A DNA stretch of 64,000 nt from Phyllobacterium myrsinacearum (GTDB taxonomy: Bacteria; Pseudomonadota; Alphaproteobacteria; Rhizobiales; Rhizobiaceae). Below, piece after piece: positions 1-64,000 of the stretch; position 1 is the stretch's first letter, and each line of letters opens with the position of its first letter. The stretch spans positions 496,001 to 560,000 of the forward strand of contig NZ_PVBT01000001.1 of NCBI RefSeq assembly GCF_002980555.1. Direction: 5' to 3'. Below the pieces are notes generated by a model. It did not search any database and had not been told where the DNA came from. It saw only the letters and a list, made by a program, of their open reading frames with translations. The position numbers and the translations under genes were made by a program.

Positions 1-693
1 GGCCAGCTGCCGCCCATATCCGGCGGCGGCTTCTTCACCGAACACGAGCCGGATTTCCTGCTCAGCGAAATCCACCGGCAGGCGCGCGACAATCCTATTC
101 TCCGGCTTGCGCTCGACGTGCGCGAGGGACGCGAGTTCGGCTATGGCGATTTCGGTGCGGCCAAGGTCATCTCCAAGAACGAGGTGACGCAGGATCTGGT
201 GCTCGGCGCCGATCAGGTGCTGGTGGGCACCAACCGCACCCGCCGTCGCTACAATCAGCGCCTGCGCGAGCTCAAGGGTTTTTCCGCCTCCTTCCCGCAG
301 GCTGGCGACAAGCTGGTGTGCCTGCGCAACGATCCGGCCAAGGGGCTGCTCAACGGTTCGCTGTGGAAGGTCATGACCTCCTCGCGCGAGACGGTCAAAC
401 CCGGCATCAACCTGCTGGTGGCGCCGGAGGATGAGGAGCCGGGCAGGGGCGTTGCCAAGATCAAGCTGCTCAAGGCGCAGTTCGAGGACCCCGACACGGA
501 AATTCCGTGGCAGACCAAGAAGCGCTATGACGATTTCGACTATGGCTACGCGCTGACAACCCACAAGGCGCAGGGCTCGCAATGGAACGAAGTGGTGCTG
601 TTCGACGAGAGCTTTGCTTTCCGCGATACGCGCGACCGCTGGCTCTACACGGCTATCACGCGCGCGGCCGAACGGCTGACGGTGGTGCGTTAG
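1..693 (+). CDS. RecD-like ATP-dependent DNA helicase, C-terminal part (5' truncated by window)
   Basis: The frame is open from base 1, so the gene begins upstream of the window; 230 codons of the C-terminus are visible. The end carries the UvrD_C_2 signature: YALTTHKAQGSQWNEVVLFDES, where the THKAQG block is helicase motif V/Va of superfamily 1, followed by a motif VI-like LYTAITRAAERLTVV that supplies the arginine finger. This arrangement is typical of RecD2-like or AAA_30 helicases that unwind DNA 5' to 3'. The Walker A part lies outside the window, so the exact subfamily is not certain. No partner gene is adjacent; the next gene starts about 95 bases downstream. Confidence 0.85.
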   Translation, partial: GQLPPISGGGFFTEHEPDFLLSEIHRQARDNPILRLALDVREGREFGYGDFGAAKVISKNEVTQDLVLGADQVLVGTNRTRRRYNQRLRELKGFSASFPQAGDKLVCLRNDPAKGLLNGSLWKVMTSSRETVKPGINLLVAPEDEEPGRGVAKIKLLKAQFEDPDTEIPWQTKKRYDDFDYGYALTTHKAQGSQWNEVVLFDESFAFRDTRDRWLYTAITRAAERLTVVR

Positions 694-788
694 GATATTA
701 CCGGGATCGCTTATCCCGGAGTTGCCTTCGCGGCAAGAGCGTGTCTTTGTTCGGCGCAACGGAAACAGCTGTCGGGAGACAATTTTCG

Positions 789-1442
789 GTGAGCGTGGTC
801 GCAGGTGACATCTTTGCATGCCCGCCACGGCGGGAAGCGAGCGCCAGCGGCGTGATCGCCTCTGCAGTGTTTCATCTCCTGCTTGTGCTTGCACTGATCG
901 CCCTGGCGCGACCGTTTCGTTTCAATGAGCCTGTAGAAGAGATCATCGACCTCCAAATCGTACCGGCAGTGCCTGCCGAACCGGAGCCTGCCAGTCAGCC
1001 GGCGCGCCCTTCTGCATCACCGCCGCCGGCTGCTGCCGCTGCAACAGAGCAACCGGGCATGCACCGGGCGACGACCATGCTGTCGGCGAAGGTGCTGGCC
1101 GATCCGCGCAGCCGGCAGACGCGCGAAGCGCTGCCGACGCTGGAACTTGGCACAAGGCTCGAACAGATCTGCAATCTTGAAGCCATGGCACAGGTGGCGC
1201 AATGGGACAAAAGCTTCAAGCCGGACCGGGTGATCGCCTATGCCATGGCCAGTACGAAGGTGAAATCAGGTATTATAACCGCACCAGGTGCGGCCATGCG
1301 CAGCGGCGGAAACTGGTACAATCTGGCGTTCAACTGCGGAATTTCGCCGGAAACGCAGGAAGTCCAATCCTTTGAGTTCACGGTGGGTAAACCCATTCCG
1401 CGCGAGGAGTGGGCCGACCACGCGCTTGCCCCGGTCTATTGA
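789..1442 (+). CDS. TonB-like N-terminus with DUF930 domain, inner-membrane anchored
   Basis: This 217-residue protein has one N-terminal membrane helix (about residues 20-43, VIASAVFHLLLVLALIALA), then a short acidic stretch ending in EEIIDLQIVPAVPAEPEP, a Pro/Ala-rich linker, and a C-terminal DUF930-type domain from about residue 100 with LEQICNLEAMAQV and the motif WYNLAFNCGI. The helix plus Pro-rich layout resembles TonB, but the C-terminus is not TonB-like. The two conserved cysteines (ICN and NCG) could form a periplasmic disulfide. I chose the GTG at 789 because GGGAG lies about 10 bases upstream; a longer reading frame runs back into the helicase gene and looks spurious. The function of DUF930 is unknown. 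Confidence 0.7.
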   Translation: MSVVAGDIFACPPRREASASGVIASAVFHLLLVLALIALARPFRFNEPVEEIIDLQIVPAVPAEPEPASQPARPSASPPPAAAAATEQPGMHRATTMLSAKVLADPRSRQTREALPTLELGTRLEQICNLEAMAQVAQWDKSFKPDRVIAYAMASTKVKSGIITAPGAAMRSGGNWYNLAFNCGISPETQEVQSFEFTVGKPIPREEWADHALAPVY

Positions 1443-2137
1443 GCAAGCCGTGCGCCGCGCAATCCCATCGACCAGAACCCGGCTTCCAGCCGCGTCGCCA
1501 CGCGAAACCGGCGGTTGAGCGTCTTCCAGCGCCCGGATGTTTCAGGCGATGAGCCGAGCCGGGTGCGGACGCTGCTTTCGATGAGCCGCCCGACCGCGTG
1601 GCATGCCCCCTGATAGTCCTTGCCCGCATAGGTATCGATCCATGGTCGGTACGGATTGCCTTGCGCCGGGACAGCGGCAAGGCGGGTGCCGATTTCGCCA
1701 TAGCCCATCACGCAAGGGGCAAGCGCGGCAATGAGGTCGAGAAAGTCGCCGGACAGCCCGGCATCGATGACGTAGCGGGTATAGGAGAGGTTCTCCGGCT
1801 CCTCGTCGGTCTGCAGCAGCATCTGGCGGGAAATCCCGGCCTTCGCGCATATCTCGATATGCAGCGGCATTTCATGATTGACCAATGCATGCACTGTTGC
1901 CGATGCCAGCTCCAGTTCTTCATGGCTTTCCGCTTTCAGGACAGCCATGCCCCAGGCCCGCGAGAAGTGGAACAGAAAGATGTAGTCCTGGACCAGATAG
2001 TGCAGAAAGGCCGTTTCGGGCAGGGAACCATCGCCCAGGCCGCGCACAAAGGCGTGGTCGACATAAGCGGACCAGTCGGATGCGGCATGCGCACGCCATT
2101 GGGCAAAAACCGGGGAGGAAAAATCGGATGGGCTCAT
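1436..2137 (-). CDS. tenA: TenA family thiaminase II
   Basis: A 233-residue TenA/THI-4 family protein. TenA hydrolyses aminopyrimidine degradation products of thiamine to the hydroxymethyl-pyrimidine precursor, a salvage route. The catalytic region ALAPCVMGYGEIG contains the conserved active-site cysteine and the GY.EIG block, and a C-terminal FWSMGL matches the usual end of the family. The ATG at 2137 is preferred; the frame stays open upstream but that part is antisense to pdxJ. The stop overlaps the end of the convergent DUF930 gene by 7 bases. It is about 12.7 kb from the thiCOSG operon and I see no TPP-riboswitch signature upstream, so regulation by TPP is not supported here. Confidence 0.88.
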   Translation of the reverse strand: MSPSDFSSPVFAQWRAHAASDWSAYVDHAFVRGLGDGSLPETAFLHYLVQDYIFLFHFSRAWGMAVLKAESHEELELASATVHALVNHEMPLHIEICAKAGISRQMLLQTDEEPENLSYTRYVIDAGLSGDFLDLIAALAPCVMGYGEIGTRLAAVPAQGNPYRPWIDTYAGKDYQGACHAVGRLIESSVRTRLGSSPETSGRWKTLNRRFRVATRLEAGFWSMGLRGARLAQ

Positions 2138-2276
2138 GAAACCATACTCTTTGCGGGCAAGAACTTGCGAGGCGAGGGCTGACCTGCGAACATCTTTCGG
2201 GACAGGCCAGATTCCAATGTTTAATGTTCGCTTTCTGCTGTAAAGATCAGGACAGCAAGAAACATTGGACTTCAGC

Positions 2277-3017
2277 ATGACAGCTTCCCTTTCCGTGAAC
2301 CTCAATGCAATCGCCATGTTGCGCAACCGCCGCGACCTGCCCTGGCCCAGTGTGATCGGGCTTGGCCGCGTGGCCTTGGCTGGCGGCGCCGCGGGCCTGA
2401 CCGTGCATCCGCGGCCGGACGAGCGGCATATCCGCTTTTCCGACCTGCCTGAAATTCGCGCCCTGATCGATGACGAGTTTCCGCAGGCCGAATTCAACAT
2501 CGAGGGGTATCCGACGGCGCAATTCCTCGATCTTGTCGCCAAGAACGAGCCCGAACAGGTCACGCTGGTGCCGGACGATCCGGCACAGGCCACATCAGAT
2601 CATGGCTGGGATCTGAACAAGACCGGCGATTTCCTGGCGCCGATCATCCGGCAGCTGAAACACCAGTCGGCGCGGGTGTCGCTGTTCGTCGATGCCGATC
2701 CGGACGCACCGGCGCTGGCCAAGGCGCTCGGGGCGGATCGTGTCGAACTCTATACCGGCCCCTATGGCGGCGCGCATGACGATCCGCACCGCGAGGCGCT
2801 GGAACTGGACAGGCTGGCAAAGACCGCGGAAGCGGCGGCAAGGGCAGGCGTTGCGGTCAATGCCGGGCACGATCTGACAGTCGCCAATCTGCCTGCTCTC
2901 GTCAGAAAAGTGCCAAATCTGGTGGAAGTTTCAATCGGTCACGGGCTGACAGCTGATGCTTTGACGCACGGTATGTCGCGGGCTGTGGAAAGATTCATGA
3001 ATGCGTTGCAGGCGTAG
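2277..3017 (+). CDS. pdxJ: Pyridoxine 5'-phosphate synthase
   Basis: PdxJ condenses 1-deoxyxylulose 5-phosphate with 3-amino-2-oxopropyl phosphate to pyridoxine 5'-phosphate, the last step of the DXP-dependent vitamin B6 pathway in the cytosol. The 246-residue product starts with [15 protein letters not shown] and contains [14 protein letters not shown] (phosphate and substrate binding), [16 protein letters not shown] and AVNAGHDLT, all hallmarks of the TIM-barrel family. I use ATG 2277, which matches the usual start of the family; a TTG at 2265 is in frame but would add four residues. It is divergent from tenA, with about 139 bases between the two starts. Confidence 0.95.
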
Positions 3018-3159
3018 CGCCTTGATTCGCGTGCATGATTTGCGTTGCCATGCGTTTTTGCATAACGTGGGATGACAGCTATGTTAAAATGGCGATTGAT
3101 ATTGCGGTGCAACACGACTAACTCGTCCGCCCACGCTGTCGGAGCGAGGGAAAACCTGT

Positions 3160-5085
3160 ATGAGTGACCAGCAAGTTGGCGACGAGAACTGTTTAAACGG
3201 TACCGCCGCCTATGAACCGGAACCGCATCACAAAGAAGCATTTCCGGTTCTTGTGCTAGGCGCCCTCGGCGTTGTCTATGGCGACATCGGGACAAGCCCG
3301 ATCTACGCTTTCCGCGAAGCGTTGCATGCCGCATCGCTCGATGGAGTCCTGAGCCGCACCGATATTCTCGGCGTGGTCTCGATGATCTTCTGGGCGCTGA
3401 CCCTGATCGTGACCATCAAATATGTTTTCTTCGTGCTGCGCGCCGACAATGACGGCGAGGGCGGCATTCTTTCGCTGATGGCGCTGGCGCGGTCGAGTTT
3501 CAAATCCCGGCCACAGCTCATTCTCGGTCTCGGCATTGTCGGTGCGTCGCTGTTTTACGGCGATGCGGTGATCACCCCGGCCATCTCGGTGCTTTCGGCG
3601 GTTGAAGGCCTGGAGATCGTTACCCCGTCGCTGGAACCCTTTGTGGTTCCCATCACTTTGGTCATTCTCCTGACCCTGTTTTCCGTCCAGCGCTTCGGGA
3701 CGGCGCGTGTTGCCACGATTTTCGGCCCGATCACCCTGTTGTGGTTTCTGGCCATCGGCTTTTTCGGCGCATGGCACCTGTTCGACGATGTCAGCATCTT
3801 TGCCGCCGCCAACCCGTATTATGCGGTGGATTACATCCTCGAGAACCCGGCAACGGCCTTCCCGACCATCGGCACGGTGTTCCTGGCGGTGACCGGTGCG
3901 GAAGCACTCTATGCGGATCTCGGGCATTTCGGCCGCAAACCGATTGCCACGGCCTGGGTCTGGGTCGTCTTCCCCTGTCTGCTCCTGAACTATTTCGGCC
4001 AGGGCGCGTTCATCCTGGCGCATGGCGAGTCGGCCAAGAACCCGTTCTTTGAAATGTTCCCGCATTGGGCGCTGCTGCCGATGGTGCTGCTTGCCACCGC
4101 CGCCACCGTCATCGCCAGTCAGGCTGTTATCTCGGGCGCCTATTCACTGTCACGCCAGGCGGTGCAGCTCAATCTCCTGCCGCGCCTCAACATCGAGCAC
4201 ACCTCGGAGAAGCAGTCCGGCCAGGTCTACCTGCCGCGGGTCAACATGCTGCTCGGCCTGGTGGTCATTCTGCTGGTCCTTGGCTTCGAACGCTCGACCA
4301 ACCTGGCTTCCGCCTATGGCATTGCCGTGACCGGCAACATGCTGGTGACGACGATCCTGCTCTTCATCGTCATGAGCCGCATCTGGAAGTGGCGCCTCTG
4401 GGTGGCCGTGAGCCTGACCGTCTCTTTCATCATCGTTGACCTGACATTCGTCAGCGCCAACCTGATCAAGGTCGTCGATGGCGGCTGGGCCTCCCTCGTG
4501 GTGGCGTTCCTCATCATCCTGGTGATGTTCACCTGGGTCCGCGGCAGCCGTCAGCTGTTCGAAAAGACCCGCAAGGGCGAAGTGCCGCTCGATCTGATCT
4601 CGAAGAAGATGGCGCAGAACCCGCCGCCGCTGGTGCCGGGAACCGCCGTGTTCCTGACGGGCGATCCCAAGAGCACGCCGACAGCTCTCATGCACAGCCT
4701 GAAACACTACAAGGTGCTGCATCAGAACAATGTGATCCTGACCGTTATCACCGCGCCGTCGCCGCTGGTCAAGAAGAGCGAGCGGGTCAAGATCGAGCCG
4801 ATCAACGACCTGTTCATGCGCGTCACGCTGACCTTCGGCTATATGGAGCGCCCGAACATACCGCGCACGCTGGCGATCTGCCGCAAGCAGGGCTGGAAGT
4901 TCGACATCATGACCACGTCCTTCTTCCTGTCGCGCCGCTCGCTGAAAGCGTCGGCCCGTTCGGAAATGCCGCATTGGCAGGACCGGCTGTTCATCGCGCT
5001 GGCGCGTACCGCCAGCGATGCCACGGAGTATTTCCAGATTCCGACCGGCCGCGTCGTCGAAATTGGCACGCAAGTGAATATCTGA
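3160..5085 (+). CDS. kup: Kup-type potassium uptake transporter
   Basis: A 641-residue inner-membrane K+/H+ symporter of the KUP/HAK/KT family. The signature LGALGVVYGDIGTSPIYAFREA lies in the first membrane helix (about residues 30-50), and further helices follow: FYGDAVITPAISVLSA, GTVFLAVTGAEALYADLGHFG, and NYFGQGAFIL. About twelve membrane segments occupy residues 30-460, with a soluble C-terminal domain after GSRQLFEKTRKGEVPLD. Length and motif order match the family. GAGGG lies about 10 bases before the ATG. It stands alone, 142 bases after pdxJ and on the same strand; I see no regulator next to it. Confidence 0.95.
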   Translation: MSDQQVGDENCLNGTAAYEPEPHHKEAFPVLVLGALGVVYGDIGTSPIYAFREALHAASLDGVLSRTDILGVVSMIFWALTLIVTIKYVFFVLRADNDGEGGILSLMALARSSFKSRPQLILGLGIVGASLFYGDAVITPAISVLSAVEGLEIVTPSLEPFVVPITLVILLTLFSVQRFGTARVATIFGPITLLWFLAIGFFGAWHLFDDVSIFAAANPYYAVDYILENPATAFPTIGTVFLAVTGAEALYADLGHFGRKPIATAWVWVVFPCLLLNYFGQGAFILAHGESAKNPFFEMFPHWALLPMVLLATAATVIASQAVISGAYSLSRQAVQLNLLPRLNIEHTSEKQSGQVYLPRVNMLLGLVVILLVLGFERSTNLASAYGIAVTGNMLVTTILLFIVMSRIWKWRLWVAVSLTVSFIIVDLTFVSANLIKVVDGGWASLVVAFLIILVMFTWVRGSRQLFEKTRKGEVPLDLISKKMAQNPPPLVPGTAVFLTGDPKSTPTALMHSLKHYKVLHQNNVILTVITAPSPLVKKSERVKIEPINDLFMRVTLTFGYMERPNIPRTLAICRKQGWKFDIMTTSFFLSRRSLKASARSEMPHWQDRLFIALARTASDATEYFQIPTGRVVEIGTQVNI

Positions 5086-5163
5086 ACCAGTGAGACGCGA
5101 TATCGGGTTGAAAGACCCATATTGCGTCTGTATGCCCGTAGCAGAAAACGGGCAGGGGGCAGA

Positions 5164-6387
5164 TTGAAAAAACAGCAGATCGCCATTGTTGGCGCAGGGC
5201 CGGCCGGGCTTGCCGCCGCGCTCTACCTTCATCGCGCCGGGCATGATGTCAAACTGCTTGAACGGTTTGCCGCCCCGTCGCCCCTCGGCTCCGGCCTCAT
5301 CCTGCAACCCACCGGCCTGACGGTGCTCGACGATCTCGGGCTGTTTGATCGCATCGCATCCCTCGGCAACCGGATCGACCGGCTCTACGGCGCCGATGCC
5401 CTGTCCGGGCGGGCAGTGCTGGATGTCCGGTATGCCGCGTTGAAAAGCGGGCGCTACGGCATTGCCGTGCATCGCGCCGCCCTGTTCGATGTGCTGTATC
5501 AGGCGGTGCTGCAGGAGCGTATCGATATCACGACCAATGTCGACGTCATCACGATGCACACGGGCAATGGCCGGGCATGGCTGATGACCAATACGGGCCG
5601 CAGCATCGGCACGTTCGATCTGGTCATCGATGCCAGCGGATCGCGCTCGCGGCTCAAGCAGTTTGCGATCCATCCCTGCGAACCGGAGCCCCTGACGTAC
5701 GGCGCTTTCTGGACATCGCTGAAATGGTGCGGGGAGGGGTTTGACACACGCTCGCTGCTGCAGCGCTACCGTAGGGCTGGCGTGATGATCGGCGTGCTGC
5801 CGATTGGCAGAACAGATGCCGCCGGAGATCCGATGGCCGCTTTCTTCTGGAGTACAAAACCGGATGAGGCGGAGGCCTTGCGCGCGGCAGGGATCGAAAG
5901 CTGGAAAGACCGGGTATTGTCGCTCTGGCCGGAATGTTCCGCCTATACCGGTCAGATCAATGGTTTCGACGACATGACGCTGGCGCGCTATGGCCATCAT
6001 ACGCTGGCCATGCCTGCCGGGCGCCATCTTGCCGTCATTGGCGATGCCGCCCATTCCACCAGCCCGCAGCTCGGGCAGGGTGCCAATATGGCGCTGCTGG
6101 ACGCGCGGGCGCTTGCCCATGCCCTTGCCACATCCACGGAGATCGATGCGGCACTATCAGCCTATGCCGCTTCCCGCCGGGCGCATGTGCGCGGTTTCCA
6201 GGCCCTGTCGCGGGCATTCACCCCGTTCTACCAGTCGGATTCGACCCTGTTGCCCTTCGCGCGCGACTGGGTGGTTCCGACCGTGGCGCGCATTCCGCCG
6301 GCGCCGCAGCTTCTGGCATCCATGGTATCGGGTACCCTGATCGACCCGTTCCGGCCAATCGGTTTGCGGGAAAAGGCCTGGATTTAG
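5164..6387 (+). CDS. FAD-dependent aromatic-type monooxygenase (UbiH/PHBH-like)
   Basis: A 407-residue class A flavoprotein monooxygenase. The N-terminal Rossmann motif IVGAGPAGLAAALYLHRAGHD binds ADP of FAD, a middle LVIDASGSRSRLK corresponds to the DG-type motif, and the GD motif AVIGDAAHSTSPQLGQGANMALLDA contacts the ribityl chain. Family members hydroxylate aromatic or quinone substrates using NAD(P)H and oxygen; the substrate is not evident here. I chose TTG 5164 because GGCAGGGGGC sits just upstream; a longer frame begins at 5122. The next gene encodes a TetR regulator on the same strand, 105 bases away, but no operon partner suggests a pathway. Confidence 0.8.
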   Translation: MKKQQIAIVGAGPAGLAAALYLHRAGHDVKLLERFAAPSPLGSGLILQPTGLTVLDDLGLFDRIASLGNRIDRLYGADALSGRAVLDVRYAALKSGRYGIAVHRAALFDVLYQAVLQERIDITTNVDVITMHTGNGRAWLMTNTGRSIGTFDLVIDASGSRSRLKQFAIHPCEPEPLTYGAFWTSLKWCGEGFDTRSLLQRYRRAGVMIGVLPIGRTDAAGDPMAAFFWSTKPDEAEALRAAGIESWKDRVLSLWPECSAYTGQINGFDDMTLARYGHHTLAMPAGRHLAVIGDAAHSTSPQLGQGANMALLDARALAHALATSTEIDAALSAYAASRRAHVRGFQALSRAFTPFYQSDSTLLPFARDWVVPTVARIPPAPQLLASMVSGTLIDPFRPIGLREKAWI

Positions 6388-6438
6388 GAATCTTTTTCAC
6401 GCCCACTTGCCAAATGATTTTCACCGCACTAGAACCGA

Positions 6439-6453
6439 ACCGTAACGTACGGT
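6439..6453. promoter_or_regulatory. Perfect inverted repeat, candidate TetR operator
   Basis: ACCGTA and TACGGT are separated by 3 bases, a perfect 6-bp inverted repeat 40-54 bases ahead of the proposed start of the TetR-family gene. This spacing and symmetry fit autoregulation by a TetR dimer. The assignment is inference from position. Confidence 0.4.
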
Positions 6454-6492
6454 ACGGCAATTGAAGCCGTGAAATCGAAGGGAAGAAGCCTC

Positions 6493-8191
<1,699 letters not shown>

Positions 8192-8211
8192 GGTCTCCGG
8201 ACCGTTCGAAT

Positions 8212-8244
8212 AAAAGGCCGATAGAGCGATCTATCGGCCTTTTT
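8212..8244. terminator. Intrinsic terminator after ilvC, bidirectional
   Basis: A 14-bp stem (8212-8225 with 8230-8243, core AGGCCGATAG/CTATCGGCCT) with a GCGA loop, a T run on the right and an A run on the left. It can serve ilvC on the plus strand and the convergent BA14K-like gene on the minus strand. Confidence 0.9.
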
Positions 8245-8600
8245 CATTGCAGCGTGCAGGTGCGGCGCGGCCCGCTCAGGGGCTGATAGGTGTTGTCGAA
8301 GGCGCGGTAGGATTGATAGCGGTCCTGGCAGATCTGCGCCTGGGTGCGGGTCGGCGGCGAGATGATGGGCCGGCTGGTGCGGAAATCGTTGCAGCGCGCC
8401 GAGCCCGTGCAATTGGGGCCTGCAAGGTTGGCGGGGCTGTCGGTGCCGAGGATCAGCGGCTGTTTTGGCACCACATCATTGCCGCGCGGAGCCGGGCGAT
8501 AGGGCTGCACCTGCGCCGATGCGGCGCTAAGGCCGACGGTCAGGGCAAGGCCGAAGGCGGCGAGGGCTGTGATCAGGGTCTTCATCATCGTCATGTCCAT
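8244..8600 (-). CDS. Small secreted protein of the BA14K-like type
   Basis: A 118-residue protein with an N-terminal signal peptide (MKTLITALAAFGLALTVGLSAASA, cleavage near residue 29) and a C-terminus CQDRYQSYRAFDNTYQPLSG followed by PRRTC. That cysteine-bounded CxxRYxSY...TYxP...RxxC pattern is what BA14K-family proteins of Brucella and relatives show. Another cysteine pair, NCTGSARCND, lies in the middle. I chose ATG 8600 because AGGGGA lies just upstream. The protein is likely periplasmic or surface located; the family was noticed as an immunoreactive protein in Brucella, but its molecular role is not established. Confidence 0.7.
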   Translation of the reverse strand: MDMTMMKTLITALAAFGLALTVGLSAASAQVQPYRPAPRGNDVVPKQPLILGTDSPANLAGPNCTGSARCNDFRTSRPIISPPTRTQAQICQDRYQSYRAFDNTYQPLSGPRRTCTLQ

Positions 8601-8759
8601 GCTGTTTCCCCTAATATAGGCCTTTGTATTCCCTATCGCTACCGCCAAGCGGAAATCCCCGCGGTAACGGTTTCGGCACTGGTTGTGGCCAGCCAATCAG
8701 GCTAGGTTCACACCAGCGTCCTGCTTCGGCCGCCGGTTTTCATAATTCAGGGTCTGTGA

Positions 8760-9875
8760 ATGTCTGTACGCATCGCCACGTTCAATGTCGAAAATCTGAT
8801 GAACAGGTTCGATTTCTCCGGCTTCAAGAACAATCTGAACAAGGACCGGACGCTGCAGCTGTTCCAGATCAATGATGAGGAACAGTACCGGCAGCTGGAA
8901 CAGGCACGGGCGATCGCCCATGCGGACGATACGCGCCAGCTGACGGCGCTTGCCATTGCCGAAACCCACGCGGATATTCTCTGCCTGCAGGAAGTCGATA
9001 ATATCGGTGCGCTGAACGCCTTCGAGTTCGGCTATCTCTTCAAGATGGTCGGCGAGGGCTACCGGCACAAATACATGCTGGAAGGCAATGACAGCCGCGG
9101 TATCGACGTGGCAGTGCTCATGCGCGACCAGACCCGGCATGGCGAGCCGATCGAATTCATCGAAATGACCAGCCATGCCCACGTGACCTACAATGATTTC
9201 GGGCTTTACAACGCCGAGATCGCTGCGCTCGGGCTTGAGCCGCATGAGCGCATTTTCAAGCGCGACTGCCTGGAGATTGACGTGCGTATTGGCGGGCGGC
9301 CGCTGACACTGTTCGTCAGCCACTTCAAGTCCATGGGGCCGCCGCGCAACGGGCTGGACGGGCGCACGGCCTCCATGCCGGTGCGCGTGGCCGAGGCCAA
9401 GGCGGTGCGGCGCATCATCGAGGACCGGTTTGCGAACAGCGGCGGTGCAGCCAGCAAGCATTGGGTGATCTGCGGCGATTTCAACGATTATCGCGAACGG
9501 ATCGTCATTGGCGGCGATTCGCTGGCCGGATACAGGTTCGATCCGGTGCGCGAGGCGACGAGCAGCGTCGATGTGCTGCTGGAAGGCGGCTTCTGCGAAA
9601 ATCTGGTGGAACGGCGCCCGGTGATGGATCGCTGGACGCTGTACCATACGCGCGGCCCGGAGGAGCGGCACCTGTGCCAGCTCGATTACATCCTGGCGTC
9701 TCCCGCATTGGCCCGGACCAACAGCAAGGTAGTGCCCGACATCATCCGGCGCGGCCAGCCATACCGCACGATTTTCCCGCCTGATCAGAAGGTCGAGCTG
9801 TTTCCAAGAATTGGCTGGGATCGCCCCAAGGCAAGCGATCATTGCCCCGTTGCCGTCACGTTCAACGTCGTCTGA
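8760..9875 (+). CDS. Endonuclease/exonuclease/phosphatase family hydrolase
   Basis: A 371-residue cytosolic-looking protein of the EEP superfamily (Mg2+-dependent phosphodiesterases). Motifs in order: RIATFNVENLMNRF (Asn near the N-terminus), DILCLQEVDN (metal-binding Glu), LTLFVSHFKSMG (His), WVICGDFNDY (Asp and Asn), QLDYILASPAL and ASDHCPVAVTF (catalytic His near the end). No signal peptide is seen. The substrate (DNA, lipid or nucleotide phosphate) cannot be decided from sequence. The Nudix gene follows after only 3 bases, so the two are probably co-transcribed. Confidence 0.85.
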   Translation: MSVRIATFNVENLMNRFDFSGFKNNLNKDRTLQLFQINDEEQYRQLEQARAIAHADDTRQLTALAIAETHADILCLQEVDNIGALNAFEFGYLFKMVGEGYRHKYMLEGNDSRGIDVAVLMRDQTRHGEPIEFIEMTSHAHVTYNDFGLYNAEIAALGLEPHERIFKRDCLEIDVRIGGRPLTLFVSHFKSMGPPRNGLDGRTASMPVRVAEAKAVRRIIEDRFANSGGAASKHWVICGDFNDYRERIVIGGDSLAGYRFDPVREATSSVDVLLEGGFCENLVERRPVMDRWTLYHTRGPEERHLCQLDYILASPALARTNSKVVPDIIRRGQPYRTIFPPDQKVELFPRIGWDRPKASDHCPVAVTFNVV

Positions 9876-9878
9876 CCC

Positions 9879-10589
9879 ATGCACACCATTGCCGAAGCAA
9901 CCGTCATCCCGATCCGTCAGGCCATTGTGCGCGTGGAGGAGGGGCCTCTCGCCTATGATGTTCAGCACCGTGCCGGCATAATTGCGAACTGGACACGCGA
10001 ACTGGCGGCCAATCCCTCGCTTTTCGACGGCTCGTTCTTCCTGGCTGAACGGGCTGCGATCGATGCGGGTATTTTCCGCGCGGCCTACAGGCGGACGAGC
10101 TTTGCCACCATGATGCACTGGAAGCGCAACCGCACGGACGCAAAGCCGTGGCACATCTTCAGCGTCGGGGTCATGGTATCGGCCGACAACAGGCTGATTG
10201 CCGGGCAGATGGGCGCAACGACATCGGCGGCCGGACGGGTATATTTCCCGGCAGGCTCCTTCGATGCGGGTGATCTTGTTGGCGATCAGGTCGACTTCGA
10301 CGGCAATGCCCAGCGCGAGGTGGCCGAGGAAACCGGCATTGATCTTGGCAGCGCATTGCGCCGGGACACCATGGCCTATCTCGTCAAGGTGGAACGGAGC
10401 ATTGCCGTGTTCCGGCGTTACTATTTCCGGCAGACCGGCGATGAACTGCTCGCGTCGATCCGTGCAGCCATTGCCGCCCAGGCCGATCCGGAACTGGATG
10501 GTGTTTGTGCCATTGCGGCTGCGGGCGAGATGGGCGAGGCGACGCCGCGCACCTTCGCCACTTTTGGCGACTGGCATTTTGGATCTTGA
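9879..10589 (+). CDS. Nudix hydrolase domain protein
   Basis: A 236-residue protein. The core of a Nudix box, REVAEETGI, is at about residues 147-155, where the REXXEEXG glutamates bind Mg2+. The first half of the usual box (G-x5-E-x7-R) is not seen: the position expected to be Glu is Val, and GSFDAGDLVGDQVDFDG precedes the core. Members of the superfamily cleave nucleoside diphosphate derivatives. The gene sits 3 bases behind the EEP hydrolase gene. Its stop codon lies in a stretch, GATCTTGAGCTTGTCGAACC, that resembles a common short intergenic repeat of alphaproteobacteria. Confidence 0.7.
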   Translation: MHTIAEATVIPIRQAIVRVEEGPLAYDVQHRAGIIANWTRELAANPSLFDGSFFLAERAAIDAGIFRAAYRRTSFATMMHWKRNRTDAKPWHIFSVGVMVSADNRLIAGQMGATTSAAGRVYFPAGSFDAGDLVGDQVDFDGNAQREVAEETGIDLGSALRRDTMAYLVKVERSIAVFRRYYFRQTGDELLASIRAAIAAQADPELDGVCAIAAAGEMGEATPRTFATFGDWHFGS

Positions 10590-10706
10590 GCTTGTCGAAC
10601 CACGCACCACATGGCCTGCAGGCTGGAATGTCACCGTCACAAGGTTTATCTTGAACAGCTCTCTCCAGTCTCTACTTTCGCCAAAGGTTTGACGAGGAGT
10701 AAGCAA

Positions 10707-11624
10707 ATGAGCGGCCGGCATTATCAAGTCTATGATGTTTTCACCGACGAGGTCCTGACGGGCAATCCCCTCGCGGTTGTGCACGATGCGGCCGGACTGG
10801 ATGATGCCGCCATGCAGCGCATTGCCGGGCAATTCAATCTGTCCGAGACGGTGTTTGTGCTGCCGGCGCAGAACCCCGCCCATACGGCGCAGATCAGGAT
10901 TTTCACGCCCGACTACGAAATGCCTTTTGCCGGTCATCCGACCGTTGGCTCCGCCATTGCCCTGGCGCAAAGCCGCTTTCCCGATGTTGCGGGGGATCAG
11001 GAAACGCTGATCATTCTGGAAGAGAAGGTCGGCCCGGTCCGCTGCGGCGTGAAGCTCAGCAAGGCGGGAGCATTTGCCGAATTCGATCTTCCCAAGCTGC
11101 CGGAACAGGTGCCGTACAATCACGACAGGATCGCATTGGCCAATGCCCTGCGCCTGGAGCCAAGGGAGATCGGCTTCGAGAATCACGTTCCGACCGTCTG
11201 GGATGCGGGCGTGCCTTACCTGCTGATCCCGATTCACGGGCTGGCCGCCGCCGGGCGGATTCGAATCAATCAGGACGCCATGAAAAAGGCTGCGCCTGTG
11301 ATCGACGGGCGTCAGCTGCCCGCTTATGTCTATTGCCGCGAAACGACGCTGCACGACAGCAATTTTCATGCGCGGATGTTTGTCAGCGACGAAGGCACCT
11401 ATGAGGACCCGGCAACGGGTTCCGCCACGGCAGCTTTTGCTGGCGCCATCCAGCACTTTGACCGGCCGCTCGACGGATTGCTGCGGCTGTGGCTGGAGCA
11501 GGGCCAGGAAATGGGCCGTCCATCGCGCTTGCGGCTGGAGCTGGATATCGCCGACCAGAAGCTTGCCGGCGGGCGTATCGGTGGTTCGGCGGTCAAGACG
11601 GCAGAGGGACAGCTTTTTGTTTAA
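10707..11624 (+). CDS. PhzF family isomerase/epimerase
   Basis: A 305-residue member of the PhzF/DAP-epimerase fold family. The start YQVYDVFTDEVLTGNPLAVV, the block FNLSETVFVLP with the catalytic Glu, the phosphate-free substrate loop MPFAGHPTVGSAIAL and the late EDPATGSATAAFAGAI are all diagnostic. PhzF itself isomerises a phenazine precursor, but no phenazine genes are near, and most rhizobial paralogues have unknown substrates. ATG 10707 is supported by GAGGAG 7 bases upstream; an earlier in-frame ATG at 10611 lacks this support. Confidence 0.88.
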   Translation: MSGRHYQVYDVFTDEVLTGNPLAVVHDAAGLDDAAMQRIAGQFNLSETVFVLPAQNPAHTAQIRIFTPDYEMPFAGHPTVGSAIALAQSRFPDVAGDQETLIILEEKVGPVRCGVKLSKAGAFAEFDLPKLPEQVPYNHDRIALANALRLEPREIGFENHVPTVWDAGVPYLLIPIHGLAAAGRIRINQDAMKKAAPVIDGRQLPAYVYCRETTLHDSNFHARMFVSDEGTYEDPATGSATAAFAGAIQHFDRPLDGLLRLWLEQGQEMGRPSRLRLELDIADQKLAGGRIGGSAVKTAEGQLFV

Positions 11625-11727
11625 ACAACTTATTGTTCAAAGCTGACATAAAGTTTTCAAGAAGGGCTGGACAGGCCGGATTTGCCCCGTTATAGAGCCC
11701 CCACCTTCGGTCGTCAAAGCGGCTGAC

Positions 11728-11803
<76 letters not shown>

Positions 11804-11808
11804 ATCAG

Positions 11809-11842
11809 AACCCCAGGTCATGTCAATGACTTGGGGTTTTCT
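11809..11842 (+). terminator. Intrinsic terminator after tRNA-Lys
   Basis: The arms AACCCCAGGTCAT and ATGACTTGGGGTT (one G-T wobble) enclose a GTCA loop and are followed by a short T run. It ends the tRNA transcript and lies just before the stop of the convergent FkbM gene. Confidence 0.85.
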
Positions 11843-11857
11843 CATTTTACCGCGATT

Positions 11858-12604
11858 TTAGAGCATCCGCTGTTTTGGCTTGGCCAGAAGATGAGGGTTG
11901 GGCAGACCGATGAGGTAATTCATGTCGATCTCATGCGCCTCGTGCCATTCGGGATCCTCGTCGATGGAAAAAACATATCCGCCGGCCGGCAGGGCTTCCA
12001 TGATGGCAAAGCAGTGGGCACGCGCGTCGACCTGCATGAAGTTGTGAATTTCGATGTCGATAAACGGCAGCTGCTGCAACACGCCGCGGGCGCCCTTCAG
12101 GGCGGCAACCTCATGTCCTTCCACGTCGATCTTGAGAAAATCCACCTTGCCGAGATCCGCATCGTCAAGCGCGATGACCTCGACGACCAGATCACCATCG
12201 GGAGCATGCACATTGATATCGTTGAGGATGACGTTGCTGTGCGGGGCCAGCACCTTGTGGGTGCCCGTCTTCTGCCCGACGGCCTTGCCATGCGTCACCA
12301 CATTTGCCAGCCCGTTCAGCTCGGCATTGCGCTGCACGACACCCGCATTGAATGGCAGCGCGTCAAAAGCGGTCACCCTGCCGGCGGGACCCGCCTTTTG
12401 GCCGAACAGCACAGTCATCAATCCATGATGGGAGCCGCAGTCAACAACATGCGAGCCTGGTTCGATCAAGTAAATGCAACGCTCGCGAAATCCAGTATAG
12501 TTGTTACCAACTGCAACGTACCAATGATATCCGATCTCATCGGCGATACAAAACGGTAAAGATCTGTCGCCATATCTTATGTTTTCAACGAATGGATATA
12601 TCAA
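11858..12604 (-). CDS. FkbM family methyltransferase
   Basis: A 248-residue SAM-dependent methyltransferase. The SAM-binding motif is YLIEPGSHVVDCGSHHGLMTVLFG (DCGSHHG in place of the usual DxGxxxG), and the FkbM-type block DFLKIDVEGHEVAALKGA follows at about residues 154-172. FkbM proteins O-methylate sugars, lipids or polyketides; the substrate is unknown. It ends 55 bases from a tRNA gene and its upstream region (12560-12720) is markedly AT-rich compared with neighbours, which suggests it may have arrived by horizontal transfer. No sugar or polysaccharide genes are adjacent. Confidence 0.8.
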   Translation of the reverse strand: MIYPFVENIRYGDRSLPFCIADEIGYHWYVAVGNNYTGFRERCIYLIEPGSHVVDCGSHHGLMTVLFGQKAGPAGRVTAFDALPFNAGVVQRNAELNGLANVVTHGKAVGQKTGTHKVLAPHSNVILNDINVHAPDGDLVVEVIALDDADLGKVDFLKIDVEGHEVAALKGARGVLQQLPFIDIEIHNFMQVDARAHCFAIMEALPAGGYVFSIDEDPEWHEAHEIDMNYLIGLPNPHLLAKPKQRML

Positions 12605-12795
12605 TTACTTATCACTCCCGTCGAATTTTGTTTAAGAGTCTCTTACATAATCGTAATGTTGTCTAGTGATGCAAGTATAAAGTTGAATTAATAGTGATTT
12701 GCAGTTGGTTGGTGCAGGTCGTCGCCGTCAAGAGCGCTGCTGCCGCCGCATGGCCGAGTATGCAGCGGCGCGGTGATGCTGCAAGACACATAGCG
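12605..12795. other. AT-rich intergenic region upstream of the FkbM gene
   Basis: Bases 12605-12710 are strongly AT-rich in a roughly 60% GC background; no convincing gene is seen on either strand. It probably holds the promoter of the minus-strand FkbM gene and may mark the edge of acquired DNA next to tRNA-Lys. Confidence 0.4.
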
Positions 12796-12814
12796 ACAGA
12801 ATAAGCCCATTTGC

Positions 12815-12999
12815 GTCAGATCGTTTGCCCTTCTTTCCCGTGGTTAATACCGGTGCAGCGAACGCAGATGCAAACGGCCGCGGGCGGCTCGTGTCAGAGG
12901 GCAAGGCACGTGAAAACCACGGGTTGAACGATGATTTCTGTTGCTTTCCGGCGGGTCCCAACTATAACGCCTTGAACAGGGCCGGATGGCCCTTTTTTC
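12815..12999 (+). ncRNA. Candidate structured RNA or leader ahead of the RidA gene
   Basis: There is no convincing coding sequence here, yet the stretch ends in a clear intrinsic terminator (12978-12999). Two long-range pairings can be read: TTGCCCT (12825-12831) with AGGGCAA (12898-12904), and CCCGTGGTT (12837-12845) with AACCACGGG (12915-12923). They cross, so together they would form a pseudoknot. A small hairpin GCCG/CGGC (12877-12888) lies inside. It could be a small RNA or a leader that controls read-through into the downstream gene. I recognise no known family. Confidence 0.3.
12978..12999 (+). terminator. Intrinsic terminator 50 bases upstream of the RidA gene
   Basis: The stem AGGGCC/GGCCCT with loop GGAT is followed by a run of six or more T. 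No gene on the plus strand ends just before it, which points to an unannotated transcript or a leader attenuator. Confidence 0.8.
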
Positions 13000-13049
13000 T
13001 TATATGCCTGTCCAGTATCGATCTATCCAAACTGCTAGAGGAGCTTTCC

Positions 13050-13394
13050 ATGAGCATTCGTCGTATTGAAGTCGGCCCACGCATGAGCCAGGCCGTTATC
13101 CATGGCAACACGGTTTATCTTGCAGGACAGGTCGGCACGCCGGGCAAAAGCGTCACCGAGCAGACCAAGGACGTTCTGGCTTCGGTCGAGCGCCTGTTGA
13201 AGGAAGCCGGTTCCGACAAGTCCAAGATCCTGCAGGCCATCATCTGGATGGCCGACATGAAGGACTTTGCTGAAATGAATGCGGTTTGGGATGCCTGGGT
13301 TGATCCGGCCAACACGCCTGCGCGCGCCACCGGCGAAGCCAAGCTGGCGACACCGGACTACCTCGTCGAAATCATCATCACCGCTGCCATCTGA
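13050..13394 (+). CDS. RidA/YjgF family enamine/imine deaminase-like protein
   Basis: A 114-residue member of the RidA superfamily. RidA hydrolyses reactive enamines and imines such as 2-aminoacrylate made by PLP enzymes. Seen here: VYLAGQVG near residue 30, the assembly stretch QTKDVLASVERLLKEAGSDKSKIL, and NTPARATGEAKLATPDYLVEI, which contains the conserved Arg that binds the carboxylate. The family trimer normally has about 115-130 residues, so the length fits. AGAGGAG precedes the ATG. It follows the terminator at 12978. The motif is not the classic RidA type, so a Rid1-7 subgroup with another substrate is possible. Confidence 0.85.
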   Translation: MSIRRIEVGPRMSQAVIHGNTVYLAGQVGTPGKSVTEQTKDVLASVERLLKEAGSDKSKILQAIIWMADMKDFAEMNAVWDAWVDPANTPARATGEAKLATPDYLVEIIITAAI

Positions 13395-13443
13395 TTCCCT
13401 GCGGAAAATCCGTCCGATAGGGCGGATTTGGCAGAATGACAGG

Positions 13444-13480
13444 TTCATCCCGGCGGAAATATTGAATTTGCCGGGATGAA
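13444..13480. repeat. Inverted repeat between the RidA gene and rpsU
   Basis: The 11-bp arms TTCATCCCGGC and GCCGGGATGAA are separated by about 15 AT-rich bases, with no T run after them. It may be a transcript-end hairpin for the RidA gene or a leader element of rpsU. Confidence 0.5.
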
Positions 13481-13644
13481 ATACAGTGCATGTCAGTAAA
13501 ACTGCGCCCGTGCACTGGATTTTTAGCGCGGGAATGAATAAAGTCCGCGCTTCTCGGGATTGCCGTTGTGGTAATTCATCAAACGCTTGTCTGATTGTGG
13601 CGCTTAGGTCCGCAAGACGAGACAAGCATGGGTAAGGAAAACGA

Positions 13645-13920
13645 TTGCAAGTTCTCGTCCGTGATAACAATGTTGAACAGGCCCTCCGGGTCCTGAAAAA
13701 GAAGATGCAGCGCGAAGGTCTCTTTCGCGAAATGAAGGCGCGCCAGGCTTTTGAAAAGCCATCCGAGCGCCGTGTCCGTGAAAAGGCTGAAGCCGTCAGC
13801 CGCGCCCGCAAGGCAGCGCGCAAGCAGGCACAGCGTGAAGGTCTGCTTCCTGGTCCGAAGAAGAAAGAACGCGTTGCCCGTCCAGGTGCCGCTTCCAGCG
13901 ATTTCAACAACAACCGATAA
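13645..13920 (+). CDS. rpsU: 30S ribosomal protein S21
   Basis: A 91-residue basic protein beginning [31 protein letters not shown], the conserved S21 core, followed by a lysine/arginine-rich helix ([22 protein letters not shown]) and a C-terminal tail of about 20 residues. S21 binds the 30S platform near the anti-Shine-Dalgarno sequence. The start is TTG at 13645 with TAAGGA upstream; the family start MQVLVRDNN rules out later codons. At 91 residues it is longer than most S21 proteins (about 70). A hairpin terminator follows at 13960. Rhizobia often carry more than one S21 gene; whether this is the only copy cannot be judged here. Confidence 0.93.
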
Positions 13921-13959
13921 TCAATGACCGGAGTTTCCGGTCCTTGCAAAACGCGACAG

Positions 13960-13998
13960 AACCCGCACAGCACGCCATGCTGGAGCGGGTTTCGTTTT
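13960..13998 (+). terminator. Intrinsic terminator after rpsU
   Basis: AACCCGC pairs with GCGGGTT, and an inner CAGCA/TGCTG helix extends the stem. TTTCGTTTT follows. Confidence 0.7.
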
Positions 13999-14128
13999 AT
14001 GAAGACTCCGCCGTAACTGTCGTCTTCACATCGATATTACCCGGTTTCAAAAAAGTGCCTTCTTGTGCGTTGCATCACGCCGCGCCTATGCATGCTCCAT
14101 GATATTCAAGCCTTATGGAGACCTTTCA

Positions 14129-14698
14129 ATGGCACCCAAGCTCAACATCGTCCATGTCAGCACCCGCCCGGGCCGCGCCGGTTCGCCGGTTTCGAAATGG
14201 TTCCATGACTTCGTCAAACAGGATGGCCAGTTCGAACCCGTCCTGATTGACCTGGCCGATCTCAACCTGCCGGTTTTCGACGAACCCAACCACCCGCGCG
14301 CCAAGAAGTATGAGCATGCGCACACGAAAAAGTGGAGCGCGCTGATCGAAGCGGGCGATGCAATCGTTTTCGTGACGCCGGAATATGACTATTTCGCCCC
14401 GCCATCCCTGACCAATGCGATCATCTATCTCTGGCAGGAGTGGAACTACAAGCCGGTCGGTTTCGTCAGCTATGGCGGCGTGTCGGGCGGCCTGCGCTCG
14501 GTCGAATCGGTCAAGGGCCTCATCGCCGGCCTGCGCATGGTTCCCATCCCCGAAGGCGTTCCCGTTCCGGCGTATCAGCAGTTCATCAACGATGAAGGCG
14601 TGTTCCAGGCCAATGAACTGGTGACGGCGAGTGCCAACACCATGCTTGGCGAATTGCTCAAGTGGAGCAATGCGTTGAAGCCGTTGCGCGCGTCCTGA
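14129..14698 (+). CDS. NADPH-dependent FMN reductase family flavoprotein
   Basis: A 189-residue flavodoxin-like protein. The FMN phosphate loop is HVSTRPGRAGSPVSKW near the N-terminus, and the second loop VTPEYDYFAPPSLTNAIIYLWQEWNYKPVGFVSYGGVSGGLRS is the classic FMN-reductase/azoreductase signature (PEYN-type, here PEYD). Such enzymes reduce quinones, azo dyes or metals with NAD(P)H. ATG 14129 has GGAG 8 bases upstream; an upstream in-frame ATG at 14063 is less likely. It is followed by the thiamine riboswitch, not by a functionally linked gene. Confidence 0.88.
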   Translation: MAPKLNIVHVSTRPGRAGSPVSKWFHDFVKQDGQFEPVLIDLADLNLPVFDEPNHPRAKKYEHAHTKKWSALIEAGDAIVFVTPEYDYFAPPSLTNAIIYLWQEWNYKPVGFVSYGGVSGGLRSVESVKGLIAGLRMVPIPEGVPVPAYQQFINDEGVFQANELVTASANTMLGELLKWSNALKPLRAS

Positions 14699-14796
14699 TC
14701 CGGTAAAGGCGTCCGGAAACAGCAGGGCGCCACGCACACGATTTTACCGATCCGCTTGACAAATGGCGGATCGGGCGTTCAATTCAAGACATTCAC

Positions 14797-14892
14797 CAGG
14801 GGGGTCCCGACAAGGGGCTGAGATTCTGCTGGCTTTTGCAGCGCAGTGACCCGTTGAACCTGATCCAGTTCATACTGGCGTAGGGACGGTGC
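14797..14892 (+). promoter_or_regulatory. TPP riboswitch (THI element)
   Basis: The conserved pieces are present in order: GGGGTCCC at 14801, GGGGCTGAGATT at 14814-14825, then GACCCGTTGAACCTGATCCAG, CATACTGGCGTAGGGAC. The CTGAGA and ACCTGATC blocks form the pyrimidine- and pyrophosphate-binding helices. The thiC start is about 105 bases downstream, so the element should switch off the thiCOSG operon when TPP is plentiful, most likely by masking the ribosome binding site. Confidence 0.95.
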
Positions 14893-14983
14893 GAAAGTCA
14901 TGCGAGTCAGCCTCGGCACATCCGTATCCGGATTCGCAATCTCTTTTCATCCTTCCGGCACAGAACTGGGTTTCCACGCTTAA

Positions 14984-16833
<1,850 letters not shown>

Positions 16834-16834
<1 letters not shown>

Positions 16835-17787
16835 TGCTTATCCTTGTCAAAGGCGCTGGCGTGGCCGGACTTACCGCCGCGCATGAACTGATGGCGCGGG
16901 GCGCAGACGTGACCGTCTTCGACCCGCGCCGCGATACGTCCTCGACCGCCTCATGGTATGCGGGCGGCATGCTCGCCCCCTATTGCGAGCGGGAAAGCGC
17001 GGAGGAGCGGGTGCTGGAACTCGGCCTGGCGGCTGCCTCCTGGTGGGAGGCGGCCCTGCCTGGACGTGTCACGCGCAACGGCACGCTGGTGCTGGCGCCA
17101 GCGCGTGATGCCGGGGAACTCGACCGTTTTGGTTCGCGCACATCGGGTTTTTCTGGTGTGGACGCGCAGGAACTGGGCAGTCTCGAACCTGACCTTGCGG
17201 GACGGTTCCGCCGGGGGCTGTTTTTCCGGGACGAAGCGCATCTCGATCCGCGCCGCGCCCTGACGGCGCTGGCGGCGAAGCTGGCCGCGTCCGGCGTTCG
17301 CTTTGAAAACGAGCGGGACGAGGGCAAATTCGATCGCATTGTCGACTGCACCGGCTATTCCACGGCCAAGCCGGACCTGCGCGGGGTGCGCGGTGAAATG
17401 CTCATCCTGCAAACCCGCGACATCGCGCTGGCCCGGCCTGTCCGGCTGATCCATCCGCGTTTTCCCGTCTACATCGTCCCGCGCGCCGATCACCTCTTCA
17501 TGGTCGGCGCGACGATGATCGAAAGCGATGCGACGGGGCCGGTCACCGCGCGGTCGATGATGGAACTGCTCAATGCCGCCTACAGCCTGCACCCGGCCTT
17601 TGGCGAGGCAGCGATCATCGAGACCGGCGTGGGCGTGCGCCCCGCCTATGCGGATAATTTTCCGCGCGTGACGCGCGATGGCCGGGTGATCAGCATCAAC
17701 GGAATGTACCGGCACGGATTTTTGCTGGCGCCTGCCATGGCGATGCGGGCGGCAGCGATGGCTTTTGACTCGCAGGAGGTAGCTTGA
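16834..17787 (+). CDS. thiO: Glycine oxidase ThiO
   Basis: A 317-residue FAD-dependent oxidase of the DAO family that turns glycine into the iminoglyoxylate needed for the thiazole of thiamine. The ADP-binding motif GAGVAGLTAAHELMARGADVTVFD is at residues 7-30, and GVGVRPAYADNFPRV with ISINGMYRHGFLLAPAMA near the end forms the flavin pocket of this family. It is slightly shorter than Bacillus ThiO (369). The ATG overlaps the thiC stop, indicating translational coupling, and thiS follows 2 bases after its stop. Its use of glycine connects it, loosely, to the betaine-to-glycine genes further along. Confidence 0.9.
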
Positions 17788-17789
17788 TC

Positions 17790-17987
17790 ATGAGACTGAT
17801 CGTCAATGGAGAACCGCACGAGGTTGCGGCCAAAACACTGGCCGATTTGCTCGGCGAATTGGAGTATGATGGCGAATGGCTGGCGACCGCGCTCAATGGC
17901 GAACTGGTGCGAGCGACCGCGCGTGCTGCCGTGGGCCTGAATGACGGCGACCGGGTGGAAATCCTCACCCCGCGGCAGGGAGGCTGA
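17790..17987 (+). CDS. thiS: Sulfur carrier protein ThiS
   Basis: A 65-residue ubiquitin-fold protein beginning MRLIVNGEPHEV and ending in the essential Gly-Gly (RQGG), which is adenylated and converted to a thiocarboxylate as sulfur donor for the thiazole. I use ATG 17790 with AGGAGG upstream; an in-frame TTG at 17784 would add two residues. It lies between thiO and thiG with 2-3 base gaps. Confidence 0.93.
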   Translation: MRLIVNGEPHEVAAKTLADLLGELEYDGEWLATALNGELVRATARAAVGLNDGDRVEILTPRQGG

Positions 17988-17990
17988 GCC

Positions 17991-18764
17991 ATGCTGACCC
18001 TTTATGGCACCGAACTGTCCTCGCGCCTCCTGCTTGGCACCGCGCAATATCCGTCACCGGCGATCCTGATGGACGCGGTGAAGGCGTCGGAAACCAAAAT
18101 CGTCACCGTGTCCCTGCGGCGCGAAATGGCGGGCGGCAAATCCGGCGACAGGTTCTGGTCGCTGATCCAGTCGCTCGGCGTGCATGTGCTACCCAACACG
18201 GCGGGCTGCCACACGGTCAAGGAGGCAGTGCTGACCGCCCAGATGGCCCGGGATATTTTTGCCACCGACTGGATCAAGCTCGAAGTCATCGGCAATCACG
18301 ACACACTGCAGCCGGATGTGTTTGCGCTGGTGGAGGCGGCGCGCATCCTCAACGCGGATGGTTTCAAGGTGTTTCCCTACATGACGGACGATCTGGTCGT
18401 GGCGGAGCGCCTGCTCGAGGCGGGGTGCGAGGTGCTGATGCCGTGGTGTGCTCCGATTGGATCGGCGCTCGGCCCGCTCAATCTGCACGCGCTGCGTGCC
18501 CTGCGCGGGCATTTTCCCGAGGTTCCGCTCATCGTCGATGCCGGGCTCGGCCGTCCGTCTCATGCCGCCACGGTGATGGAGCTGGGCTTTGACGCGATCC
18601 TGCTCAACACGGCGGTTGCCAAGGCGGCGGACCCGGTTGCCATGGCCGCTGCCTTCGCCAAGGCGGCGGATGCCGGGCACATGGCCTTTCATGCGGGCAT
18701 GCTGGAGCCGCGCGATGTGGCGGTGCCGTCAACGCCAGTTATCGGAAAAGCTGTCTTTACCTGA
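17991..18764 (+). CDS. thiG: Thiazole synthase ThiG
   Basis: A 257-residue TIM-barrel enzyme that joins 1-deoxyxylulose 5-phosphate, ThiS thiocarboxylate and iminoglyoxylate into thiazole phosphate. The Schiff-base lysine is in [54 protein letters not shown] and [12 protein letters not shown] are the usual substrate and phosphate loops. It is the last gene of the riboswitch operon here: no thiE follows, although a thiE gene commonly comes next in related genomes. Directly downstream are a methyltransferase gene remnant and a palindromic element, which suggest a rearrangement. Confidence 0.95.
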
Positions 18765-18836
18765 TCAGGGCCGTTTGGCGTAACGTACGGCTTCATCGGC
18801 GTAAAAAGCCAGTGTTTCCGGATCATTGGCGGTCAT
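18765..18836 (-). pseudogene. N-terminal remnant of a class I SAM methyltransferase gene
   Basis: Reading the minus strand from ATG 18836 gives 23 residues, MTANDPETLAFYADEAVRYA then KRP, and a stop one base from the thiG stop. The DPETLAFY-x-x-EA-x-x-Y pattern is how many rhizobial SAM methyltransferases begin, just before their SAM-binding domain, which is missing here. If the palindromic element at 18854 is removed, this ATG falls 17 bases after the stop of the Rrf2-family gene, so it was probably the second gene of that operon. A functional micro-peptide cannot be excluded. Confidence 0.5.
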
Positions 18837-18853
18837 GGTGTTTCCCGAGGGGT

Positions 18854-19127
18854 TAGAGCGGTTTGCGGCCATATTGGATCAGTTCTGTTTCCCGGATGGC
18901 GAGACAATCCACGCGGAAGGTAGCAAGGCCGATGTTTATCCATCGGACGAAGCTGCCTGACAAAGTGGGTGTCCGCCAGCCGGAAACCCGAAGGGCCGGG
19001 TGAATTTGGCCCAATTCCTGCGGGTTTTGACTTCGTCCGATGGAGAACATCGGTCTCGTCAAACCCCTTGACCTTGTCCGCAAATTCCCGCCGGCAGAAC
19101 GATTCAATATGGCCGCAAACCGCTCTA
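18854..19127. mobile_element. MITE-like palindromic element inserted in a stop codon
   Basis: A 274-base element whose ends are inverted repeats: TAGAGCGGTTTGCGGCCATA (18854-18873) matches, in reverse complement, the sequence ending at 19127. Similarity continues inward with gaps, including CCATCGGACGAAG (left) against CTTCGTCCGATGG (right). It has no coding capacity. A TA dinucleotide at both ends would be the target duplication typical of IS630/Tc1-type MITEs. The right end supplies the TAG stop of the Rrf2-family gene. Confidence 0.7.
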
Positions 19128-19574
19128 ACTGTCGAGCACGGCTGCCAGCTTGCCGCCGTTGCCATAGGCGAGGCAATCGGCAATCGTGGTCTTATCGAGC
19201 ACGCCGCGCGTCACATTGGCGACCTCGCTGAAGACATGGCGGATTTCGCACTTGTCTTCGCTGTCGCAGTCTTCGCAGCGCCGGTAGGCAATCTTGCTGA
19301 GGCACGGCAGGGGCGCAATCGGCCCGTCGATCAGTCTGAGGACCTCGCCGAAGGTGATGTCCTCTGCCTGCTTGAGCAGGAGATAGCCGCCCATCTTGCC
19401 GCGGCGGCTCATGACGATGCCCTGGTGTTTCAGGTCAAGCAGGATCTGTTCCAGGAATTTCTTCGGAATGTTCTGTTCTTCAGCGATATCCGAAATGAAG
19501 AGGGCCTTTTCGGCATCGGCTCTGGCGAGAACGACAAGCGCCCGGAGCGCATATTTGGCTTTCTGCGAAATCAT
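19125..19574 (-). CDS. Rrf2 family Fe-S-type transcriptional regulator
   Basis: A 149-residue winged-helix protein of the Rrf2 family. The DNA-binding part is MISQKAKYALRALVVLARADAEKALFISDIAEEQNIPKKFLEQILLDLKHQGIVMSRRGKMGGYLL. A cysteine-rich region follows: PCLSKIAYRRCEDCDSEDKC, with four to five cysteines instead of the three of IscR or RirA, so it may bind a cluster or sense redox. It is divergent to the cysPTW sulfate genes (about 770 bases away), and Rrf2 proteins such as CymR control sulfur metabolism, so control of sulfate uptake is a reasonable inference. Its TAG stop is provided by the palindromic element. Confidence 0.85.
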   Translation of the reverse strand: MISQKAKYALRALVVLARADAEKALFISDIAEEQNIPKKFLEQILLDLKHQGIVMSRRGKMGGYLLLKQAEDITFGEVLRLIDGPIAPLPCLSKIAYRRCEDCDSEDKCEIRHVFSEVANVTRGVLDKTTIADCLAYGNGGKLAAVLDS

Positions 19575-19879
19575 GATTGTTGCCTGACCACCCTATGAGA
19601 TGCAGTCATAGTCCCTCGCTCCACATTTTCTAGTGCTAAAGTGTTAAAAAATGGAGTTTTTTCATGGCGGCCAAATGTCTTAAAAATGGCTGTTAAGGCC
19701 CTGAAAAATAATCATTCATAAAGAATTAAGCATTCTAAAAGTTGCAAAAGCGTTAAAATCGATACACGATTAAACAGGTAGTGATTGTTGACAAATTTTT
19801 ACAACCGGTCATCATCGGGTATTGGTTGTCTCGTGGAGACAGCTGCACTCTGCAACCCAACTGTTTCCTGGAGGTCGCA
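19575..19879. other. Intergenic region between the Rrf2-family gene and a small ORF
   Basis: AT-rich (19600-19800), with no gene seen. It should contain the divergent promoters of the Rrf2-family gene and of the small gene at 19880. I could not pick out a convincing operator. Confidence 0.5.
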
Positions 19880-20071
19880 ATGTACAGTGAAGTATCCGGC
19901 ATCTTTAATCGGGCGGAACGCCTGTGGCGCGAGGTATTTGCTTCGGAAACCCTCGATACCGGGACACGCGATGCGAAGAAGCGGGACAGCGACGAGGCCT
20001 CGGCCAAGCGCCACCGCAACTGGACCGAAGAGGATTTCCTCTGGTGCTGGCAGCATCGCGGCTTCTGGTAA
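19880..20071 (+). CDS. Hypothetical small protein, 63 residues
   Basis: ATG 19880 is preceded by TGGAGGT at ideal spacing. The product begins MYSEVSGIFNRAERLWREVF, has a charged middle (RDAKKRDSDEASAKRHRNW) and a tryptophan-rich end, TEEDFLWCWQHRGFW. No membrane helix or known domain is seen. It lies 273 bases ahead of cysP on the same strand and behind the Rrf2-family regulator, so a role in sulfur control is possible but unproven. I do not recognise the family. Confidence 0.5.
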   Translation: MYSEVSGIFNRAERLWREVFASETLDTGTRDAKKRDSDEASAKRHRNWTEEDFLWCWQHRGFW

Positions 20072-20343
20072 GACGCTTTTGATCGAGACGCTGCCTCGCG
20101 GCATCGCGGGGTGGAAGCAGATTGCGGAACCGGTCCCGATAGACCGGGCGAATATTTCATTTTGGGTATTTCTTAGAATAAAATTTTAAGAAGCAAGTGA
20201 TTGTTGGAATTGCAATTCTTCCTCTCCCGGAAAATTGACGGCATTCTCGGAAAAAATATCCGTTCTCCTATGACATCGCTGGGTTGGATGGGGCTGGGTT
20301 CATTTCGACAGCACGATCCGTGCTGGCTGCTTGGGAGAATGCA

Positions 20344-21348
20344 ATGAAGAAACTGTTCGTTTATGCCACGGTCGCTCTGGCGCTCGGCCTCGGGCCGGTG
20401 AATGCCGCCGAGCCCACCGCAATCCTCAACGTATCCTACGACATTTCGCGCGAGCTGTACGAACAGGTCAACAAGGCCTTTACGGCCGCCTACAAGAAAG
20501 AGGCGGGCAAGGACATCACCGTCAGCCAGTCGCATGCGGGATCGTCAAAACAGGCGCGCTCGATCCTGGAAGGGCTGGAAGCCGATGTCGTGACCTTCAA
20601 CCAGGTCACCGACGTGCAGGTGCTGCATGACAAGGGCAATTTCATTCCCGCTGACTGGCAGTCGCGCCTGCCGAACAATTCCTCGCCCTATTATTCCCTA
20701 CCGGCCTTTCTGGTGCGTGCGGGCAACCCGAAGCACATCAAGAACTGGGATGATCTCGTCCGCGACGATGTGAAGGTGATTTTCCCCAATCCGAAAACCT
20801 CGGGCAATGCGCGCTACACCTATCTGGCGGCCTATGCCTATGCGCTTGAGGCCAACAACAAGGATGAGGCCAAGGCGCAGGATTTCGTCAAGAAGCTCTT
20901 CGCCAACGTGCCGGTGTTCGACACGGGCGGCCGTGCCGCCACCACGACCTTCGCCGAACGCGGCATCGGCGATGTGCTGATCACCTTCGAGGCGGAAGTG
21001 CTGGGCACGCGCAAGCAGCTGGGCGAAGACAAGTATGAAGCGGTGGTGCCGCCGGTCAGCCTGCTGGCGGAGTTCCCCGTCACTGTTGTCGACAAGGTCG
21101 TCGACAAGCGCGGATCGCGGGCCATTGCCGAAACCTATCTGAAATTCCTCTACACGCCGGAAGGGCAGGACATTCTCGCCCAGAATTTCAACCGCGTGCA
21201 TGACGAGACCATCAAGGCGAAATATGCCGCGCAATTCCCGGAAACGCGTCTGGTGACTGTTGAGGACGTTTTCGGCGGCTGGGACAAGCTCTCCAAGGAG
21301 CATTTTAGCGAAGGCGGTATCCTCGACAAGGTTTTCACCAAGCGCTGA
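20344..21348 (+). CDS. cysP: Sulfate/thiosulfate ABC transporter, periplasmic binding protein
   Basis: A 334-residue binding protein with signal peptide MKKLFVYATVALALGLGPVNAA. The mature part starts AILNVSYDISRELYEQVNKAF, then SQSHAGSSKQARSILEGLEADVVTFNQ, NPKTSGNARYTYLAAYAYA and TFEAEV, all typical of Sbp/CysP proteins that bind sulfate by hydrogen bonds. Lengths and motif order match. It is followed by a hairpin terminator (21372) and then cysT, so the binding protein is probably made in excess over the permease. Choice of sulfate or thiosulfate cannot be made. Confidence 0.93.
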   Translation: MKKLFVYATVALALGLGPVNAAEPTAILNVSYDISRELYEQVNKAFTAAYKKEAGKDITVSQSHAGSSKQARSILEGLEADVVTFNQVTDVQVLHDKGNFIPADWQSRLPNNSSPYYSLPAFLVRAGNPKHIKNWDDLVRDDVKVIFPNPKTSGNARYTYLAAYAYALEANNKDEAKAQDFVKKLFANVPVFDTGGRAATTTFAERGIGDVLITFEAEVLGTRKQLGEDKYEAVVPPVSLLAEFPVTVVDKVVDKRGSRAIAETYLKFLYTPEGQDILAQNFNRVHDETIKAKYAAQFPETRLVTVEDVFGGWDKLSKEHFSEGGILDKVFTKR

Positions 21349-21371
21349 TCAGCGGCTAAGAAATCCAAAAA

Positions 21372-21404
21372 GCGGCGCGGCCTCCAAGCTGCGCCGCATT
21401 TTTT
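21372..21404 (+). terminator. Hairpin between cysP and cysT, possible partial terminator
   Basis: GCGGCGC (21372-21378) pairs with GCGCCGC (21391-21397), followed by ATTTTTTC. Located 44 bases before cysT, it could lower permease expression relative to the binding protein. Confidence 0.7.
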
Positions 21405-21448
21405 CAACCTCTGCTTGCTTTCACGCGAACAGGCTTTAGAACCCGAGC

Positions 21449-22291
21449 ATGCCGTTGTTTTCAAAATCCAGCCAGCGCGGATTGTTGCCGGGGTTCAGCC
21501 TGACCCTCGGTGTGACGCTGCTGTACTTCGCCGTCATCGTGGCTTTGCCCTTGCTGGCGATGCTGTACAAATCGGTCAATCTCGGCTGGCCGGATTTCTG
21601 GGCGATCATTTCGTCCGAGCGCGCGGTTGCAACCTACAAGATTACCGTCGGGGCGGCGCTGCTTGCCACGCTGTTCAATGCACTGTTCGGCCTGCTGCTT
21701 GCCTGGGTGCTGGTGCGCTATGAGTTTCCGGGGCGGCGGCTGCTGGACGCAGTGGTTGACCTGCCGTTCGCCCTGCCGACAGCCGTTGCCGGTCTTGCGC
21801 TCGTCACCGTCTTTTCCGCCAATGGCTGGTTTGGCCGCTATCTGGAGCCGCTGGGCATCAAGGTCGCCTATGCGCCGCTCGGCATCGCCATCGCCATGAT
21901 GTTCACCAGCATTCCCTTTGTCATCCGCACCGTACAGCCGGTGCTGGAGGATGTGGCTGTCGATGTCGAGGAAGCGGCGCGGTCGCTGGGGGCGACGAAC
22001 TGGCAGATTTTTGCGCGGGTGATCTGGCCGGCAATCTTCCCGGCATTCATTGCCGGATGCAGCCTATCCTTTGCCCGCAGCCTCGGTGAATTCGGCGCCA
22101 TCGTCTTCATCTCAGGCAATCTGCCGTTCGAGACCGAGGTGATGTCGCTGCTCGTGTTCATCCGCCTCGATGAATATGACTATCCGGCGGCGGCGGCCAT
22201 CGCCACCGTGATGCTGGTGTTGGCGTTCCTCATGCTCTTTGTCACCAATTCCATCCAAGCCTGGCAGCTTCGTTATGCAGACCGCAGCTGA
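21449..22291 (+). CDS. cysT: Sulfate ABC transporter permease CysT
   Basis: A 280-residue inner-membrane permease with about six membrane helices. The EAA loop that touches the ATPase is VDVEEAARSLGATNWQIFARVIWPAIFPAFIAG, and LPFALPTAVAGLAL and ARSLGEFGAIVFISGN are typical CysT signatures. It overlaps cysW by 17 bases. Confidence 0.93.
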   Translation: MPLFSKSSQRGLLPGFSLTLGVTLLYFAVIVALPLLAMLYKSVNLGWPDFWAIISSERAVATYKITVGAALLATLFNALFGLLLAWVLVRYEFPGRRLLDAVVDLPFALPTAVAGLALVTVFSANGWFGRYLEPLGIKVAYAPLGIAIAMMFTSIPFVIRTVQPVLEDVAVDVEEAARSLGATNWQIFARVIWPAIFPAFIAGCSLSFARSLGEFGAIVFISGNLPFETEVMSLLVFIRLDEYDYPAAAAIATVMLVLAFLMLFVTNSIQAWQLRYADRS

Positions 22292-23138
22292 GCCCGCCGC
22301 GCCCGCAAAAATGCAGTCATCCCGGCGGCATGGCCAGCGCCCGGCACGCACGGCGCACTGGCTGCTGATCCTCGCCGCCCTGGCGCTGTCGGCGCTGTTC
22401 ATCGGCGTGCCGATTGCGGTGATTTTTACCTATGCGCTGCGCGAGGGCATCTCCGTCTATATCGCGCAGATCACCCAGCCTGCGACATGGCATGCGATCT
22501 GGCTGACCGTGCTGACGGCCATCGTCGTGGTGCCGATCAACATGGTCTTCGGCATCTGCGTTGCCTGGCTGGTCACGCGTTTCCGCTTTCCCGGCCGCCG
22601 GCTGCTGATCACCTTCATCGAGATTCCGTTTTCCGTTTCGCCGATTGTCGCGGGTGTGACCTATCTCTTCCTCTATGGCAGCCAGGGCCTGCTCGGTCCG
22701 CTGCTGGAGAGCCATGACATCAAGATCATGTTCACGGTGCCCGCGATCTTTCTGGTCAGCCTGTTTGTCACCAGCCCGTTCGTGGCGCGCGAACTCATTC
22801 CGCTGATGCAGGCGCAGGGCAGCGAGGATGAGGAAGCGGCCATCACCCTTGGAGCGTCGGGGCTGCAGACATTCTTCTATGTGACGCTGCCGAATATCCG
22901 CTGGGCGCTGCTCTACGGCGCGGTGCTGTGCAATGCACGCGTCATGGGCGAGTTCGGTGCCGTGTCGGTGGTGTCGGGCGCCATTCGCGGCCAGACCAAC
23001 ACGCTGCCGCTGCAGATCGAACTGCTGTTCAACGATTACAACGTCACCGGGGCCTTTGCCGCCGCATCGACCCTGGCGCTGATTGCGGTGGTCACCCTCA
23101 TCCTCAAATATCTTCTGGAACGCAAGCAGGCGGGCTAG
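22275..23138 (+). CDS. cysW: Sulfate ABC transporter permease CysW
   Basis: A 287-residue permease with about six membrane helices and the EAA loop SEDEEAAITLGASGLQTFFYVTLPNIRWALLYG; RVMGEFGAVSVVSGAIRGQTNTLPL is a CysW hallmark. ATG 22275 overlaps cysT by 17 bases, which fits coupled translation; a longer frame from 22239 is inside cysT. No cysA ATPase gene follows: the next gene is on the opposite strand and the two stop codons share CTAG. The ATPase must come from elsewhere. Confidence 0.93.
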   Translation: MQTAAEPAAPAKMQSSRRHGQRPARTAHWLLILAALALSALFIGVPIAVIFTYALREGISVYIAQITQPATWHAIWLTVLTAIVVVPINMVFGICVAWLVTRFRFPGRRLLITFIEIPFSVSPIVAGVTYLFLYGSQGLLGPLLESHDIKIMFTVPAIFLVSLFVTSPFVARELIPLMQAQGSEDEEAAITLGASGLQTFFYVTLPNIRWALLYGAVLCNARVMGEFGAVSVVSGAIRGQTNTLPLQIELLFNDYNVTGAFAAASTLALIAVVTLILKYLLERKQAG

Positions 23139-23695
23139 GCCGCCCGCCTGGTGCGAAGGGCATCGTCCGGCCGCCGCATGGACTGCGCCAGGATATAGCC
23201 TTCCGGCCATGCGCCGAAACCGCTGGCAACATTGATGTGGCCGGCATGGCGCATGTCGACAAATCCCGAGCCCCAGATGTCTGCCAGCGCCTGCGCCTTG
23301 TTGAAGGACATGTAGGGATCGTCGCGGCTGGCGGCGACGATGGAGGGAAAGCCGAAATCGTGACGCGGCAGCGGGGCAAAGCTGCGGAATTTCGGGTCCT
23401 GCACCGCCATGCGCTCGGCATCGGCGGGCGCCACCAGCACGGCGCCCGCCACATGGGCGGCGGAGGGGCGGCTGGCCAGATGGGCGACGAGCACGCAGCC
23501 GAGGCTATGGGCAACGAGAATGGCACCGGGTGTTTCCGAGATCGCCGCTTCAAGCACATGCAGCCACTGCGACAGAACGGGATTTTCCCAGTCATCCTGT
23601 TCGACGAGGCGGGCGGTGTCGTCATCGGCCAGCCACTGCCGTTGCCAATGGCCTTTCCCGGAGCCGAGATATCCGGGAATGATCAATGTTGTCAT
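23135..23695 (-). CDS. RBBP9/YdeN family alpha/beta hydrolase
   Basis: A 186-residue serine-hydrolase-like protein. It begins TTLIIPGYLGSGKGHWQRQW and has the nucleophile elbow ILVAHSLGCVLVAHLA (Ser in HSLG), SRDDPYMSF for the acid, and DMRHAGHINVASGFGAWPEG with the catalytic His. Length and motifs are those of the family. The substrate is unknown; it is a convergent neighbour of cysW with overlapping stop codons and no functional tie is evident. Confidence 0.85.
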   Translation of the reverse strand: MTTLIIPGYLGSGKGHWQRQWLADDDTARLVEQDDWENPVLSQWLHVLEAAISETPGAILVAHSLGCVLVAHLASRPSAAHVAGAVLVAPADAERMAVQDPKFRSFAPLPRHDFGFPSIVAASRDDPYMSFNKAQALADIWGSGFVDMRHAGHINVASGFGAWPEGYILAQSMRRPDDALRTRRAA

Positions 23696-23859
23696 CAGGC
23701 GCTCATCCTTCCAGGTTGGGAGGAAATGTTGAAATCACAGCCTGAAAATAGGTGCCAGCCCCCATCCTTTGAAGGAATGGGGGTCTAAAGTCGGGGTGTA
23801 TTGGAAAAAAATTCCAATGCGAAAATCCGGAATCGTGAAATCGGCCCGGCGTTGGCTGC

Positions 23860-24810
23860 TCAGCTCTCGCTGTCTTTCTTGTACCAGCGCAACAGCAATT
23901 GCGAGCGCTCGAAAAACAGAACGACGAGCAACGACAGGGCAAAGGGGATCAGCAGGTAGAACAGGCGGAAGATGATGAGGGCCGCCAGCACATCGGCCTG
24001 GTTCATGTCGGGAAGCCCGGTCAGGAAGACCAGTTCCAGCACGCCGAGGCCGCCCGGTGCATGGGAAATGAGGGCGGCGGAAAACGAGATGAGGAAAATC
24101 CCGAGCACGATGAGAAAGCCGGGATTACCCGCTTCGGGCAGGGTGAAATAGATGATGGCGGCGGCGCCGATCAGTTCGAGCGGTCCGACGATCAATTGCT
24201 GGGCGACAACGGTCAGACGCGGATATTCGAGCGTGAACTTGCGGATGCGCAGCGGCCGCAATTGCAGCCAGCTGCCGAAGACATAGAGCAGCACGAAGGC
24301 GAGGGCGCCGAAACCAAGGATATAGCTGAGGGAGAGCGGCCACTCATTGTTGAAGCGCTGCAGGATTTCCGGTTCGATCAGAAGCACGAACGCGCTGAGC
24401 GTAATGGTGCCGAGCATGAAGGTAAAGGAGCAGAAGGCAATGAGCAGGGCGATTTCCGCTGCGCTCATCCCTTGCGAAGAATAGGCGCGATAGCGCACCA
24501 CCGCACCCGAGATCACCGACGCGCCGATATTGTGCGAGAGTGCATAGGTGGTGAAGGAGCATAGGGTGATGAACAGCCAGGAAATCTTGCGGCGCAGATG
24601 CAGGAGCGCAATCCGGTCATAGCCTGCAAGGGCGGCATAGGCGAGCAGGGAGGCAAGGGCGGCCAGAATCCAGCGGTGGGTCGGAATCGCATAGAGACTG
24701 TGGATCACATCCTCAAGGGATATGCTCCGCAACTCCCGGTAGAGGAGCCATGCGGAGACAGCAACAGCGGCCAACCCGATCACCGGCCATATATAATCCT
24801 TTAACTTCAT
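23860..24810 (-). CDS. UPF0104/lysylphosphatidylglycerol synthase-type membrane protein
   Basis: A 316-residue integral membrane protein with about eight helices, matching the LPG_synthase_TM/UPF0104 (YbhN) family: SLLAYAALAGYDRIALLHLRR, YALSHNIGASVISGAVVRYRAYSSQGM and ALISHAPGGLGVLELVFLTGL are its conserved blocks. These proteins resemble the flippase part of MprF and probably move lipids, but no synthase domain is attached. The end of the protein is rich in hydrophobic and basic residues (LLLRWYKKDSES). It is 60 bases from the antiporter gene behind it on the same strand. Confidence 0.85.
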   Translation of the reverse strand: MKLKDYIWPVIGLAAVAVSAWLLYRELRSISLEDVIHSLYAIPTHRWILAALASLLAYAALAGYDRIALLHLRRKISWLFITLCSFTTYALSHNIGASVISGAVVRYRAYSSQGMSAAEIALLIAFCSFTFMLGTITLSAFVLLIEPEILQRFNNEWPLSLSYILGFGALAFVLLYVFGSWLQLRPLRIRKFTLEYPRLTVVAQQLIVGPLELIGAAAIIYFTLPEAGNPGFLIVLGIFLISFSAALISHAPGGLGVLELVFLTGLPDMNQADVLAALIIFRLFYLLIPFALSLLVVLFFERSQLLLRWYKKDSES

Positions 24811-24870
24811 ACCTATTCCCGTCCAATCATTCTCACCTGGCTTGCGCCGCGAACCCCGTTTTTTCTTTGC

Positions 24871-26628
24871 TTATGCCGATAACGGCTCCTCCGGCTTCGG
24901 TTTGTCGAGATCGAGAATATGCGCGACAATTCCCCGGGCAATTTCCCGCTCGCCCATGATCACCGCGTCGGCACCCAGATCCTGCAGGTGCTGGACCTCG
25001 GCGTCCGAATGGGCCCGCGCCAGGATGCTGATCGCCGGGTTGGCGGCACGCGCCTTGACGACGATCTGGCCGGCTTCGAAGGCGTTGGGAATGGCGATGA
25101 TGAGCTGCCTGGCTTCGGCAAGGTTGGCCGCGGCCAGCACATCGCCATTGGCGGCATTGCCGACGATGGTTTCCACCTCGTCGTCGCGCAGCCTTGCCAC
25201 CGTCTTGTCGGCATCTTCGATCACCAGAAACGGCTTGCCGACCTCCTTCAGCGCATCGCCCACCAGACTGCCGACACGGCCGTAGCCGATCAGAACCGCG
25301 TGGTTGGTGAGGGTGGTGGGATGCAGCTCTTCCACGTCGGGTTCTTCGACGACCGTCGTCTCGGGGCTGGCTTCGGTTGCCGAGGCGGAGCGTTTTTCCA
25401 GCCAGGGTTTCAGATATCCCACCCCGGCAAAGACAACCGGATTGAGCAGGATCGACAGGATGGCGCCGCCAAGAATGAGATCACGCCCCTCCTGCGGCAG
25501 CATGCCAAGCCCGACACCCAGCTCCGCCAGAATGAACGAGAACTCGCCGATCTGCGCCAGACTGGCCGAAATGATCAGGGCGGTACCGGTGGGATAACCG
25601 AATGCCAGCACGATGAAGAAGGCTGCCAGCGATTTGCCCACCACGATGATCGCCAGCGTTGCCAGAAGCGGCAGCGGATCGTTGATGATGGTCATCGGAT
25701 CGAACAGCATGCCGACGGAGACGAAGAACAGCACGGCGAATGCATCGCGCAGCGGCAGGGATTCCTCCGCCGCCCGGTGGCTGAGTTCGGATTCGCTCAT
25801 GATCATGCCGGCGAAGAAGGCGCCGAGCGCCAGCGACACGCCGAAGAGTTTCGACGCACCGAAGGCGACACCCAGCGCAATGGCCAGCACGGCGAGCCGG
25901 AACAGTTCGCGCGAGCCGGTATGGGCAATGGCATGCAGTGTCCACGGGATGACGCGGCGGCCGACGATCAGCATCACGGCGACGAAGGCGGCAACCTTGC
26001 CGAGGGTCAGCCCGATGATGCCGCCGATGCCGAGGTTGAAATAGGCGGCGATGGGATCGCTGGCGATATGGGCAGCGGCTTCGGCCGCCGGGTTCTTGCC
26101 GTTGACGGCGTCGGCAATGGCTGGCAGCAGCACCAGCGCCAGAACCATGGCCAGGTCTTCGACGATCAGCCAGCCGACGGCGATGCGTCCGCGCTCCGTT
26201 TCGATCAGGCGGCGCTCCTGCATGGCGCGCAGAAGCACGACGGTACTGGCAACGGACAAAGCGAGACCGAAGACAAACCCCGCCTGCATGCTCCAGCCGA
26301 GAATCCAGGCAAGCCCGGCGCCGAGCAGGGTTGCCACGACGATCTGCACGATCGCACCGGGAATGGCGATCGCCCGCACCGACAGCAGGTCTTTCAGGGA
26401 AAAATGCAGTCCGACGCCGAACATCAGCAGAATGACGCCGATCTCCGCGAGTTCGGCTGCAAGTTCCTGATCGGCGACAAAACCGGGTGTATGGGAGCCG
26501 GCAAGGACACCGGCGAGCAGGTAACCGACAAGGGGAGGAACGCGCAGACGGTTGGCAATCGCACCGAAGATGAAGGCCACCACAAGGCCCACAACGATTG
26601 TCGCAATCAGCGGCGTTTCATGAGGCAT
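24871..26628 (-). CDS. CPA2 monovalent cation:proton antiporter with TrkA-N domain (YbaL/KefB-like)
   Basis: A 585-residue protein. Residues 1-400 carry about twelve membrane helices with PPLVGYLLAGVLAGSHTPGF and VGWLIVEDLAMVLALVLLPA, typical of Kef-type exchangers. After a linker of acidic residues comes an RCK_N domain from about residue 420: LIGYGRVGSLVGDALKEVGKPFLVIEDADK, which binds NAD(H) or nucleotides, ending in ILARAHSDAEVQHLQDLGADAVIMGEREIARG. It probably exchanges K+ or Na+ for H+ under nucleotide control. Length is near that of E. coli YbaL (558). Confidence 0.9.
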   Translation of the reverse strand: MPHETPLIATIVVGLVVAFIFGAIANRLRVPPLVGYLLAGVLAGSHTPGFVADQELAAELAEIGVILLMFGVGLHFSLKDLLSVRAIAIPGAIVQIVVATLLGAGLAWILGWSMQAGFVFGLALSVASTVVLLRAMQERRLIETERGRIAVGWLIVEDLAMVLALVLLPAIADAVNGKNPAAEAAAHIASDPIAAYFNLGIGGIIGLTLGKVAAFVAVMLIVGRRVIPWTLHAIAHTGSRELFRLAVLAIALGVAFGASKLFGVSLALGAFFAGMIMSESELSHRAAEESLPLRDAFAVLFFVSVGMLFDPMTIINDPLPLLATLAIIVVGKSLAAFFIVLAFGYPTGTALIISASLAQIGEFSFILAELGVGLGMLPQEGRDLILGGAILSILLNPVVFAGVGYLKPWLEKRSASATEASPETTVVEEPDVEELHPTTLTNHAVLIGYGRVGSLVGDALKEVGKPFLVIEDADKTVARLRDDEVETIVGNAANGDVLAAANLAEARQLIIAIPNAFEAGQIVVKARAANPAISILARAHSDAEVQHLQDLGADAVIMGEREIARGIVAHILDLDKPKPEEPLSA

Positions 26629-26815
26629 ATGTCGGTGTCTCCCCCTGGGTCGTGATGAAAAATAATGAAATCAAACTGCGAACAGCTAATGACTGCCTCA
26701 GTATTGCGTACACATGATGTCTTGCAAACAACTTTTGTCGTTCTGCGGCGCATGAAATGCAATTTTTTTCATACGCCGCAGATATTTAGCCTGGAGAGCT
26801 CAGATCAGGCTCCGC

Positions 26816-29350
26816 TCAGCTCTTCACCGCCGGTGTCTCGCTCGATCCGATGCGGTGCTGGTGGTTCTTTTCCCACCAGGTTCCCAGAAGCAGAAGGATC
26901 GGCGCGGCGATAAAGATCGACGAGCTTGTGGCGATCACGACGCCGAAAAGCATCGGCAGCGCGAAGTTTTCCACGGCCTTGCCACCCCAGATTGCCATGG
27001 GCAGCATGGCAAGGAAGATGGTGACCGAGGTGTAGATACAACGGGCCAGCGTCTGGTTGATACTCATGTCGATGATTTCGCGCAGCGGCATCTTCTTGTG
27101 AATGCGCAGGTTCTCGCGCATGCGGTCATAGACCACCACCTTGTCGTTGACGGAGTAGCCGATCATCGTCAGAAGCGCGGCGATGGCGGTGAGGTTGAAA
27201 TCCAGCCCCATCAGGGCGAAGAAGCCCACCGTTTTCGTCGTGTCGAGGATGAGCGTTGCAATCGCGCCGAGGGCAAAGTGCCACTCGAACCGCCACCAGA
27301 TATAGAGCAGCATGGCGATACTGGCGAGGATGACCGCCAGGACACCCGAGCGCGCCAGTTCCTGGCTGACCTTCGGTCCGACGACTTCCGAGCTTTCGAT
27401 CTTCACGCCGGCATCGAGCTGTTCGACCGCGGCCTTGACCTTGGTCACGGCAGCCGTCTGGGCTTCTTCGCCGCCATCCTGGCGCTGGACGCGAATCAGG
27501 ACCTGATTGTCGCCGCCGGCCTGCTGCAGCACGACCTCTCCGAGGCCGAGTGCTTCCAGCGAACTGCGCATGGTGGCGAGGTCAGCGGGTTTCGACGTGG
27601 TGACGGCAACCTGGATACCGCCCTTGAAGTCGATGCCGTAGTTGAGGCCCGGGTGGATGAACAGGATCACCGAGGCGATCGACAGGAAGATCGAGACGCC
27701 GATACCGAAGAAGCGGGCGTTCATGAAGGAGATTTTCGTCGTCTCCGGAACCAGCTTGACCACGTGCTCGATGTGGATGGTCTTCATCTTGCGGCGGCGG
27801 ACGATGGCCGTCATGACGATGCGCACGACGGTCACGGCGGTGAACATCGAAATCAGCGTGCCGATGACCATGGTGACCGCGAAGCCGCGGATCGGGCCGG
27901 TGCCGAACAGGAACAGCAGCAGCGTGGAAATCAGGTGGGTGACGTTCGCATCGACGATGGTGGCGTAGGCGTGCTTGAAGCCGCGGTCGACGGCGGCCAT
28001 GGCGCCGATGCCCTTGCGGGCTTCTTCGCGGATACGCTCGTTGATGAGAATGTTCGCATCCACGGCAAAGCCGATGCCAAGGATGATGGCGGCGATGCCG
28101 GGCAGGGTGAGGGTGGCGCCGATGAGGCTGAGCACGCCGAATGTCAGGATGACATTGAGCGCCAGCGCCAGGTTGGCGATGAAGCCCCATGCACCATAGA
28201 GCACGAAGATGAAGCCGACGACGAGGGCGAAGCCGACAAGACCGGTCAGGATGCCCATCTTGATGACGTCGCCGCCGAGATCAGGACCAACCGTGCGTTC
28301 TTCGATGACCGTCAATGGCGCGGGCAGGGCACCGGCGCGCAGCAGGGCGGCGGTTGTCACCGTGTCCTGCACCGTGAAATTGCCGGTAATCTGGCCGGAA
28401 CCGCCGGTGATCGGCACCTGAATGACTGGCGCGGTCAGCACCTTGCCGTCGAGAACGATGGCAAAGGGACGGCCGACATTCTGGCTGGTGATTTCGGCAA
28501 ACTGGCGTGCACCGACATTGTCGAAGCGGAACGAGATGATCGGCTGGTTGGTCTGCGGGTCGAAGGCGGCGCGGGCGTCGGTCAGGCGTTCGCCGCTGAG
28601 CGCAACGCGGTCCTCGACGGGATAGGTCTGGCCGGGATTCTTGGCATCCGGCAGGATGGAAATGCCGGGCGGCGGCGTGTCGCCGAAATTGCGGTCGGCG
28701 ACCATGTGGAACGTCATCTTGGCCGTGCTGCCGAGCAGCGCGCGCAGCTGGGACGGATCCTGCAGGCCGGGAAGCTGGACGACGATACGGTCGGAGCCGA
28801 CGCGCTGGATCGACGGTTCGGCCACGCCGACCTGATCGACGCGGCGGCGGACGATTTCAAGGCTCTGCTGCAGGGCGTTGTCGAGCCTGTCCTTCATGCC
28901 GGCATCCGTCAGGGTGAGACGGATCGTGTTGTCGGCCGAGGTGATGTCGATGTCGCTGACCGGGGCGGCGAAGCCGACCTGTGCGACCTGGGCCGTCAGT
29001 TCCTTCAGAACGGTCACGGCGCGGTCGCGCTGAGCCTGGTCGGCAATGGTCACGATGACGGAATCACCGGCGATGCGCACCGACTGCGCCTGAATGCGTT
29101 CGGTGCGCAGCTTGTTGCGCGCATCGTCCAGCATGGCACGGACGCGGTCCTTCTTCAGGGCCGCCGCGTCGACTTCAAGAACGAGATAGGAACCGCCGCG
29201 AAGATCGAGACCGAGCGAAATCTGCTTTTTCGGCAGCCAGTTGGGCAAGGCATCAAGCTGTGCTTTGGTGAAAATATTGGGCAGTGCGAGAATGATGCCC
29301 GCAAGAATGATGAAAATATAGGTTCCCAGAACCCATTTCGAAGTGCGCAT
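26816..29350 (-). CDS. secDF: Fused protein translocase subunit SecDF
   Basis: An 844-residue fusion of SecD and SecF, the pmf-driven partner of SecYEG in late export. The SecD half has one N-terminal helix, the periplasmic P1 domain beginning LGLDLRGGSYLVLEVD, and the membrane domain with AAIILGIGFAVDANILINERIREE. The SecF half begins near residue 545 with ARFFGIGVSIFLSIASVILFIHPGLNYGIDFKGGI and ends with SVNDKVVVYDRMREN. A fused gene instead of separate secD and secF is the usual rhizobial form. It ends 187 bases before the antiporter gene. Confidence 0.96.
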   Translation of the reverse strand: MRTSKWVLGTYIFIILAGIILALPNIFTKAQLDALPNWLPKKQISLGLDLRGGSYLVLEVDAAALKKDRVRAMLDDARNKLRTERIQAQSVRIAGDSVIVTIADQAQRDRAVTVLKELTAQVAQVGFAAPVSDIDITSADNTIRLTLTDAGMKDRLDNALQQSLEIVRRRVDQVGVAEPSIQRVGSDRIVVQLPGLQDPSQLRALLGSTAKMTFHMVADRNFGDTPPPGISILPDAKNPGQTYPVEDRVALSGERLTDARAAFDPQTNQPIISFRFDNVGARQFAEITSQNVGRPFAIVLDGKVLTAPVIQVPITGGSGQITGNFTVQDTVTTAALLRAGALPAPLTVIEERTVGPDLGGDVIKMGILTGLVGFALVVGFIFVLYGAWGFIANLALALNVILTFGVLSLIGATLTLPGIAAIILGIGFAVDANILINERIREEARKGIGAMAAVDRGFKHAYATIVDANVTHLISTLLLFLFGTGPIRGFAVTMVIGTLISMFTAVTVVRIVMTAIVRRRKMKTIHIEHVVKLVPETTKISFMNARFFGIGVSIFLSIASVILFIHPGLNYGIDFKGGIQVAVTTSKPADLATMRSSLEALGLGEVVLQQAGGDNQVLIRVQRQDGGEEAQTAAVTKVKAAVEQLDAGVKIESSEVVGPKVSQELARSGVLAVILASIAMLLYIWWRFEWHFALGAIATLILDTTKTVGFFALMGLDFNLTAIAALLTMIGYSVNDKVVVYDRMRENLRIHKKMPLREIIDMSINQTLARCIYTSVTIFLAMLPMAIWGGKAVENFALPMLFGVVIATSSSIFIAAPILLLLGTWWEKNHQHRIGSSETPAVKS

Positions 29351-29458
29351 ATCAGTGTTCCGTCATGAATTGCGGCGGGCTGCCGGGAAATGGTCACGTC
29401 TGTTCCGGGCGGCTGCCGATGGTGTTGCGTTGGAACCGTTGCCGAGCAACGGATTGCC

Positions 29459-29875
29459 TCAGGCAAGCGCGAGGGGTGGAGCCCGGGCGCTGAAAACGCT
29501 GATCCGGTCCAGCGCCAGGCGTGAACCGGTTTCGGAGGGGGCGGCGGACTGTGCGCCGGCCAGAATCAGGGCATTCCCGTCCGGCACAATGCCGTCATGG
29601 GAATTCGTATCCGCGCGCAGGCCGCTTTTGATCTTCAGGTGCAGGGCTTCGAGCGCTGCGATGCGCATGGAGTTCTGCACGGGGGCGGAGCGATTGTCGC
29701 TCTCATGGGCGAGGCGGGCATCGTCGCGCACCGGCGCGCTGGCGCGGTTGTTGCGCAGGTCCGTTTCGGGAGCGGCGATATAGACGGCTCCGAGGGTCGC
29801 AATGAGCCAGAAGATAGAAATCAGCAGCGGAGCGGATCCACGCCTTTCTGATTTGCCATTTCTGTTCAAGCCCAT
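29459..29875 (-). CDS. Hypothetical membrane-anchored protein
   Basis: A 138-residue product with a short basic N-terminus (MGLNRNGKSERRG), one membrane helix at about residues 17-36 (SAPLLISIFWLIATLGAVYIA) and a hydrophilic rest rich in Ser, Ala and Arg. This looks like a bitopic inner-membrane protein facing the periplasm. ATG 29875 has GGAA upstream; an ATG at 29890 is also in frame. It lies 108 bases upstream of secDF on the same strand. An overlapping plus-strand frame exists, but it has arginine-rich nonsense composition. Family not recognised. Confidence 0.5.
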   Translation of the reverse strand: MGLNRNGKSERRGSAPLLISIFWLIATLGAVYIAAPETDLRNNRASAPVRDDARLAHESDNRSAPVQNSMRIAALEALHLKIKSGLRADTNSHDGIVPDGNALILAGAQSAAPSETGSRLALDRISVFSARAPPLALA

Positions 29876-30110
29876 ATGCGTTTCCAGCATTTCCCGTTCG
29901 CGGTCTGTCAGACCCCGTTGCGACTCTATTTATGAAGTCCGGGATGCTGAGTCACTTAAAATCGTCGTGCGCCCGGCTTCATGGCCAAAAAAACCGTCGT
30001 TTTTGTGAAGCGCAGGGCCTTTCATCCTGCTCTGCGCAGGAAACGGGTGGTCGATCAGCTCGCGTTGCTGTCTCCTGTGCAGGACTTTCTGCGTGAGTAA
30101 GGATGCCGCA

Positions 30111-30809
30111 ATGCCAGAGCTGAGCCCGATTGATTGGACCGCCGCACAAACGGAGATGGAGGCTTCCGGCTGCACCATCCTGCGCAATGTCCTGTCGCAG
30201 ACCGAATGCCGGATGCTGGCGGATGCCTATCCCGACGATACCATCTTCCGCAAGCGCATCGTCATGGCCCGGCATGGCTTCGGGCAGGGGGAGTACAAAT
30301 ATTTCTCCTATCCGCTCCCGGACATTGTCCATGGGTTGCGGGACGCGCTCTATCCGCCGCTGGCCGATATCGCCAATCGCTGGAACGGGCAGATGGGCAT
30401 CGACATCCGCTATCCCGAGGCGCATCCGGCTTTCATCGCGCGTTGCCATGCCGCCGGGCAGGACCGGCCGACGCCGCTGCTGCTGGAATATGGCGCGGGC
30501 GACTACAACTGCCTGCATCAGGATATCTATGGCATTCACGTGTTCCCGCTGCAGGTGGCGTTTCTGCTGAAAGAGCCCGGGACGGATTTCACCGGGGGTG
30601 AGTTCGTGCTGACCGAGCAGCGCCCGCGCATGCAGTCGCGGGCGGAGGTGGTGCCGCTGCGGCAGGGGGATGGCGTGGTCTTTCCGGTGAGCCAGCGCCC
30701 CGTCAAGGGATCGCGCGGCTATTACCGGGTCAACATGCGCCATGGTGTGAGCCGCGTGCGCAGCGGCCAGCGCCATACACTCGGGATTATCTTTCACGAT
30801 TCCAAGTAG
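30111..30809 (+). CDS. 2-oxoglutarate/Fe(II)-dependent oxygenase
   Basis: A 232-residue enzyme of the 2OG-Fe(II) dioxygenase superfamily. The metal triad is read as His and Asp in CLHQDIYGIHVFP and the distal His in RHGVSRVRSGQRHTLGIIFHD, with the Arg of SGQRH as the 2OG-carboxylate ligand. TDFTGGEFVLTEQRPRMQSR is the usual strand between them. The substrate could be a protein prolyl residue, DNA or a small molecule. ATG 30111 is preferred because AAGGA precedes it by 7 bases; a GTG at 30093 is in frame. It stands alone, 59 bases before puuD. Confidence 0.8.
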   Translation: MPELSPIDWTAAQTEMEASGCTILRNVLSQTECRMLADAYPDDTIFRKRIVMARHGFGQGEYKYFSYPLPDIVHGLRDALYPPLADIANRWNGQMGIDIRYPEAHPAFIARCHAAGQDRPTPLLLEYGAGDYNCLHQDIYGIHVFPLQVAFLLKEPGTDFTGGEFVLTEQRPRMQSRAEVVPLRQGDGVVFPVSQRPVKGSRGYYRVNMRHGVSRVRSGQRHTLGIIFHDSK

Positions 30810-30868
30810 TTCATCACCTTGCATCGGGCCGCGAACACACGCATTGTGATGCTTTGCATGAGGCCCCG

Positions 30869-32098
30869 ATGGATTATCTTATTTTCTGGGAATGGCTCAG
30901 CTTTGCCGCCCGCTGGTTGCATGTGATCACTGCAATCGCCTGGATCGGCTCATCCTTCTATTTCATCGCGCTCGATCTGGGGCTACGCCGCCATCAGGGC
31001 CTGCCGCAGGGGGTGAATGGCGAGGAATGGCAGGTGCATGGCGGCGGCTTCTACCACATTCAGAAATATATGGTCGCGCCGCCCAACATGCCGGAACATC
31101 TGATCTGGTTCAAATGGGAGTCCTATGCCACCTGGCTTTCCGGCTTTGCGCTTCTGTGCATCGTCTACTACGCGGGCGCTGACCTCTATCTCATCGACCG
31201 CAATGTCCTTGACGTTTCGACGCCGGTCGCCATCCTGATTTCGCTGGCGTCGATCGGCCTCGGCTGGCTGATTTACGATCTCCTGTGCAAGTCGCCGCTG
31301 GCGAACAATGACACGGCGCTGATGCTCATTCTCTATGCGGTCATCGTCTTCATGGCGTGGGGCTATACGCATCTGTTCACCGGGCGCGCCGCTTTCCTGC
31401 ATCTCGGTGCGTTCACCGCCACGATCATGTCGGGCAATGTATTCCTTCTGATCATTCCGAACCAGAAGAAGGTCGTTGCCGATCTGATCGCCGGCAAGAC
31501 GCCCGATCCGAAGCTCGGCAAGCAGGCGAAGCAGCGCTCGACGCACAACAATTATCTGACACTGCCTGTGATTTTCCTGATGCTGTCCAATCATTATCCG
31601 CTGGCGAGTTCGACGGAATTCAACTGGATCATCGCGGCGCTGATTTTCATCATCGGCGTGCTCATTCGCCACTATTTCAACTCGAAACACGCCGGAACCG
31701 GCAATCCGCACTGGACATGGCTGGCCTCGGCCGTGCTGTTCATCGTCATCATCTGGCTGTCGACGGTGCCGAAGGTGCTGCAGGGACCGGAAAAAGTCTC
31801 GAACGCTGCCGCGCCGTTTCTTGCCGCGCAGAACTTTCAGGAGGTGCGCGACACTGTGATGGGGCGCTGTTCCATGTGCCATGCGGCGGAGCCGTCCTTT
31901 GAGGGCATCATGCACGCGCCCAAGGGAATTCGCCTCGATACGGATGAACTGATTGCGACTCATGCCAGCCAGGTCTATCTTTTCGCCGGAGCCAGCCACG
32001 CCATGCCGCCGGGCAACCTGACGCAGATGACAGATGCCGAGCGGTCCCGGATCGTGGCGTGGTACCGCGCCGCCGCATCGGGAAAATCCACGCAATGA
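30869..32098 (+). CDS. puuD: Urate hydroxylase PuuD (membrane, with cytochrome c domain)
   Basis: A 409-residue inner-membrane protein with about eight helices and a C-terminal c-type haem motif CSMCH at about residue 333, in RDTVMGRCSMCHAAEPSFEG, plus HAMPPGNLTQM that supplies the axial Met. PuuD oxidises urate to 5-hydroxyisourate and passes electrons to the respiratory chain through its cytochrome domain. The start MDYLIFWEWLSFAARWLHVITAIAWIGSSFYF matches the family. ATG 30869 has GAGG upstream. Its stop overlaps the start of guaD (ATGA), so the two are coupled in purine breakdown. Confidence 0.93.
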   Translation: MDYLIFWEWLSFAARWLHVITAIAWIGSSFYFIALDLGLRRHQGLPQGVNGEEWQVHGGGFYHIQKYMVAPPNMPEHLIWFKWESYATWLSGFALLCIVYYAGADLYLIDRNVLDVSTPVAILISLASIGLGWLIYDLLCKSPLANNDTALMLILYAVIVFMAWGYTHLFTGRAAFLHLGAFTATIMSGNVFLLIIPNQKKVVADLIAGKTPDPKLGKQAKQRSTHNNYLTLPVIFLMLSNHYPLASSTEFNWIIAALIFIIGVLIRHYFNSKHAGTGNPHWTWLASAVLFIVIIWLSTVPKVLQGPEKVSNAAAPFLAAQNFQEVRDTVMGRCSMCHAAEPSFEGIMHAPKGIRLDTDELIATHASQVYLFAGASHAMPPGNLTQMTDAERSRIVAWYRAAASGKSTQ

Positions 32099-33411
32099 CC
32101 GAACTTCTGTTACGCGGACGTCTGCTGACGTTTCATGACGAGCCGCTGGCTGGCGATGCCAGCCCGGACGCTTTTACCTATATCGAGGATGGCGGACTGC
32201 TGATCCGCGACGGCAAGATCCGGGCTATCGGCGACTATGGCCGGTTGCGCGCCGGCGAAGGCAGGAATGTCGAGGTCATCGACCATCGCCCGCATTTGAT
32301 CATGCCGGGCTTCATCGACACGCACATCCATTACCCGCAGATGCAGGTTGTCGCCTCCTATGCGGGCGAACTGATGGAATGGCTGAACAAATACACCTTT
32401 GTCGAGGAACAGAAGTTTTCCAATCAGGGCCATCCCGAGCGCATCGCCTCGGCCTTCTTCGATGAGTTGATCCGCCACGGCACCACCACGGCCGCCGCCT
32501 ATTGCACCGTGCACAAGGCGTCGGTCGAAGCGTTTTTCACCGAGGCGGACCGGCGCAACATGCGCATGATCGCAGGCAAGGTGATGATGGACCGCAACGC
32601 GCCATCAGGTCTTCTCGACACGGCTCAGTCGGGCTATGACGACAGCAAGGAGCTGATCGGCAAATGGCACGGCACCGGGCGTCAGCTCTATGCCATCACG
32701 CCGCGCTTTGCACCGACATCGACGCCGGAACAGCTTGAATTGAGCGGGCTGCTCGCCCGCGAATATCCCGATCTGCACGTGCAGACGCATCTGTGCGAAA
32801 ACACCGCCGAGATCGCCTTTGTCGCCGAGCTGTTCCCGTGGAGTCGGGATTACACGCAGGTTTATGAGCATTACGGCCTGCTTGGCCCCAAGACGCTGCT
32901 TGGCCATTGCATCCATCTGACCGATGCGGAAATTGCTGCCATCGCCAATAGCGGGTCCGTCGCGGTCTTCTGCCCGACCTCCAATCTGTTCATCGGCAGC
33001 GGCCTGTTCAATCTGGCGCGCCTCGAGGCGTCCCATCCGCCGGTGCGCCATGCCATTGCCACCGATATCGGCGGCGGCACCTCTTATTCCATGCTGCGCA
33101 CGCTGGATGAGGGCTACAAGATCCTGAACATTCAGGGCCAGCGCTATCACCCGCTGCGCTCGTATTATCAGGCGACGCTCGGCAATGCCCGCGCCCTGTC
33201 GCTGCAGGGCATCATCGGCGCCTTGACGCCGGGCGCGGAAGCCGACTGCATCGTGCTCAATGCCCGTTCGACCCCGGCCATGCGCCTGCGCATGGAAACG
33301 GTGGAAACCCTCGTCGAAGAACTGTTCCTGATGCAGACCATGGGCGACGACCGCACGATTGCGGAAGTCTATATCGCGGGAAAACCGGCAAAGAGCCTGC
33401 TCGCATCATAA
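32095..33411 (+). CDS. guaD: Guanine deaminase
   Basis: A 438-residue Zn-dependent amidohydrolase converting guanine to xanthine. The metal and substrate motifs are GFIDTHIHYPQMQV, HLCENTAEIAFV, TLLGHCIHLTDAEI and IATDIGGGTSYSML. It starts at ATG 32095 inside the puuD stop (ATGA overlap), consistent with a purine catabolism operon. A short stem AAGCCG/CGGCTT right after the stop lies between it and the convergent soxG. Length is typical. Confidence 0.93.
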   Translation: MTELLLRGRLLTFHDEPLAGDASPDAFTYIEDGGLLIRDGKIRAIGDYGRLRAGEGRNVEVIDHRPHLIMPGFIDTHIHYPQMQVVASYAGELMEWLNKYTFVEEQKFSNQGHPERIASAFFDELIRHGTTTAAAYCTVHKASVEAFFTEADRRNMRMIAGKVMMDRNAPSGLLDTAQSGYDDSKELIGKWHGTGRQLYAITPRFAPTSTPEQLELSGLLAREYPDLHVQTHLCENTAEIAFVAELFPWSRDYTQVYEHYGLLGPKTLLGHCIHLTDAEIAAIANSGSVAVFCPTSNLFIGSGLFNLARLEASHPPVRHAIATDIGGGTSYSMLRTLDEGYKILNIQGQRYHPLRSYYQATLGNARALSLQGIIGALTPGAEADCIVLNARSTPAMRLRMETVETLVEELFLMQTMGDDRTIAEVYIAGKPAKSLLAS

Positions 33412-33433
33412 CGAGCGACAAGCCGGAAGCGGC

Positions 33434-34021
33434 TTATTCGACGCGGTAGCCGACTTCCGCCGCCGCATGTCCCAGCGTCTGCCAGAACGAGCGGGCAAAG
33501 GTGCGGAACACGTAGAGATCGAAGGTTTCCGCGTCGGTCCGCTGGATATTGGCGTGGATGTCGTGGTGCAGCGTGGCGCGGCCGAAGCCAACCGGAAAGC
33601 CGTGTTCGGAAAAGTCGATGGCAAACAGCTTCGACAACACCCATTCCGACCACGGGCCCTTGACGCGAATGGCGGTGCGGCCATGGGTAAGGTCAATGAT
33701 CGTGCCGGTTTCCAGAGGGATGGCCCTGCGCAGGCGGTCTTCCAGATCAGCGGACGGAGCCACGACGAAATAACGTCCGGGCGCGAAGCCGAAGGCGGAT
33801 TTTTCGCCTGCGCTGCGCCCCGCGCCGGGTTTGTCGGCAAGGTTCAATCCGGTCACATCGCCGATGGCGGTCAGCACGGCGGGGATGGTTCCGCGCCATG
33901 CGGTGACCTGCACGATGGAAACATCCCTGCGCTCGGTCAGGACAAGACCGATGCCGCCGGCGGAGTTGCCATGGTCACCCGGAACAAAGGTATGGCCGAG
34001 GGGAGATTGTGGTTCAGCCAT
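33434..34021 (-). CDS. soxG: Sarcosine oxidase gamma subunit
   Basis: A 195-residue SoxG-family protein with weak similarity to the GcvT fold: IGLVLTERRDVSIVQVTAWRG, FAPGRYFVVAPSADLEDRLR, IIDLTHGRTAIRVKGPWSEWVLSKLFAIDF. It is the structural partner of the alpha subunit in the four-subunit enzyme that oxidises sarcosine to glycine and formaldehyde/5,10-methylene-THF. The start ATG at 34021 overlaps the end of soxA by 8 bases. It is the last gene of the minus-strand soxD-soxA-soxG operon. Confidence 0.9.
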   Translation of the reverse strand: MAEPQSPLGHTFVPGDHGNSAGGIGLVLTERRDVSIVQVTAWRGTIPAVLTAIGDVTGLNLADKPGAGRSAGEKSAFGFAPGRYFVVAPSADLEDRLRRAIPLETGTIIDLTHGRTAIRVKGPWSEWVLSKLFAIDFSEHGFPVGFGRATLHHDIHANIQRTDAETFDLYVFRTFARSFWQTLGHAAAEVGYRVE

Positions 34022-37004
34022 GCATCCGGCTCCCCTCTGGATCAAACATGTGGTGACTGACGATTTCGACGGCGCCGTGCTTGCCGCGCAGAAGGTCCGT
34101 CGCATAGGCGCGGTTGCCGATCATCGACGTGCCGTGCTTGACCAGCGCCAGCGCGATATATTTGCCGAGCGCCGGGGAATAGCAGGCCGCAGTGACGTGG
34201 CCGAAACTGTCGGCGGGTTCACGCGGCGCCGCATCGCTGACGATATGGCTGCCGCCATTGATCGACTGGTTGTCGAGCGAGATCAGGCCGACCAGCGACA
34301 GGCGGTTTTCATCGTTCAATCCCGCGCGGTCCTTCATGCCGGAGCCGATATAGGGCTTCTTCTTCGACAGCATCCAGTCGAGATGCAGGTCGTGTGCGGT
34401 GGTGCGGCCGTCGATTTCGGCGCCGGTGACGTGGCCCTTTTCAATGCGCAGCGTGCCCAGCGCTTCCAGCCCGTAGGGCATGATGTCAAAGGGCTTGCCC
34501 GCTTCGAGCAGCGCTTCCCAGACCTGCGTGCCGAAACCGGCGCCGCAATAGACTTCATAGGCAAGCTCGCCCGAGAAGGAGAGGCGACAGATCATGACCG
34601 GCACGTCGCCGATAAAGCCGTGCACGATGCCCATGAACGGCAGGGTTGCATTGTCGACGCCGGTGCCCGTGACGCAGGCTTCCAGCACCGCGCGGGCTTT
34701 CGGACCGGATACGGCCGTCCCGGCCCAGACATCGGTCACCGAGGTCAGGTGCACGCGCAGGTCCGGCCAGACGCAATCCAGATAGAACTCCAGATGCTGC
34801 ATGACGTTCCCGGCATTCGCCGTTGTCGTTGTCATCAGGAACTGCGTTTCGCTGAGGCGCCATGTGGTGCCGTCATCATAGACAATGCCGTCCTCGCGCA
34901 GCATCAGACCGTAGCGCGCCTTGCCAACCGGCAGGGTGGAAAACATGTTGGTGTAGACGCGGTCGAGGAATGCAGCCGCGTCGGGGCCCTGAATGTCGAT
35001 CTTCCCGAGCGTCGAGACATCGACAATCCCGACGCTCTGCCGCACGGCGCGCGCTTCGCGCACATAGGCCTGTTCGACGGTTTCACCGTGGCTGCCATAG
35101 ATCATCGGGCGGTGCCACAGGCCTGCCTCGTAGGTCCTGGCGCTGTTGGCCAGATGCCAGTCATGCATCGGGGTCAGCCGGTGCGGCCGCAGGTCGCCAT
35201 AACGCTCTCCGGCAATCGCACCGAAGGATACCGGGGTGAAGGGCGGGCGGAAGCGGGTCGTGCCAGCTTCGGGAATGCTGATGCCGCGCACATCCGCCAT
35301 GATGGCAAGGCCGGGAATATTCGATGTCTTGCCCTGGTCGGTCGCCATGCCCAGCGTGGTGTAGCGCTTCAGGTGTTCGACCGAATGGAAGCCTTCGCGA
35401 TAGGCGAGGCGGATATCGTCGGCGGTGACATCGTGCTGGAAATCGACAAATGCCTTTTGCGATTTGGCCGCAGGCTCGATTTCAAACACCGGGGCGGGCG
35501 ATGCATCGAACATCGGGGCGTCGACCGCAGGCAGCTTTGGCTTGGTCTTGGAGGAGGTGCCCTTGGTCGCGCCATCGGAGAAGACGCTGACCGTATCCAT
35601 GTACCCGGCCGCCGATCCCGCCGTCACCCAGTTCTGGTTGGCTTCCGGCGGCAGGAAGGCCTGCAAATCCTCGTCCCACTCCGGCTTGCCGCCCGCCTGG
35701 CTGGCAAGATGGATCGCCGGAGACCAGCCGCCGGATACGCCGAGGCAATCGGTCTTGATTTCCCGCGCCGCGCCGGAGACATGGCCGGTCTGCGCATTGA
35801 AATGCTGCACGGTGATGGAGCTGAGCGTCTTGCCCGCATGGGTGCCGGTGACGGCATGGCCGAGAACCAGTTCCGCTCCGGCAGCCGAGGCAATCTCGAT
35901 GCAGGCGCCGGATATGTCCGCGCGCACATCGACGATGGCAACGATGTTGACGCCTGCCTGCGCCATGGCGCGGGCCGCTTCGTAGGCGCTGTCATTGTTG
36001 GTGAACAGCGTGACATTGTTTCCCGCAGCCACGCCGTATTCGATGGCATAGCGCCTGACCGCATCGGCCAGCATGACACCGGGGCAGTCATTGCCGGGAA
36101 AGACGATGGGCCGCTCGAAGGCACCTGTCGCCAAAATGGTCTTGCCGGTGCGGATGACCCAGTGGCGCTGGCGCGCCTGTCCCTTGGTGCGGTTCGGCTT
36201 GAAATCCGAGACATGCTCGAGGGCGGTCAGGACATTGCCATCGTAATAGCCCCAGACGGAAGTCCGGGTGAGGAAGCGCACATTGGGCAGGCCCGCGAGC
36301 GCGGCCGCCTTTTCCCGCGCCCAGACCGCGGCATTGCGCCCGTCGATCAGTTCGGCCGATGCGAGCAGCGCGCCGCCGGCAACCGGTCGTTCCTCGGCGA
36401 TGATCACCTGCGCGCCGGTTTCCGCCGCCGCTTCCGCTGCCAGCAGTCCGGCCGGGCCGGTACCCACCACCAGCACGTCGCAGAAGGCATTCATGCGCTC
36501 GTAGTGGTCGGGATCGGCAGCAATGCCCGCCTTGCCGAGACCGGCGGCGCGGCGGATGAATTTTTCGAAGAACATCCAGACCCTGGTGCTGCGCAGCGGG
36601 CCGATGGCCGGTCCCATGAAGGTCTTGTAGTAGAAACCCGCCGATAATATCGGCCCGGCCAGCTGGTTGATGGCCATGACATCGTGTTCGAGCGAGGGAA
36701 AGCGGTTCTGGCTTTCGGTGACGAGACCGTCATGGATTTCCAGTTCCGTGGCGCGGACATTCGGCTCGCGCACCTCGCCTGACAGAACGGTGACGAGCGC
36801 ATTGGGTTCGTCGCTGCCCGCGGCAAAGACACCGCGCGGCCGGTGATATTTGAACGAGCGGCCGAACAGCGTCACGCCATTGGCGAGGAGGGCCGAGGCC
36901 AGCGTATCGCCGGGATGGCCGCTATAGGCCCTGCCGTCGAAGGTGAACCGCACCGTCTTGGCGCGGTCGATCCGCCCGCCCTTGGAAAGCCGTGACGCGG
37001 TCAT
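34014..37004 (-). CDS. soxA: Sarcosine oxidase alpha subunit
   Basis: A 996-residue SoxA. Near the N-terminus is GHPGDTLASALLANGVTLFGRSFKYHRPRG, then an NAD-binding Rossmann motif VVGTGPAGLLAAEAAAETGAQV around residues 170-195, and a C-terminal GcvT/tetrahydrofolate domain from about residue 600 (YEAGLWHRPMIYG, YGLMLREDGIVYDDGTTWRL). This is the standard heterotetrameric sarcosine oxidase alpha chain, which carries NAD and binds folate. It sits between soxD and soxG with short overlaps. The beta subunit gene, which normally precedes soxD, is absent here. Confidence 0.95.
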   Translation of the reverse strand: MTASRLSKGGRIDRAKTVRFTFDGRAYSGHPGDTLASALLANGVTLFGRSFKYHRPRGVFAAGSDEPNALVTVLSGEVREPNVRATELEIHDGLVTESQNRFPSLEHDVMAINQLAGPILSAGFYYKTFMGPAIGPLRSTRVWMFFEKFIRRAAGLGKAGIAADPDHYERMNAFCDVLVVGTGPAGLLAAEAAAETGAQVIIAEERPVAGGALLASAELIDGRNAAVWAREKAAALAGLPNVRFLTRTSVWGYYDGNVLTALEHVSDFKPNRTKGQARQRHWVIRTGKTILATGAFERPIVFPGNDCPGVMLADAVRRYAIEYGVAAGNNVTLFTNNDSAYEAARAMAQAGVNIVAIVDVRADISGACIEIASAAGAELVLGHAVTGTHAGKTLSSITVQHFNAQTGHVSGAAREIKTDCLGVSGGWSPAIHLASQAGGKPEWDEDLQAFLPPEANQNWVTAGSAAGYMDTVSVFSDGATKGTSSKTKPKLPAVDAPMFDASPAPVFEIEPAAKSQKAFVDFQHDVTADDIRLAYREGFHSVEHLKRYTTLGMATDQGKTSNIPGLAIMADVRGISIPEAGTTRFRPPFTPVSFGAIAGERYGDLRPHRLTPMHDWHLANSARTYEAGLWHRPMIYGSHGETVEQAYVREARAVRQSVGIVDVSTLGKIDIQGPDAAAFLDRVYTNMFSTLPVGKARYGLMLREDGIVYDDGTTWRLSETQFLMTTTTANAGNVMQHLEFYLDCVWPDLRVHLTSVTDVWAGTAVSGPKARAVLEACVTGTGVDNATLPFMGIVHGFIGDVPVMICRLSFSGELAYEVYCGAGFGTQVWEALLEAGKPFDIMPYGLEALGTLRIEKGHVTGAEIDGRTTAHDLHLDWMLSKKKPYIGSGMKDRAGLNDENRLSLVGLISLDNQSINGGSHIVSDAAPREPADSFGHVTAACYSPALGKYIALALVKHGTSMIGNRAYATDLLRGKHGAVEIVSHHMFDPEGSRMHG

Positions 37005-37288
37005 GGGCGATCACCGCCTTTCCCTGATGCAACGGCATCGCGGGCAAAACCCACGGATGAAATGACGTGGGTCGCCATATCGCGGGTGACGACCAGATGC
37101 TGGCGGCAGCCGCCGCTGTGCAGCCAGAATTCGCGGTGGCCGCCCATGGGGTTGGCGCGGTCATAGACATAGGCGTTCCATGCGGCCTGATCGGTCGAGG
37201 CCGGGTCTGGACGCTGGCGCGTGGCGTCGCCCTGATAGGTGAATTCGATGACGTCGCGCGGGCCGCAATAGGGGCATTTGATGATCAT
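37001..37288 (-). CDS. soxD: Sarcosine oxidase delta subunit
   Basis: A 95-residue Zn-binding subunit with CPYCG (Cys5, Cys8), HSGGC (His57, Cys61) and the signature RANPMGGHREFWLH. The frame is open further upstream, but ATG 37288 gives the usual start MIIKCPYCG. It overlaps soxA by 4 bases (ATGA). In related genomes soxB lies directly upstream; here 334 bases without a gene separate it from the divergent mechanosensitive channel gene. Confidence 0.93.
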   Translation of the reverse strand: MIIKCPYCGPRDVIEFTYQGDATRQRPDPASTDQAAWNAYVYDRANPMGGHREFWLHSGGCRQHLVVTRDMATHVISSVGFARDAVASGKGGDRP

Positions 37289-37622
37289 GGTCTTCTGGTC
37301 TCGAAAGCGAATCTGTTGCGGTTGGACGTTTATTTCCCGATTGTGCCAGTCAACAGTGTGCATCTGTACTGGTCAAGATGAGCGCGAGGTGAAGACGAGC
37401 AAAATTGTGACTTTGGCAAGTTTCGGGCCTGCCGCAGGTGTGACGATGCATGATTACCCCTGGTTTATGCTACTGTCGCATCGCTGGAATGGTCATCACG
37501 ATAGCGGCGAGCACTGTCAACAAGCCGACCAGTGGCGAGAATGAAAGCAGAAAGTGCCTTGATTGTGCCGACATGAACGGGCAAATCGGCGAAGCAAACT
37601 GTTCATAAATGGACCTGAACCC
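37289..37622. other. Divergent intergenic region, no soxB
   Basis: No gene or recognisable soxB fragment on either strand. It must contain the promoters of soxDAG (minus) and of the MscS-type gene (plus). Moderately AT-rich at 37300-37420. Confidence 0.5.
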
Positions 37623-40178
37623 GTGATCTCATCTTTCCTTCGGCAGATTCTTCTGACGATTGCCGCCGTTCTGTTTCTGGCGGCCCCGGTGCAATTGGCT
37701 TTGGCGCAGACCCCGGCGCCAGCACCAGCACCGGCCCCGGCAGCCACATCGCCTGCACCAGCCCCGGCACCGGAGCCTGCGCCTGCCGCAGCGGAACCGG
37801 CACCCGTGGCGCCTGCGGCCCCGGCACCCCCGGTCAAGTCGAACATTGTCGCTGAACAGCGTCCGGCCATCGATGCGCTGAAGAAGCAGATCGCGACCTA
37901 TGAACAGAAATTCAAGCAGAAGGCCGATGCCGACGCGGCACTCGCCAATCTGCGCCTCGATCTGGAAGCAAGCGCCAAGAAACTCCTGGATATCGGCGTT
38001 TCGTTCCGGCCGCGCATCACCGAGATCAATGCGCGCCTGGAACAGCTGGGCGCACCGCCCGCGCAGGGACAGCCGGCCGAAGCGAAGATCGTCACGGATG
38101 AACGCACCCGCCTGACGACGGAAAAGGCCGAAATCAACGCGGTTCTGGGCGAAACCGAAGATCAGCTGCTTGAAGTCAACAAGATGATCGACGCGATCAG
38201 CGATGCCCGGCGCGAGCTGTTTGCCAGTACATTGTCGCAGCGTGTCGACATCAACTACTCGCTTGGCAGCGAAGTCATCGACGCCTATGGCCGGGAAATG
38301 GGCACGATGAACCAGCTCATCTCGTCCTGGTGGCGCTTCGTCATCGCATTCAAATGGCAGTCCCTGCTGGCGGCCGCCTTCTTTGCCGTGATCACCGCGC
38401 TGGTGCTTCTCATCGGCGGCCAGCGATTGCTGGGACATCTCTATCTGCGCGATCCGGCGGTGGAGGAACCGTCCTATCTCAGCCGTCTGGCCGTTGCCTT
38501 CTGGTCGACCCTGATGCGGTCTTTGACCGTCGGCGTGTTTCTGGCCACGACCTACTTTTTCCTCGGCTATTTCAATGTGCTGCGCCCGGATATCGCGTCG
38601 CTGATCTACACGCTGTTTTCGGTGATCGGCATCGTCTATTTCGTGCATGCGCTGGCCCAGGCCGTCATTTGCCCCGGCGCACCCAACTGGCGTCTGGTGC
38701 GCGTTGCACCGCGTCCGGGCCGCATTCTCATGGTTCTGGTCACGGCCACGGCGACCATCACCGGGCTCGATTATCTCGCCAATACGGTCAACCAGATCGC
38801 ATCCTCACCCCTGTCGCTGACCGTGGCCAAGAGCCTGTTTGCAACGGTTCTGGTCGGGCTGCTGATCCTCGCCATGGCATTTCTGAAACCGCTTGAGAAT
38901 GAGGAGACCGGTGAAGCCAGGCGCTGGCCGAGACCGCTGCGGCTGTTTCTTTATGCCATCGGCCTCATCCCGATCATCGCCGCATTGCTGGGCTATATCG
39001 GTTTTGCCCGTTTCGTCTCGCAGCAGATCGTCATCAATGGCGCCGTGCTGGTGACGATGTATCTGGGCTTCCTCACGGCGCGGGCGGTGGCGGACGAGAA
39101 TGCGCTCGGCGGCACGGTGCTCGGGCGCGCGGTGCAGACGCGGTTCGGCATCGACGATTCGACACTCGACCAGCTCGGCCTGATCGCCAGCATCATCATC
39201 AATATTTTCGTGCTGCTTCTCGGTATTCCGGTGATCCTGCTGCTCTGGGGGTTCCAGTGGAGCGAGATGACCGTCTGGTTCCTCACCATAGCCACCGGTT
39301 TCCAGATCGGCTCGGTGACGATCTCGCTGGTGGCCATTGCCGTCGGCATTTTGCTGTTCGCGCTGTTCTACTTCTTCACCCGTTGGTTTCAGGGCTGGCT
39401 GGATGTGCGGGTGATGGCGCGCGGCAAGCTGGATTCGGGCGTGCGCAACTCGATCCGCACGGCGGTCGGCTATCTTGGCCTCGGGATAGCCGGGCTCATC
39501 GGCATCTCGGCGGCGGGCATCAATCTCTCCAGCCTCGCGCTGGTGGCCGGTGGTCTGTCGCTTGGTATCGGTTTCGGCATGCAGGCGATTGTTTCCAACT
39601 TCGTCTCCGGTCTGATCCTTCTGGCCGAGCGTCCGTTCAAGGTGGGCGACTGGATCGAAACCAGCGGCGTCGGCGGCATTGTCAAGAAGATCAGCGTGCG
39701 CGCGACCGAGGTTGAAACCTTCCAGCGCCAGTCGATCATCATCCCCAACTCGTCCTTCATCAACGGCAATGTCGGCAACTGGACCCACCGCAACAAGCTG
39801 GGGCGCGTGGAAATTCCGATCGGCGTTTCCTACAAGGTCGATCCGCGCCGCGTGCATGCCATTTTGATGGACATTGCGCGCAGCCATCCGCTGGTTCTGA
39901 AGAATCCCGAACCTTTCGTTGCGTTCAAGGCACTGGCGGACTCGACCATGGATTTCGAAATGCGCGTGCATCTGGCTGATCTTTCGAATTCCGGCACGGT
40001 ACAGAATGAAATCCGCTTTGCACTGGTCGACCGTTTTGCCGAGGAGGGGATCGAGATTCCGTTCCCGCAGCGCGATGTCAATATTCATCTCGATGACGCG
40101 GATGCGATCGTGCAGATGATCACCGAGCGGGTGAAGGCCGAGTTGAAAGCGCCGGTGAAGAAGACGGCCAAGTCCTGA
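37623..40178 (+). CDS. Mechanosensitive channel with DUF3772 and MscS domains
   Basis: An 851-residue inner-membrane protein. It starts with a signal-like helix (SSFLRQILLTIAAVLFLAAPVQLALAQ), then about 40 residues of Ala-Pro repeats, a coiled periplasmic DUF3772-type region (KKQIATYEQKFKQKADADAALANL), about eight to ten membrane helices, and a C-terminal MscS core from about residue 620: AGGLSLGIGFGMQAIVSNFVSGLILLAERPFKVGDWIE, IIPNSSFINGNVGNWTHRNKLG. It opens on membrane tension to release osmolytes. I use GTG 37623 because the signal region begins there, though an upstream start cannot be excluded. The Ala-Pro repeat could span peptidoglycan. Confidence 0.85.
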   Translation: MISSFLRQILLTIAAVLFLAAPVQLALAQTPAPAPAPAPAATSPAPAPAPEPAPAAAEPAPVAPAAPAPPVKSNIVAEQRPAIDALKKQIATYEQKFKQKADADAALANLRLDLEASAKKLLDIGVSFRPRITEINARLEQLGAPPAQGQPAEAKIVTDERTRLTTEKAEINAVLGETEDQLLEVNKMIDAISDARRELFASTLSQRVDINYSLGSEVIDAYGREMGTMNQLISSWWRFVIAFKWQSLLAAAFFAVITALVLLIGGQRLLGHLYLRDPAVEEPSYLSRLAVAFWSTLMRSLTVGVFLATTYFFLGYFNVLRPDIASLIYTLFSVIGIVYFVHALAQAVICPGAPNWRLVRVAPRPGRILMVLVTATATITGLDYLANTVNQIASSPLSLTVAKSLFATVLVGLLILAMAFLKPLENEETGEARRWPRPLRLFLYAIGLIPIIAALLGYIGFARFVSQQIVINGAVLVTMYLGFLTARAVADENALGGTVLGRAVQTRFGIDDSTLDQLGLIASIIINIFVLLLGIPVILLLWGFQWSEMTVWFLTIATGFQIGSVTISLVAIAVGILLFALFYFFTRWFQGWLDVRVMARGKLDSGVRNSIRTAVGYLGLGIAGLIGISAAGINLSSLALVAGGLSLGIGFGMQAIVSNFVSGLILLAERPFKVGDWIETSGVGGIVKKISVRATEVETFQRQSIIIPNSSFINGNVGNWTHRNKLGRVEIPIGVSYKVDPRRVHAILMDIARSHPLVLKNPEPFVAFKALADSTMDFEMRVHLADLSNSGTVQNEIRFALVDRFAEEGIEIPFPQRDVNIHLDDADAIVQMITERVKAELKAPVKKTAKS

Positions 40179-40332
40179 GAGGCGGTGTGTGGGGCCAGTG
40201 CCCCACTTTCGTCTAAATCACGGAAAAATAACGGGACGTTCAGTTGCCGTTCAGTTTCACCCCGTTATAACTGGTGTCGAAAAGGGCCGGTTGAGCCCGA
40301 GGCAACAGGGGCGGTGGAAGCACCGGGGTGAT

Positions 40333-40596
40333 ATGAACAAGTTTGCAGTTGTCATGCTTACGAGCACTATTCTGGCCGGACCCGCATTTGCTGCCAGCCT
40401 GAAGAACAGCGATGCCAGCGCTCAGACCATCGTCGTGACCGAAGGGTCGAGCAAGACCCAGCTGCAGGTTGCGGCCGGTGACACGGTCGAATTTTGCAGC
40501 GGCGGCTGTTTCGTCACCTTTCCCAATGGTGACCGCGAAGCCCTGACCGGTGCGGAAAGCATCGAAATCAAGGGCGGCAAGGTTTCGATCAAGTAA
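40333..40596 (+). CDS. Small exported hypothetical protein
   Basis: An 87-residue product with a clear signal peptide, MNKFAVVMLTSTILAGPAFA (cleavage after AFA), and a short beta-rich mature part: AQTIVVTEGSSKTQLQVAAG, a C-x3-C pair in VEFCSGGCFVTF, and ESIEIKGGKVSIK. Likely periplasmic with one disulfide. GGGGTG precedes the ATG. A strong terminator follows at 40624. The function is unknown; nothing nearby suggests one. Confidence 0.65.
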   Translation: MNKFAVVMLTSTILAGPAFAASLKNSDASAQTIVVTEGSSKTQLQVAAGDTVEFCSGGCFVTFPNGDREALTGAESIEIKGGKVSIK

Positions 40597-40623
40597 CCCG
40601 GCCACCGCTGATCGCCGGGATAA

Positions 40624-40664
40624 AGGCCCGGACTGTGCAAAACAGTCCGGGCCTGTTCGTTTTT
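40624..40664 (+). terminator. Intrinsic terminator
   Basis: A perfect 13-bp stem AGGCCCGGACTGT/ACAGTCCGGGCCT with loop GCAAA, followed by GTTCGTTTTT. Confidence 0.9.
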
Positions 40665-40865
40665 GGACGGTCCCCGGCGGCCACGCCTTCGATCATTCCT
40701 TCCGCCTGACTGGAAAATCCCGCAAAATGCGACCAGTTTGCCGCGCGTCGCGGCATGTTTTGGCCATGTCGCAAACAGGCCTTAGCAATCGGCAGTGCGA
40801 ACGGCATAGTGCAGAAAATGGCGCGTGCCGCCTGACCACCGGTTGATATCAGAGGATAGAATGAA

Positions 40866-43382
40866 ATGAAGACCCAAGCGCGTGTAGTTGTGATCGGCGG
40901 TGGTGTGGTGGGTGTGTCGACACTCTATCATCTGGCCAAGAAGGGCTGGAGCGATGTCGTGCTCATCGAGCGCAAGGAACTGACCTCCGGCTCGACCTGG
41001 CATGCGGCCGGGCTGCTGCCGCTGTTCAACATGAGCTATTCCGTCGGCCAGATTCACAAATACTCGGTGAAATTCTATCAGGAGCTGCAAGAGGAAACCG
41101 GCATGAATGTTGGCTTCACCAATTGCAGCAATATCCGTCTCGCCCGCACCAAGGACCGCTGGGACGAATATATGTACTATGCCGGTGTCGCCGAGACGAT
41201 CGGCGTGCCGGTCAAGCTTTTGACGCCGGAACAGGTCAAGGAAATCTGGCCGCTGGCGGAAATGGACGGCGTTCTCGGCGCCATCCAGCATCCGGAAGAC
41301 GGCTATATCCAGCCCGCCGACCTGACCCAGGCGCTTGCCAAGGGTGCGCGCGATCGCGGTGCAACCATCTATCGCTACACCACTGTTCTCGGCATCGAGC
41401 AGCTGCCATCGGGCGAATGGCTCGTCAAGACCGACAAGGGCGATATCACCGCCGAACACGTCGTCTCGGCAACCGGCAATTTCGCCCGCAAGACCGGCAA
41501 GATGGTCGGCCTCGACGTGCCGGTCATTCCGGTGGAGCACCAGTACATCGTCACCGAGCCGCATCCGGCCATTCTTGAGCGCAAGGCCAAGGGCCTGCCG
41601 GAGATGGGCGTGCTGCGCGAGAGCGATTCGTCCTGGTACATGCGCGAGGAAAATGGCGGCCTTTTGCTCGGACCCTATGAAAAGGGCGCGCCCGTCTGCT
41701 ATGTCGACGGCCCGTCCGATGCCAGCGAATACGAGCTGTTCCAGGAAGATCTCGAACGGCTCGAACCCTATATCGAAACCGCCATTGCCCGCGTTCCCGC
41801 TTTTGGCGAAGTCGGCATCAAGAAGGTCTATAACGGCGCCATCGCCTATACGCCGGATGGTTCGCCCATTATCGGTCCAGCCCCGCGCCTGAAGAATTTC
41901 TGGCTCAACGAGGGCCATTCCTTCGGCGTGACCGCCGCTGGCGGCGCCGGCTGGCAGCTGGCCGAATGGATTGTCGAGGGCGAGCCCTCCATTGACATGA
42001 TGGGCGTCGATCCGCGCCGCTTCGGCCCCTATGCAACGGAAGGCTACCTGAAGGAAAAGAACGAGGAAGCCTATGCCGAGGTGTTCTCGGTGCACTACCC
42101 GGATGAAGAGCGCGGCGCGGCGCGTCCGCTCAAGCGGTCGCCGTCCTATGACCGCCAGAAGGCGCTCGGCGCCGTGTTCGGCACGGTCTATGGCTGGGAA
42201 CGCGCCAACTGGTTCGCGCCGCAGGGCTATGGCCTTGAGGTTGCGAAACTCGACAAGCCGGATGTGCTGCTCAACCACAACCATCCGAAGCCGGACAAGG
42301 ATGGCAAGGTCAAGGAACTCTGGTCCTTCCACCGGTCCAACTATTTCGAGCATGTCGGCAACGAGATCAAGAACGTGACCAGCAATGTCGGCCTGCTCGA
42401 CATGTCGGCCTTCGCCAAGATGGAGGTGACGGGCCCCGGTGCGCGCGAATGGCTCGATTCCATCCTGGCCAACCGCATCCCCAAGAAGCAGGGCCGCATT
42501 GCGCTCTGCCACCTCCTGACCAAGCAGGGCGGCGTGCGCTCCGAATTCACGGTCTATGAATGGGCGCCCGGCAAATTCTATCTGGTGTCCGCCGGTGCCT
42601 ACGAGAACCATGATCATGACTATCTGGTCAAACTCCTGCCGGCTGACGGCTCCGTAACCCTCCGCCCGATCACGCAGATGTATGGCGTGCTGGTGCTGGC
42701 TGGCCCGCGCAGCCGCGAAGTCCTGCAGAAGATCACCCGTGCGGACCTGTCCAATGAAGCCTTCCCCTGGCTGTCGGGCAAGGAAATCAGCGTCGGCACG
42801 GCAACGGCGCATGCGCTGCGCGTCAACTTCGTCGGTGAACTCGGCTGGGAACTGCATCACCCCATCGAACAGCAGAACACCCTTTATGACCTGCTGCTCG
42901 AGGCCGGGGCGGAGTTCGGCATCAAGCCGTTCGGCATCCGCGCCATGACGGCGATGGCGGTGGAAAAGTCCTATCGCCTGATCCCGCGCGAACTGTCGAT
43001 CGAATATAATGCCTTCGAAAGCGGGCTTGATCGCTTTGTCCATCCCAACAAGGGCGATTTTATCGGCCGCGATGCGGTTGTGAAAGCGCGCGAGGATGGC
43101 CTGAAGTGGAATTTCGTCACGCTCGAAGTGCATGTGCCCGGCGTGTCGGATGTCGATGCGCGCGGCAGCGAGCCGATCTACGCCAATGGCCAGCTCATCG
43201 GCCGTGCGACCCATGGCGGCTATGGCTGGCGCCTCGGCAAGAGCCTGGCGCTCGCCATGGTCAAGCCGGACTATTCGGCGCTCGGCACGCAGCTCGAGAT
43301 CAAGATTCTCGGCAAGACGCACAAGGCGACCGTCATCCCCGAAGCCCCGTTCGATACCGAGAACGAGCGTCTCCGGGCTTAA
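40866..43382 (+). CDS. Dimethylglycine/sarcosine dehydrogenase-like FAD protein with GcvT domain
   Basis: An 838-residue two-part enzyme. Residues 1-370 are an FAD-binding DAO domain (VVIGGGVVGVSTLYHLAKKGW) with the flavin-linking histidine context GSTWHAAGLLPLF. From about residue 430 comes an aminomethyl-transferase (GcvT) domain with FEHVGNEIKNVTSNVGLLDMSAFAKMEVTGPG and LVLAGPRSREVL, which binds tetrahydrofolate. Such enzymes oxidatively demethylate dimethylglycine or sarcosine and hand the carbon to THF as 5,10-methylene-THF. AGAGGA lies 10 bases before the ATG. With soxDAG and the corrinoid locus it can complete a betaine-to-glycine path. Substrate preference is not decided by sequence. 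Confidence 0.85.
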   Translation: MKTQARVVVIGGGVVGVSTLYHLAKKGWSDVVLIERKELTSGSTWHAAGLLPLFNMSYSVGQIHKYSVKFYQELQEETGMNVGFTNCSNIRLARTKDRWDEYMYYAGVAETIGVPVKLLTPEQVKEIWPLAEMDGVLGAIQHPEDGYIQPADLTQALAKGARDRGATIYRYTTVLGIEQLPSGEWLVKTDKGDITAEHVVSATGNFARKTGKMVGLDVPVIPVEHQYIVTEPHPAILERKAKGLPEMGVLRESDSSWYMREENGGLLLGPYEKGAPVCYVDGPSDASEYELFQEDLERLEPYIETAIARVPAFGEVGIKKVYNGAIAYTPDGSPIIGPAPRLKNFWLNEGHSFGVTAAGGAGWQLAEWIVEGEPSIDMMGVDPRRFGPYATEGYLKEKNEEAYAEVFSVHYPDEERGAARPLKRSPSYDRQKALGAVFGTVYGWERANWFAPQGYGLEVAKLDKPDVLLNHNHPKPDKDGKVKELWSFHRSNYFEHVGNEIKNVTSNVGLLDMSAFAKMEVTGPGAREWLDSILANRIPKKQGRIALCHLLTKQGGVRSEFTVYEWAPGKFYLVSAGAYENHDHDYLVKLLPADGSVTLRPITQMYGVLVLAGPRSREVLQKITRADLSNEAFPWLSGKEISVGTATAHALRVNFVGELGWELHHPIEQQNTLYDLLLEAGAEFGIKPFGIRAMTAMAVEKSYRLIPRELSIEYNAFESGLDRFVHPNKGDFIGRDAVVKAREDGLKWNFVTLEVHVPGVSDVDARGSEPIYANGQLIGRATHGGYGWRLGKSLALAMVKPDYSALGTQLEIKILGKTHKATVIPEAPFDTENERLRA

Positions 43383-43408
43383 GCCGGTTCCGCCTGCATG
43401 GAGAAATG

Positions 43409-43440
43409 AAAATGGCGCCTGAACGGGCGCCATTTCTTTT
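43409..43440. terminator. Bidirectional intrinsic terminator
   Basis: The stem AAATGGCGCC/GGCGCCATTT has loop TGAACG and a CTTTT tail on the plus strand. It separates the dehydrogenase gene from the convergent AraC-type regulator gene. Confidence 0.85.
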
Positions 43441-43477
43441 GGGTGGTGCGTTGCACGCACCACAGTCTATCTCGCTC

Positions 43478-44476
43478 CTAAGCGGCCATCAGCTGCTTGC
43501 GGTCGGCCCGTTCCTGCTGCGGCGAGCGGCCATAAAGCTCGCGGTAGCATTTGGAGAAATGCGAGGCCGAGACGAACCCGCAGGCGACCGCCACTTCCAC
43601 AATCGGCATGGACGACTGGATCAGGAGATGGCGGGCACGGTCGAGCCGGATTTCCAGGTAGTAGCGCGCCGGGGACCGGCCCATCTCCTGGCGGAACAGG
43701 CGCTCGATCTGGCGGCGCGACAGGCCGACATGGTCGGCAATCTCGATCAGCGACAACGGTTCGGAAAGCCGCGCCTCCATCAGCTCGATGATGGTCAGAA
43801 CCTTGGAATTCTGCACGCCTAGGCGGGCGCGCAGGGGAAGTCGCTGGCGGTCATGCGGGCTGCGGACCCGGTCGGTCAGCGCCTGCTCGCAGACGCGGTT
43901 GACGATGTTGTCGCCGAAATCGTCGCCGATCAGCTTCAGCATCATGTCGAGGGCTGCGGTGCCGCCCGCGCAGGTATAGATGTTGCCGTCGACCTCGAAG
44001 AGGTCGGCATAGACATCGGCCTTCGGAAACGCTTCGGCAAAACCGGGCAGATTTTCCCAATGAATGGCGCAGCGCTTGCCTGAAAGCAGTCCGGCGGCGG
44101 CGAGTATATGCGCACCGGTGCACAGGCCGCCGACGGCCACGCCGCGGTTGAACTCTTCGCGCAGCCAGGCATAGACCGATTTGTTCTGGAATTTTTCCAC
44201 ATGCACGCCGGAGCAGACGAACACCATCGACGGGCGGTCTTCGCCGGTCAGGAAGCGGCGCTCGTCCTCAAGCGAGGAATTGGCGGCGCATTCGACACCG
44301 TTGGATGCGGTGACCGGCTTGCCGTCCACCGACGCCAGGCGCCAGCGATAGGCCTCGTAGCCGAGCATGCGATTGGCAATGCGGAGCGGTTCGATGGCGG
44401 TCGCAAACGCGATCATCGAAAAGTTCGGCACGAGGAAAAAAACAAAAGACCGCTTGTTGAGGCCTGTCTGGTTCAT
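43478..44476 (-). CDS. GlxA family AraC-type transcriptional activator
   Basis: A 332-residue regulator with an N-terminal DJ-1/PfpI-like sensing domain (FVFFLVPNFSMIAFATAIEPLRIANRM, VAVGGLCTGAHILAAAGLL, CAGGTAALDMMLKLI) and a C-terminal AraC DNA-binding domain (LIEIADHVGLSRRQIERLFRQEMGRSPARYYLEIRLDRA, VACGFVSASHFSKCYRELYG). Pseudomonas GbdR, which activates glycine betaine and dimethylglycine catabolism, has this architecture. Convergent with the dimethylglycine-type dehydrogenase gene, it is a good candidate for its regulator. That link is inference. Confidence 0.88.
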   Translation of the reverse strand: MNQTGLNKRSFVFFLVPNFSMIAFATAIEPLRIANRMLGYEAYRWRLASVDGKPVTASNGVECAANSSLEDERRFLTGEDRPSMVFVCSGVHVEKFQNKSVYAWLREEFNRGVAVGGLCTGAHILAAAGLLSGKRCAIHWENLPGFAEAFPKADVYADLFEVDGNIYTCAGGTAALDMMLKLIGDDFGDNIVNRVCEQALTDRVRSPHDRQRLPLRARLGVQNSKVLTIIELMEARLSEPLSLIEIADHVGLSRRQIERLFRQEMGRSPARYYLEIRLDRARHLLIQSSMPIVEVAVACGFVSASHFSKCYRELYGRSPQQERADRKQLMAA

Positions 44477-44645
44477 GATGTCTCTAGGTTCCCGTTTTTT
44501 ACCACGAGGCCATGTCGCACCTGAAGTAGAGTCTTCAAATTACAGGCATGGTCTCTTAAGCTTTTTTACAGATAGAACCATAGAATTATTCTAAAGGGAA
44601 GGGCGCCTGCCTGTGTCGCAAAAGCGCAGGTAGGACGCATGGGAA

Positions 44646-44675
44646 AGGGAGCAGACGTGGCCCGGTCTGCTCCCT
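44646..44675 (-). terminator. Hairpin downstream of the DUF1127 gene
   Basis: An 11-bp stem AGGGAGCAGAC/GTCTGCTCCCT lies 22 bases after the DUF1127 stop on the minus strand. The following T run is short, so it is a weak intrinsic terminator at best. Confidence 0.55.
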
Positions 44676-44696
44676 CTACGATTGTATTCTCATGAT

Positions 44697-44957
44697 TTAT
44701 TGGCGCGTGCGGTTGATGTCATTGCCCGCCGCAATCTGGCGTTCATAGAGATCCGGCCAGCCGATGTCTTCACGGATGCTTTCCGGCAGACTGTCCAGCG
44801 CGGCTTCCGTTGCCCGCAGACGCCGCTGGCGGACAATGGTGTTGCGCGAGGCCTCGGCGATGGATGCCACGGTCCCCGCCGTGCGGCTGACGGCGGCAAA
44901 CAGGCGTTCGCTCAAGCTGGCCCTGTGTTCGATGTAATGGTCGTTGCAGACACTCAT
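44697..44957 (-). CDS. DUF1127-like small protein
   Basis: An 86-residue basic protein whose end LRATEAALDSLPESIREDIGWPDLYERQIA resembles the DUF1127 pattern LxxLxDxxLxDIG. ATG 44957 is supported by AGGAGCAGGAAA. DUF1127 proteins are abundant in alphaproteobacteria, and some bind RNA or influence phosphate and carbon metabolism. It is divergent from the LysR gene, a common pairing for such small genes, which may control it. Confidence 0.65.
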   Translation of the reverse strand: MSVCNDHYIEHRASLSERLFAAVSRTAGTVASIAEASRNTIVRQRRLRATEAALDSLPESIREDIGWPDLYERQIAAGNDINRTRQ

Positions 44958-45098
44958 TTTCCTGCTCCTTGTCATGAAGGCAGCCGTTTTCTGCGGTCCG
45001 CCTGTTCTACGATCTTGACTATCTGCCCAAGTTGATGTTCAATCAAACGAAATTACAGAACACTATGTTTCAGAAAAATTGATCAAGGAGACGCCGCA

Positions 45099-46001
45099 AT
45101 GTCAGCACCGATGCAGCACCCCATTCCCATCCTCGATCTCGATGTGTTGCGCACCTTTGCCATGATTGCCGAAACCGGCAGCTTTTCCAGCGCGGCCAAT
45201 GCGGTGTTCCGCACGCCGTCGGCGGTCTCCATGCAGATCAAGAAACTGGAGGAGACGCTGGGGCATGTGCTGCTCGAGCGCGACGCGCGGTCGGTCAAGC
45301 TGACGCCAAGCGGCGAGCTTTTGCTCGGTTATGCCCGCCGCATGCTCGCGCTCAACCGCGAAACCGTTGCCAAGTTCATCACGCCAACGGTGTCCGGTGT
45401 GGTACGGCTGGGCGCACCCGACGATGTCGGTGAAAAGGTGCTGCCCTTCGTGCTCAAGCGCTTTGCCGAATCGCACCCGGATGTCACCGTGGATGTGGTC
45501 ATCGACCAGAGCAACAGCCTGCGCAAGCGTCTCGACGAGCAAAGGCTCGACGTGACGCTGGTCAATGTCAATGAAACGCTGGCCAAGCTCGACGAGATCG
45601 AAGTTCTGATGACCGAGGATATCATCTGGGCCGGAGCGAAATGCGGCACGGCGCATGAACGCAATCCCTTGCCGCTGTCCATGTGGGAAGAGGGCTGCAT
45701 CTGGCGCGCCAATGCCATCAGCGCGCTGGAAAGCGCGGGCAGGGATTATCGCGTTGCCTATATGAGCGCCCATACGATGGGGCAGCGCGCCGCCATCGTG
45801 GCCGATCTGGCCGTGGCACCGTTTTCAAAATTCCTGCTCGAGGACAACATGGTTGAACTCGGCGCAGAACACGGTCTGCCGCCGCTGGGCGAATCGAAAC
45901 TCGGCATGCTGGTGGCCAAGAATGCGGGCGCACATGTCAAAGCCGTCGCCCAGCATCTCCGGGTGTATTTCGAGGGCTACGAGCGGACGGGCAAGCTTTA
46001 G
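45099..46001 (+). CDS. LysR family transcriptional regulator
   Basis: A 300-residue regulator with the winged helix-turn-helix LDLDVLRTFAMIAETGSFSSAANAVFRTPSAVSMQIKKLEETLGHVLLERD near residues 11-62 and a periplasmic-binding-like effector domain after GVVRLGAPDDVGEKVLPFVLKRFAESHPDVTV. The ATG has AAGGAG upstream. The target could be the divergent DUF1127 gene 141 bases away. The effector is unknown. Confidence 0.9.
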   Translation: MSAPMQHPIPILDLDVLRTFAMIAETGSFSSAANAVFRTPSAVSMQIKKLEETLGHVLLERDARSVKLTPSGELLLGYARRMLALNRETVAKFITPTVSGVVRLGAPDDVGEKVLPFVLKRFAESHPDVTVDVVIDQSNSLRKRLDEQRLDVTLVNVNETLAKLDEIEVLMTEDIIWAGAKCGTAHERNPLPLSMWEEGCIWRANAISALESAGRDYRVAYMSAHTMGQRAAIVADLAVAPFSKFLLEDNMVELGAEHGLPPLGESKLGMLVAKNAGAHVKAVAQHLRVYFEGYERTGKL

Positions 46002-46015
46002 GGCGGCGATATTTT

Positions 46016-46062
46016 CACCCCCCTCTGCCCTGCCGGGCATCTCCCCCACAAGGGGGGAGATC
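46016..46062 (+). repeat. Rhizobial interspersed repeat, copy 1
   Basis: CACCCCCCTCTGCCCTGCCG continues to TCTCCCCCACAAGGGGGGAGATC. It is an imperfect palindrome of a type scattered through intergenic regions of this order. It lies between the LysR and cutC genes and has an inverted partner at 46130. Confidence 0.8.
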
Positions 46063-46129
46063 AGCTTTTACTACTGTTTCGATCAGTTCTGAAACATTGC
46101 AAAGTAGGCTAAAGCGTTGATGTCGATGT

Positions 46130-46176
46130 GATCTCCCCCCTTGTGGGGGAGATGGGCGGAAGCCCAGAGGGGGGTG
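46130..46176 (-). repeat. Rhizobial interspersed repeat, copy 2 (inverted)
   Basis: GATCTCCCCCCTTGTGGGGG continues through AGATGGGCGGAAGCCCAGAGGGGGGTG. It is the reverse complement of copy 1 over most of its length, so the pair can fold as one long stem across 68 bases of spacer. It lies just before the cutC stop. Confidence 0.8.
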
Positions 46177-46193
46177 TCAATTCACCCAACACC

Positions 46194-46919
46194 TCAACGC
46201 GTCAGGCAAAATGCTTTCAACGCTTTGACCAGCTCAACGCTGGTGCGTTTCTGCGTGGCGGTTTCGAAACCGAGCCGCTGCGCGGCGGCGCTGACCGGTT
46301 CCGCCGGGACAGCGCAGGACGAATGGATTTCCCGGAACGCAATGCGCTGCAAAAGCGCATCCGCATTGCCGATATTGACACCGGAGCCGGGCATGATCGT
46401 GATCCGCCCGGCGGCAAACGCGAACGTCGTTTCCAGATCGCCGATCCCCTGCGCCGAGGTCGGCATCCGGCCGGATGTGAGAATGCGCTCGAAACCCAGT
46501 CCGACAGCGGTTTCAACGGCTTCGCCGAGGTCGGGCACGAGATCGAAGGCCCGGTGCAGCGTCACGCCCAGCCCATCGCAATTGCGCATGAGCCGTTCCA
46601 GCGTGGCATGGTCGAGGCTGCCATTGGCGTGGTTCGCGCCGAGAACGACGCCCGCAAGGCCCGCACTGCGGATCATGTCGATTTCCCGCAGCATGGCATC
46701 GATATCGGCTTCACCGAAGACGAAATTGCCGGGGCGCGGGCGGATCATCGCATAGATCGGAATGGGTGAGGCAATTGCCTGGCCGATCAGGCCCGGCGTT
46801 GGCGTCAGGCCGCCCAGTTCCAGCGCCGAGCACAGCTCCACCCGGTCGGCGCCGCCTGTTATGGCGGCGGCAAGGCCGCTGGAATCATCGACGCAGACTT
46901 CCAGGAGAATGCCGCTCAT
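46194..46919 (-). CDS. cutC: CutC family protein (copper homeostasis)
   Basis: A 241-residue TIM-barrel protein: LEVCVDDSSGLAAAITGGADRVELCSALELGGLTPTPGLIGQA, PIYAMIRPRPGNFVFGEADIDAM, GVVLGANHANGSLDHATLERLM, HRAFDLVPDLGEAVE and ILTSGRMPTSAQGIGDLETTF match the CutC family. CutC was linked to copper tolerance, but its biochemical role is uncertain. ATG 46919 overlaps the preceding kinase gene by 4 bases (ATGA). Confidence 0.9.
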   Translation of the reverse strand: MSGILLEVCVDDSSGLAAAITGGADRVELCSALELGGLTPTPGLIGQAIASPIPIYAMIRPRPGNFVFGEADIDAMLREIDMIRSAGLAGVVLGANHANGSLDHATLERLMRNCDGLGVTLHRAFDLVPDLGEAVETAVGLGFERILTSGRMPTSAQGIGDLETTFAFAAGRITIMPGSGVNIGNADALLQRIAFREIHSSCAVPAEPVSAAAQRLGFETATQKRTSVELVKALKAFCLTR

Positions 46920-47830
46920 CGTGTTTCGCCCATCAATCCGAGAACGCCTGCGCCGATCAGGCCGGGTTCGATTTTCAATTCTCCGGGAATGACCAGCGGT
47001 TTGCCGGTCTTCCACAGGATGCGCTCGCGCACCGCCCGGTCCAGCCGCTCGATCAGCGGAACGGCATTGGCGAGACCGCCGCCGACCGGCACAACCGATG
47101 CGCCGACGACATTGAGCGTCATGGCCAGCGGCCCGCTGACGATGTCGATGTAGCAGTCGATGGTGCGCTCGGCTGCCGCGTCGCCCTTGTTCCAGGCGGC
47201 GATGATTTCGGTGCTCGGCAGGTCGACGCCGTGGATATGGGCATGCAGCCGCTCCATGCCGCGCGCTGCGCCCACCGCGTCGACACAGCCCACCTGGCCG
47301 CAGCCGCAGGCATAGCGCGGAATGGCGATGGGCGGATTGCCCGCCCAGGTCGCAGAAATCGGGCCATGGCCCCATTCTCCGGCAAAACCGCCAGCGCCTT
47401 CATGGATCTTGCCGTTGATGACGAGGCCGCCGCCGACGCCGGTGCCAAGAATGATGCCGAACACCACGCGGTGGCCGCGTCCGGCGCCGACAACGGCTTC
47501 CGACAGGGCAAAGCAGTCGGCATCGTTGGCGACCAGCACCGGACGTCCGAGTTTCTCGCTGAGGTCGTTTACCAGCGGGCGGTTGTGGATGCAGGGAATA
47601 TTGGCGCAGGTGATCCTGCCGCTGTCGGCATCGACCACACCGGCGATGGAAATCGAGATCAGCGATTTCGGATCGGCGCCGCCATCCGCCGCGATTTTTT
47701 CGATGGCAGCGGCAAAGGCGTCGAAATCATGCAGGGGCGTCGGCACTTTGGGCAGCGGCCGTATGTCTTCGGGCGCATAGGCCATTGCACCCTTGATGGC
47801 CGAGCCACCGATGTCAAAACAGGCAATCAT
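46916..47830 (-). CDS. ROK family sugar kinase (N-acetylglucosamine kinase-like)
   Basis: A 304-residue ROK protein. The phosphate-1 motif FDIGGSAIKGAMAY is at the N-terminus, with FGIILGTGVGGGLVINGKIHEGAGGFAGEWGHGPI, the ROK signature, and the Zn-binding CGCGQVGC near residue 178. It likely phosphorylates N-acetylglucosamine or another hexose with ATP. It is joined to cutC by a 4-base overlap, an odd but common pairing in rhizobia. No sugar transporter is next to it, so the substrate is not confirmed. Confidence 0.85.
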   Translation of the reverse strand: MIACFDIGGSAIKGAMAYAPEDIRPLPKVPTPLHDFDAFAAAIEKIAADGGADPKSLISISIAGVVDADSGRITCANIPCIHNRPLVNDLSEKLGRPVLVANDADCFALSEAVVGAGRGHRVVFGIILGTGVGGGLVINGKIHEGAGGFAGEWGHGPISATWAGNPPIAIPRYACGCGQVGCVDAVGAARGMERLHAHIHGVDLPSTEIIAAWNKGDAAAERTIDCYIDIVSGPLAMTLNVVGASVVPVGGGLANAVPLIERLDRAVRERILWKTGKPLVIPGELKIEPGLIGAGVLGLMGETR

Positions 47831-47913
47831 GGGAAAACAGGTCCGGAATCAATCATGGTGGATGTTGATAGCGGAATTTCCCCGCGTGGCAAACTCAAGC
47901 GGCTGGATTTATT

Positions 47914-50004
47914 CTATTCCCGCGAGCGGCGGGCGGCCCTGTCCTCGCGCGAGCGGCGGCGCGGGGTGGCATCGCCCGTCTGGCCATCCTCGCCCACGTT
48001 CTTGCGCGGCGGCAGCGTGACGGCCAGCGACAGCTTGGGGAAGGGGTCGACCTTGTTGGGCATGGCCATGGCATAGACGAAGTGCTCCTGGAATTTTGGC
48101 TCCAGCGCCGTCTCGATCTTTTCGATGCGGGTGACCGTGTCTTCGATTTCGCGGCGGTAGTCGCGGTTGAGCAGCGCCATGCGCGCGCCCGTGCCTGCCG
48201 CATTGCCGACGGCCTTCACCTTGTCGAGGTCGCAATCGGGGATGAGCCCGAGCACCATGGCATATTTCGGGTCGATGAAGGAGCCAAAAGCCCCGGCAAA
48301 GCGGATCTGGTCGACATGGTCGATGCCCTGCTTGTCCATCAGCAGCTTGACGCCGGCATAGAGCGCGGCCTTGGCCAGCTGGATCGCCCGCACGTCGTTC
48401 TGCGTGATGATGATGGTCGGCGATCCCTCGTGCAAGAGATAGGAGAAGGTGCGGCCCGTTGGCCGGATGCGCGGTGATGTGGCGGCAAAGCTGCCATCCA
48501 CCACGCCGTCTTCGGAAATGATGCCGGAAAGGTACATTTCCGCGACGACTTCGATGATGGCCGAGCCGCAGATGCCGGTGATGCCGCTGGCCTGCACCGC
48601 TTCGGCAAAGCCTGCCTCATCCGACCATTGTTCCGTGCCGATGACGCGGAAACGCGGCTCCAGCGTGACGGGATCGATGCGCACGCGCTCGATGGCGCCG
48701 GGCGCGGCGCGCTGGCCGCCGGAAATTTCAGCGCCTTCGAAGGCGGGGCCGGTCGGGGAGGAGGCGGCAACGGTGCGCTGGCGGTTGCCGAGCACGATTT
48801 CGGCATTGGTGCCGACATCGACGAGCAGCATCATTTCATCCTGCCGGTGCGGGCCTTCCGCGAGCGTCGCGGCGGCCGCATCGGCGCCGACATGACCGGC
48901 GATACAGGGCAGCATGTAGACCCGCGAGCCGGGATTCATGGCAAGGCCGATCTCGCTGGCTTTCAGGTGCACCGCGCCGGACACGGCAAGCGCAAAGGGG
49001 GCGCCGCCCAGCTCCGTGGGGTCAATGCCGAGGAAGAGGTGGTGCATGATCGGATTGCCGACAAAGACCGCATCGAGAATGTCTTCGCGCGCCACATTGC
49101 CCTCGGCGCAGACCCTGCCGATCAGCTCGTTGATGGCTTCGCGCACCGCATTGGTCATGCCTTCGCGCCCGTCCGGGTTCATCATGACGTAGGAGACGCG
49201 GCTCATCAGATCTTCGCCGAAGCGGATCTGCGGGTTGGACGTCCCGGCCGAAGCAATGGTGCGCACCGACAACAGGGACGACAGATGCATGGCAATGGTG
49301 GTGGAACCGATATCGCAGGCGATGCCATAGGCCTCGTTCTTCAGGCCCGGCCACAGGCCGATCATCACCGGCCGCGATGTTTCCTCGTCATGGTGGATGG
49401 CGGCGGTGACCGACCATTCGCCCTTGCGCAGGATCTTTTGGATCTGCGGCAGGAGATAGGCGTCCACGTCGAGATTGCGGATGCCCCATTCCTTTTCCAG
49501 CGCCGCCTTCAGGCGATCGAGATCGCCAAGCGGCTTGTGCATGTCGGGCTCTTCCACCTCGACATAGCACATGTGCACGGCGGGGTTGCGCTCGATGATG
49601 CGCGTATCGGCATCCTTGCGCACGACCTGCGCATTGACCTGGACGTCCTGCGGCACGTCGACAACGAGATCGCCGAGAATGGTGGCCGAGCAGGAAAGAC
49701 GGCGCCCGTCCTTCAGGTCGCGCTTTTCGGCATAGCGCTTTTCCTTCGGGCCGAATTCGGAGATGTGGTCGTTGGAGGAAGTGATGCCGTGCTTGGCGAA
49801 GCGGCCTTCCTGCACGTCGATCTGGCAGCGCCCGCAGATGCCGCGCCCGCCGCACACGCTTTCCACATAGACACCCAGGGTTCGGGCGGCTTCCAGCACG
49901 GTCGTGCCGACCGGAAAATGCCCGCGTTTGCCCGACGGCATGAACAGGACAAGTGCGTCCTTTGCCGATGCTTCAGTGTCTTTCACGGGTGCGTCCACGA
50001 TCAA
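47914..50004 (-). CDS. RACo-type corrinoid reactivation protein (2Fe-2S/ASKHA, DUF4445)
   Basis: A 696-residue protein. The N-terminal ferredoxin domain has Cys51, Cys57 and Cys60 in ESVCGGRGICGRCQ and Cys105 in RLSCSATIL, for a plant-type 2Fe-2S cluster. From about residue 225 comes the ASKHA ATPase domain (YGIACDIGSTTIAMHLSSLL, VLVDVGTNAEIVLGN-like stretch at MMLLVDVGTNAEI). Such proteins reduce inactive cob(II)amide to cob(I)amide on corrinoid methyltransferases at the cost of ATP. It is the end of the minus-strand operon with the pterin methyltransferase, MetF-like and virulence-factor genes. It ends with a basic tail, PRRRSREDRAARRSRE. Confidence 0.88.
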   Translation of the reverse strand: MIVDAPVKDTEASAKDALVLFMPSGKRGHFPVGTTVLEAARTLGVYVESVCGGRGICGRCQIDVQEGRFAKHGITSSNDHISEFGPKEKRYAEKRDLKDGRRLSCSATILGDLVVDVPQDVQVNAQVVRKDADTRIIERNPAVHMCYVEVEEPDMHKPLGDLDRLKAALEKEWGIRNLDVDAYLLPQIQKILRKGEWSVTAAIHHDEETSRPVMIGLWPGLKNEAYGIACDIGSTTIAMHLSSLLSVRTIASAGTSNPQIRFGEDLMSRVSYVMMNPDGREGMTNAVREAINELIGRVCAEGNVAREDILDAVFVGNPIMHHLFLGIDPTELGGAPFALAVSGAVHLKASEIGLAMNPGSRVYMLPCIAGHVGADAAAATLAEGPHRQDEMMLLVDVGTNAEIVLGNRQRTVAASSPTGPAFEGAEISGGQRAAPGAIERVRIDPVTLEPRFRVIGTEQWSDEAGFAEAVQASGITGICGSAIIEVVAEMYLSGIISEDGVVDGSFAATSPRIRPTGRTFSYLLHEGSPTIIITQNDVRAIQLAKAALYAGVKLLMDKQGIDHVDQIRFAGAFGSFIDPKYAMVLGLIPDCDLDKVKAVGNAAGTGARMALLNRDYRREIEDTVTRIEKIETALEPKFQEHFVYAMAMPNKVDPFPKLSLAVTLPPRKNVGEDGQTGDATPRRRSREDRAARRSRE

Positions 50005-50080
50005 TGCTCCAAGACTTCAAGGCGAAGGGCATTCACGCCCGCCGCCTTTCTATGCCGAGCGGTTGGCCCGGTGCAAACAG

Positions 50081-51043
50081 TCAGCCTGCGGCGCCGCGCC
50101 GCGCTTCACGGCCACCGCGCCGGCGTCCGCCGCCATTGGCGTCGGCAGGTACGGAAACAGCAGGCGCTGCCCCGGCCGCGGCCGGCTGGTGGTCGCGGTA
50201 TTTCTTGATCCAGTAGGTGCAGTTGGCGTCGGTGCCGTTGAGGACGTTGGCGGCGTGCACCGCTTCCATTTCCTGCGGGCGGCAGGGATTCATGATCGCC
50301 GAAGTCATGCCGGCGCCGATCACCATGGGAATGAACCCGGCATTGATGCCGTGCCGATGCGGCAGGCCGAAGGAGATGTTGGACAGACCGCAGGTGGTGT
50401 TGACCTTCAGTTCCTCGCGCAGGCGGCGCAGCAATGCGAAAACCTGGCGGCCCGCATCGCCGAGAGCGCCGATGGGCATGACCAGAGGATCGACGACGAT
50501 ATCATGCGCCGGAATGCCGAAATCGGCGGCGCGCTGCACGATCTTCTTGGCAACGGCGAAACGCACGTCCGGGTCCATGGAAATGCCGGTCTCGTCGTTC
50601 GAGATGGCGACGACGGGAACATTGTATTTCTTGATCAGCGGCAGGATGGCTTCAAGCTTTTCCTCCTCGCCGGTGACGGAATTGACCAGCGGGCGGCCCT
50701 TGGCCACTTTCAGCGCCGCTTCGATGGCGGCGGTGACTGAACTGTCGATGGACAGGGGAACATCGACAAGGTTCTGCACGATTTCCAGGGTCTTGACGAG
50801 AAGACCCGGTTCCGTCGCATTGGGATCGACGGCGGTGACGCCCGCATTGACGTCGAGCATGGTCGCGCCGGCGGCAACCTGTTCCAGCGCGTCCTTGATG
50901 ACCGTGTCGAAATTGCCTTCGATCATCTCGGCTGCAAGCTTCTTGCGGCCGGTCGGATTGATGCGCTCGCCGATCACGCAGAAGGGCTGATCAAATCCGA
51001 TGATGATTTCTCTGGTCGCCGAGGCAACGATGGTGCGGGTCAT
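50081..51043 (-). CDS. Pterin-binding methyltransferase (methyl-THF:corrinoid type)
   Basis: A 320-residue DHPS-like TIM barrel: FCVIGERINPTGRKKLAAEM, ATMLDVNAGVTAVDPNATE, PLSIDSSVTAAIEAALKVAKGRPLVNSVTGE, DIVVDPLVMPIGA, and TTCGLSNISFGLPHRHGINAGF. This is the fold of AcsE, MtgA and the MetH pterin domain, which move a methyl group between corrinoid and tetrahydrofolate. In this locus it would accept the methyl from the MttB/corrinoid pair. Its end (after residue 300) is a low-complexity tail NGGGRRRGGREARRGAAG that is not part of the fold. The downstream gene is RACo. Confidence 0.88.
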   Translation of the reverse strand: MTRTIVASATREIIIGFDQPFCVIGERINPTGRKKLAAEMIEGNFDTVIKDALEQVAAGATMLDVNAGVTAVDPNATEPGLLVKTLEIVQNLVDVPLSIDSSVTAAIEAALKVAKGRPLVNSVTGEEEKLEAILPLIKKYNVPVVAISNDETGISMDPDVRFAVAKKIVQRAADFGIPAHDIVVDPLVMPIGALGDAGRQVFALLRRLREELKVNTTCGLSNISFGLPHRHGINAGFIPMVIGAGMTSAIMNPCRPQEMEAVHAANVLNGTDANCTYWIKKYRDHQPAAAGAAPAVSVPADANGGGRRRGGREARRGAAG

Positions 51044-51054
51044 TCAGGAAATCC

Positions 51055-51951
51055 TTACTTGGATGCTGCGGATGCGTATTGGGCCGATGCGACGGTCCAG
51101 GAGCCGCGATCGACCAGCCATTCGGAGGACTTCTTCAGGCCGCCGAACGGGAAAATGTGGATCTGCTTGATGGCCGAGGCCGGATTGTTGATGACGTGCT
51201 GCTCGATCGGGCCGACCACGCCTTCCGGCGAATGGCTGGTGGCAAGCGCTGTCAGCGACAGGGCGTTCTTCTTCAGGAAGCTGATCGAGTTGCCGACGCC
51301 GCACATGGCGGCATATTTGATCAGCGTGGTGATCTTGGCGGGACCGGCAACGCCGAGATGCACGGGCAGATCAACGCCATGTTCGCGCAGGGATTCCGAA
51401 TAGCGGATGAAACGCTCGGCATCGAAACCGAACTGCGTGACCACGCGCAGGCGGGCGCCGGTGCGTTCGCCGAAATTCTGCTTCAGGCGCAGGGCTTCCA
51501 GCGCCACGGCCTCGGAAAATTCCGGGCTGCCTTCGGGATGGCCGGCAACGCCCATCTCGGTGATGCCGTATTTGTCGAAAAAGCCGGTTTCCAGCACTTC
51601 CATGGTGGAGGAGAACTCGCCGGCCTGCCGTTCGAGGCCGCCGCCGATGACCAGAACATCGGTCACGCCGGCTTCTTCAGCGGCGCGGCGGATGCGGGTT
51701 TCCAGCGCTGCGCGAGTTCCAAGGCGGCGGGAGGCGAAATGCGGCACGGGCTTGTAGCCGAGATCATGAATGCGCTTGGCGGCAGCGGTGAGCGTGTCCA
51801 CGCCATCGGTGCCCATGTCGGTGATGTAAACACGCGTCCCCTCGGGGAACAGACCCGGCAGGTCCTGTGAATCAATCGCCTGGCGCGCGGCCACTTCGAT
51901 GGATGCTGCGATCTTTGTCATGGGCTTTGCTTTCAATTCATGAATTGTCAT
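51055..51951 (-). CDS. MetF-like methylenetetrahydrofolate reductase family protein
   Basis: A 298-residue MTHFR-type barrel. Recognisable are VYITDMGTDGVDTLTAAAKRIHDLGYKPVPHFASRR, VTDVLVIGGGLERQAGEFSSTMEVLETG, GVAGHPEGSP and VVTQFGFDAERFIRYSESLREHGVDLPVHLGVAGPAKITTLIKYA. In the present context the reductase may run in reverse, oxidising methyl-THF to methylene-THF. The first ATG, at 51951, overlaps the end of the virulence-factor-family gene by 14 bases, so the two are translationally coupled; ATG 51921 is an alternative. The N-terminus is shorter than a typical MetF, and FAD residues cannot be verified by eye. Confidence 0.8.
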   Translation of the reverse strand: MTIHELKAKPMTKIAASIEVAARQAIDSQDLPGLFPEGTRVYITDMGTDGVDTLTAAAKRIHDLGYKPVPHFASRRLGTRAALETRIRRAAEEAGVTDVLVIGGGLERQAGEFSSTMEVLETGFFDKYGITEMGVAGHPEGSPEFSEAVALEALRLKQNFGERTGARLRVVTQFGFDAERFIRYSESLREHGVDLPVHLGVAGPAKITTLIKYAAMCGVGNSISFLKKNALSLTALATSHSPEGVVGPIEQHVINNPASAIKQIHIFPFGGLKKSSEWLVDRGSWTVASAQYASAASK

Positions 51952-52240
51952 GTCCGCCTGCCTTTACCAGCGCTACAAGGCGCTCCCGATGATATTCGCT
52001 GTCGATACGGGCGAGGGCTGCATCAGCCTCCGCGTCCAGATCATCACTCACCGGCACCGGTGTTCCCCGGCGCCATTCTGCCAGATAGGCGTCCGAATCC
52101 TTGGCGCCTATGCGCATCGCACACATGTCGATGGCCTCAGTAAATCGAAGAGGAAGTTCGCGTTTTGCGGCCTGGCGTCCCTTTTTGACGGTCACCTGAG
52201 CAGGAATGTCCCGCCAATAAACGACAATAAGATCGGCCAT
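51938..52240 (-). CDS. 'Virulence factor' family small protein
   Basis: A 100-residue protein, MADLIVVYWRDIPAQVTVKKG..., matching the small family named virulence factor (PF13769-like). RWRDIPAQV-like, RFTEAIDMCAMRIGAKDSDAYLAEWRRG and PVSDDLDAEADAALARIDSEYHRERLVAL are its recognisable blocks. The name has no functional meaning here. Its place as first gene of the operon with MetF-like, pterin methyltransferase and RACo, with overlap into the MetF-like gene, suggests it works with one of them. I cannot say how. Confidence 0.65.
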   Translation of the reverse strand: MADLIVVYWRDIPAQVTVKKGRQAAKRELPLRFTEAIDMCAMRIGAKDSDAYLAEWRRGTPVPVSDDLDAEADAALARIDSEYHRERLVALVKAGGHDNS

Positions 52241-52442
52241 GCACTTTATCCTCCAATGAGGACCGTTTTGCCGGAAAATCAGGGGTTAAGCTTGCTATCT
52301 CACGACGTGCGCGCCCTCAAATGCGACGTGCATCATTGTTGCTTTTGCGACAGGGATTTTAGTGGCGGTATCGCTATTCAACCCCGGACCTCCTGTGGAT
52401 GCCCGAGGTGACATTGCGTGACATTGCAATGACACGTTGCCT

Positions 52443-53027
52443 TCAGCGCTTGAATTCCATGACGTTGAGCAGGGATTCGTAATAGGGCGCCGGGAATTCG
52501 ATGCGGAAGGCATTTTTACCGGTGCGGTAGGCATAGCCAGCCTCGTCGGTTTTCGGGCCTGCGCCGTATTTCAGCGGTTTCTGATCCGCGACATAGCCGG
52601 TGCCGAGATAGGTCAGGCGGGTGTCGCTTTCGGTGTAGAACCGGCCCTTTGTGCGCTGCGAGCCCGTCACCTTTTCCAGCGCCCAGCCCGAACCGTCATC
52701 GGTGACCTTGCACTTGAACCAGCCATAGACGACGAGCGCCGGGGCCATGCCGCCAAGCTTGATCGTCCGGCACTGCCAGTTTCCGGTCATGTCGAAATCC
52801 TGGCTGAAGGGCAGGCCGGGCTGTTTCAAGAGGTTTTCGACCAGGCGCACATCGGCCGCAGTCCCGCTCGCCCTGGCCTGCGCCAAGGCTTTGGCGTTTG
52901 TCTGCTCGTACTGTTCGAGGCGCTTGCTGTCCGGCGCGGTGATGATCCTGGTGATTGCGCCATCCGCATGGGCGGCAGTCAGCATGCTCAGGCCGATCAT
53001 GACGGCAAAAAGGCTTCGAGACACCAT
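52443..53027 (-). CDS. DUF4893 exported protein
   Basis: A 194-residue product with a signal peptide (MVSRSLFAVMIGLSMLTAAHA, cleavage before DGAITR). The mature part contains NWQCRTIKLGGMAPALVVYGWFKCKV with two cysteines and GFYTE-like RFYTESDTRLTYLGTGYVADQKP, as in DUF4893 proteins. The ATG at 53027 is preceded by AAAGGA. It lies inside the corrinoid locus, in the same orientation as the operon, but no domain ties it to methyl transfer. Confidence 0.65.
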   Translation of the reverse strand: MVSRSLFAVMIGLSMLTAAHADGAITRIITAPDSKRLEQYEQTNAKALAQARASGTAADVRLVENLLKQPGLPFSQDFDMTGNWQCRTIKLGGMAPALVVYGWFKCKVTDDGSGWALEKVTGSQRTKGRFYTESDTRLTYLGTGYVADQKPLKYGAGPKTDEAGYAYRTGKNAFRIEFPAPYYESLLNVMEFKR

Positions 53028-53093
53028 GAAACTGTCCTTTGTTTTCGATTCCGTTGACGGCAGCATGCCGATTTGGGGACAGAAAGGAAAGCG

Positions 53094-53726
53094 TCAGGGC
53101 GTGGCCGGTGCTGCCGCCCGTGTCAGGGCCGGGATCAGGTCGCCATAGGCGGTAAAGCGCCGCTCATAGGCAAGCCCGAGAAATTCCGCCGCCCGCTCCG
53201 CATTGGCATTGAGCTTGGGGTCGTCGGTCTGGGCGAGATAGATCATCTTGGTATAATTGCCGAAATACATGTCGCGCAGTTCCGGATGGCGGTCGAGGCC
53301 AAGCGGCTTGACCATGAAGGCCTGGAAATGCCGGGCAAGGAAATCGGTCATGAAAAACGACGTCATGTCGTCCTCCCATCGGGAGGCAAAGGCCGCGTTG
53401 CCGGCATAGAAGGAGAAGCAATGCGGCCCTTCGATGCGCTCCACGCCATGCTTGGCGCAGACCTGGTCGAGCAGGCCGCCGGTGCCGCAATCGGCATAGC
53501 CGACGAAGATGCGCTTGATGCCTTCAGCCTTGGCCCGTACAATGGCCCGGTCAACCGATGGGGCGATCTTCTGGGGGTAATGGTGATAGACGGCGGGCAG
53601 GCATTTCAGCTCGATATGATCAAGGCCGAACTGTTCACGGATAGCCAGTATTTCACGGGCAATCATGCCGCAGGCGATCACCCGGATCTTTTCCGGCGTA
53701 TTCTTCGAGTTCCGGCTCATATTCAT
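53094..53726 (-). CDS. DUF1638 domain protein of the corrinoid locus
   Basis: A 210-residue protein: IRVIACGMIAREILAIREQFGLDHIELKCLPAVYHHYPQKI, IFVGYADCGTGGLLDQVCAKHGVERIEGPHCFSFYAG, FFMTDFLARHFQAFMVKPLGLDRHPELRDMYFGNYTKMIYLAQTDDP. Conserved cysteines (ACG, LKC, DCG, HC) and histidines could hold a metal or corrinoid. DUF1638 genes recur beside MttB/corrinoid genes in alphaproteobacteria and anaerobes, so a role in corrinoid handling or methyl transfer is likely, but the function is unproven. It ends 67 bases from the DUF4893 gene. Confidence 0.75.
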   Translation of the reverse strand: MNMSRNSKNTPEKIRVIACGMIAREILAIREQFGLDHIELKCLPAVYHHYPQKIAPSVDRAIVRAKAEGIKRIFVGYADCGTGGLLDQVCAKHGVERIEGPHCFSFYAGNAAFASRWEDDMTSFFMTDFLARHFQAFMVKPLGLDRHPELRDMYFGNYTKMIYLAQTDDPKLNANAERAAEFLGLAYERRFTAYGDLIPALTRAAAPATP

Positions 53727-53795
53727 GGAACTGATTTCGCTCCATCGCGTTATGCGAATGTTGATTAAATTCTATCAGAACGGGAGACACTGTCT

Positions 53796-53951
53796 ATGAA
53801 ACTATCACGCGTTGTGCCCATTGCCGCTGTCCTGGCTGTCGTCGCTCTTGCGGGCTGCGCCAACACCATCCGTGGCATGGGTGCCGATACAGCCAATACG
53901 GTGAATGCGACCCAGTCCGCTGGTCACAAGGTGGCACGGGCTGCCAAGTAA
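53796..53951 (+). CDS. Entericidin-like small lipoprotein
   Basis: A 51-residue product, too short for most ORF filters. It has a signal helix and lipobox: MKLSRVVPIAAVLAVVALAG then C20, so the mature lipoprotein starts CANTIRGMGADTANTVNATQ. This resembles entericidin A/B family members. AACGGGAGA precedes the ATG. Hairpins follow, including the strong terminator at 54010. It lies between DUF1638 and the corrinoid gene, both of which are read on the minus strand. Confidence 0.75.
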   Translation: MKLSRVVPIAAVLAVVALAGCANTIRGMGADTANTVNATQSAGHKVARAAK

Positions 53952-54009
53952 TTTCCCGGCTTGGCATTTTTGGGCCGCAACCGGCCCATTTCAGCAAACA
54001 TATATTTGA

Positions 54010-54044
54010 AAAACGGCCGCATTTGGATGCGGCCGTTTTGTTTT
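54010..54044. terminator. Bidirectional intrinsic terminator
   Basis: The arms AAAACGGCCGCAT and ATGCGGCCGTTTT enclose loop TTGG and are followed by GTTTT. It can end both the entericidin transcript (+) and the corrinoid protein transcript (-). Confidence 0.9.
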
Positions 54045-54047
54045 GGT

Positions 54048-54746
54048 TCAGGCGCCGGACATCTGGTTGTGCTTGCGCTTCATGTAGTCCTTGGCGGTTT
54101 CCACCGCGACGGCCGCGTCGCGGCAATAGGCATCGGCGCCGACGGCCTTGCCGAATTCCTCGTTGAGCGGCGCGCCGCCGACAAGCACGATGTAATCGTC
54201 GCGAATGCCCTTTTCCTTCATCGTGTCGATGACGACCTTCATGTAGGGCATCGTCGTCGTCAGCAGGGCGGACATGCCGAGAATGTCGGGCTTGTGCTCT
54301 TCGATGGCGGCCAGATAGTTTTCAACCGGGTTGTTGATGCCGAGATCGATGACGTCGAAGCCCGCGCCTTCCATCATCATGCCGACGAGATTCTTGCCGA
54401 TGTCGTGAATGTCGCCCTTCACCGTGCCGATGACGAGTTTGCCCTGTTTCGGCGCACCGGTGGCGGCGAGGAGCGGGCGCAAAATGAACATGCCGGCTTT
54501 CATCGCATTGGCCGACAAGAGGACTTCCGGCACGAAGAGGATGCCGTCGCGGAAATCCTCGCCGACAATGCGCATGCCTTCAACCAGCGCTTCGGTCAGC
54601 ACCTTGTAGGGCGCCCAGCCGCGCTCGAGCAGGATGTTGGTGCCTTCCTCGATTTCTTCCTTCAATCCGTCATAGAGATCGTCGTGCATTTGTTCGACGA
54701 GTTCGTCGTCCGAAAGCTCCGAAAGAATGATTTCATCGTCGGCCAT
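54048..54746 (-). CDS. Corrinoid (B12-binding) methyl carrier protein
   Basis: A 232-residue two-domain protein. The N-terminal cap is helical (EIEEGTNILLERGWAPYKVLTEALVEGMRIVGEDFRDG), and the C-terminal Rossmann domain has the B12 motif D112-x-H114-x2-G117 (GTVKGDIHDIGKNLVG), SALLTT at about 159-164 and LVGGAPL at 189-194. This is the MtgC/MttC/MetH layout that holds cobalt through His114. ATG 54746 is preceded by GAGGAAGAG. It is divergent from the mttB-like gene across a 253-base control region, the normal pairing for a MttB-superfamily system. Confidence 0.93.
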   Translation of the reverse strand: MADDEIILSELSDDELVEQMHDDLYDGLKEEIEEGTNILLERGWAPYKVLTEALVEGMRIVGEDFRDGILFVPEVLLSANAMKAGMFILRPLLAATGAPKQGKLVIGTVKGDIHDIGKNLVGMMMEGAGFDVIDLGINNPVENYLAAIEEHKPDILGMSALLTTTMPYMKVVIDTMKEKGIRDDYIVLVGGAPLNEEFGKAVGADAYCRDAAVAVETAKDYMKRKHNQMSGA

Positions 54747-54828
54747 GGGTGCTCTTCCTCTCAAGCGTTATGCACAGCTTTGTACCGGTACTGGCATTCC
54801 CTTAACATATCGGGCAAGTTGCTGAAAA

Positions 54829-54845
54829 CGCATTGCTTAAATGCG
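54829..54845. promoter_or_regulatory. Inverted repeat in the divergent control region
   Basis: CGCATT and AATGCG are separated by 5 bases between the corrinoid and mttB-like genes. It could be an operator shared by both promoters. It also ends in the AAATGCGAC string found ahead of the virulence-factor operon. Confidence 0.4.
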
Positions 54846-54999
54846 ACCTCGTAAATGACGAAAACGACTGTCTGTTTGTCTTCCATGCGCCATTGTTTGA
54901 CGCACACGGGAACGCCCCGATACGTGTCGCGGGTAGGATTTGATCGTTGAGGTCATGACCGAAGAACCAATCCGCGCATCAAGCGCCTGGAGAGAGAAA

Positions 55000-56586
55000 A
55001 TGAATCAGGAAACGCCAGTCGACGCACCCGTGGACACTGCAGAAGGCGGCGGACGCCGCGGACGCGGTGCTGGTGCGGGCGCTGCCGCCCGCCGCGCCGC
55101 CCGTTCCGGCGGCGGCCCCGGCAAGTCGCTCACCTTTATCACCCGCAAGATTCGCGAATATGAAGTGCTGGATGAGGAAGGGCTGGCGTTGATCGAAGCC
55201 AATGCCGATACCGTTCTCGAAGAGGTCGGTATCGAGTTCCGCGATGATGCGGAAGCCCTGCAGCTCTGGCGCGAAGCCGGCGCCGACGTCAAAGGCGAAC
55301 GGGTGCATTTCCCCAAGGGGCTTCCGCGGTCGCTTTTGAAGACAGCGCCCTCGATCTACACCCAGCATGCCCGCAATCCCGAACGGTCTGTCCAGATCGG
55401 CGGCAAGGCCACGGTGTTCGCGCCGGTGTACGGGCCGCCCTTCGTGCGTGATCTGGAAGGCAACCGCCGCTATGCGACCATCGAGGACTTCAACAATTTC
55501 GTGAAGCTTGCCTATATGGCGCCGTCGATCCACCACTCCGGCGGCACCGTGTGCGAGCCGGTCGACGTGCCCGTCAACAAGCGCCATCTCGACATGGTCT
55601 ATGCGCATATCAAATATTCCGACAAGCCGTTCATGGGCTCGGTCACCGCGCCCGAGCGGGCGGAAGACACGATTGCCATGTGCAAGCTCGTCTTCGGCGA
55701 GGACTATCTCGACCAGAACACGGTCCTGACCAGCCTGATCAATGCCAACTCCCCCATGGTCTTCGATGAAACCATGGTCGGCGCGCTGAAGGTCTATGCC
55801 CGCAACAACCAGGCCTGCATCGTCACGCCGTTCATTCTTGCCGGCGCCATGAGCCCGGTGACCGTTGCCGGTACGCTGACGCAGGTTCTGGCTGAGGTAC
55901 TGGCCGGTGCCTCCTTCACCCAGCTGATCCGTCCGGGCGCTCCGGTCATTTTCGGCACCTTCGCCTCGTCGATCTCGATGCAGTCGGGTGCGCCGACATT
56001 CGGCACGCCGGAACCCTCGCTGGTCTCCTACGGCGCGGCACAGCTGGCGCGCCGTCTCGGGCTGCCGTTCCGCACCGGCGGTTCGCTCTGCGCCTCAAAA
56101 GTTTCCGATGCACAGGCGGCCTATGAAAGCGCCAATACACTGAACTCGACGCTGCTGGCCGGGACAAACTTCGTGCTGCATTCGGCCGGCTGGCTCGAGG
56201 GCGGTCTCGTCTCTTCCTATGAAAAGTTCATGATGGACATCGACCAACTCGGCATGGCGCAGAAATTCGCCGAGGGCGTCGATCTCTCGGAGAACGGCCA
56301 GGCGATGGATGCCATCCGCCAGGTGGGGCCGGGCAGCCACTATCTCGGCTGCGACCACACGCAGGCGAATTTCCAGACGGCGTTCTACCGCTCCAACATT
56401 GCCGACAACAATTCCTACGAACAGTGGCTGGCCGAAGGCGAAAAACGTGCCGACCAGCGCGGCAACGAGCTGGCACGGCGCTGGCTCGAAAGCTACGAGG
56501 CGCCGTATCTCGATCCGGCCATCGACGAATCGCTGAAGGAATTCATCGCCAAGAAGAAGGCGTCGATGCCCGACGCATTCACCTGA
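55000..56586 (+). CDS. MttB-superfamily methyltransferase (non-pyrrolysine)
   Basis: A 528-residue TIM-barrel methyltransferase of the trimethylamine methyltransferase family. The whole frame reads without an in-frame TAG, so there is no pyrrolysine, as in MtgB (glycine betaine), MtpB and MtcB. After a low-complexity N-terminus (RRGRGAGAGAAARRAARSGG, about residues 18-40) come LTFITRKIREYEVLDEEGLALIEANADTVLEEVGIEFRDD, IEDFNNFVKLAYMAPSIHHSGGTVCEPVDVPV, NTVLTSLINANSPMVFDETMV and PFILAGAMSPVTVAGTLTQVLAEVLAG, and the SGLCASKVSDAQAAYE-like GGSLCASKVSDAQAAYESA. ATG 55000 has GGAGAGA upstream. The substrate may be glycine betaine or another quaternary amine; it is not shown. Confidence 0.9.
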   Translation: MNQETPVDAPVDTAEGGGRRGRGAGAGAAARRAARSGGGPGKSLTFITRKIREYEVLDEEGLALIEANADTVLEEVGIEFRDDAEALQLWREAGADVKGERVHFPKGLPRSLLKTAPSIYTQHARNPERSVQIGGKATVFAPVYGPPFVRDLEGNRRYATIEDFNNFVKLAYMAPSIHHSGGTVCEPVDVPVNKRHLDMVYAHIKYSDKPFMGSVTAPERAEDTIAMCKLVFGEDYLDQNTVLTSLINANSPMVFDETMVGALKVYARNNQACIVTPFILAGAMSPVTVAGTLTQVLAEVLAGASFTQLIRPGAPVIFGTFASSISMQSGAPTFGTPEPSLVSYGAAQLARRLGLPFRTGGSLCASKVSDAQAAYESANTLNSTLLAGTNFVLHSAGWLEGGLVSSYEKFMMDIDQLGMAQKFAEGVDLSENGQAMDAIRQVGPGSHYLGCDHTQANFQTAFYRSNIADNNSYEQWLAEGEKRADQRGNELARRWLESYEAPYLDPAIDESLKEFIAKKKASMPDAFT

Positions 56587-56672
56587 AAGAAGCCCGAGGA
56601 CGGCCGGGCTAAAGTGGCCAGTCTGATCCATCAGGAAGTCTGGGCCTCTGCTGTGAAGGGTCCAGGCCCCGG

Positions 56673-57359
56673 ATGATTGTTGCCGATCCGCTCCTTGACC
56701 AGATCACCGCCGCGCTGGAACCGCATGGTCTCGTTCCGCGCGGCGGTTTCGTGTTTGGACCCGGCGAGGCAGCGCCTTGCCTGCGCCACGATGCTGCAGC
56801 GCGCAGCATCGTTCTCGCTGGCCATTTCGGTTCATCGATCTGGCCGCATTTTACACGGTGGCGGCAGGCACACAGCGGTCAGCCCGATCTGCTGGATGCA
56901 TGGTCCAAGGCGGTGCTGACGCAGGTTGCGGACAAACTCGGCGGGCAGGCGGTGTTTCCGTCGGACAAGCCCTATCTGCCTTTCCAGCAATGGGCAAAGC
57001 GGGCGGAAAGTCTGTCTGCTTCGCCGCTGGGGCTGCTGATTCATCCCGAATATGGTCTCTGGCAGGCGTTTCGCGGCGCGCTGCTGTTTGACAGGGCAAT
57101 CGGTTTTCCCGCTGTTCCCCTGAACAATCATCCCTGCGATAGCTGCATCGACAAGCCCTGCCTGCATGCCTGTCCGGTCGATGCTTTCGACGGGACCGGC
57201 TTTGCTGTCGGGCGGTGCCGGGGGCATCTTGCGGTGCCGGAAGGCGCACTTTGCAGGGATGGCGGCTGTCTTGCCCGGCTGGCCTGTCCCATCGGGCGCG
57301 AACACGCCTATACCCCGGAACAGCAGCGCTTTCACATGGCGGCATTCGCCTCTGCCTGA
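56673..57359 (+). CDS. Ferredoxin-like protein related to the QueG C-terminal domain
   Basis: A 228-residue protein ending in Fe-S motifs: CDSCIDKPCLHACP (C-x2-C-x4-C-x3-CP) at about residues 154-167, then GRCRGH, LCRDGGCLARLACPIG. This arrangement is close to the two 4Fe-4S sites of epoxyqueuosine reductase, but without the B12-binding part. It starts 86 bases after the mttB-like gene, on the same strand. It may supply low-potential electrons to the corrinoid reactivation step; this is inference. Confidence 0.7.
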   Translation: MIVADPLLDQITAALEPHGLVPRGGFVFGPGEAAPCLRHDAAARSIVLAGHFGSSIWPHFTRWRQAHSGQPDLLDAWSKAVLTQVADKLGGQAVFPSDKPYLPFQQWAKRAESLSASPLGLLIHPEYGLWQAFRGALLFDRAIGFPAVPLNNHPCDSCIDKPCLHACPVDAFDGTGFAVGRCRGHLAVPEGALCRDGGCLARLACPIGREHAYTPEQQRFHMAAFASA

Positions 57360-57434
57360 CGTCAGCCAAAAAATATTTTGATTGATTGCATTTTTTCACC
57401 CAAGGATTGACGCCGTCGCATCGTCAAAGCTGCG

Positions 57435-58025
57435 ATGAACAGGGTGACAGGCATTTTGGACACTTCCCGTTTGACGGATGACATGGCGGATGTTTCAACC
57501 CTTGTGGCGCAGGCGCGCGCGGGGGATCGCAGCGCATTCGGGCTTCTGATCGAGCAGAATTACGACTTCATCCACCGCATTGCTTGGCGCTGGTCGGGCA
57601 ACCGCAACGATGCGGAGGATATCGCCCAGGATGTCTGCATCAAGCTTGGCAGTGCCATCCGCCAGTGGCGCGGCGAGGGGCTGCTGCGGACCTGGCTCTA
57701 CCGGATGACGCTGAATGCCGCGCGTGATCACCTGCGCCGCCATGCGCGGGAAAAGCACAAGGCCGAAGCCTATCACCGCGAACTGCTCAACGATGCCCCG
57801 GTTGCCGATGGCGCGGATGCCGAGGCCGGTGTCAGCGCGCTGTGGGCGGCGGTCAAGACATTGCCTGACAAGACCGCGGACGCCGTCCTGCTGGTCTATG
57901 GGGAGGGCTTGAATCATGCGCATGCAGCCCAAGTGCTCGATTGCGCCGAAGCCACGGTTTCGTGGCACATCCACGATGCCAAGAAACGGCTGAAGCGCAT
58001 CCTGCGCGCGCCGGAGGGCTTTTGA
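57435..58025 (+). CDS. ECF sigma factor
   Basis: A 196-residue sigma-70-family ECF protein. Region 2: LIEQNYDFIHRIAWRWSGNRNDAEDIAQDVCIKLGSAIRQWRGEGLLRTWLYRMTLNAARDHLRR; region 4: LPDKTADAVLLVYGEGLNHAHAAQVLDCAEATVSWHIHDAKKRLKR. The frame begins at ATG 57435; ATG 57483 is also in frame and possible. It is one base from the VWA gene, so the two are an operon, and the VWA protein may control it. No zinc-finger anti-sigma gene is seen nearby. Confidence 0.88.
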   Translation: MNRVTGILDTSRLTDDMADVSTLVAQARAGDRSAFGLLIEQNYDFIHRIAWRWSGNRNDAEDIAQDVCIKLGSAIRQWRGEGLLRTWLYRMTLNAARDHLRRHAREKHKAEAYHRELLNDAPVADGADAEAGVSALWAAVKTLPDKTADAVLLVYGEGLNHAHAAQVLDCAEATVSWHIHDAKKRLKRILRAPEGF

Positions 58026-58026
58026 C

Positions 58027-60081
58027 ATGACCGACGATCAAGACTTGAACCAGCTCGGCCGCATGACGCCGCCACCGCCATCCGATGCGGCCAAGCGCGC
58101 CGCGCTGCAGGCGGCCATGCGGGCGTTCGACACTGCCGATGCAAAAAATACCGCCGTGCAGACCCAAGGAAGCGGATTCATCCGGCGTCTCAGTTCCATC
58201 GCAACCCAATTGTGGAGTGAAACGATGGAAAAGAAATTGCTGTTGTCGACATCGGCCCTCGGCGGCCTGCTGATCCTGCCGATTGCGGGGTATGTCTCCT
58301 GGAACATGATGCACGACCCGCGCATGCTGGCGGGGGATCAGCAGGCTCCCGTCACGATAGAAGCGCAGCCGCCGCAGGTTGACGAGCCGAAGCCCGTGCA
58401 GCCGCAGCCCGTGCCAACGGTTGAACCGGCGGCGCCGAGCCCGTTGCCTGTCAAGCGGGCGCCGCTTGCCGGGCAGGTTGAAGCGCTCAGCAGTTCGAAA
58501 ACCATCGGGCAGGCGGCGGAAAAGCCCGTTCCCGCGGCCCCCATGCCCGCGCCTGCCGTGGAAATGGCGCAGGACAGCCTCGCTGCACCGGCTCCCATGG
58601 CCAATCAAAGTTTCACCAGGCTCGATAGCGAGGCCGCCATTGCGCCGCAGCAACCCTCGGGCGACCGGGTCCAGCGGTTCGATACCAATCCCGTCAAGCG
58701 TGTGGCCGATGATCCGGTGTCGACCTTCTCGATCGATGTGGACACGGCCTCCTACGCCATGGTGCGCCGTTCGCTGAAGGACGGTGCCTTGCCCGATCCC
58801 GACAGCGTGCGTGTCGAGGAGATGATCAATTATTTCCCCTATGACTGGAAAGGGCCGCAGAGCCGCGAGACGCCGTTCAACACCACGATCACCGTAACGC
58901 CCACCCCGTGGAACCAGAACACCAAGCTGATGCATATCGGCATCAAGGGCTATGACGTCATCCCGGCGGAAAAGCCGCGCGCCAATCTGGTGTTCCTGAT
59001 CGATGTCTCGGGATCGATGGATGAGCCGGACAAGCTGCCGCTGCTGAAATCCGCCTTCCACATGCTGGTGGGCAAGCTCGACCCGAAGGACAAGGTGTCG
59101 ATCGTCACCTATGCGGGCAATGCCGGAACCGTACTGGAACCGACGGAGGTGAAGGACAAGGCAAAAATCTTTGACGCATTGAACCGGCTGGAGGCGGGCG
59201 GGTCGACGGCGGGCGAAGCGGGTATCAAGGAGGCCTATCGCCTCGCCAAGGCCAATTTCGTCAAGGACGGCGTCAACCGCGTGATGCTGGCCACCGACGG
59301 CGATTTCAACGTCGGCCAGTCCAGCGACGATGAGCTGAAGACACTGATCGAGGATGAGCGCAAATCCGGCGTGTTCCTGTCGGTCTTCGGGTTCGGCGAG
59401 GGCAATTACAACGATGAGATGATGCAGGTTCTGGCGCAGAACGGCAATGGCACCGCCGCCTATATCGATACGCTGGCCGAAGCGGAAAAGACGCTGGTGC
59501 AGGAAGCAACCTCGACGCTGTTTCCGATTGCCAAGGATGTGAAAATCCAGGTCGAGTTCAATCCGGCTGTGGTGGCGGAATACCGGCTGATTGGCTACGA
59601 AACCCGTGCCCTCAAGCGCGAGGATTTCAACAATGACCGCATCGATGCCGGTGAAATCGGTTCGGGACATACGGTGACGGCCATTTACGAGATTACGCCG
59701 AAGAACAGTCCGGCCGTGCTGACCGATGACCTGCGCTACGCCAAGCCCAACGCAGCAACTGCCGATGCGAAAGCGGGATCGGATGAATATGCCTTCTTCA
59801 AGATCCGCTACAAGCTGCCGAACGAAGATGTGAGCAAGCTGATCACGACGCCGGTGACCAAGGCCAATGAGGTTTCGGCAGCCGCATCGGATGATGTGCG
59901 GTTCTCGACGGCCGTTGCCGCCTTCGGTCAAAAGCTGCGCGGGACGGACAGTCTGGCGACCTACAGCTATGCCGACATTGCCAGGCTCGGCGCGGGATCG
60001 CGCGGCGACGATGCTTTTGGCTATCGCAGCGAATTCCTGTCGCTGGTGCGGCTGGCCGATGCGCTGGAAGCTAAGAAATAA
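58027..60081 (+). CDS. VWA domain membrane protein (YfbK-like)
   Basis: A 684-residue protein. Residues 1-70 are soluble and helical (SDAAKRAALQAAMRAFDTA), a membrane helix lies at about 75-95 (LSTSALGGLLILPIAGYVSW), then a Pro-rich linker, the VWA N-region with SIDVDTASYAMVRRSLKDG, a VWA domain with the MIDAS DxSxS in VFLIDVSGSMDEPDKLPLL near residue 325, and a DUF3520-type C-terminus (DEYAFFKIRYKLP). It sits one base behind the ECF sigma gene, and the cytoplasmic N-terminus could act as its anti-sigma. The terminator at 60104 follows. Confidence 0.85.
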   Translation: MTDDQDLNQLGRMTPPPPSDAAKRAALQAAMRAFDTADAKNTAVQTQGSGFIRRLSSIATQLWSETMEKKLLLSTSALGGLLILPIAGYVSWNMMHDPRMLAGDQQAPVTIEAQPPQVDEPKPVQPQPVPTVEPAAPSPLPVKRAPLAGQVEALSSSKTIGQAAEKPVPAAPMPAPAVEMAQDSLAAPAPMANQSFTRLDSEAAIAPQQPSGDRVQRFDTNPVKRVADDPVSTFSIDVDTASYAMVRRSLKDGALPDPDSVRVEEMINYFPYDWKGPQSRETPFNTTITVTPTPWNQNTKLMHIGIKGYDVIPAEKPRANLVFLIDVSGSMDEPDKLPLLKSAFHMLVGKLDPKDKVSIVTYAGNAGTVLEPTEVKDKAKIFDALNRLEAGGSTAGEAGIKEAYRLAKANFVKDGVNRVMLATDGDFNVGQSSDDELKTLIEDERKSGVFLSVFGFGEGNYNDEMMQVLAQNGNGTAAYIDTLAEAEKTLVQEATSTLFPIAKDVKIQVEFNPAVVAEYRLIGYETRALKREDFNNDRIDAGEIGSGHTVTAIYEITPKNSPAVLTDDLRYAKPNAATADAKAGSDEYAFFKIRYKLPNEDVSKLITTPVTKANEVSAAASDDVRFSTAVAAFGQKLRGTDSLATYSYADIARLGAGSRGDDAFGYRSEFLSLVRLADALEAKK

Positions 60082-60103
60082 GGTAGTTGCATGGTTGAAA
60101 AGC

Positions 60104-60132
60104 AAATGGCCGGGATTTCCCGGCCATTTTTG
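60104..60132. terminator. Bidirectional intrinsic terminator
   Basis: The stem AAATGGCCGGG/CCCGGCCATTT with loop ATTT is followed by TTG. It lies between the VWA gene and the convergent bmt. Confidence 0.85.
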
Positions 60133-60156
60133 TCTCACATGCCAAATGGCCCGATC

Positions 60157-61170
60157 TCAGCCCCGGCGGCCGCGGCGCTCGCGCTTGGGCAGGTCATCGG
60201 CATGGGCGGAGAGCTTGTTGCGCATCGGCCCGATGGTTTCGATGATGGTCTCCACCGTCGGCCGGGTGCCGTTGACATGGCTGTCGAGTGCCTTGCGCAT
60301 GGCGGCCAGGTGCACGAACGAGGTGCCGCAGCAGCCGCCGATGATCTTTGCGCCGCCGTCAATCGCCATATGCGCATAATTGGCCATGAGTTCCGGCGTG
60401 CCGGAATAGAAAATCTCCGCGCCGCGGAATTCCGGAATGCCGCAATTGCCCTTGATGACGATGGTGGCCTGCGGATCGGCCTCCGACATGTCAAGCAGCG
60501 AAGCGAGGATATCCGAGGCGCCGACACCGCAATTGGCGCCCACGGCGACAGGGCGCGCGGCAAGCCCGTCGACGACGGCGTGAATATCTTTCGGCGGCAG
60601 GCCCATCATGGTCTTCCCCGCCGTATCGAACGAGCCGGTATAGACATAGGGCAGGCCAACCTTGACGGCAGCTTCTGCAGCGGCCCGGATTTCGCCGGGC
60701 GCCGACATGGTTTCGATCCAGGCGACATCGACGCCGCCGGCCTTCAGGCCTTCCAGCTGTTCGGTGAAGGCGGCAACGGCATCCTCTTCGGTCAGCGCGC
60801 CAAGCGGCACCAGCAGTTCGCCGGTCGGCCCGACCGATCCGGCGACAATCACCTTGCGCCCGGCCTTGTCGGCCACGGTGCGCGCGAGCTCGGCGGCCTT
60901 CCTGTTCAGCTCGAAAACCCGGTCCTGCGCGTGATGCAGTTTCAGGCGATGCCGCGTGCCGCCGAAGGAATTGGTGAGGATGATGTCAGCCCCGGCATCG
61001 ACGAAACCCTGATGCAGGGCAATGATCTTTTCCGGCTGGGCTTCATTCCACAGTTCCGGCGCTTCACCGGCCTCCAGGCCTGCGGCGAACAGGTTTGTGC
61101 CGGTCGCGCCGTCAGCCAAAAGGACACCTTTTTCAGCAAGAAGATCGGCAAGCGGATTGGCTGTGGTCAT
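60157..61170 (-). CDS. bmt: Betaine-homocysteine S-methyltransferase
   Basis: A 337-residue Zn-dependent homocysteine methyltransferase. Motifs: VLLADGATGTNLFAAGL, ADIILTNSFGGTRHRLKLH, VIVAGSVGPTGELLVPLG, and the Zn cysteines in VGANCGVG and IIGGCCGTSF. In Sinorhizobium a protein of this kind (Bmt) uses glycine betaine to make methionine, and the wider MttB locus is consistent with this. The C-terminus has a short basic tail, KRERRGRRG. It is on the minus strand, separated from the XRE gene behind it by 86 bases. Confidence 0.88.
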   Translation of the reverse strand: MTTANPLADLLAEKGVLLADGATGTNLFAAGLEAGEAPELWNEAQPEKIIALHQGFVDAGADIILTNSFGGTRHRLKLHHAQDRVFELNRKAAELARTVADKAGRKVIVAGSVGPTGELLVPLGALTEEDAVAAFTEQLEGLKAGGVDVAWIETMSAPGEIRAAAEAAVKVGLPYVYTGSFDTAGKTMMGLPPKDIHAVVDGLAARPVAVGANCGVGASDILASLLDMSEADPQATIVIKGNCGIPEFRGAEIFYSGTPELMANYAHMAIDGGAKIIGGCCGTSFVHLAAMRKALDSHVNGTRPTVETIIETIGPMRNKLSAHADDLPKRERRGRRG

Positions 61171-61256
61171 GGCGCGTTCCTTTGGTGCTATTTAGATAAC
61201 GATATAAGGAAGTCTTTATATGTGGTCAATCTTCATTTGCGACAAGCGCTGACGCA

Positions 61257-62093
61257 TCATTCGGCCTTGAGCGCGGAGACATAGGCGGCAACCTCGTGGG
61301 CGTTGATCTTTGCCACGCGGATCAGCCCGTCGAAATGCCGCTGCATGGTCAAGACCGCCTCCGTCGTATTGAGGACGAGATACATCTCGCCGACGAAGAT
61401 TGCGGCGCGGTAGGGGCCGAAGACGGTATAGGGCACCGAGAAGCGCTCGCGCCCGTCGAACAGATAGAGCCGGAAGGACGGGTAGAGCTCGTCGATCAGC
61501 GCACTCATCCGTTGCAGCTGTTCTTCCCGGATATCGCGCGACAGGTCGCCCCAGATGCCGCCGCCCTTGGCGAAATCGCGCAGGGTCTGGTAGGGCATGC
61601 ACACTTCCATGTCCGTGCCGGGCTGGCGGTTGTAATCCAGCCGGAACGCGGTTTCGGCGATCTGGGTGACGGGATCGCGGTGCACCAGCGATGTCTCATA
61701 GGCGATCACCGCCTGGGTGCGCAGGAGGTCGGGAATGCGGGCCGGGACATAGCGGATCTTGCTGCCCGAGGCCTCCGCATGCCAGCGGACCAGCAGCGTG
61801 CGCTCGAAGCCGTCGACGCCTTCCTCGATCTCCATGCTGGCGCGCAGTTCGCCGATGATGCCCTCGTCCTGGCTGAGGCCCAGTAGCCAGTCCAGCGACA
61901 CCGCATAGCGCTCGGCAATGTTGAGCAGCGTTTCCACGCGCGGCAGGCGGGTGGACTGGCCGGACAGGAGCTGGGAGAGGGCGGAGCGGTCGATGCCGAC
62001 CGCTGCCGCAAAGGACGACTGGTTGTCGCCGCTGCGGTTGAGCAGGCTCCTGATCCGCTCCTGAAACAGGCGCGACAGATCGCGTTTGTCCAT
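61257..62093 (-). CDS. XRE family helix-turn-helix regulator
   Basis: A 278-residue regulator with an N-terminal HTH, QSSFAAAVGIDRSALSQLLSGQSTRLPRVETLLNIAERYAVSLDWLLGLSQ, and a long C-terminal domain with FERTLLVRWHAEASGSKIRYVPARIPDLLRTQ and FSVPYTVFGPYRAAIFVGEMYLVLNTTE, perhaps an effector or dimer domain. It is divergent from the desaturase gene and follows, in the same direction, bmt. It is the best candidate regulator for the methyl-transfer locus by position; this is not proven. Confidence 0.85.
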   Translation of the reverse strand: MDKRDLSRLFQERIRSLLNRSGDNQSSFAAAVGIDRSALSQLLSGQSTRLPRVETLLNIAERYAVSLDWLLGLSQDEGIIGELRASMEIEEGVDGFERTLLVRWHAEASGSKIRYVPARIPDLLRTQAVIAYETSLVHRDPVTQIAETAFRLDYNRQPGTDMEVCMPYQTLRDFAKGGGIWGDLSRDIREEQLQRMSALIDELYPSFRLYLFDGRERFSVPYTVFGPYRAAIFVGEMYLVLNTTEAVLTMQRHFDGLIRVAKINAHEVAAYVSALKAE

Positions 62094-62199
62094 TTTTCCG
62101 CCTCTTTGTTTACTGAGTACAACAAATGCAAGATTTGGTGCGCAAAATCAACGGTTTCTCACAATAATATCATTGCTGACAGTTTTGGACAGTGAGACC

Positions 62200-63243
62200 A
62201 TGAAAATCATGGAATCAGAAGCACATACAACAGAACCAACTGACAAATCAGGCCGGGAGCGCAAGCACCCCGGCATCGAATGGCCAACCATCGGCTTGAT
62301 GCTTGTCTGCTACGGACTGTGGTTCGCGGCCGGCGCATACCTCTATTCCGTCATGCCGTTCGCGGCTTTGGCGCTGATGGCGGTGGCGGTGGCGTTTCAC
62401 TCCTCGCTGCAGCACGAAGCCCTGCATGGACATCCCACGCGCAGCGGCTGGCTGAACGAACTTCTCGTCTCCCTGCCGCTCGGCCTGTTCTATCCCTATC
62501 GCCGCTACAAGCATCTGCACCTGAAGCACCATGCGGATGAGCGGCTGACCGATCCCTATGACGATCCGGAGAGCTATTACCGGGCGCTGGGCGACTGGGA
62601 TAAGCTGCCGGGCATCCTGAAAACCCTGCTGCGCTGGAACAATACGCTCATTGGCCGGGTTGTCATCGGGCCGGTTCTCATGGTGATCGGCTTCCTCATC
62701 AGCGAGGCCAGGCTGATTTCGGGCGGCGACCGCAAGGTCCGCAATGCCTGGTTGTCACATGCTGCCGGGCTTGTCGTTCTGGTTGCTTTGTTGCTGGGGT
62801 TCGGCATTCCGCTCTGGCTCTATGCCGTGACATCGGCCTATGCCGGGTTGTCGATCATCGCCATCCGCACCTATTGCGAGCATCAATGGTCCGAGCGTCC
62901 GGATGGCCGCACGATTATCGTCGAGACATCGCCGCTGGCGCTGCTGTTCCTCAACAACAACCTGCATTTCGTCCATCACAAGCGGCCGACCGTTCCGTGG
63001 TACAAGCTGCCGAAGCTCTACAGCGAGCAACGTGAAGAGTGGAAAGCCATGAATGGCGGCTATGTCTTCCGCAACTATTTTGAGATCCTGCGCGCCTATG
63101 CTTTCCGCAGCAAGGAAGAGGTCGTGCATCCGGTGCTGCGGCGTGAACCGGCAACGGCCCGGGCTTTTCATCCGCGCCGTCACGGCATTTCCCTGCAGGG
63201 CGGCACCAGCGTGCCTATTCCCGCCGAACCTCCGACAGAGTAA
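62200..63243 (+). CDS. Membrane fatty-acid desaturase/hydroxylase-type di-iron protein
   Basis: A 347-residue protein with about four to six membrane helices and the three histidine boxes of desaturases: HEALHGH (HxxxxxH), HLHLKHH (HxxHH-type) and HFVHHKRP (HxxHH-type). Some relatives of this group act on carotenoids, fatty acids or small lipids. ATG 62200 or 62209 can start it. It is divergent from the XRE gene and followed, 9 bases later, by a PhnD-like protein, so an operon is likely. Why it is linked to corrinoid genes is not clear. Confidence 0.8.
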   Translation: MKIMESEAHTTEPTDKSGRERKHPGIEWPTIGLMLVCYGLWFAAGAYLYSVMPFAALALMAVAVAFHSSLQHEALHGHPTRSGWLNELLVSLPLGLFYPYRRYKHLHLKHHADERLTDPYDDPESYYRALGDWDKLPGILKTLLRWNNTLIGRVVIGPVLMVIGFLISEARLISGGDRKVRNAWLSHAAGLVVLVALLLGFGIPLWLYAVTSAYAGLSIIAIRTYCEHQWSERPDGRTIIVETSPLALLFLNNNLHFVHHKRPTVPWYKLPKLYSEQREEWKAMNGGYVFRNYFEILRAYAFRSKEEVVHPVLRREPATARAFHPRRHGISLQGGTSVPIPAEPPTE

Positions 63244-63252
63244 CATCCCCGC

Positions 63253-64000
63253 ATGACCCCTGTTGCAGCCTTGCCGATGTATGATTGGCCGGAACGGCGC
63301 GCCGAAGTGGATGCGCAGTGGATTGTCCTGCGCGACAGGTTGCGGGCAAGGGGGTTCGATGCGCCGGATTACCTGACGCGGCGCAATGGCGACCTGCCGC
63401 CCGTTCCCGGCGGAATCCGCGATGCCTCGGGCGCGGTGATTGCGCCCGATCCGGCGACGCTGCCGCCCGATGAACTCGACCTGCCGGCGCTGTGGCGCCA
63501 TCCGGCATTGCTGCTCGCCCAGACCTGCTGGGGACCGATGGAGCTCGGCCTTGCCGCCCACGTGCATGTGGCGGGGCAGGACGATTATTCCGGCGTGGCG
63601 GGCGGCGACGAGGCGTTCTATTCCAGCGCGATTGTCATGCGCCGGGGCGAGGGGCTGGCGGTTGCGCCGCCGCGTGGCGGTGAACCGGTGCTGCCGGTGG
63701 ATCGCCTGCGGGGCAAGCGCTTTGCCTTCAACAGTCCTGATTCCATGTCGGGCTATCTTGCCATGGAGCGCGACCTGGCGCTGCAGGGTGAGGGGTTCGC
63801 ACTGTTCGCGCGCCTTGTCGAGACCGGCGGTCACCGCCTGTCCATCGAGGCGGTGGCGTCAGGCCGCGCCGATGTCGCAGCAATCGACTGCAAGTCGTGG
63901 GCGCTCGCCCAGCGTCACCACGAAGCCGCCAGCGCCCTCATTGTCGTGGGCTGGACAGGCAGGCGCAAGGGCCTGCCCTTTGTCTCGGCGTTTGAAGGTG
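63253..64000 (+). CDS. PhnD-like periplasmic-binding-domain protein (3' truncated by window)
   Basis: The frame stays open to the last base (249 codons seen). The block VDRLRGKRFAFNSPDSMSGYLAMERDLA matches the binding loop of phosphonate/phosphite binding proteins of the PhnD family, followed by GHRLSIEAVASGRADVAAIDCKSWALAQR, which is also typical. No signal peptide is present at the N-terminus (MTPVAALPMYDWPERRAEV), so it may be a cytoplasmic sensor or enzyme rather than a transporter part. It begins 9 bases after the desaturase gene. Confidence 0.7.
   Translation, partial: MTPVAALPMYDWPERRAEVDAQWIVLRDRLRARGFDAPDYLTRRNGDLPPVPGGIRDASGAVIAPDPATLPPDELDLPALWRHPALLLAQTCWGPMELGLAAHVHVAGQDDYSGVAGGDEAFYSSAIVMRRGEGLAVAPPRGGEPVLPVDRLRGKRFAFNSPDSMSGYLAMERDLALQGEGFALFARLVETGGHRLSIEAVASGRADVAAIDCKSWALAQRHHEAASALIVVGWTGRRKGLPFVSAFEG

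Follow-up and report, generated by a model that had tools for sequence, protein, structure and literature searches.

Background

A cobalamin-dependent methyl-transfer system operating in aerobic bacteria has already been published. Using mutants of Ruegeria pomeroyi, Mausz et al. 2025 found that the MtgC and MtgD proteins serve both glycine betaine demethylation and methionine synthesis, treated a 'Bmt'-type protein as MtgE and not as a betaine enzyme, and proposed that methyl-H4F is oxidised by MetF2 (PMC12478193). The same authors described a colocated mtg copy in Sinorhizobium meliloti, and genomes with both metH and mtgBCD were reported in Hyphomicrobiales (PMC12478193). Related systems include the split methionine synthase of Phaeobacter inhibens (Price et al. 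2018, PMC5764234), the anaerobic MtgB/MtgC/MtgA system of Desulfitobacterium hafniense, the cmu genes of Methylorubrum extorquens CM4 on plasmid pCMU01 and the MetVF reductase of acetogens.

Here, we report a locus from Phyllobacterium myrsinacearum, located in a 64,000-nucleotide stretch of contig NZ_PVBT01000001.1 (positions 496,001 to 560,000; hereafter the window). The locus is a member of this known kind, and we are fairly confident in reading it as an MtgBCD(E)-type system for cobalamin-dependent methyl transfer under aerobic conditions. Gene content, conserved gene order, homology and the complementarity of the reductase modules are observed here; the substrate, the direction and the roles of the partners in the organism are inferred.

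Results and discussion

Gene content and conservation of the locus

Every gene that a preliminary description of this DNA had named for the interval 47914..61170 was recovered, each at or inside its limits (Table 1). That list stood for the named genes, but the interval also encloses a DUF4893 protein, an ECF sigma factor and a vWA/YfbK protein, which it had left unnamed. The description had also drawn respiratory urate oxidation into the picture; the urate oxidase gene is an unrelated neighbour.

Table 1. Features of the mtg-type locus and its neighbours (window positions unless a locus is named)
Feature	Position	Strand	Profile match or remark
RACo/RamA-like corrinoid reductive activase	47914..50004	-	Pfam PF14574 301 bits; PF17651, PF17650, PF00111
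MtgD-like pterin-binding methyltransferase	50081..51043	-	PF00809 100 bits; NCBIfam NF005719 397.6 bits (cut-off 259)
MetF2, divergent methylene-THF reductase, proposed methyl-THF oxidase	51055..51951	-	PF02219 32 bits
PF13769 'Virulence_fact' small protein	51938..52240	-	PF13769 90 bits
DUF4893 protein	52443..53066	-	PF16233 156 bits
DUF1638 protein	53094..53726	-	PF07796 90 bits
MtgC-like corrinoid protein, two B12-binding domains	54048..54764	-	PF02310 95 bits; PF02607 64 bits
MttB1, non-pyrrolysine MttB-superfamily methyltransferase, MtgB-like	54940..56586	+	PF06253 781 bits
ECF sigma factor	57435..58025	+	inside the interval
vWA/YfbK protein	58027..60081	+	inside the interval
Homocysteine S-methyltransferase, MtgE-type ('Bmt')	60157..61170	-	PF02574 (S-methyl_trans) 212 bits; NF005718 556 bits
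Dimethylglycine-dehydrogenase-type ORF (DMGDH)	40866..43382	+	neighbour of the locus
SoxA	34014..37004	-	neighbour of the locus
SoxG	33434..34105	-	neighbour of the locus
SoxD-like frame	~37.0-37.3 kb		read off a translation
Urate oxidase	30854..32098	+	PF06181
MttB2, second MttB	L003:6692-8272	-	just outside the window, ~10 kb from the locus

Conservation was assessed around relatives of MttB1, in 66 related loci that each exceed 20 kb and are close relatives of one another. MtgC and DUF1638 were each present in 65 of these loci, PF13769 in 64, MtgD in 63, DUF4893 in 61, and RACo and Bmt in 58 each, with an identical relative gene order in every pattern listed. Such co-occurrence in the same order across 66 related loci indicates that the arrangement is not due to chance. 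The DUF4893 protein is probably not a core part of the system.

The locus closely resembles MtgBCDE of R. pomeroyi DSS-3, in that it encodes an MttB-family MtgB, separate corrinoid (MtgC) and pterin-binding (MtgD) proteins, RamA/RACo, a DUF1638 protein and, probably, MtgE, with a MetF paralogue (MetF2) adjoining mtgD, in an aerobic alphaproteobacterium. It differs from the R. pomeroyi system in that the genes, scattered there, are clustered here and in S. meliloti, and in that MetH and a MetE-like protein are both present. With D. hafniense it shares the three-part logic, and MttB1 scores 420 bits against the glycine betaine methyltransferase 9yce; however, the host here is aerobic, the methyl group is probably oxidised via MetF2, and the MtgC-like protein falls under both NCBIfam cut-offs for glycine betaine-specific MtgC (NF047996, 217.4 of 370 bits; NF047995, 178.2 of 310 bits).

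The RACo/RamA-like protein comprises a 2Fe-2S domain and the RACo linker, middle and C-terminal domains. In the DUF1638 protein, cysteines C19, C42, C80 and C103 are conserved among 27 sample loci. We propose this protein as a partner in corrinoid reactivation, a suggestion that draws on the genetics of the P. inhibens homologue (PMC5764234).

MttB1, MttB2 and the substrate

Against the TMA methyltransferase 7xcl, MttB1 scored 128.7 bits, far below its score against 9yce. Its reading frame is free of internal stops and it is therefore no pyrrolysine-TAG enzyme. Assignment as the pyrrolysine TMA methyltransferase (TIGR02369) was rejected, at 281 of the 525 bits of the cut-off and with no in-frame amber codon.

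On homology, glycine betaine is most likely the substrate of MttB1. The betaine context is nevertheless stronger, judging from the neighbouring genes, at MttB2, which lay beyond the view of the preliminary description: MttB2 directly adjoins a DMGDH-type gene and an ABC transporter of the betaine-related OpuAC type (OpuABC), while MttB1 has no transporter directly adjacent. The proposal of betaine as the substrate of the MttB1 locus thus fits the homology but finds its better context elsewhere. MttB1 might instead take another quaternary amine (e.g. proline betaine, carnitine, choline or a plant betaine), with MttB2 as the glycine betaine enzyme and MtgC common to both. This is possible, though somewhat improbable: the two proteins share just 41.8% identity, the flanking genes favour MttB2 and several substrates are known across the MttB superfamily (PMC12478193), but MttB2 has the lower score against glycine betaine methyltransferase (334 bits), and it is the MttB1 copy that mtgC adjoins, as MtgC accompanies MttB1 in 65 of the 66 related loci. 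DMGDH and the sarcosine-oxidase genes soxDAG, put forward earlier as completing a betaine-to-glycine route, agree with its subsequent steps, although 10-20 kb separates them from the locus.

MtgE and methionine synthesis

The homocysteine methyltransferase gene described as 'Bmt' is indeed present, but its product is closer to the homocysteine domain of MetH (1q7m, 139.6 bits) than to human BHMT (1lt7, 49.7 bits), and on these scores it appears to be MtgE, one module of a split MetH, rather than Bmt. The NCBIfam model that it matched, NF005718, carries the name betaine-homocysteine methyltransferase.

MtgC, MtgD and MtgE together could constitute a split MetH, in which case the cluster would chiefly serve methionine synthesis and MttB would merely top up the methyl groups. 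The three MetH-like pieces do lie inside ~11 kb, and P. inhibens requires homologues to make methionine (PMC5764234), as R. pomeroyi requires MtgC and MtgD (PMC12478193). However, the genome retains an entire MetH (1769 bits) together with a MetE-like protein, so that a methionine role of the cluster is dispensable, and a second, divergent MetF beside the canonical one points to catabolism. We therefore consider this explanation improbable, and the presence of the locus in a genome that also encodes MetH and a MetE-like protein argues for a catabolic role. In contrast to the split methionine synthase of P. inhibens, an MttB is attached here and MetH is redundant.

MetF2 and the direction of the reaction

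MetF2 is a second, divergent copy, as a canonical MetF is encoded elsewhere in the genome. Its nearest PDB entry was 7xg9 (E 4e-50), which we take to be the MetF of Sphingobium SYK-6, followed by 8uy2 (5.6e-6) and 1v93 (2e-5). The SYK-6 enzyme prefers methyl-THF oxidation, according to a review. MetF2 also shares 36.6% identity with the plasmid-borne MTHFR of strain CM4, a relative that was the one single MTHFR-like match on pCMU01. It is thus related to the SYK-6/CM4 type, with the SYK-6 link made via 7xg9, and distinct from canonical MetF. The CM4 MetF2 was reported to be essential for chloromethane use; in the CM4 proteome, the chromosomal MetF was detected and MetF2 was not.

Both the CM4 cmu system and the present locus combine aerobic corrinoid- and THF-dependent methyl catabolism with a divergent MetF2, but the primary methyltransferase and the substrate differ, and of 11 operon families looked for in the 12.8 kb surrounding the CM4 metF, MetF2 was the sole match. 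The closest plasmid-borne relative of MetF2 was a Shinella copy (55.4% identity), and none of the other ten operon families matched within 6-7 kb of the Shinella and CM4 copies. Of the 41 sampled genomes that encode a MetF2-type protein, 11 had no PF13769. MetF2-type proteins are not tied to the mtg system alone.

From these relationships, MetF2 probably oxidises methyl-THF here. It is a member of the MTHFR superfamily, whose usual physiological direction is given as reduction in a review, and it could run in that direction to supply methyl-THF. We regard this as very unlikely: a canonical MetF is encoded elsewhere, the relatives of MetF2 are tied to methyl oxidation, and on each of the three N-osmolytes no R. 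pomeroyi protein was more differentially synthesised than MetF2 (PMC12478193). The course suggested earlier, from an aerobic non-pyrrolysine MttB via a corrinoid protein to tetrahydrofolate with probable oxidation by the MetF-like enzyme, agrees with both the homology and the R. pomeroyi work.

An exchangeable reductase next to PF13769

The slot between MtgD and PF13769 is occupied by MetF2 in Phyllobacterium and by an acetogen-type MetV and MetF in most Mesorhizobium and both Aminobacter loci. In the Mesorhizobium locus L015, for example, MetV (PF12225, 95.6 bits) adjoins MetF (PF02219, 106 bits), and no match to MetV (PF12225) was obtained in the genome of the window. The sister-genus MetVF differs from that of acetogens in being embedded in an mtg operon, with an oxidative direction proposed. 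The 3' end of the PF13769 frame and the beginning of the MetF2 frame share 14 bases.

Exactly one reductase module was present in all 68 related loci with PF13769; the remaining 12 of the 80 named loci had neither PF13769 nor MtgD (10 partial, and two, L067 and L072, full-length). Genome-wide, exactly one module was found in 41 of 45 PF13769-bearing sampled Alphaproteobacteria (Fisher p 1.3e-7), and a module of any kind in 43 of the 45. Gene context covered 40 of the 44 other PF13769 genomes (all except G007, G015, G074 and G084). In 35 of these 40 loci, PF13769 was accompanied by neighbouring genes of the operon; five had no DUF1638, MtgC, MtgD or RACo in the fetched stretch, and 15 had neither reductase in it, partly from contig ends. 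PF13769 is hence a recurrent small operon partner. The tree comprised the window, 14 hand-picked loci of the 80 named, and those 17 of the 40 sample loci in which MtgC and MtgD occurred together.

Among open-licence PMC papers, no description of the reductase swap at mtg operons was found, an absence that carries little weight, and the term 'PF13769' did not occur in those searched. Judged from titles and the beginnings of abstracts in the same collection, no study of MetVF in the betaine operons of aerobes came up, PMC7857596 and PMC11306105 offered little on it, and the words virulence and MetV are absent from the main text of Mausz et al. 2025 (PMC12478193).

Taken jointly, these observations leave us evenly divided over a broader reading, in which aerobic mtg operons have an exchangeable slot next to PF13769, filled by the single flavoprotein MetF2 or by the acetogen-like pair MetV-MetF, two highly dissimilar machines that both oxidise methyl-THF. 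As two reductase designs are exchanged, the electron acceptor for betaine-methyl oxidation would have been re-plumbed at least twice; in many rhizobia MetVF would work as an oxidase under aerobic conditions, and the PF13769 protein, despite its 'virulence factor' label, would be a core subunit or adaptor of the one-carbon system.

Conclusions

In the proposed mechanism, MttB1 would demethylate a quaternary amine, most probably glycine betaine, and load the methyl group onto the cob(I)alamin of MtgC, and MtgD would pass it from MtgC to tetrahydrofolate. Oxidation of methyl-THF by MetF2 would then give methylene-THF, whose carbon would reach formate by way of FolD (one match in the genome) and PurU (two matches above cut-off). 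Alternatively, MtgE may hand the methyl group of MtgC to homocysteine. RACo with the DUF1638 protein would regenerate cob(I)alamin after oxidation by air, and MttB2 probably shares the corrinoid core, for a betaine imported by the adjacent ABC transporter.

The gene set thus most probably demethylates betaine-type plant compounds in air by means of vitamin B12. With it, a pathway recently described in a marine bacterium reaches a plant-associated genus of the soil. Less expected is the exchange of one enzyme of the set for another design in close cousins. This swap is a natural experiment, in which close operon relatives have two electron-transfer designs. It points to the MetVF known from acetogens as a possible oxidase in aerobes, and PF13769 gains a testable role besides virulence.

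Gene content and organisation of the locus

The locus lies in a genome of 5.44 Mb (44 contigs, 99.63% complete). Profile scans of the window bore out the gene content given in the preliminary description and located its order: the minus strand carries mtgC (corrinoid protein), DUF1638, DUF4893, the PF13769 ('Virulence_fact') gene, metF2 (a divergent MTHFR), mtgD (pterin methyltransferase) and RACo (corrinoid reductive activase). The PF13769 frame and metF2 overlap by 14 bases, and 11 bases separate metF2 from mtgD. DUF4893 has what reads as a signal-like N-terminus. Respiratory urate oxidation, earlier drawn into the same picture, drops out of it; the urate oxidase N-terminal family gene (PF06181, 462 bits) is a neighbour unrelated to the methyl-transfer locus. 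Sarcosine oxidase genes were also found, and no soxB was seen among the subset of window ORFs scanned.

Features of the locus and its surroundings (window coordinates unless prefixed; C1, contig NZ_PVBT01000001.1; L003, stretch running past the right end of the window)
Feature	Coordinates	Strand	Remark
PF06181 gene	30854-32098		adjoins amidohydrolase
soxA, soxG, soxD-like frame	33434-37300
mtgC to RACo	54764 to 47914	minus
DUF4893	52443-53066	minus
DUF1638	53094-53726	minus
mttB1 (window MttB)	54940-56586		divergent from mtgC, 175 bases apart
ECF sigma factor, YfbK-like vWA protein	57435-60081		between mttB1 and 'Bmt'
'Bmt' (putative mtgE), homocysteine methyltransferase	60157-61170		past ECF sigma factor and vWA protein
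Second MttB	C1:562692-564272 (L003:6692-8272)		just outside the window
Candidate betaine unit	L003:4051-12057 (C1:560051-568057)	one strand	includes second MttB
CbiA/glutamine amidotransferase gene	L003:15767-17224		near second MttB
Canonical MetF	C1:401447

Conservation was assessed in the best 80 of at least 582 confirmed candidate loci around MttB1 relatives, mostly from Mesorhizobium and Phyllobacterium and therefore close relatives of one another. Among the 66 of these loci longer than 20 kb, relative gene order was constant, with MtgC and DUF1638 each present in 65, PF13769 in 64, MtgD in 63, DUF4893 in 61, and RACo and Bmt each in 58. The ECF sigma factor (52/66) and vWA protein (50/66) occur in only one of 11 MetF2-type loci, though the window has both.

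Alternative reductases beside PF13769

Most Mesorhizobium loci, along with the two from Aminobacter and a small number of further loci, carry MetV (PF12225) and a longer MetF in place of MetF2 between mtgD and the PF13769 gene; the pair in one Mesorhizobium locus scored 95.6 bits (PF12225) and 106 bits (PF02219). Pairwise signal between MetF2 and the longer MetF is nearly absent (22% over 187 residues, E 0.05). PF13769 was present in 68 of the best 80 loci, 57 with MetV-MetF (one lacking mtgD in its stretch) and 11 with MetF2, none having both or neither; the remaining 12 had neither PF13769 nor MtgD. One Mesorhizobium (RMAD-H1) and Phyllobacterium phragmitis belong to the MetF2 type.

A wider survey drew on 240 evenly sampled genomes of Alphaproteobacteria, in which PF13769 was found in 45, MetV in 20 and MetF2-type proteins in 41 (E ≤ 1e-20), these being genome-wide presences and presence in the operon a separate matter. 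One or other reductase marker was present in 43 of the 45 genomes with PF13769 versus 16 of the 195 without (Fisher p 1.4e-31, kinship ignored). The 45 divided into 28 with MetF2 only, 13 with MetV only, two with both (G154, G200) and two with neither (G007, G228) (Fisher p 1.3e-7, kinship ignored); within them, a match counted as MetF2-type from 129 bits upward, and the highest-scoring matches below that, none over 40 bits, resemble canonical MetF. Since the G200 MetF2-type frame has an internal stop and the G228 locus contains both a longer MetF and a weak MetV-like signal, exceptions to a one-module rule may be fewer than counted. On a tree of MtgC and MtgD (32 rows), the MetV label changed at least twice, as forced by the starred branches, and again twice after dropping four rows whose label came solely from another part of the genome.

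Within the 40 sample loci fetched, the stretch held MetF2 in 14, MetV in 11 and neither in 15, in part because contigs end. Whichever the reductase, at least one of DUF1638, MtgC, MtgD and RACo shares the stretch with PF13769 in 35 of the 40, a setting of which the database name of PF13769 says nothing. DUF1638 retained C19, C80, C103, H48 and H102 in all 27 sample loci compared and C42 in 26. Near-complete retention of these four cysteines and full retention of both histidines point to a possible metal or iron-sulfur site. The Phaeobacter inhibens homologue was reported as important for methionine synthesis and placed with B12 reactivation, without a specific proposal for its function (Price et al., PMC5764234).

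Direction of the MetF2 reaction

Against one and the same model, the canonical MetF, encoded elsewhere in the genome, scores 299.8 bits and MetF2 31.7 bits, which marks MetF2 as a distant second copy. Among solved structures MetF2 is closest to 7xg9/7xlf (E 4e-50), followed by 8uy2 and 8uy1 (5.6e-6) and 1v93 (2e-5); 7xg9 is presumably the MetF of Sphingobium SYK-6. The SYK-6 enzyme is described as the exemplar of a subfamily preferring methyl-THF oxidation (review, PMC13001107). MetF2 further shares 36.6% identity with the one MTHFR that matches it on the M. extorquens CM4 plasmid pCMU01. Taken together, these relations favour, on homology, the earlier suggestion that MetF2 might work oxidatively, the direction being predicted. 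Genes for onward oxidation are present (FolD, one match; PurU, two above cut-off). The closest plasmid copy of MetF2 is in Shinella zoogloeoides (55.4%), where none of the other ten operon families was found in the 14.9-kb stretch scanned; MetF2-type proteins thus also occur outside mtg operons.

MttB proteins and methionine synthesis

The closest named relatives of MttB1 among the matches listed are from Phyllobacterium (97% in Phyllobacterium sp. 628). Its frame has no internal stop, so MttB1 is a non-pyrrolysine enzyme, as first proposed; it scored 281 bits against the curated pyrrolysine TMA family, under the cut-off of 525. The closest solved structure is 4yyc, a 'putative trimethylamine methyltransferase' (985 bits) which we take to be an S. 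meliloti protein; next, at about 420 bits, are 2qne and 9yce, the latter a glycine betaine methyltransferase, and the TMA methyltransferase 7xcl is distant (128.7 bits). The second MttB (41.8% identity to MttB1; 334 bits to glycine betaine methyltransferase) is flanked by a DAO and GCV_T dimethylglycine-dehydrogenase-type gene and, on the other side, by ATPase, permease and OpuAC betaine-binding genes, and with this OpuABC-like transporter forms a candidate compact betaine catabolic unit. A nearby gene combines a CbiA domain with a glutamine amidotransferase domain of the CobB/CobQ type and perhaps serves cobalamin synthesis; colocated cobalamin genes are reported in S. meliloti (Mausz et al., PMC12478193).

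The 'Bmt' gene is present as described, and its betaine-type name agrees with NCBIfam NF005718 (betaine-homocysteine methyltransferase; 556 bits, cut-off 338), yet the protein is nearer the MetH homocysteine domain (1q7m, 139.6 bits) than human BHMT (1lt7, 49.7 bits). The S. meliloti homologue has been argued to be MtgE, a split methionine synthase module (Mausz et al., PMC12478193). Split MetH pieces are redundant in this genome, because it encodes a complete MetH on C2 (1769 bits) and a MetE-like protein (773-aa frame, PF01717 506 bits); genomes holding metH together with mtgBCD include Hyphomicrobiales among others (Mausz et al., PMC12478193).

Relation to known systems

The initial interpretation is supported in part and was largely anticipated by Mausz et al. 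2025 (PMC12478193), who combined proteomics with mutants of mtgC and mtgD to establish an aerobic MtgBCD(E) system in R. pomeroyi, so the locus belongs to an already known kind. They also put MetF2 forward as a likely oxidant of methyl-H4F and pointed out that the genes lie together in S. meliloti; 'virulence' and 'MetV' are absent from the main text of that paper. No description of the exchange of MetF2 for MetV-MetF, or of the recurrence of PF13769, was found in the literature searched, and as far as these searches reach, both are apparently undescribed.
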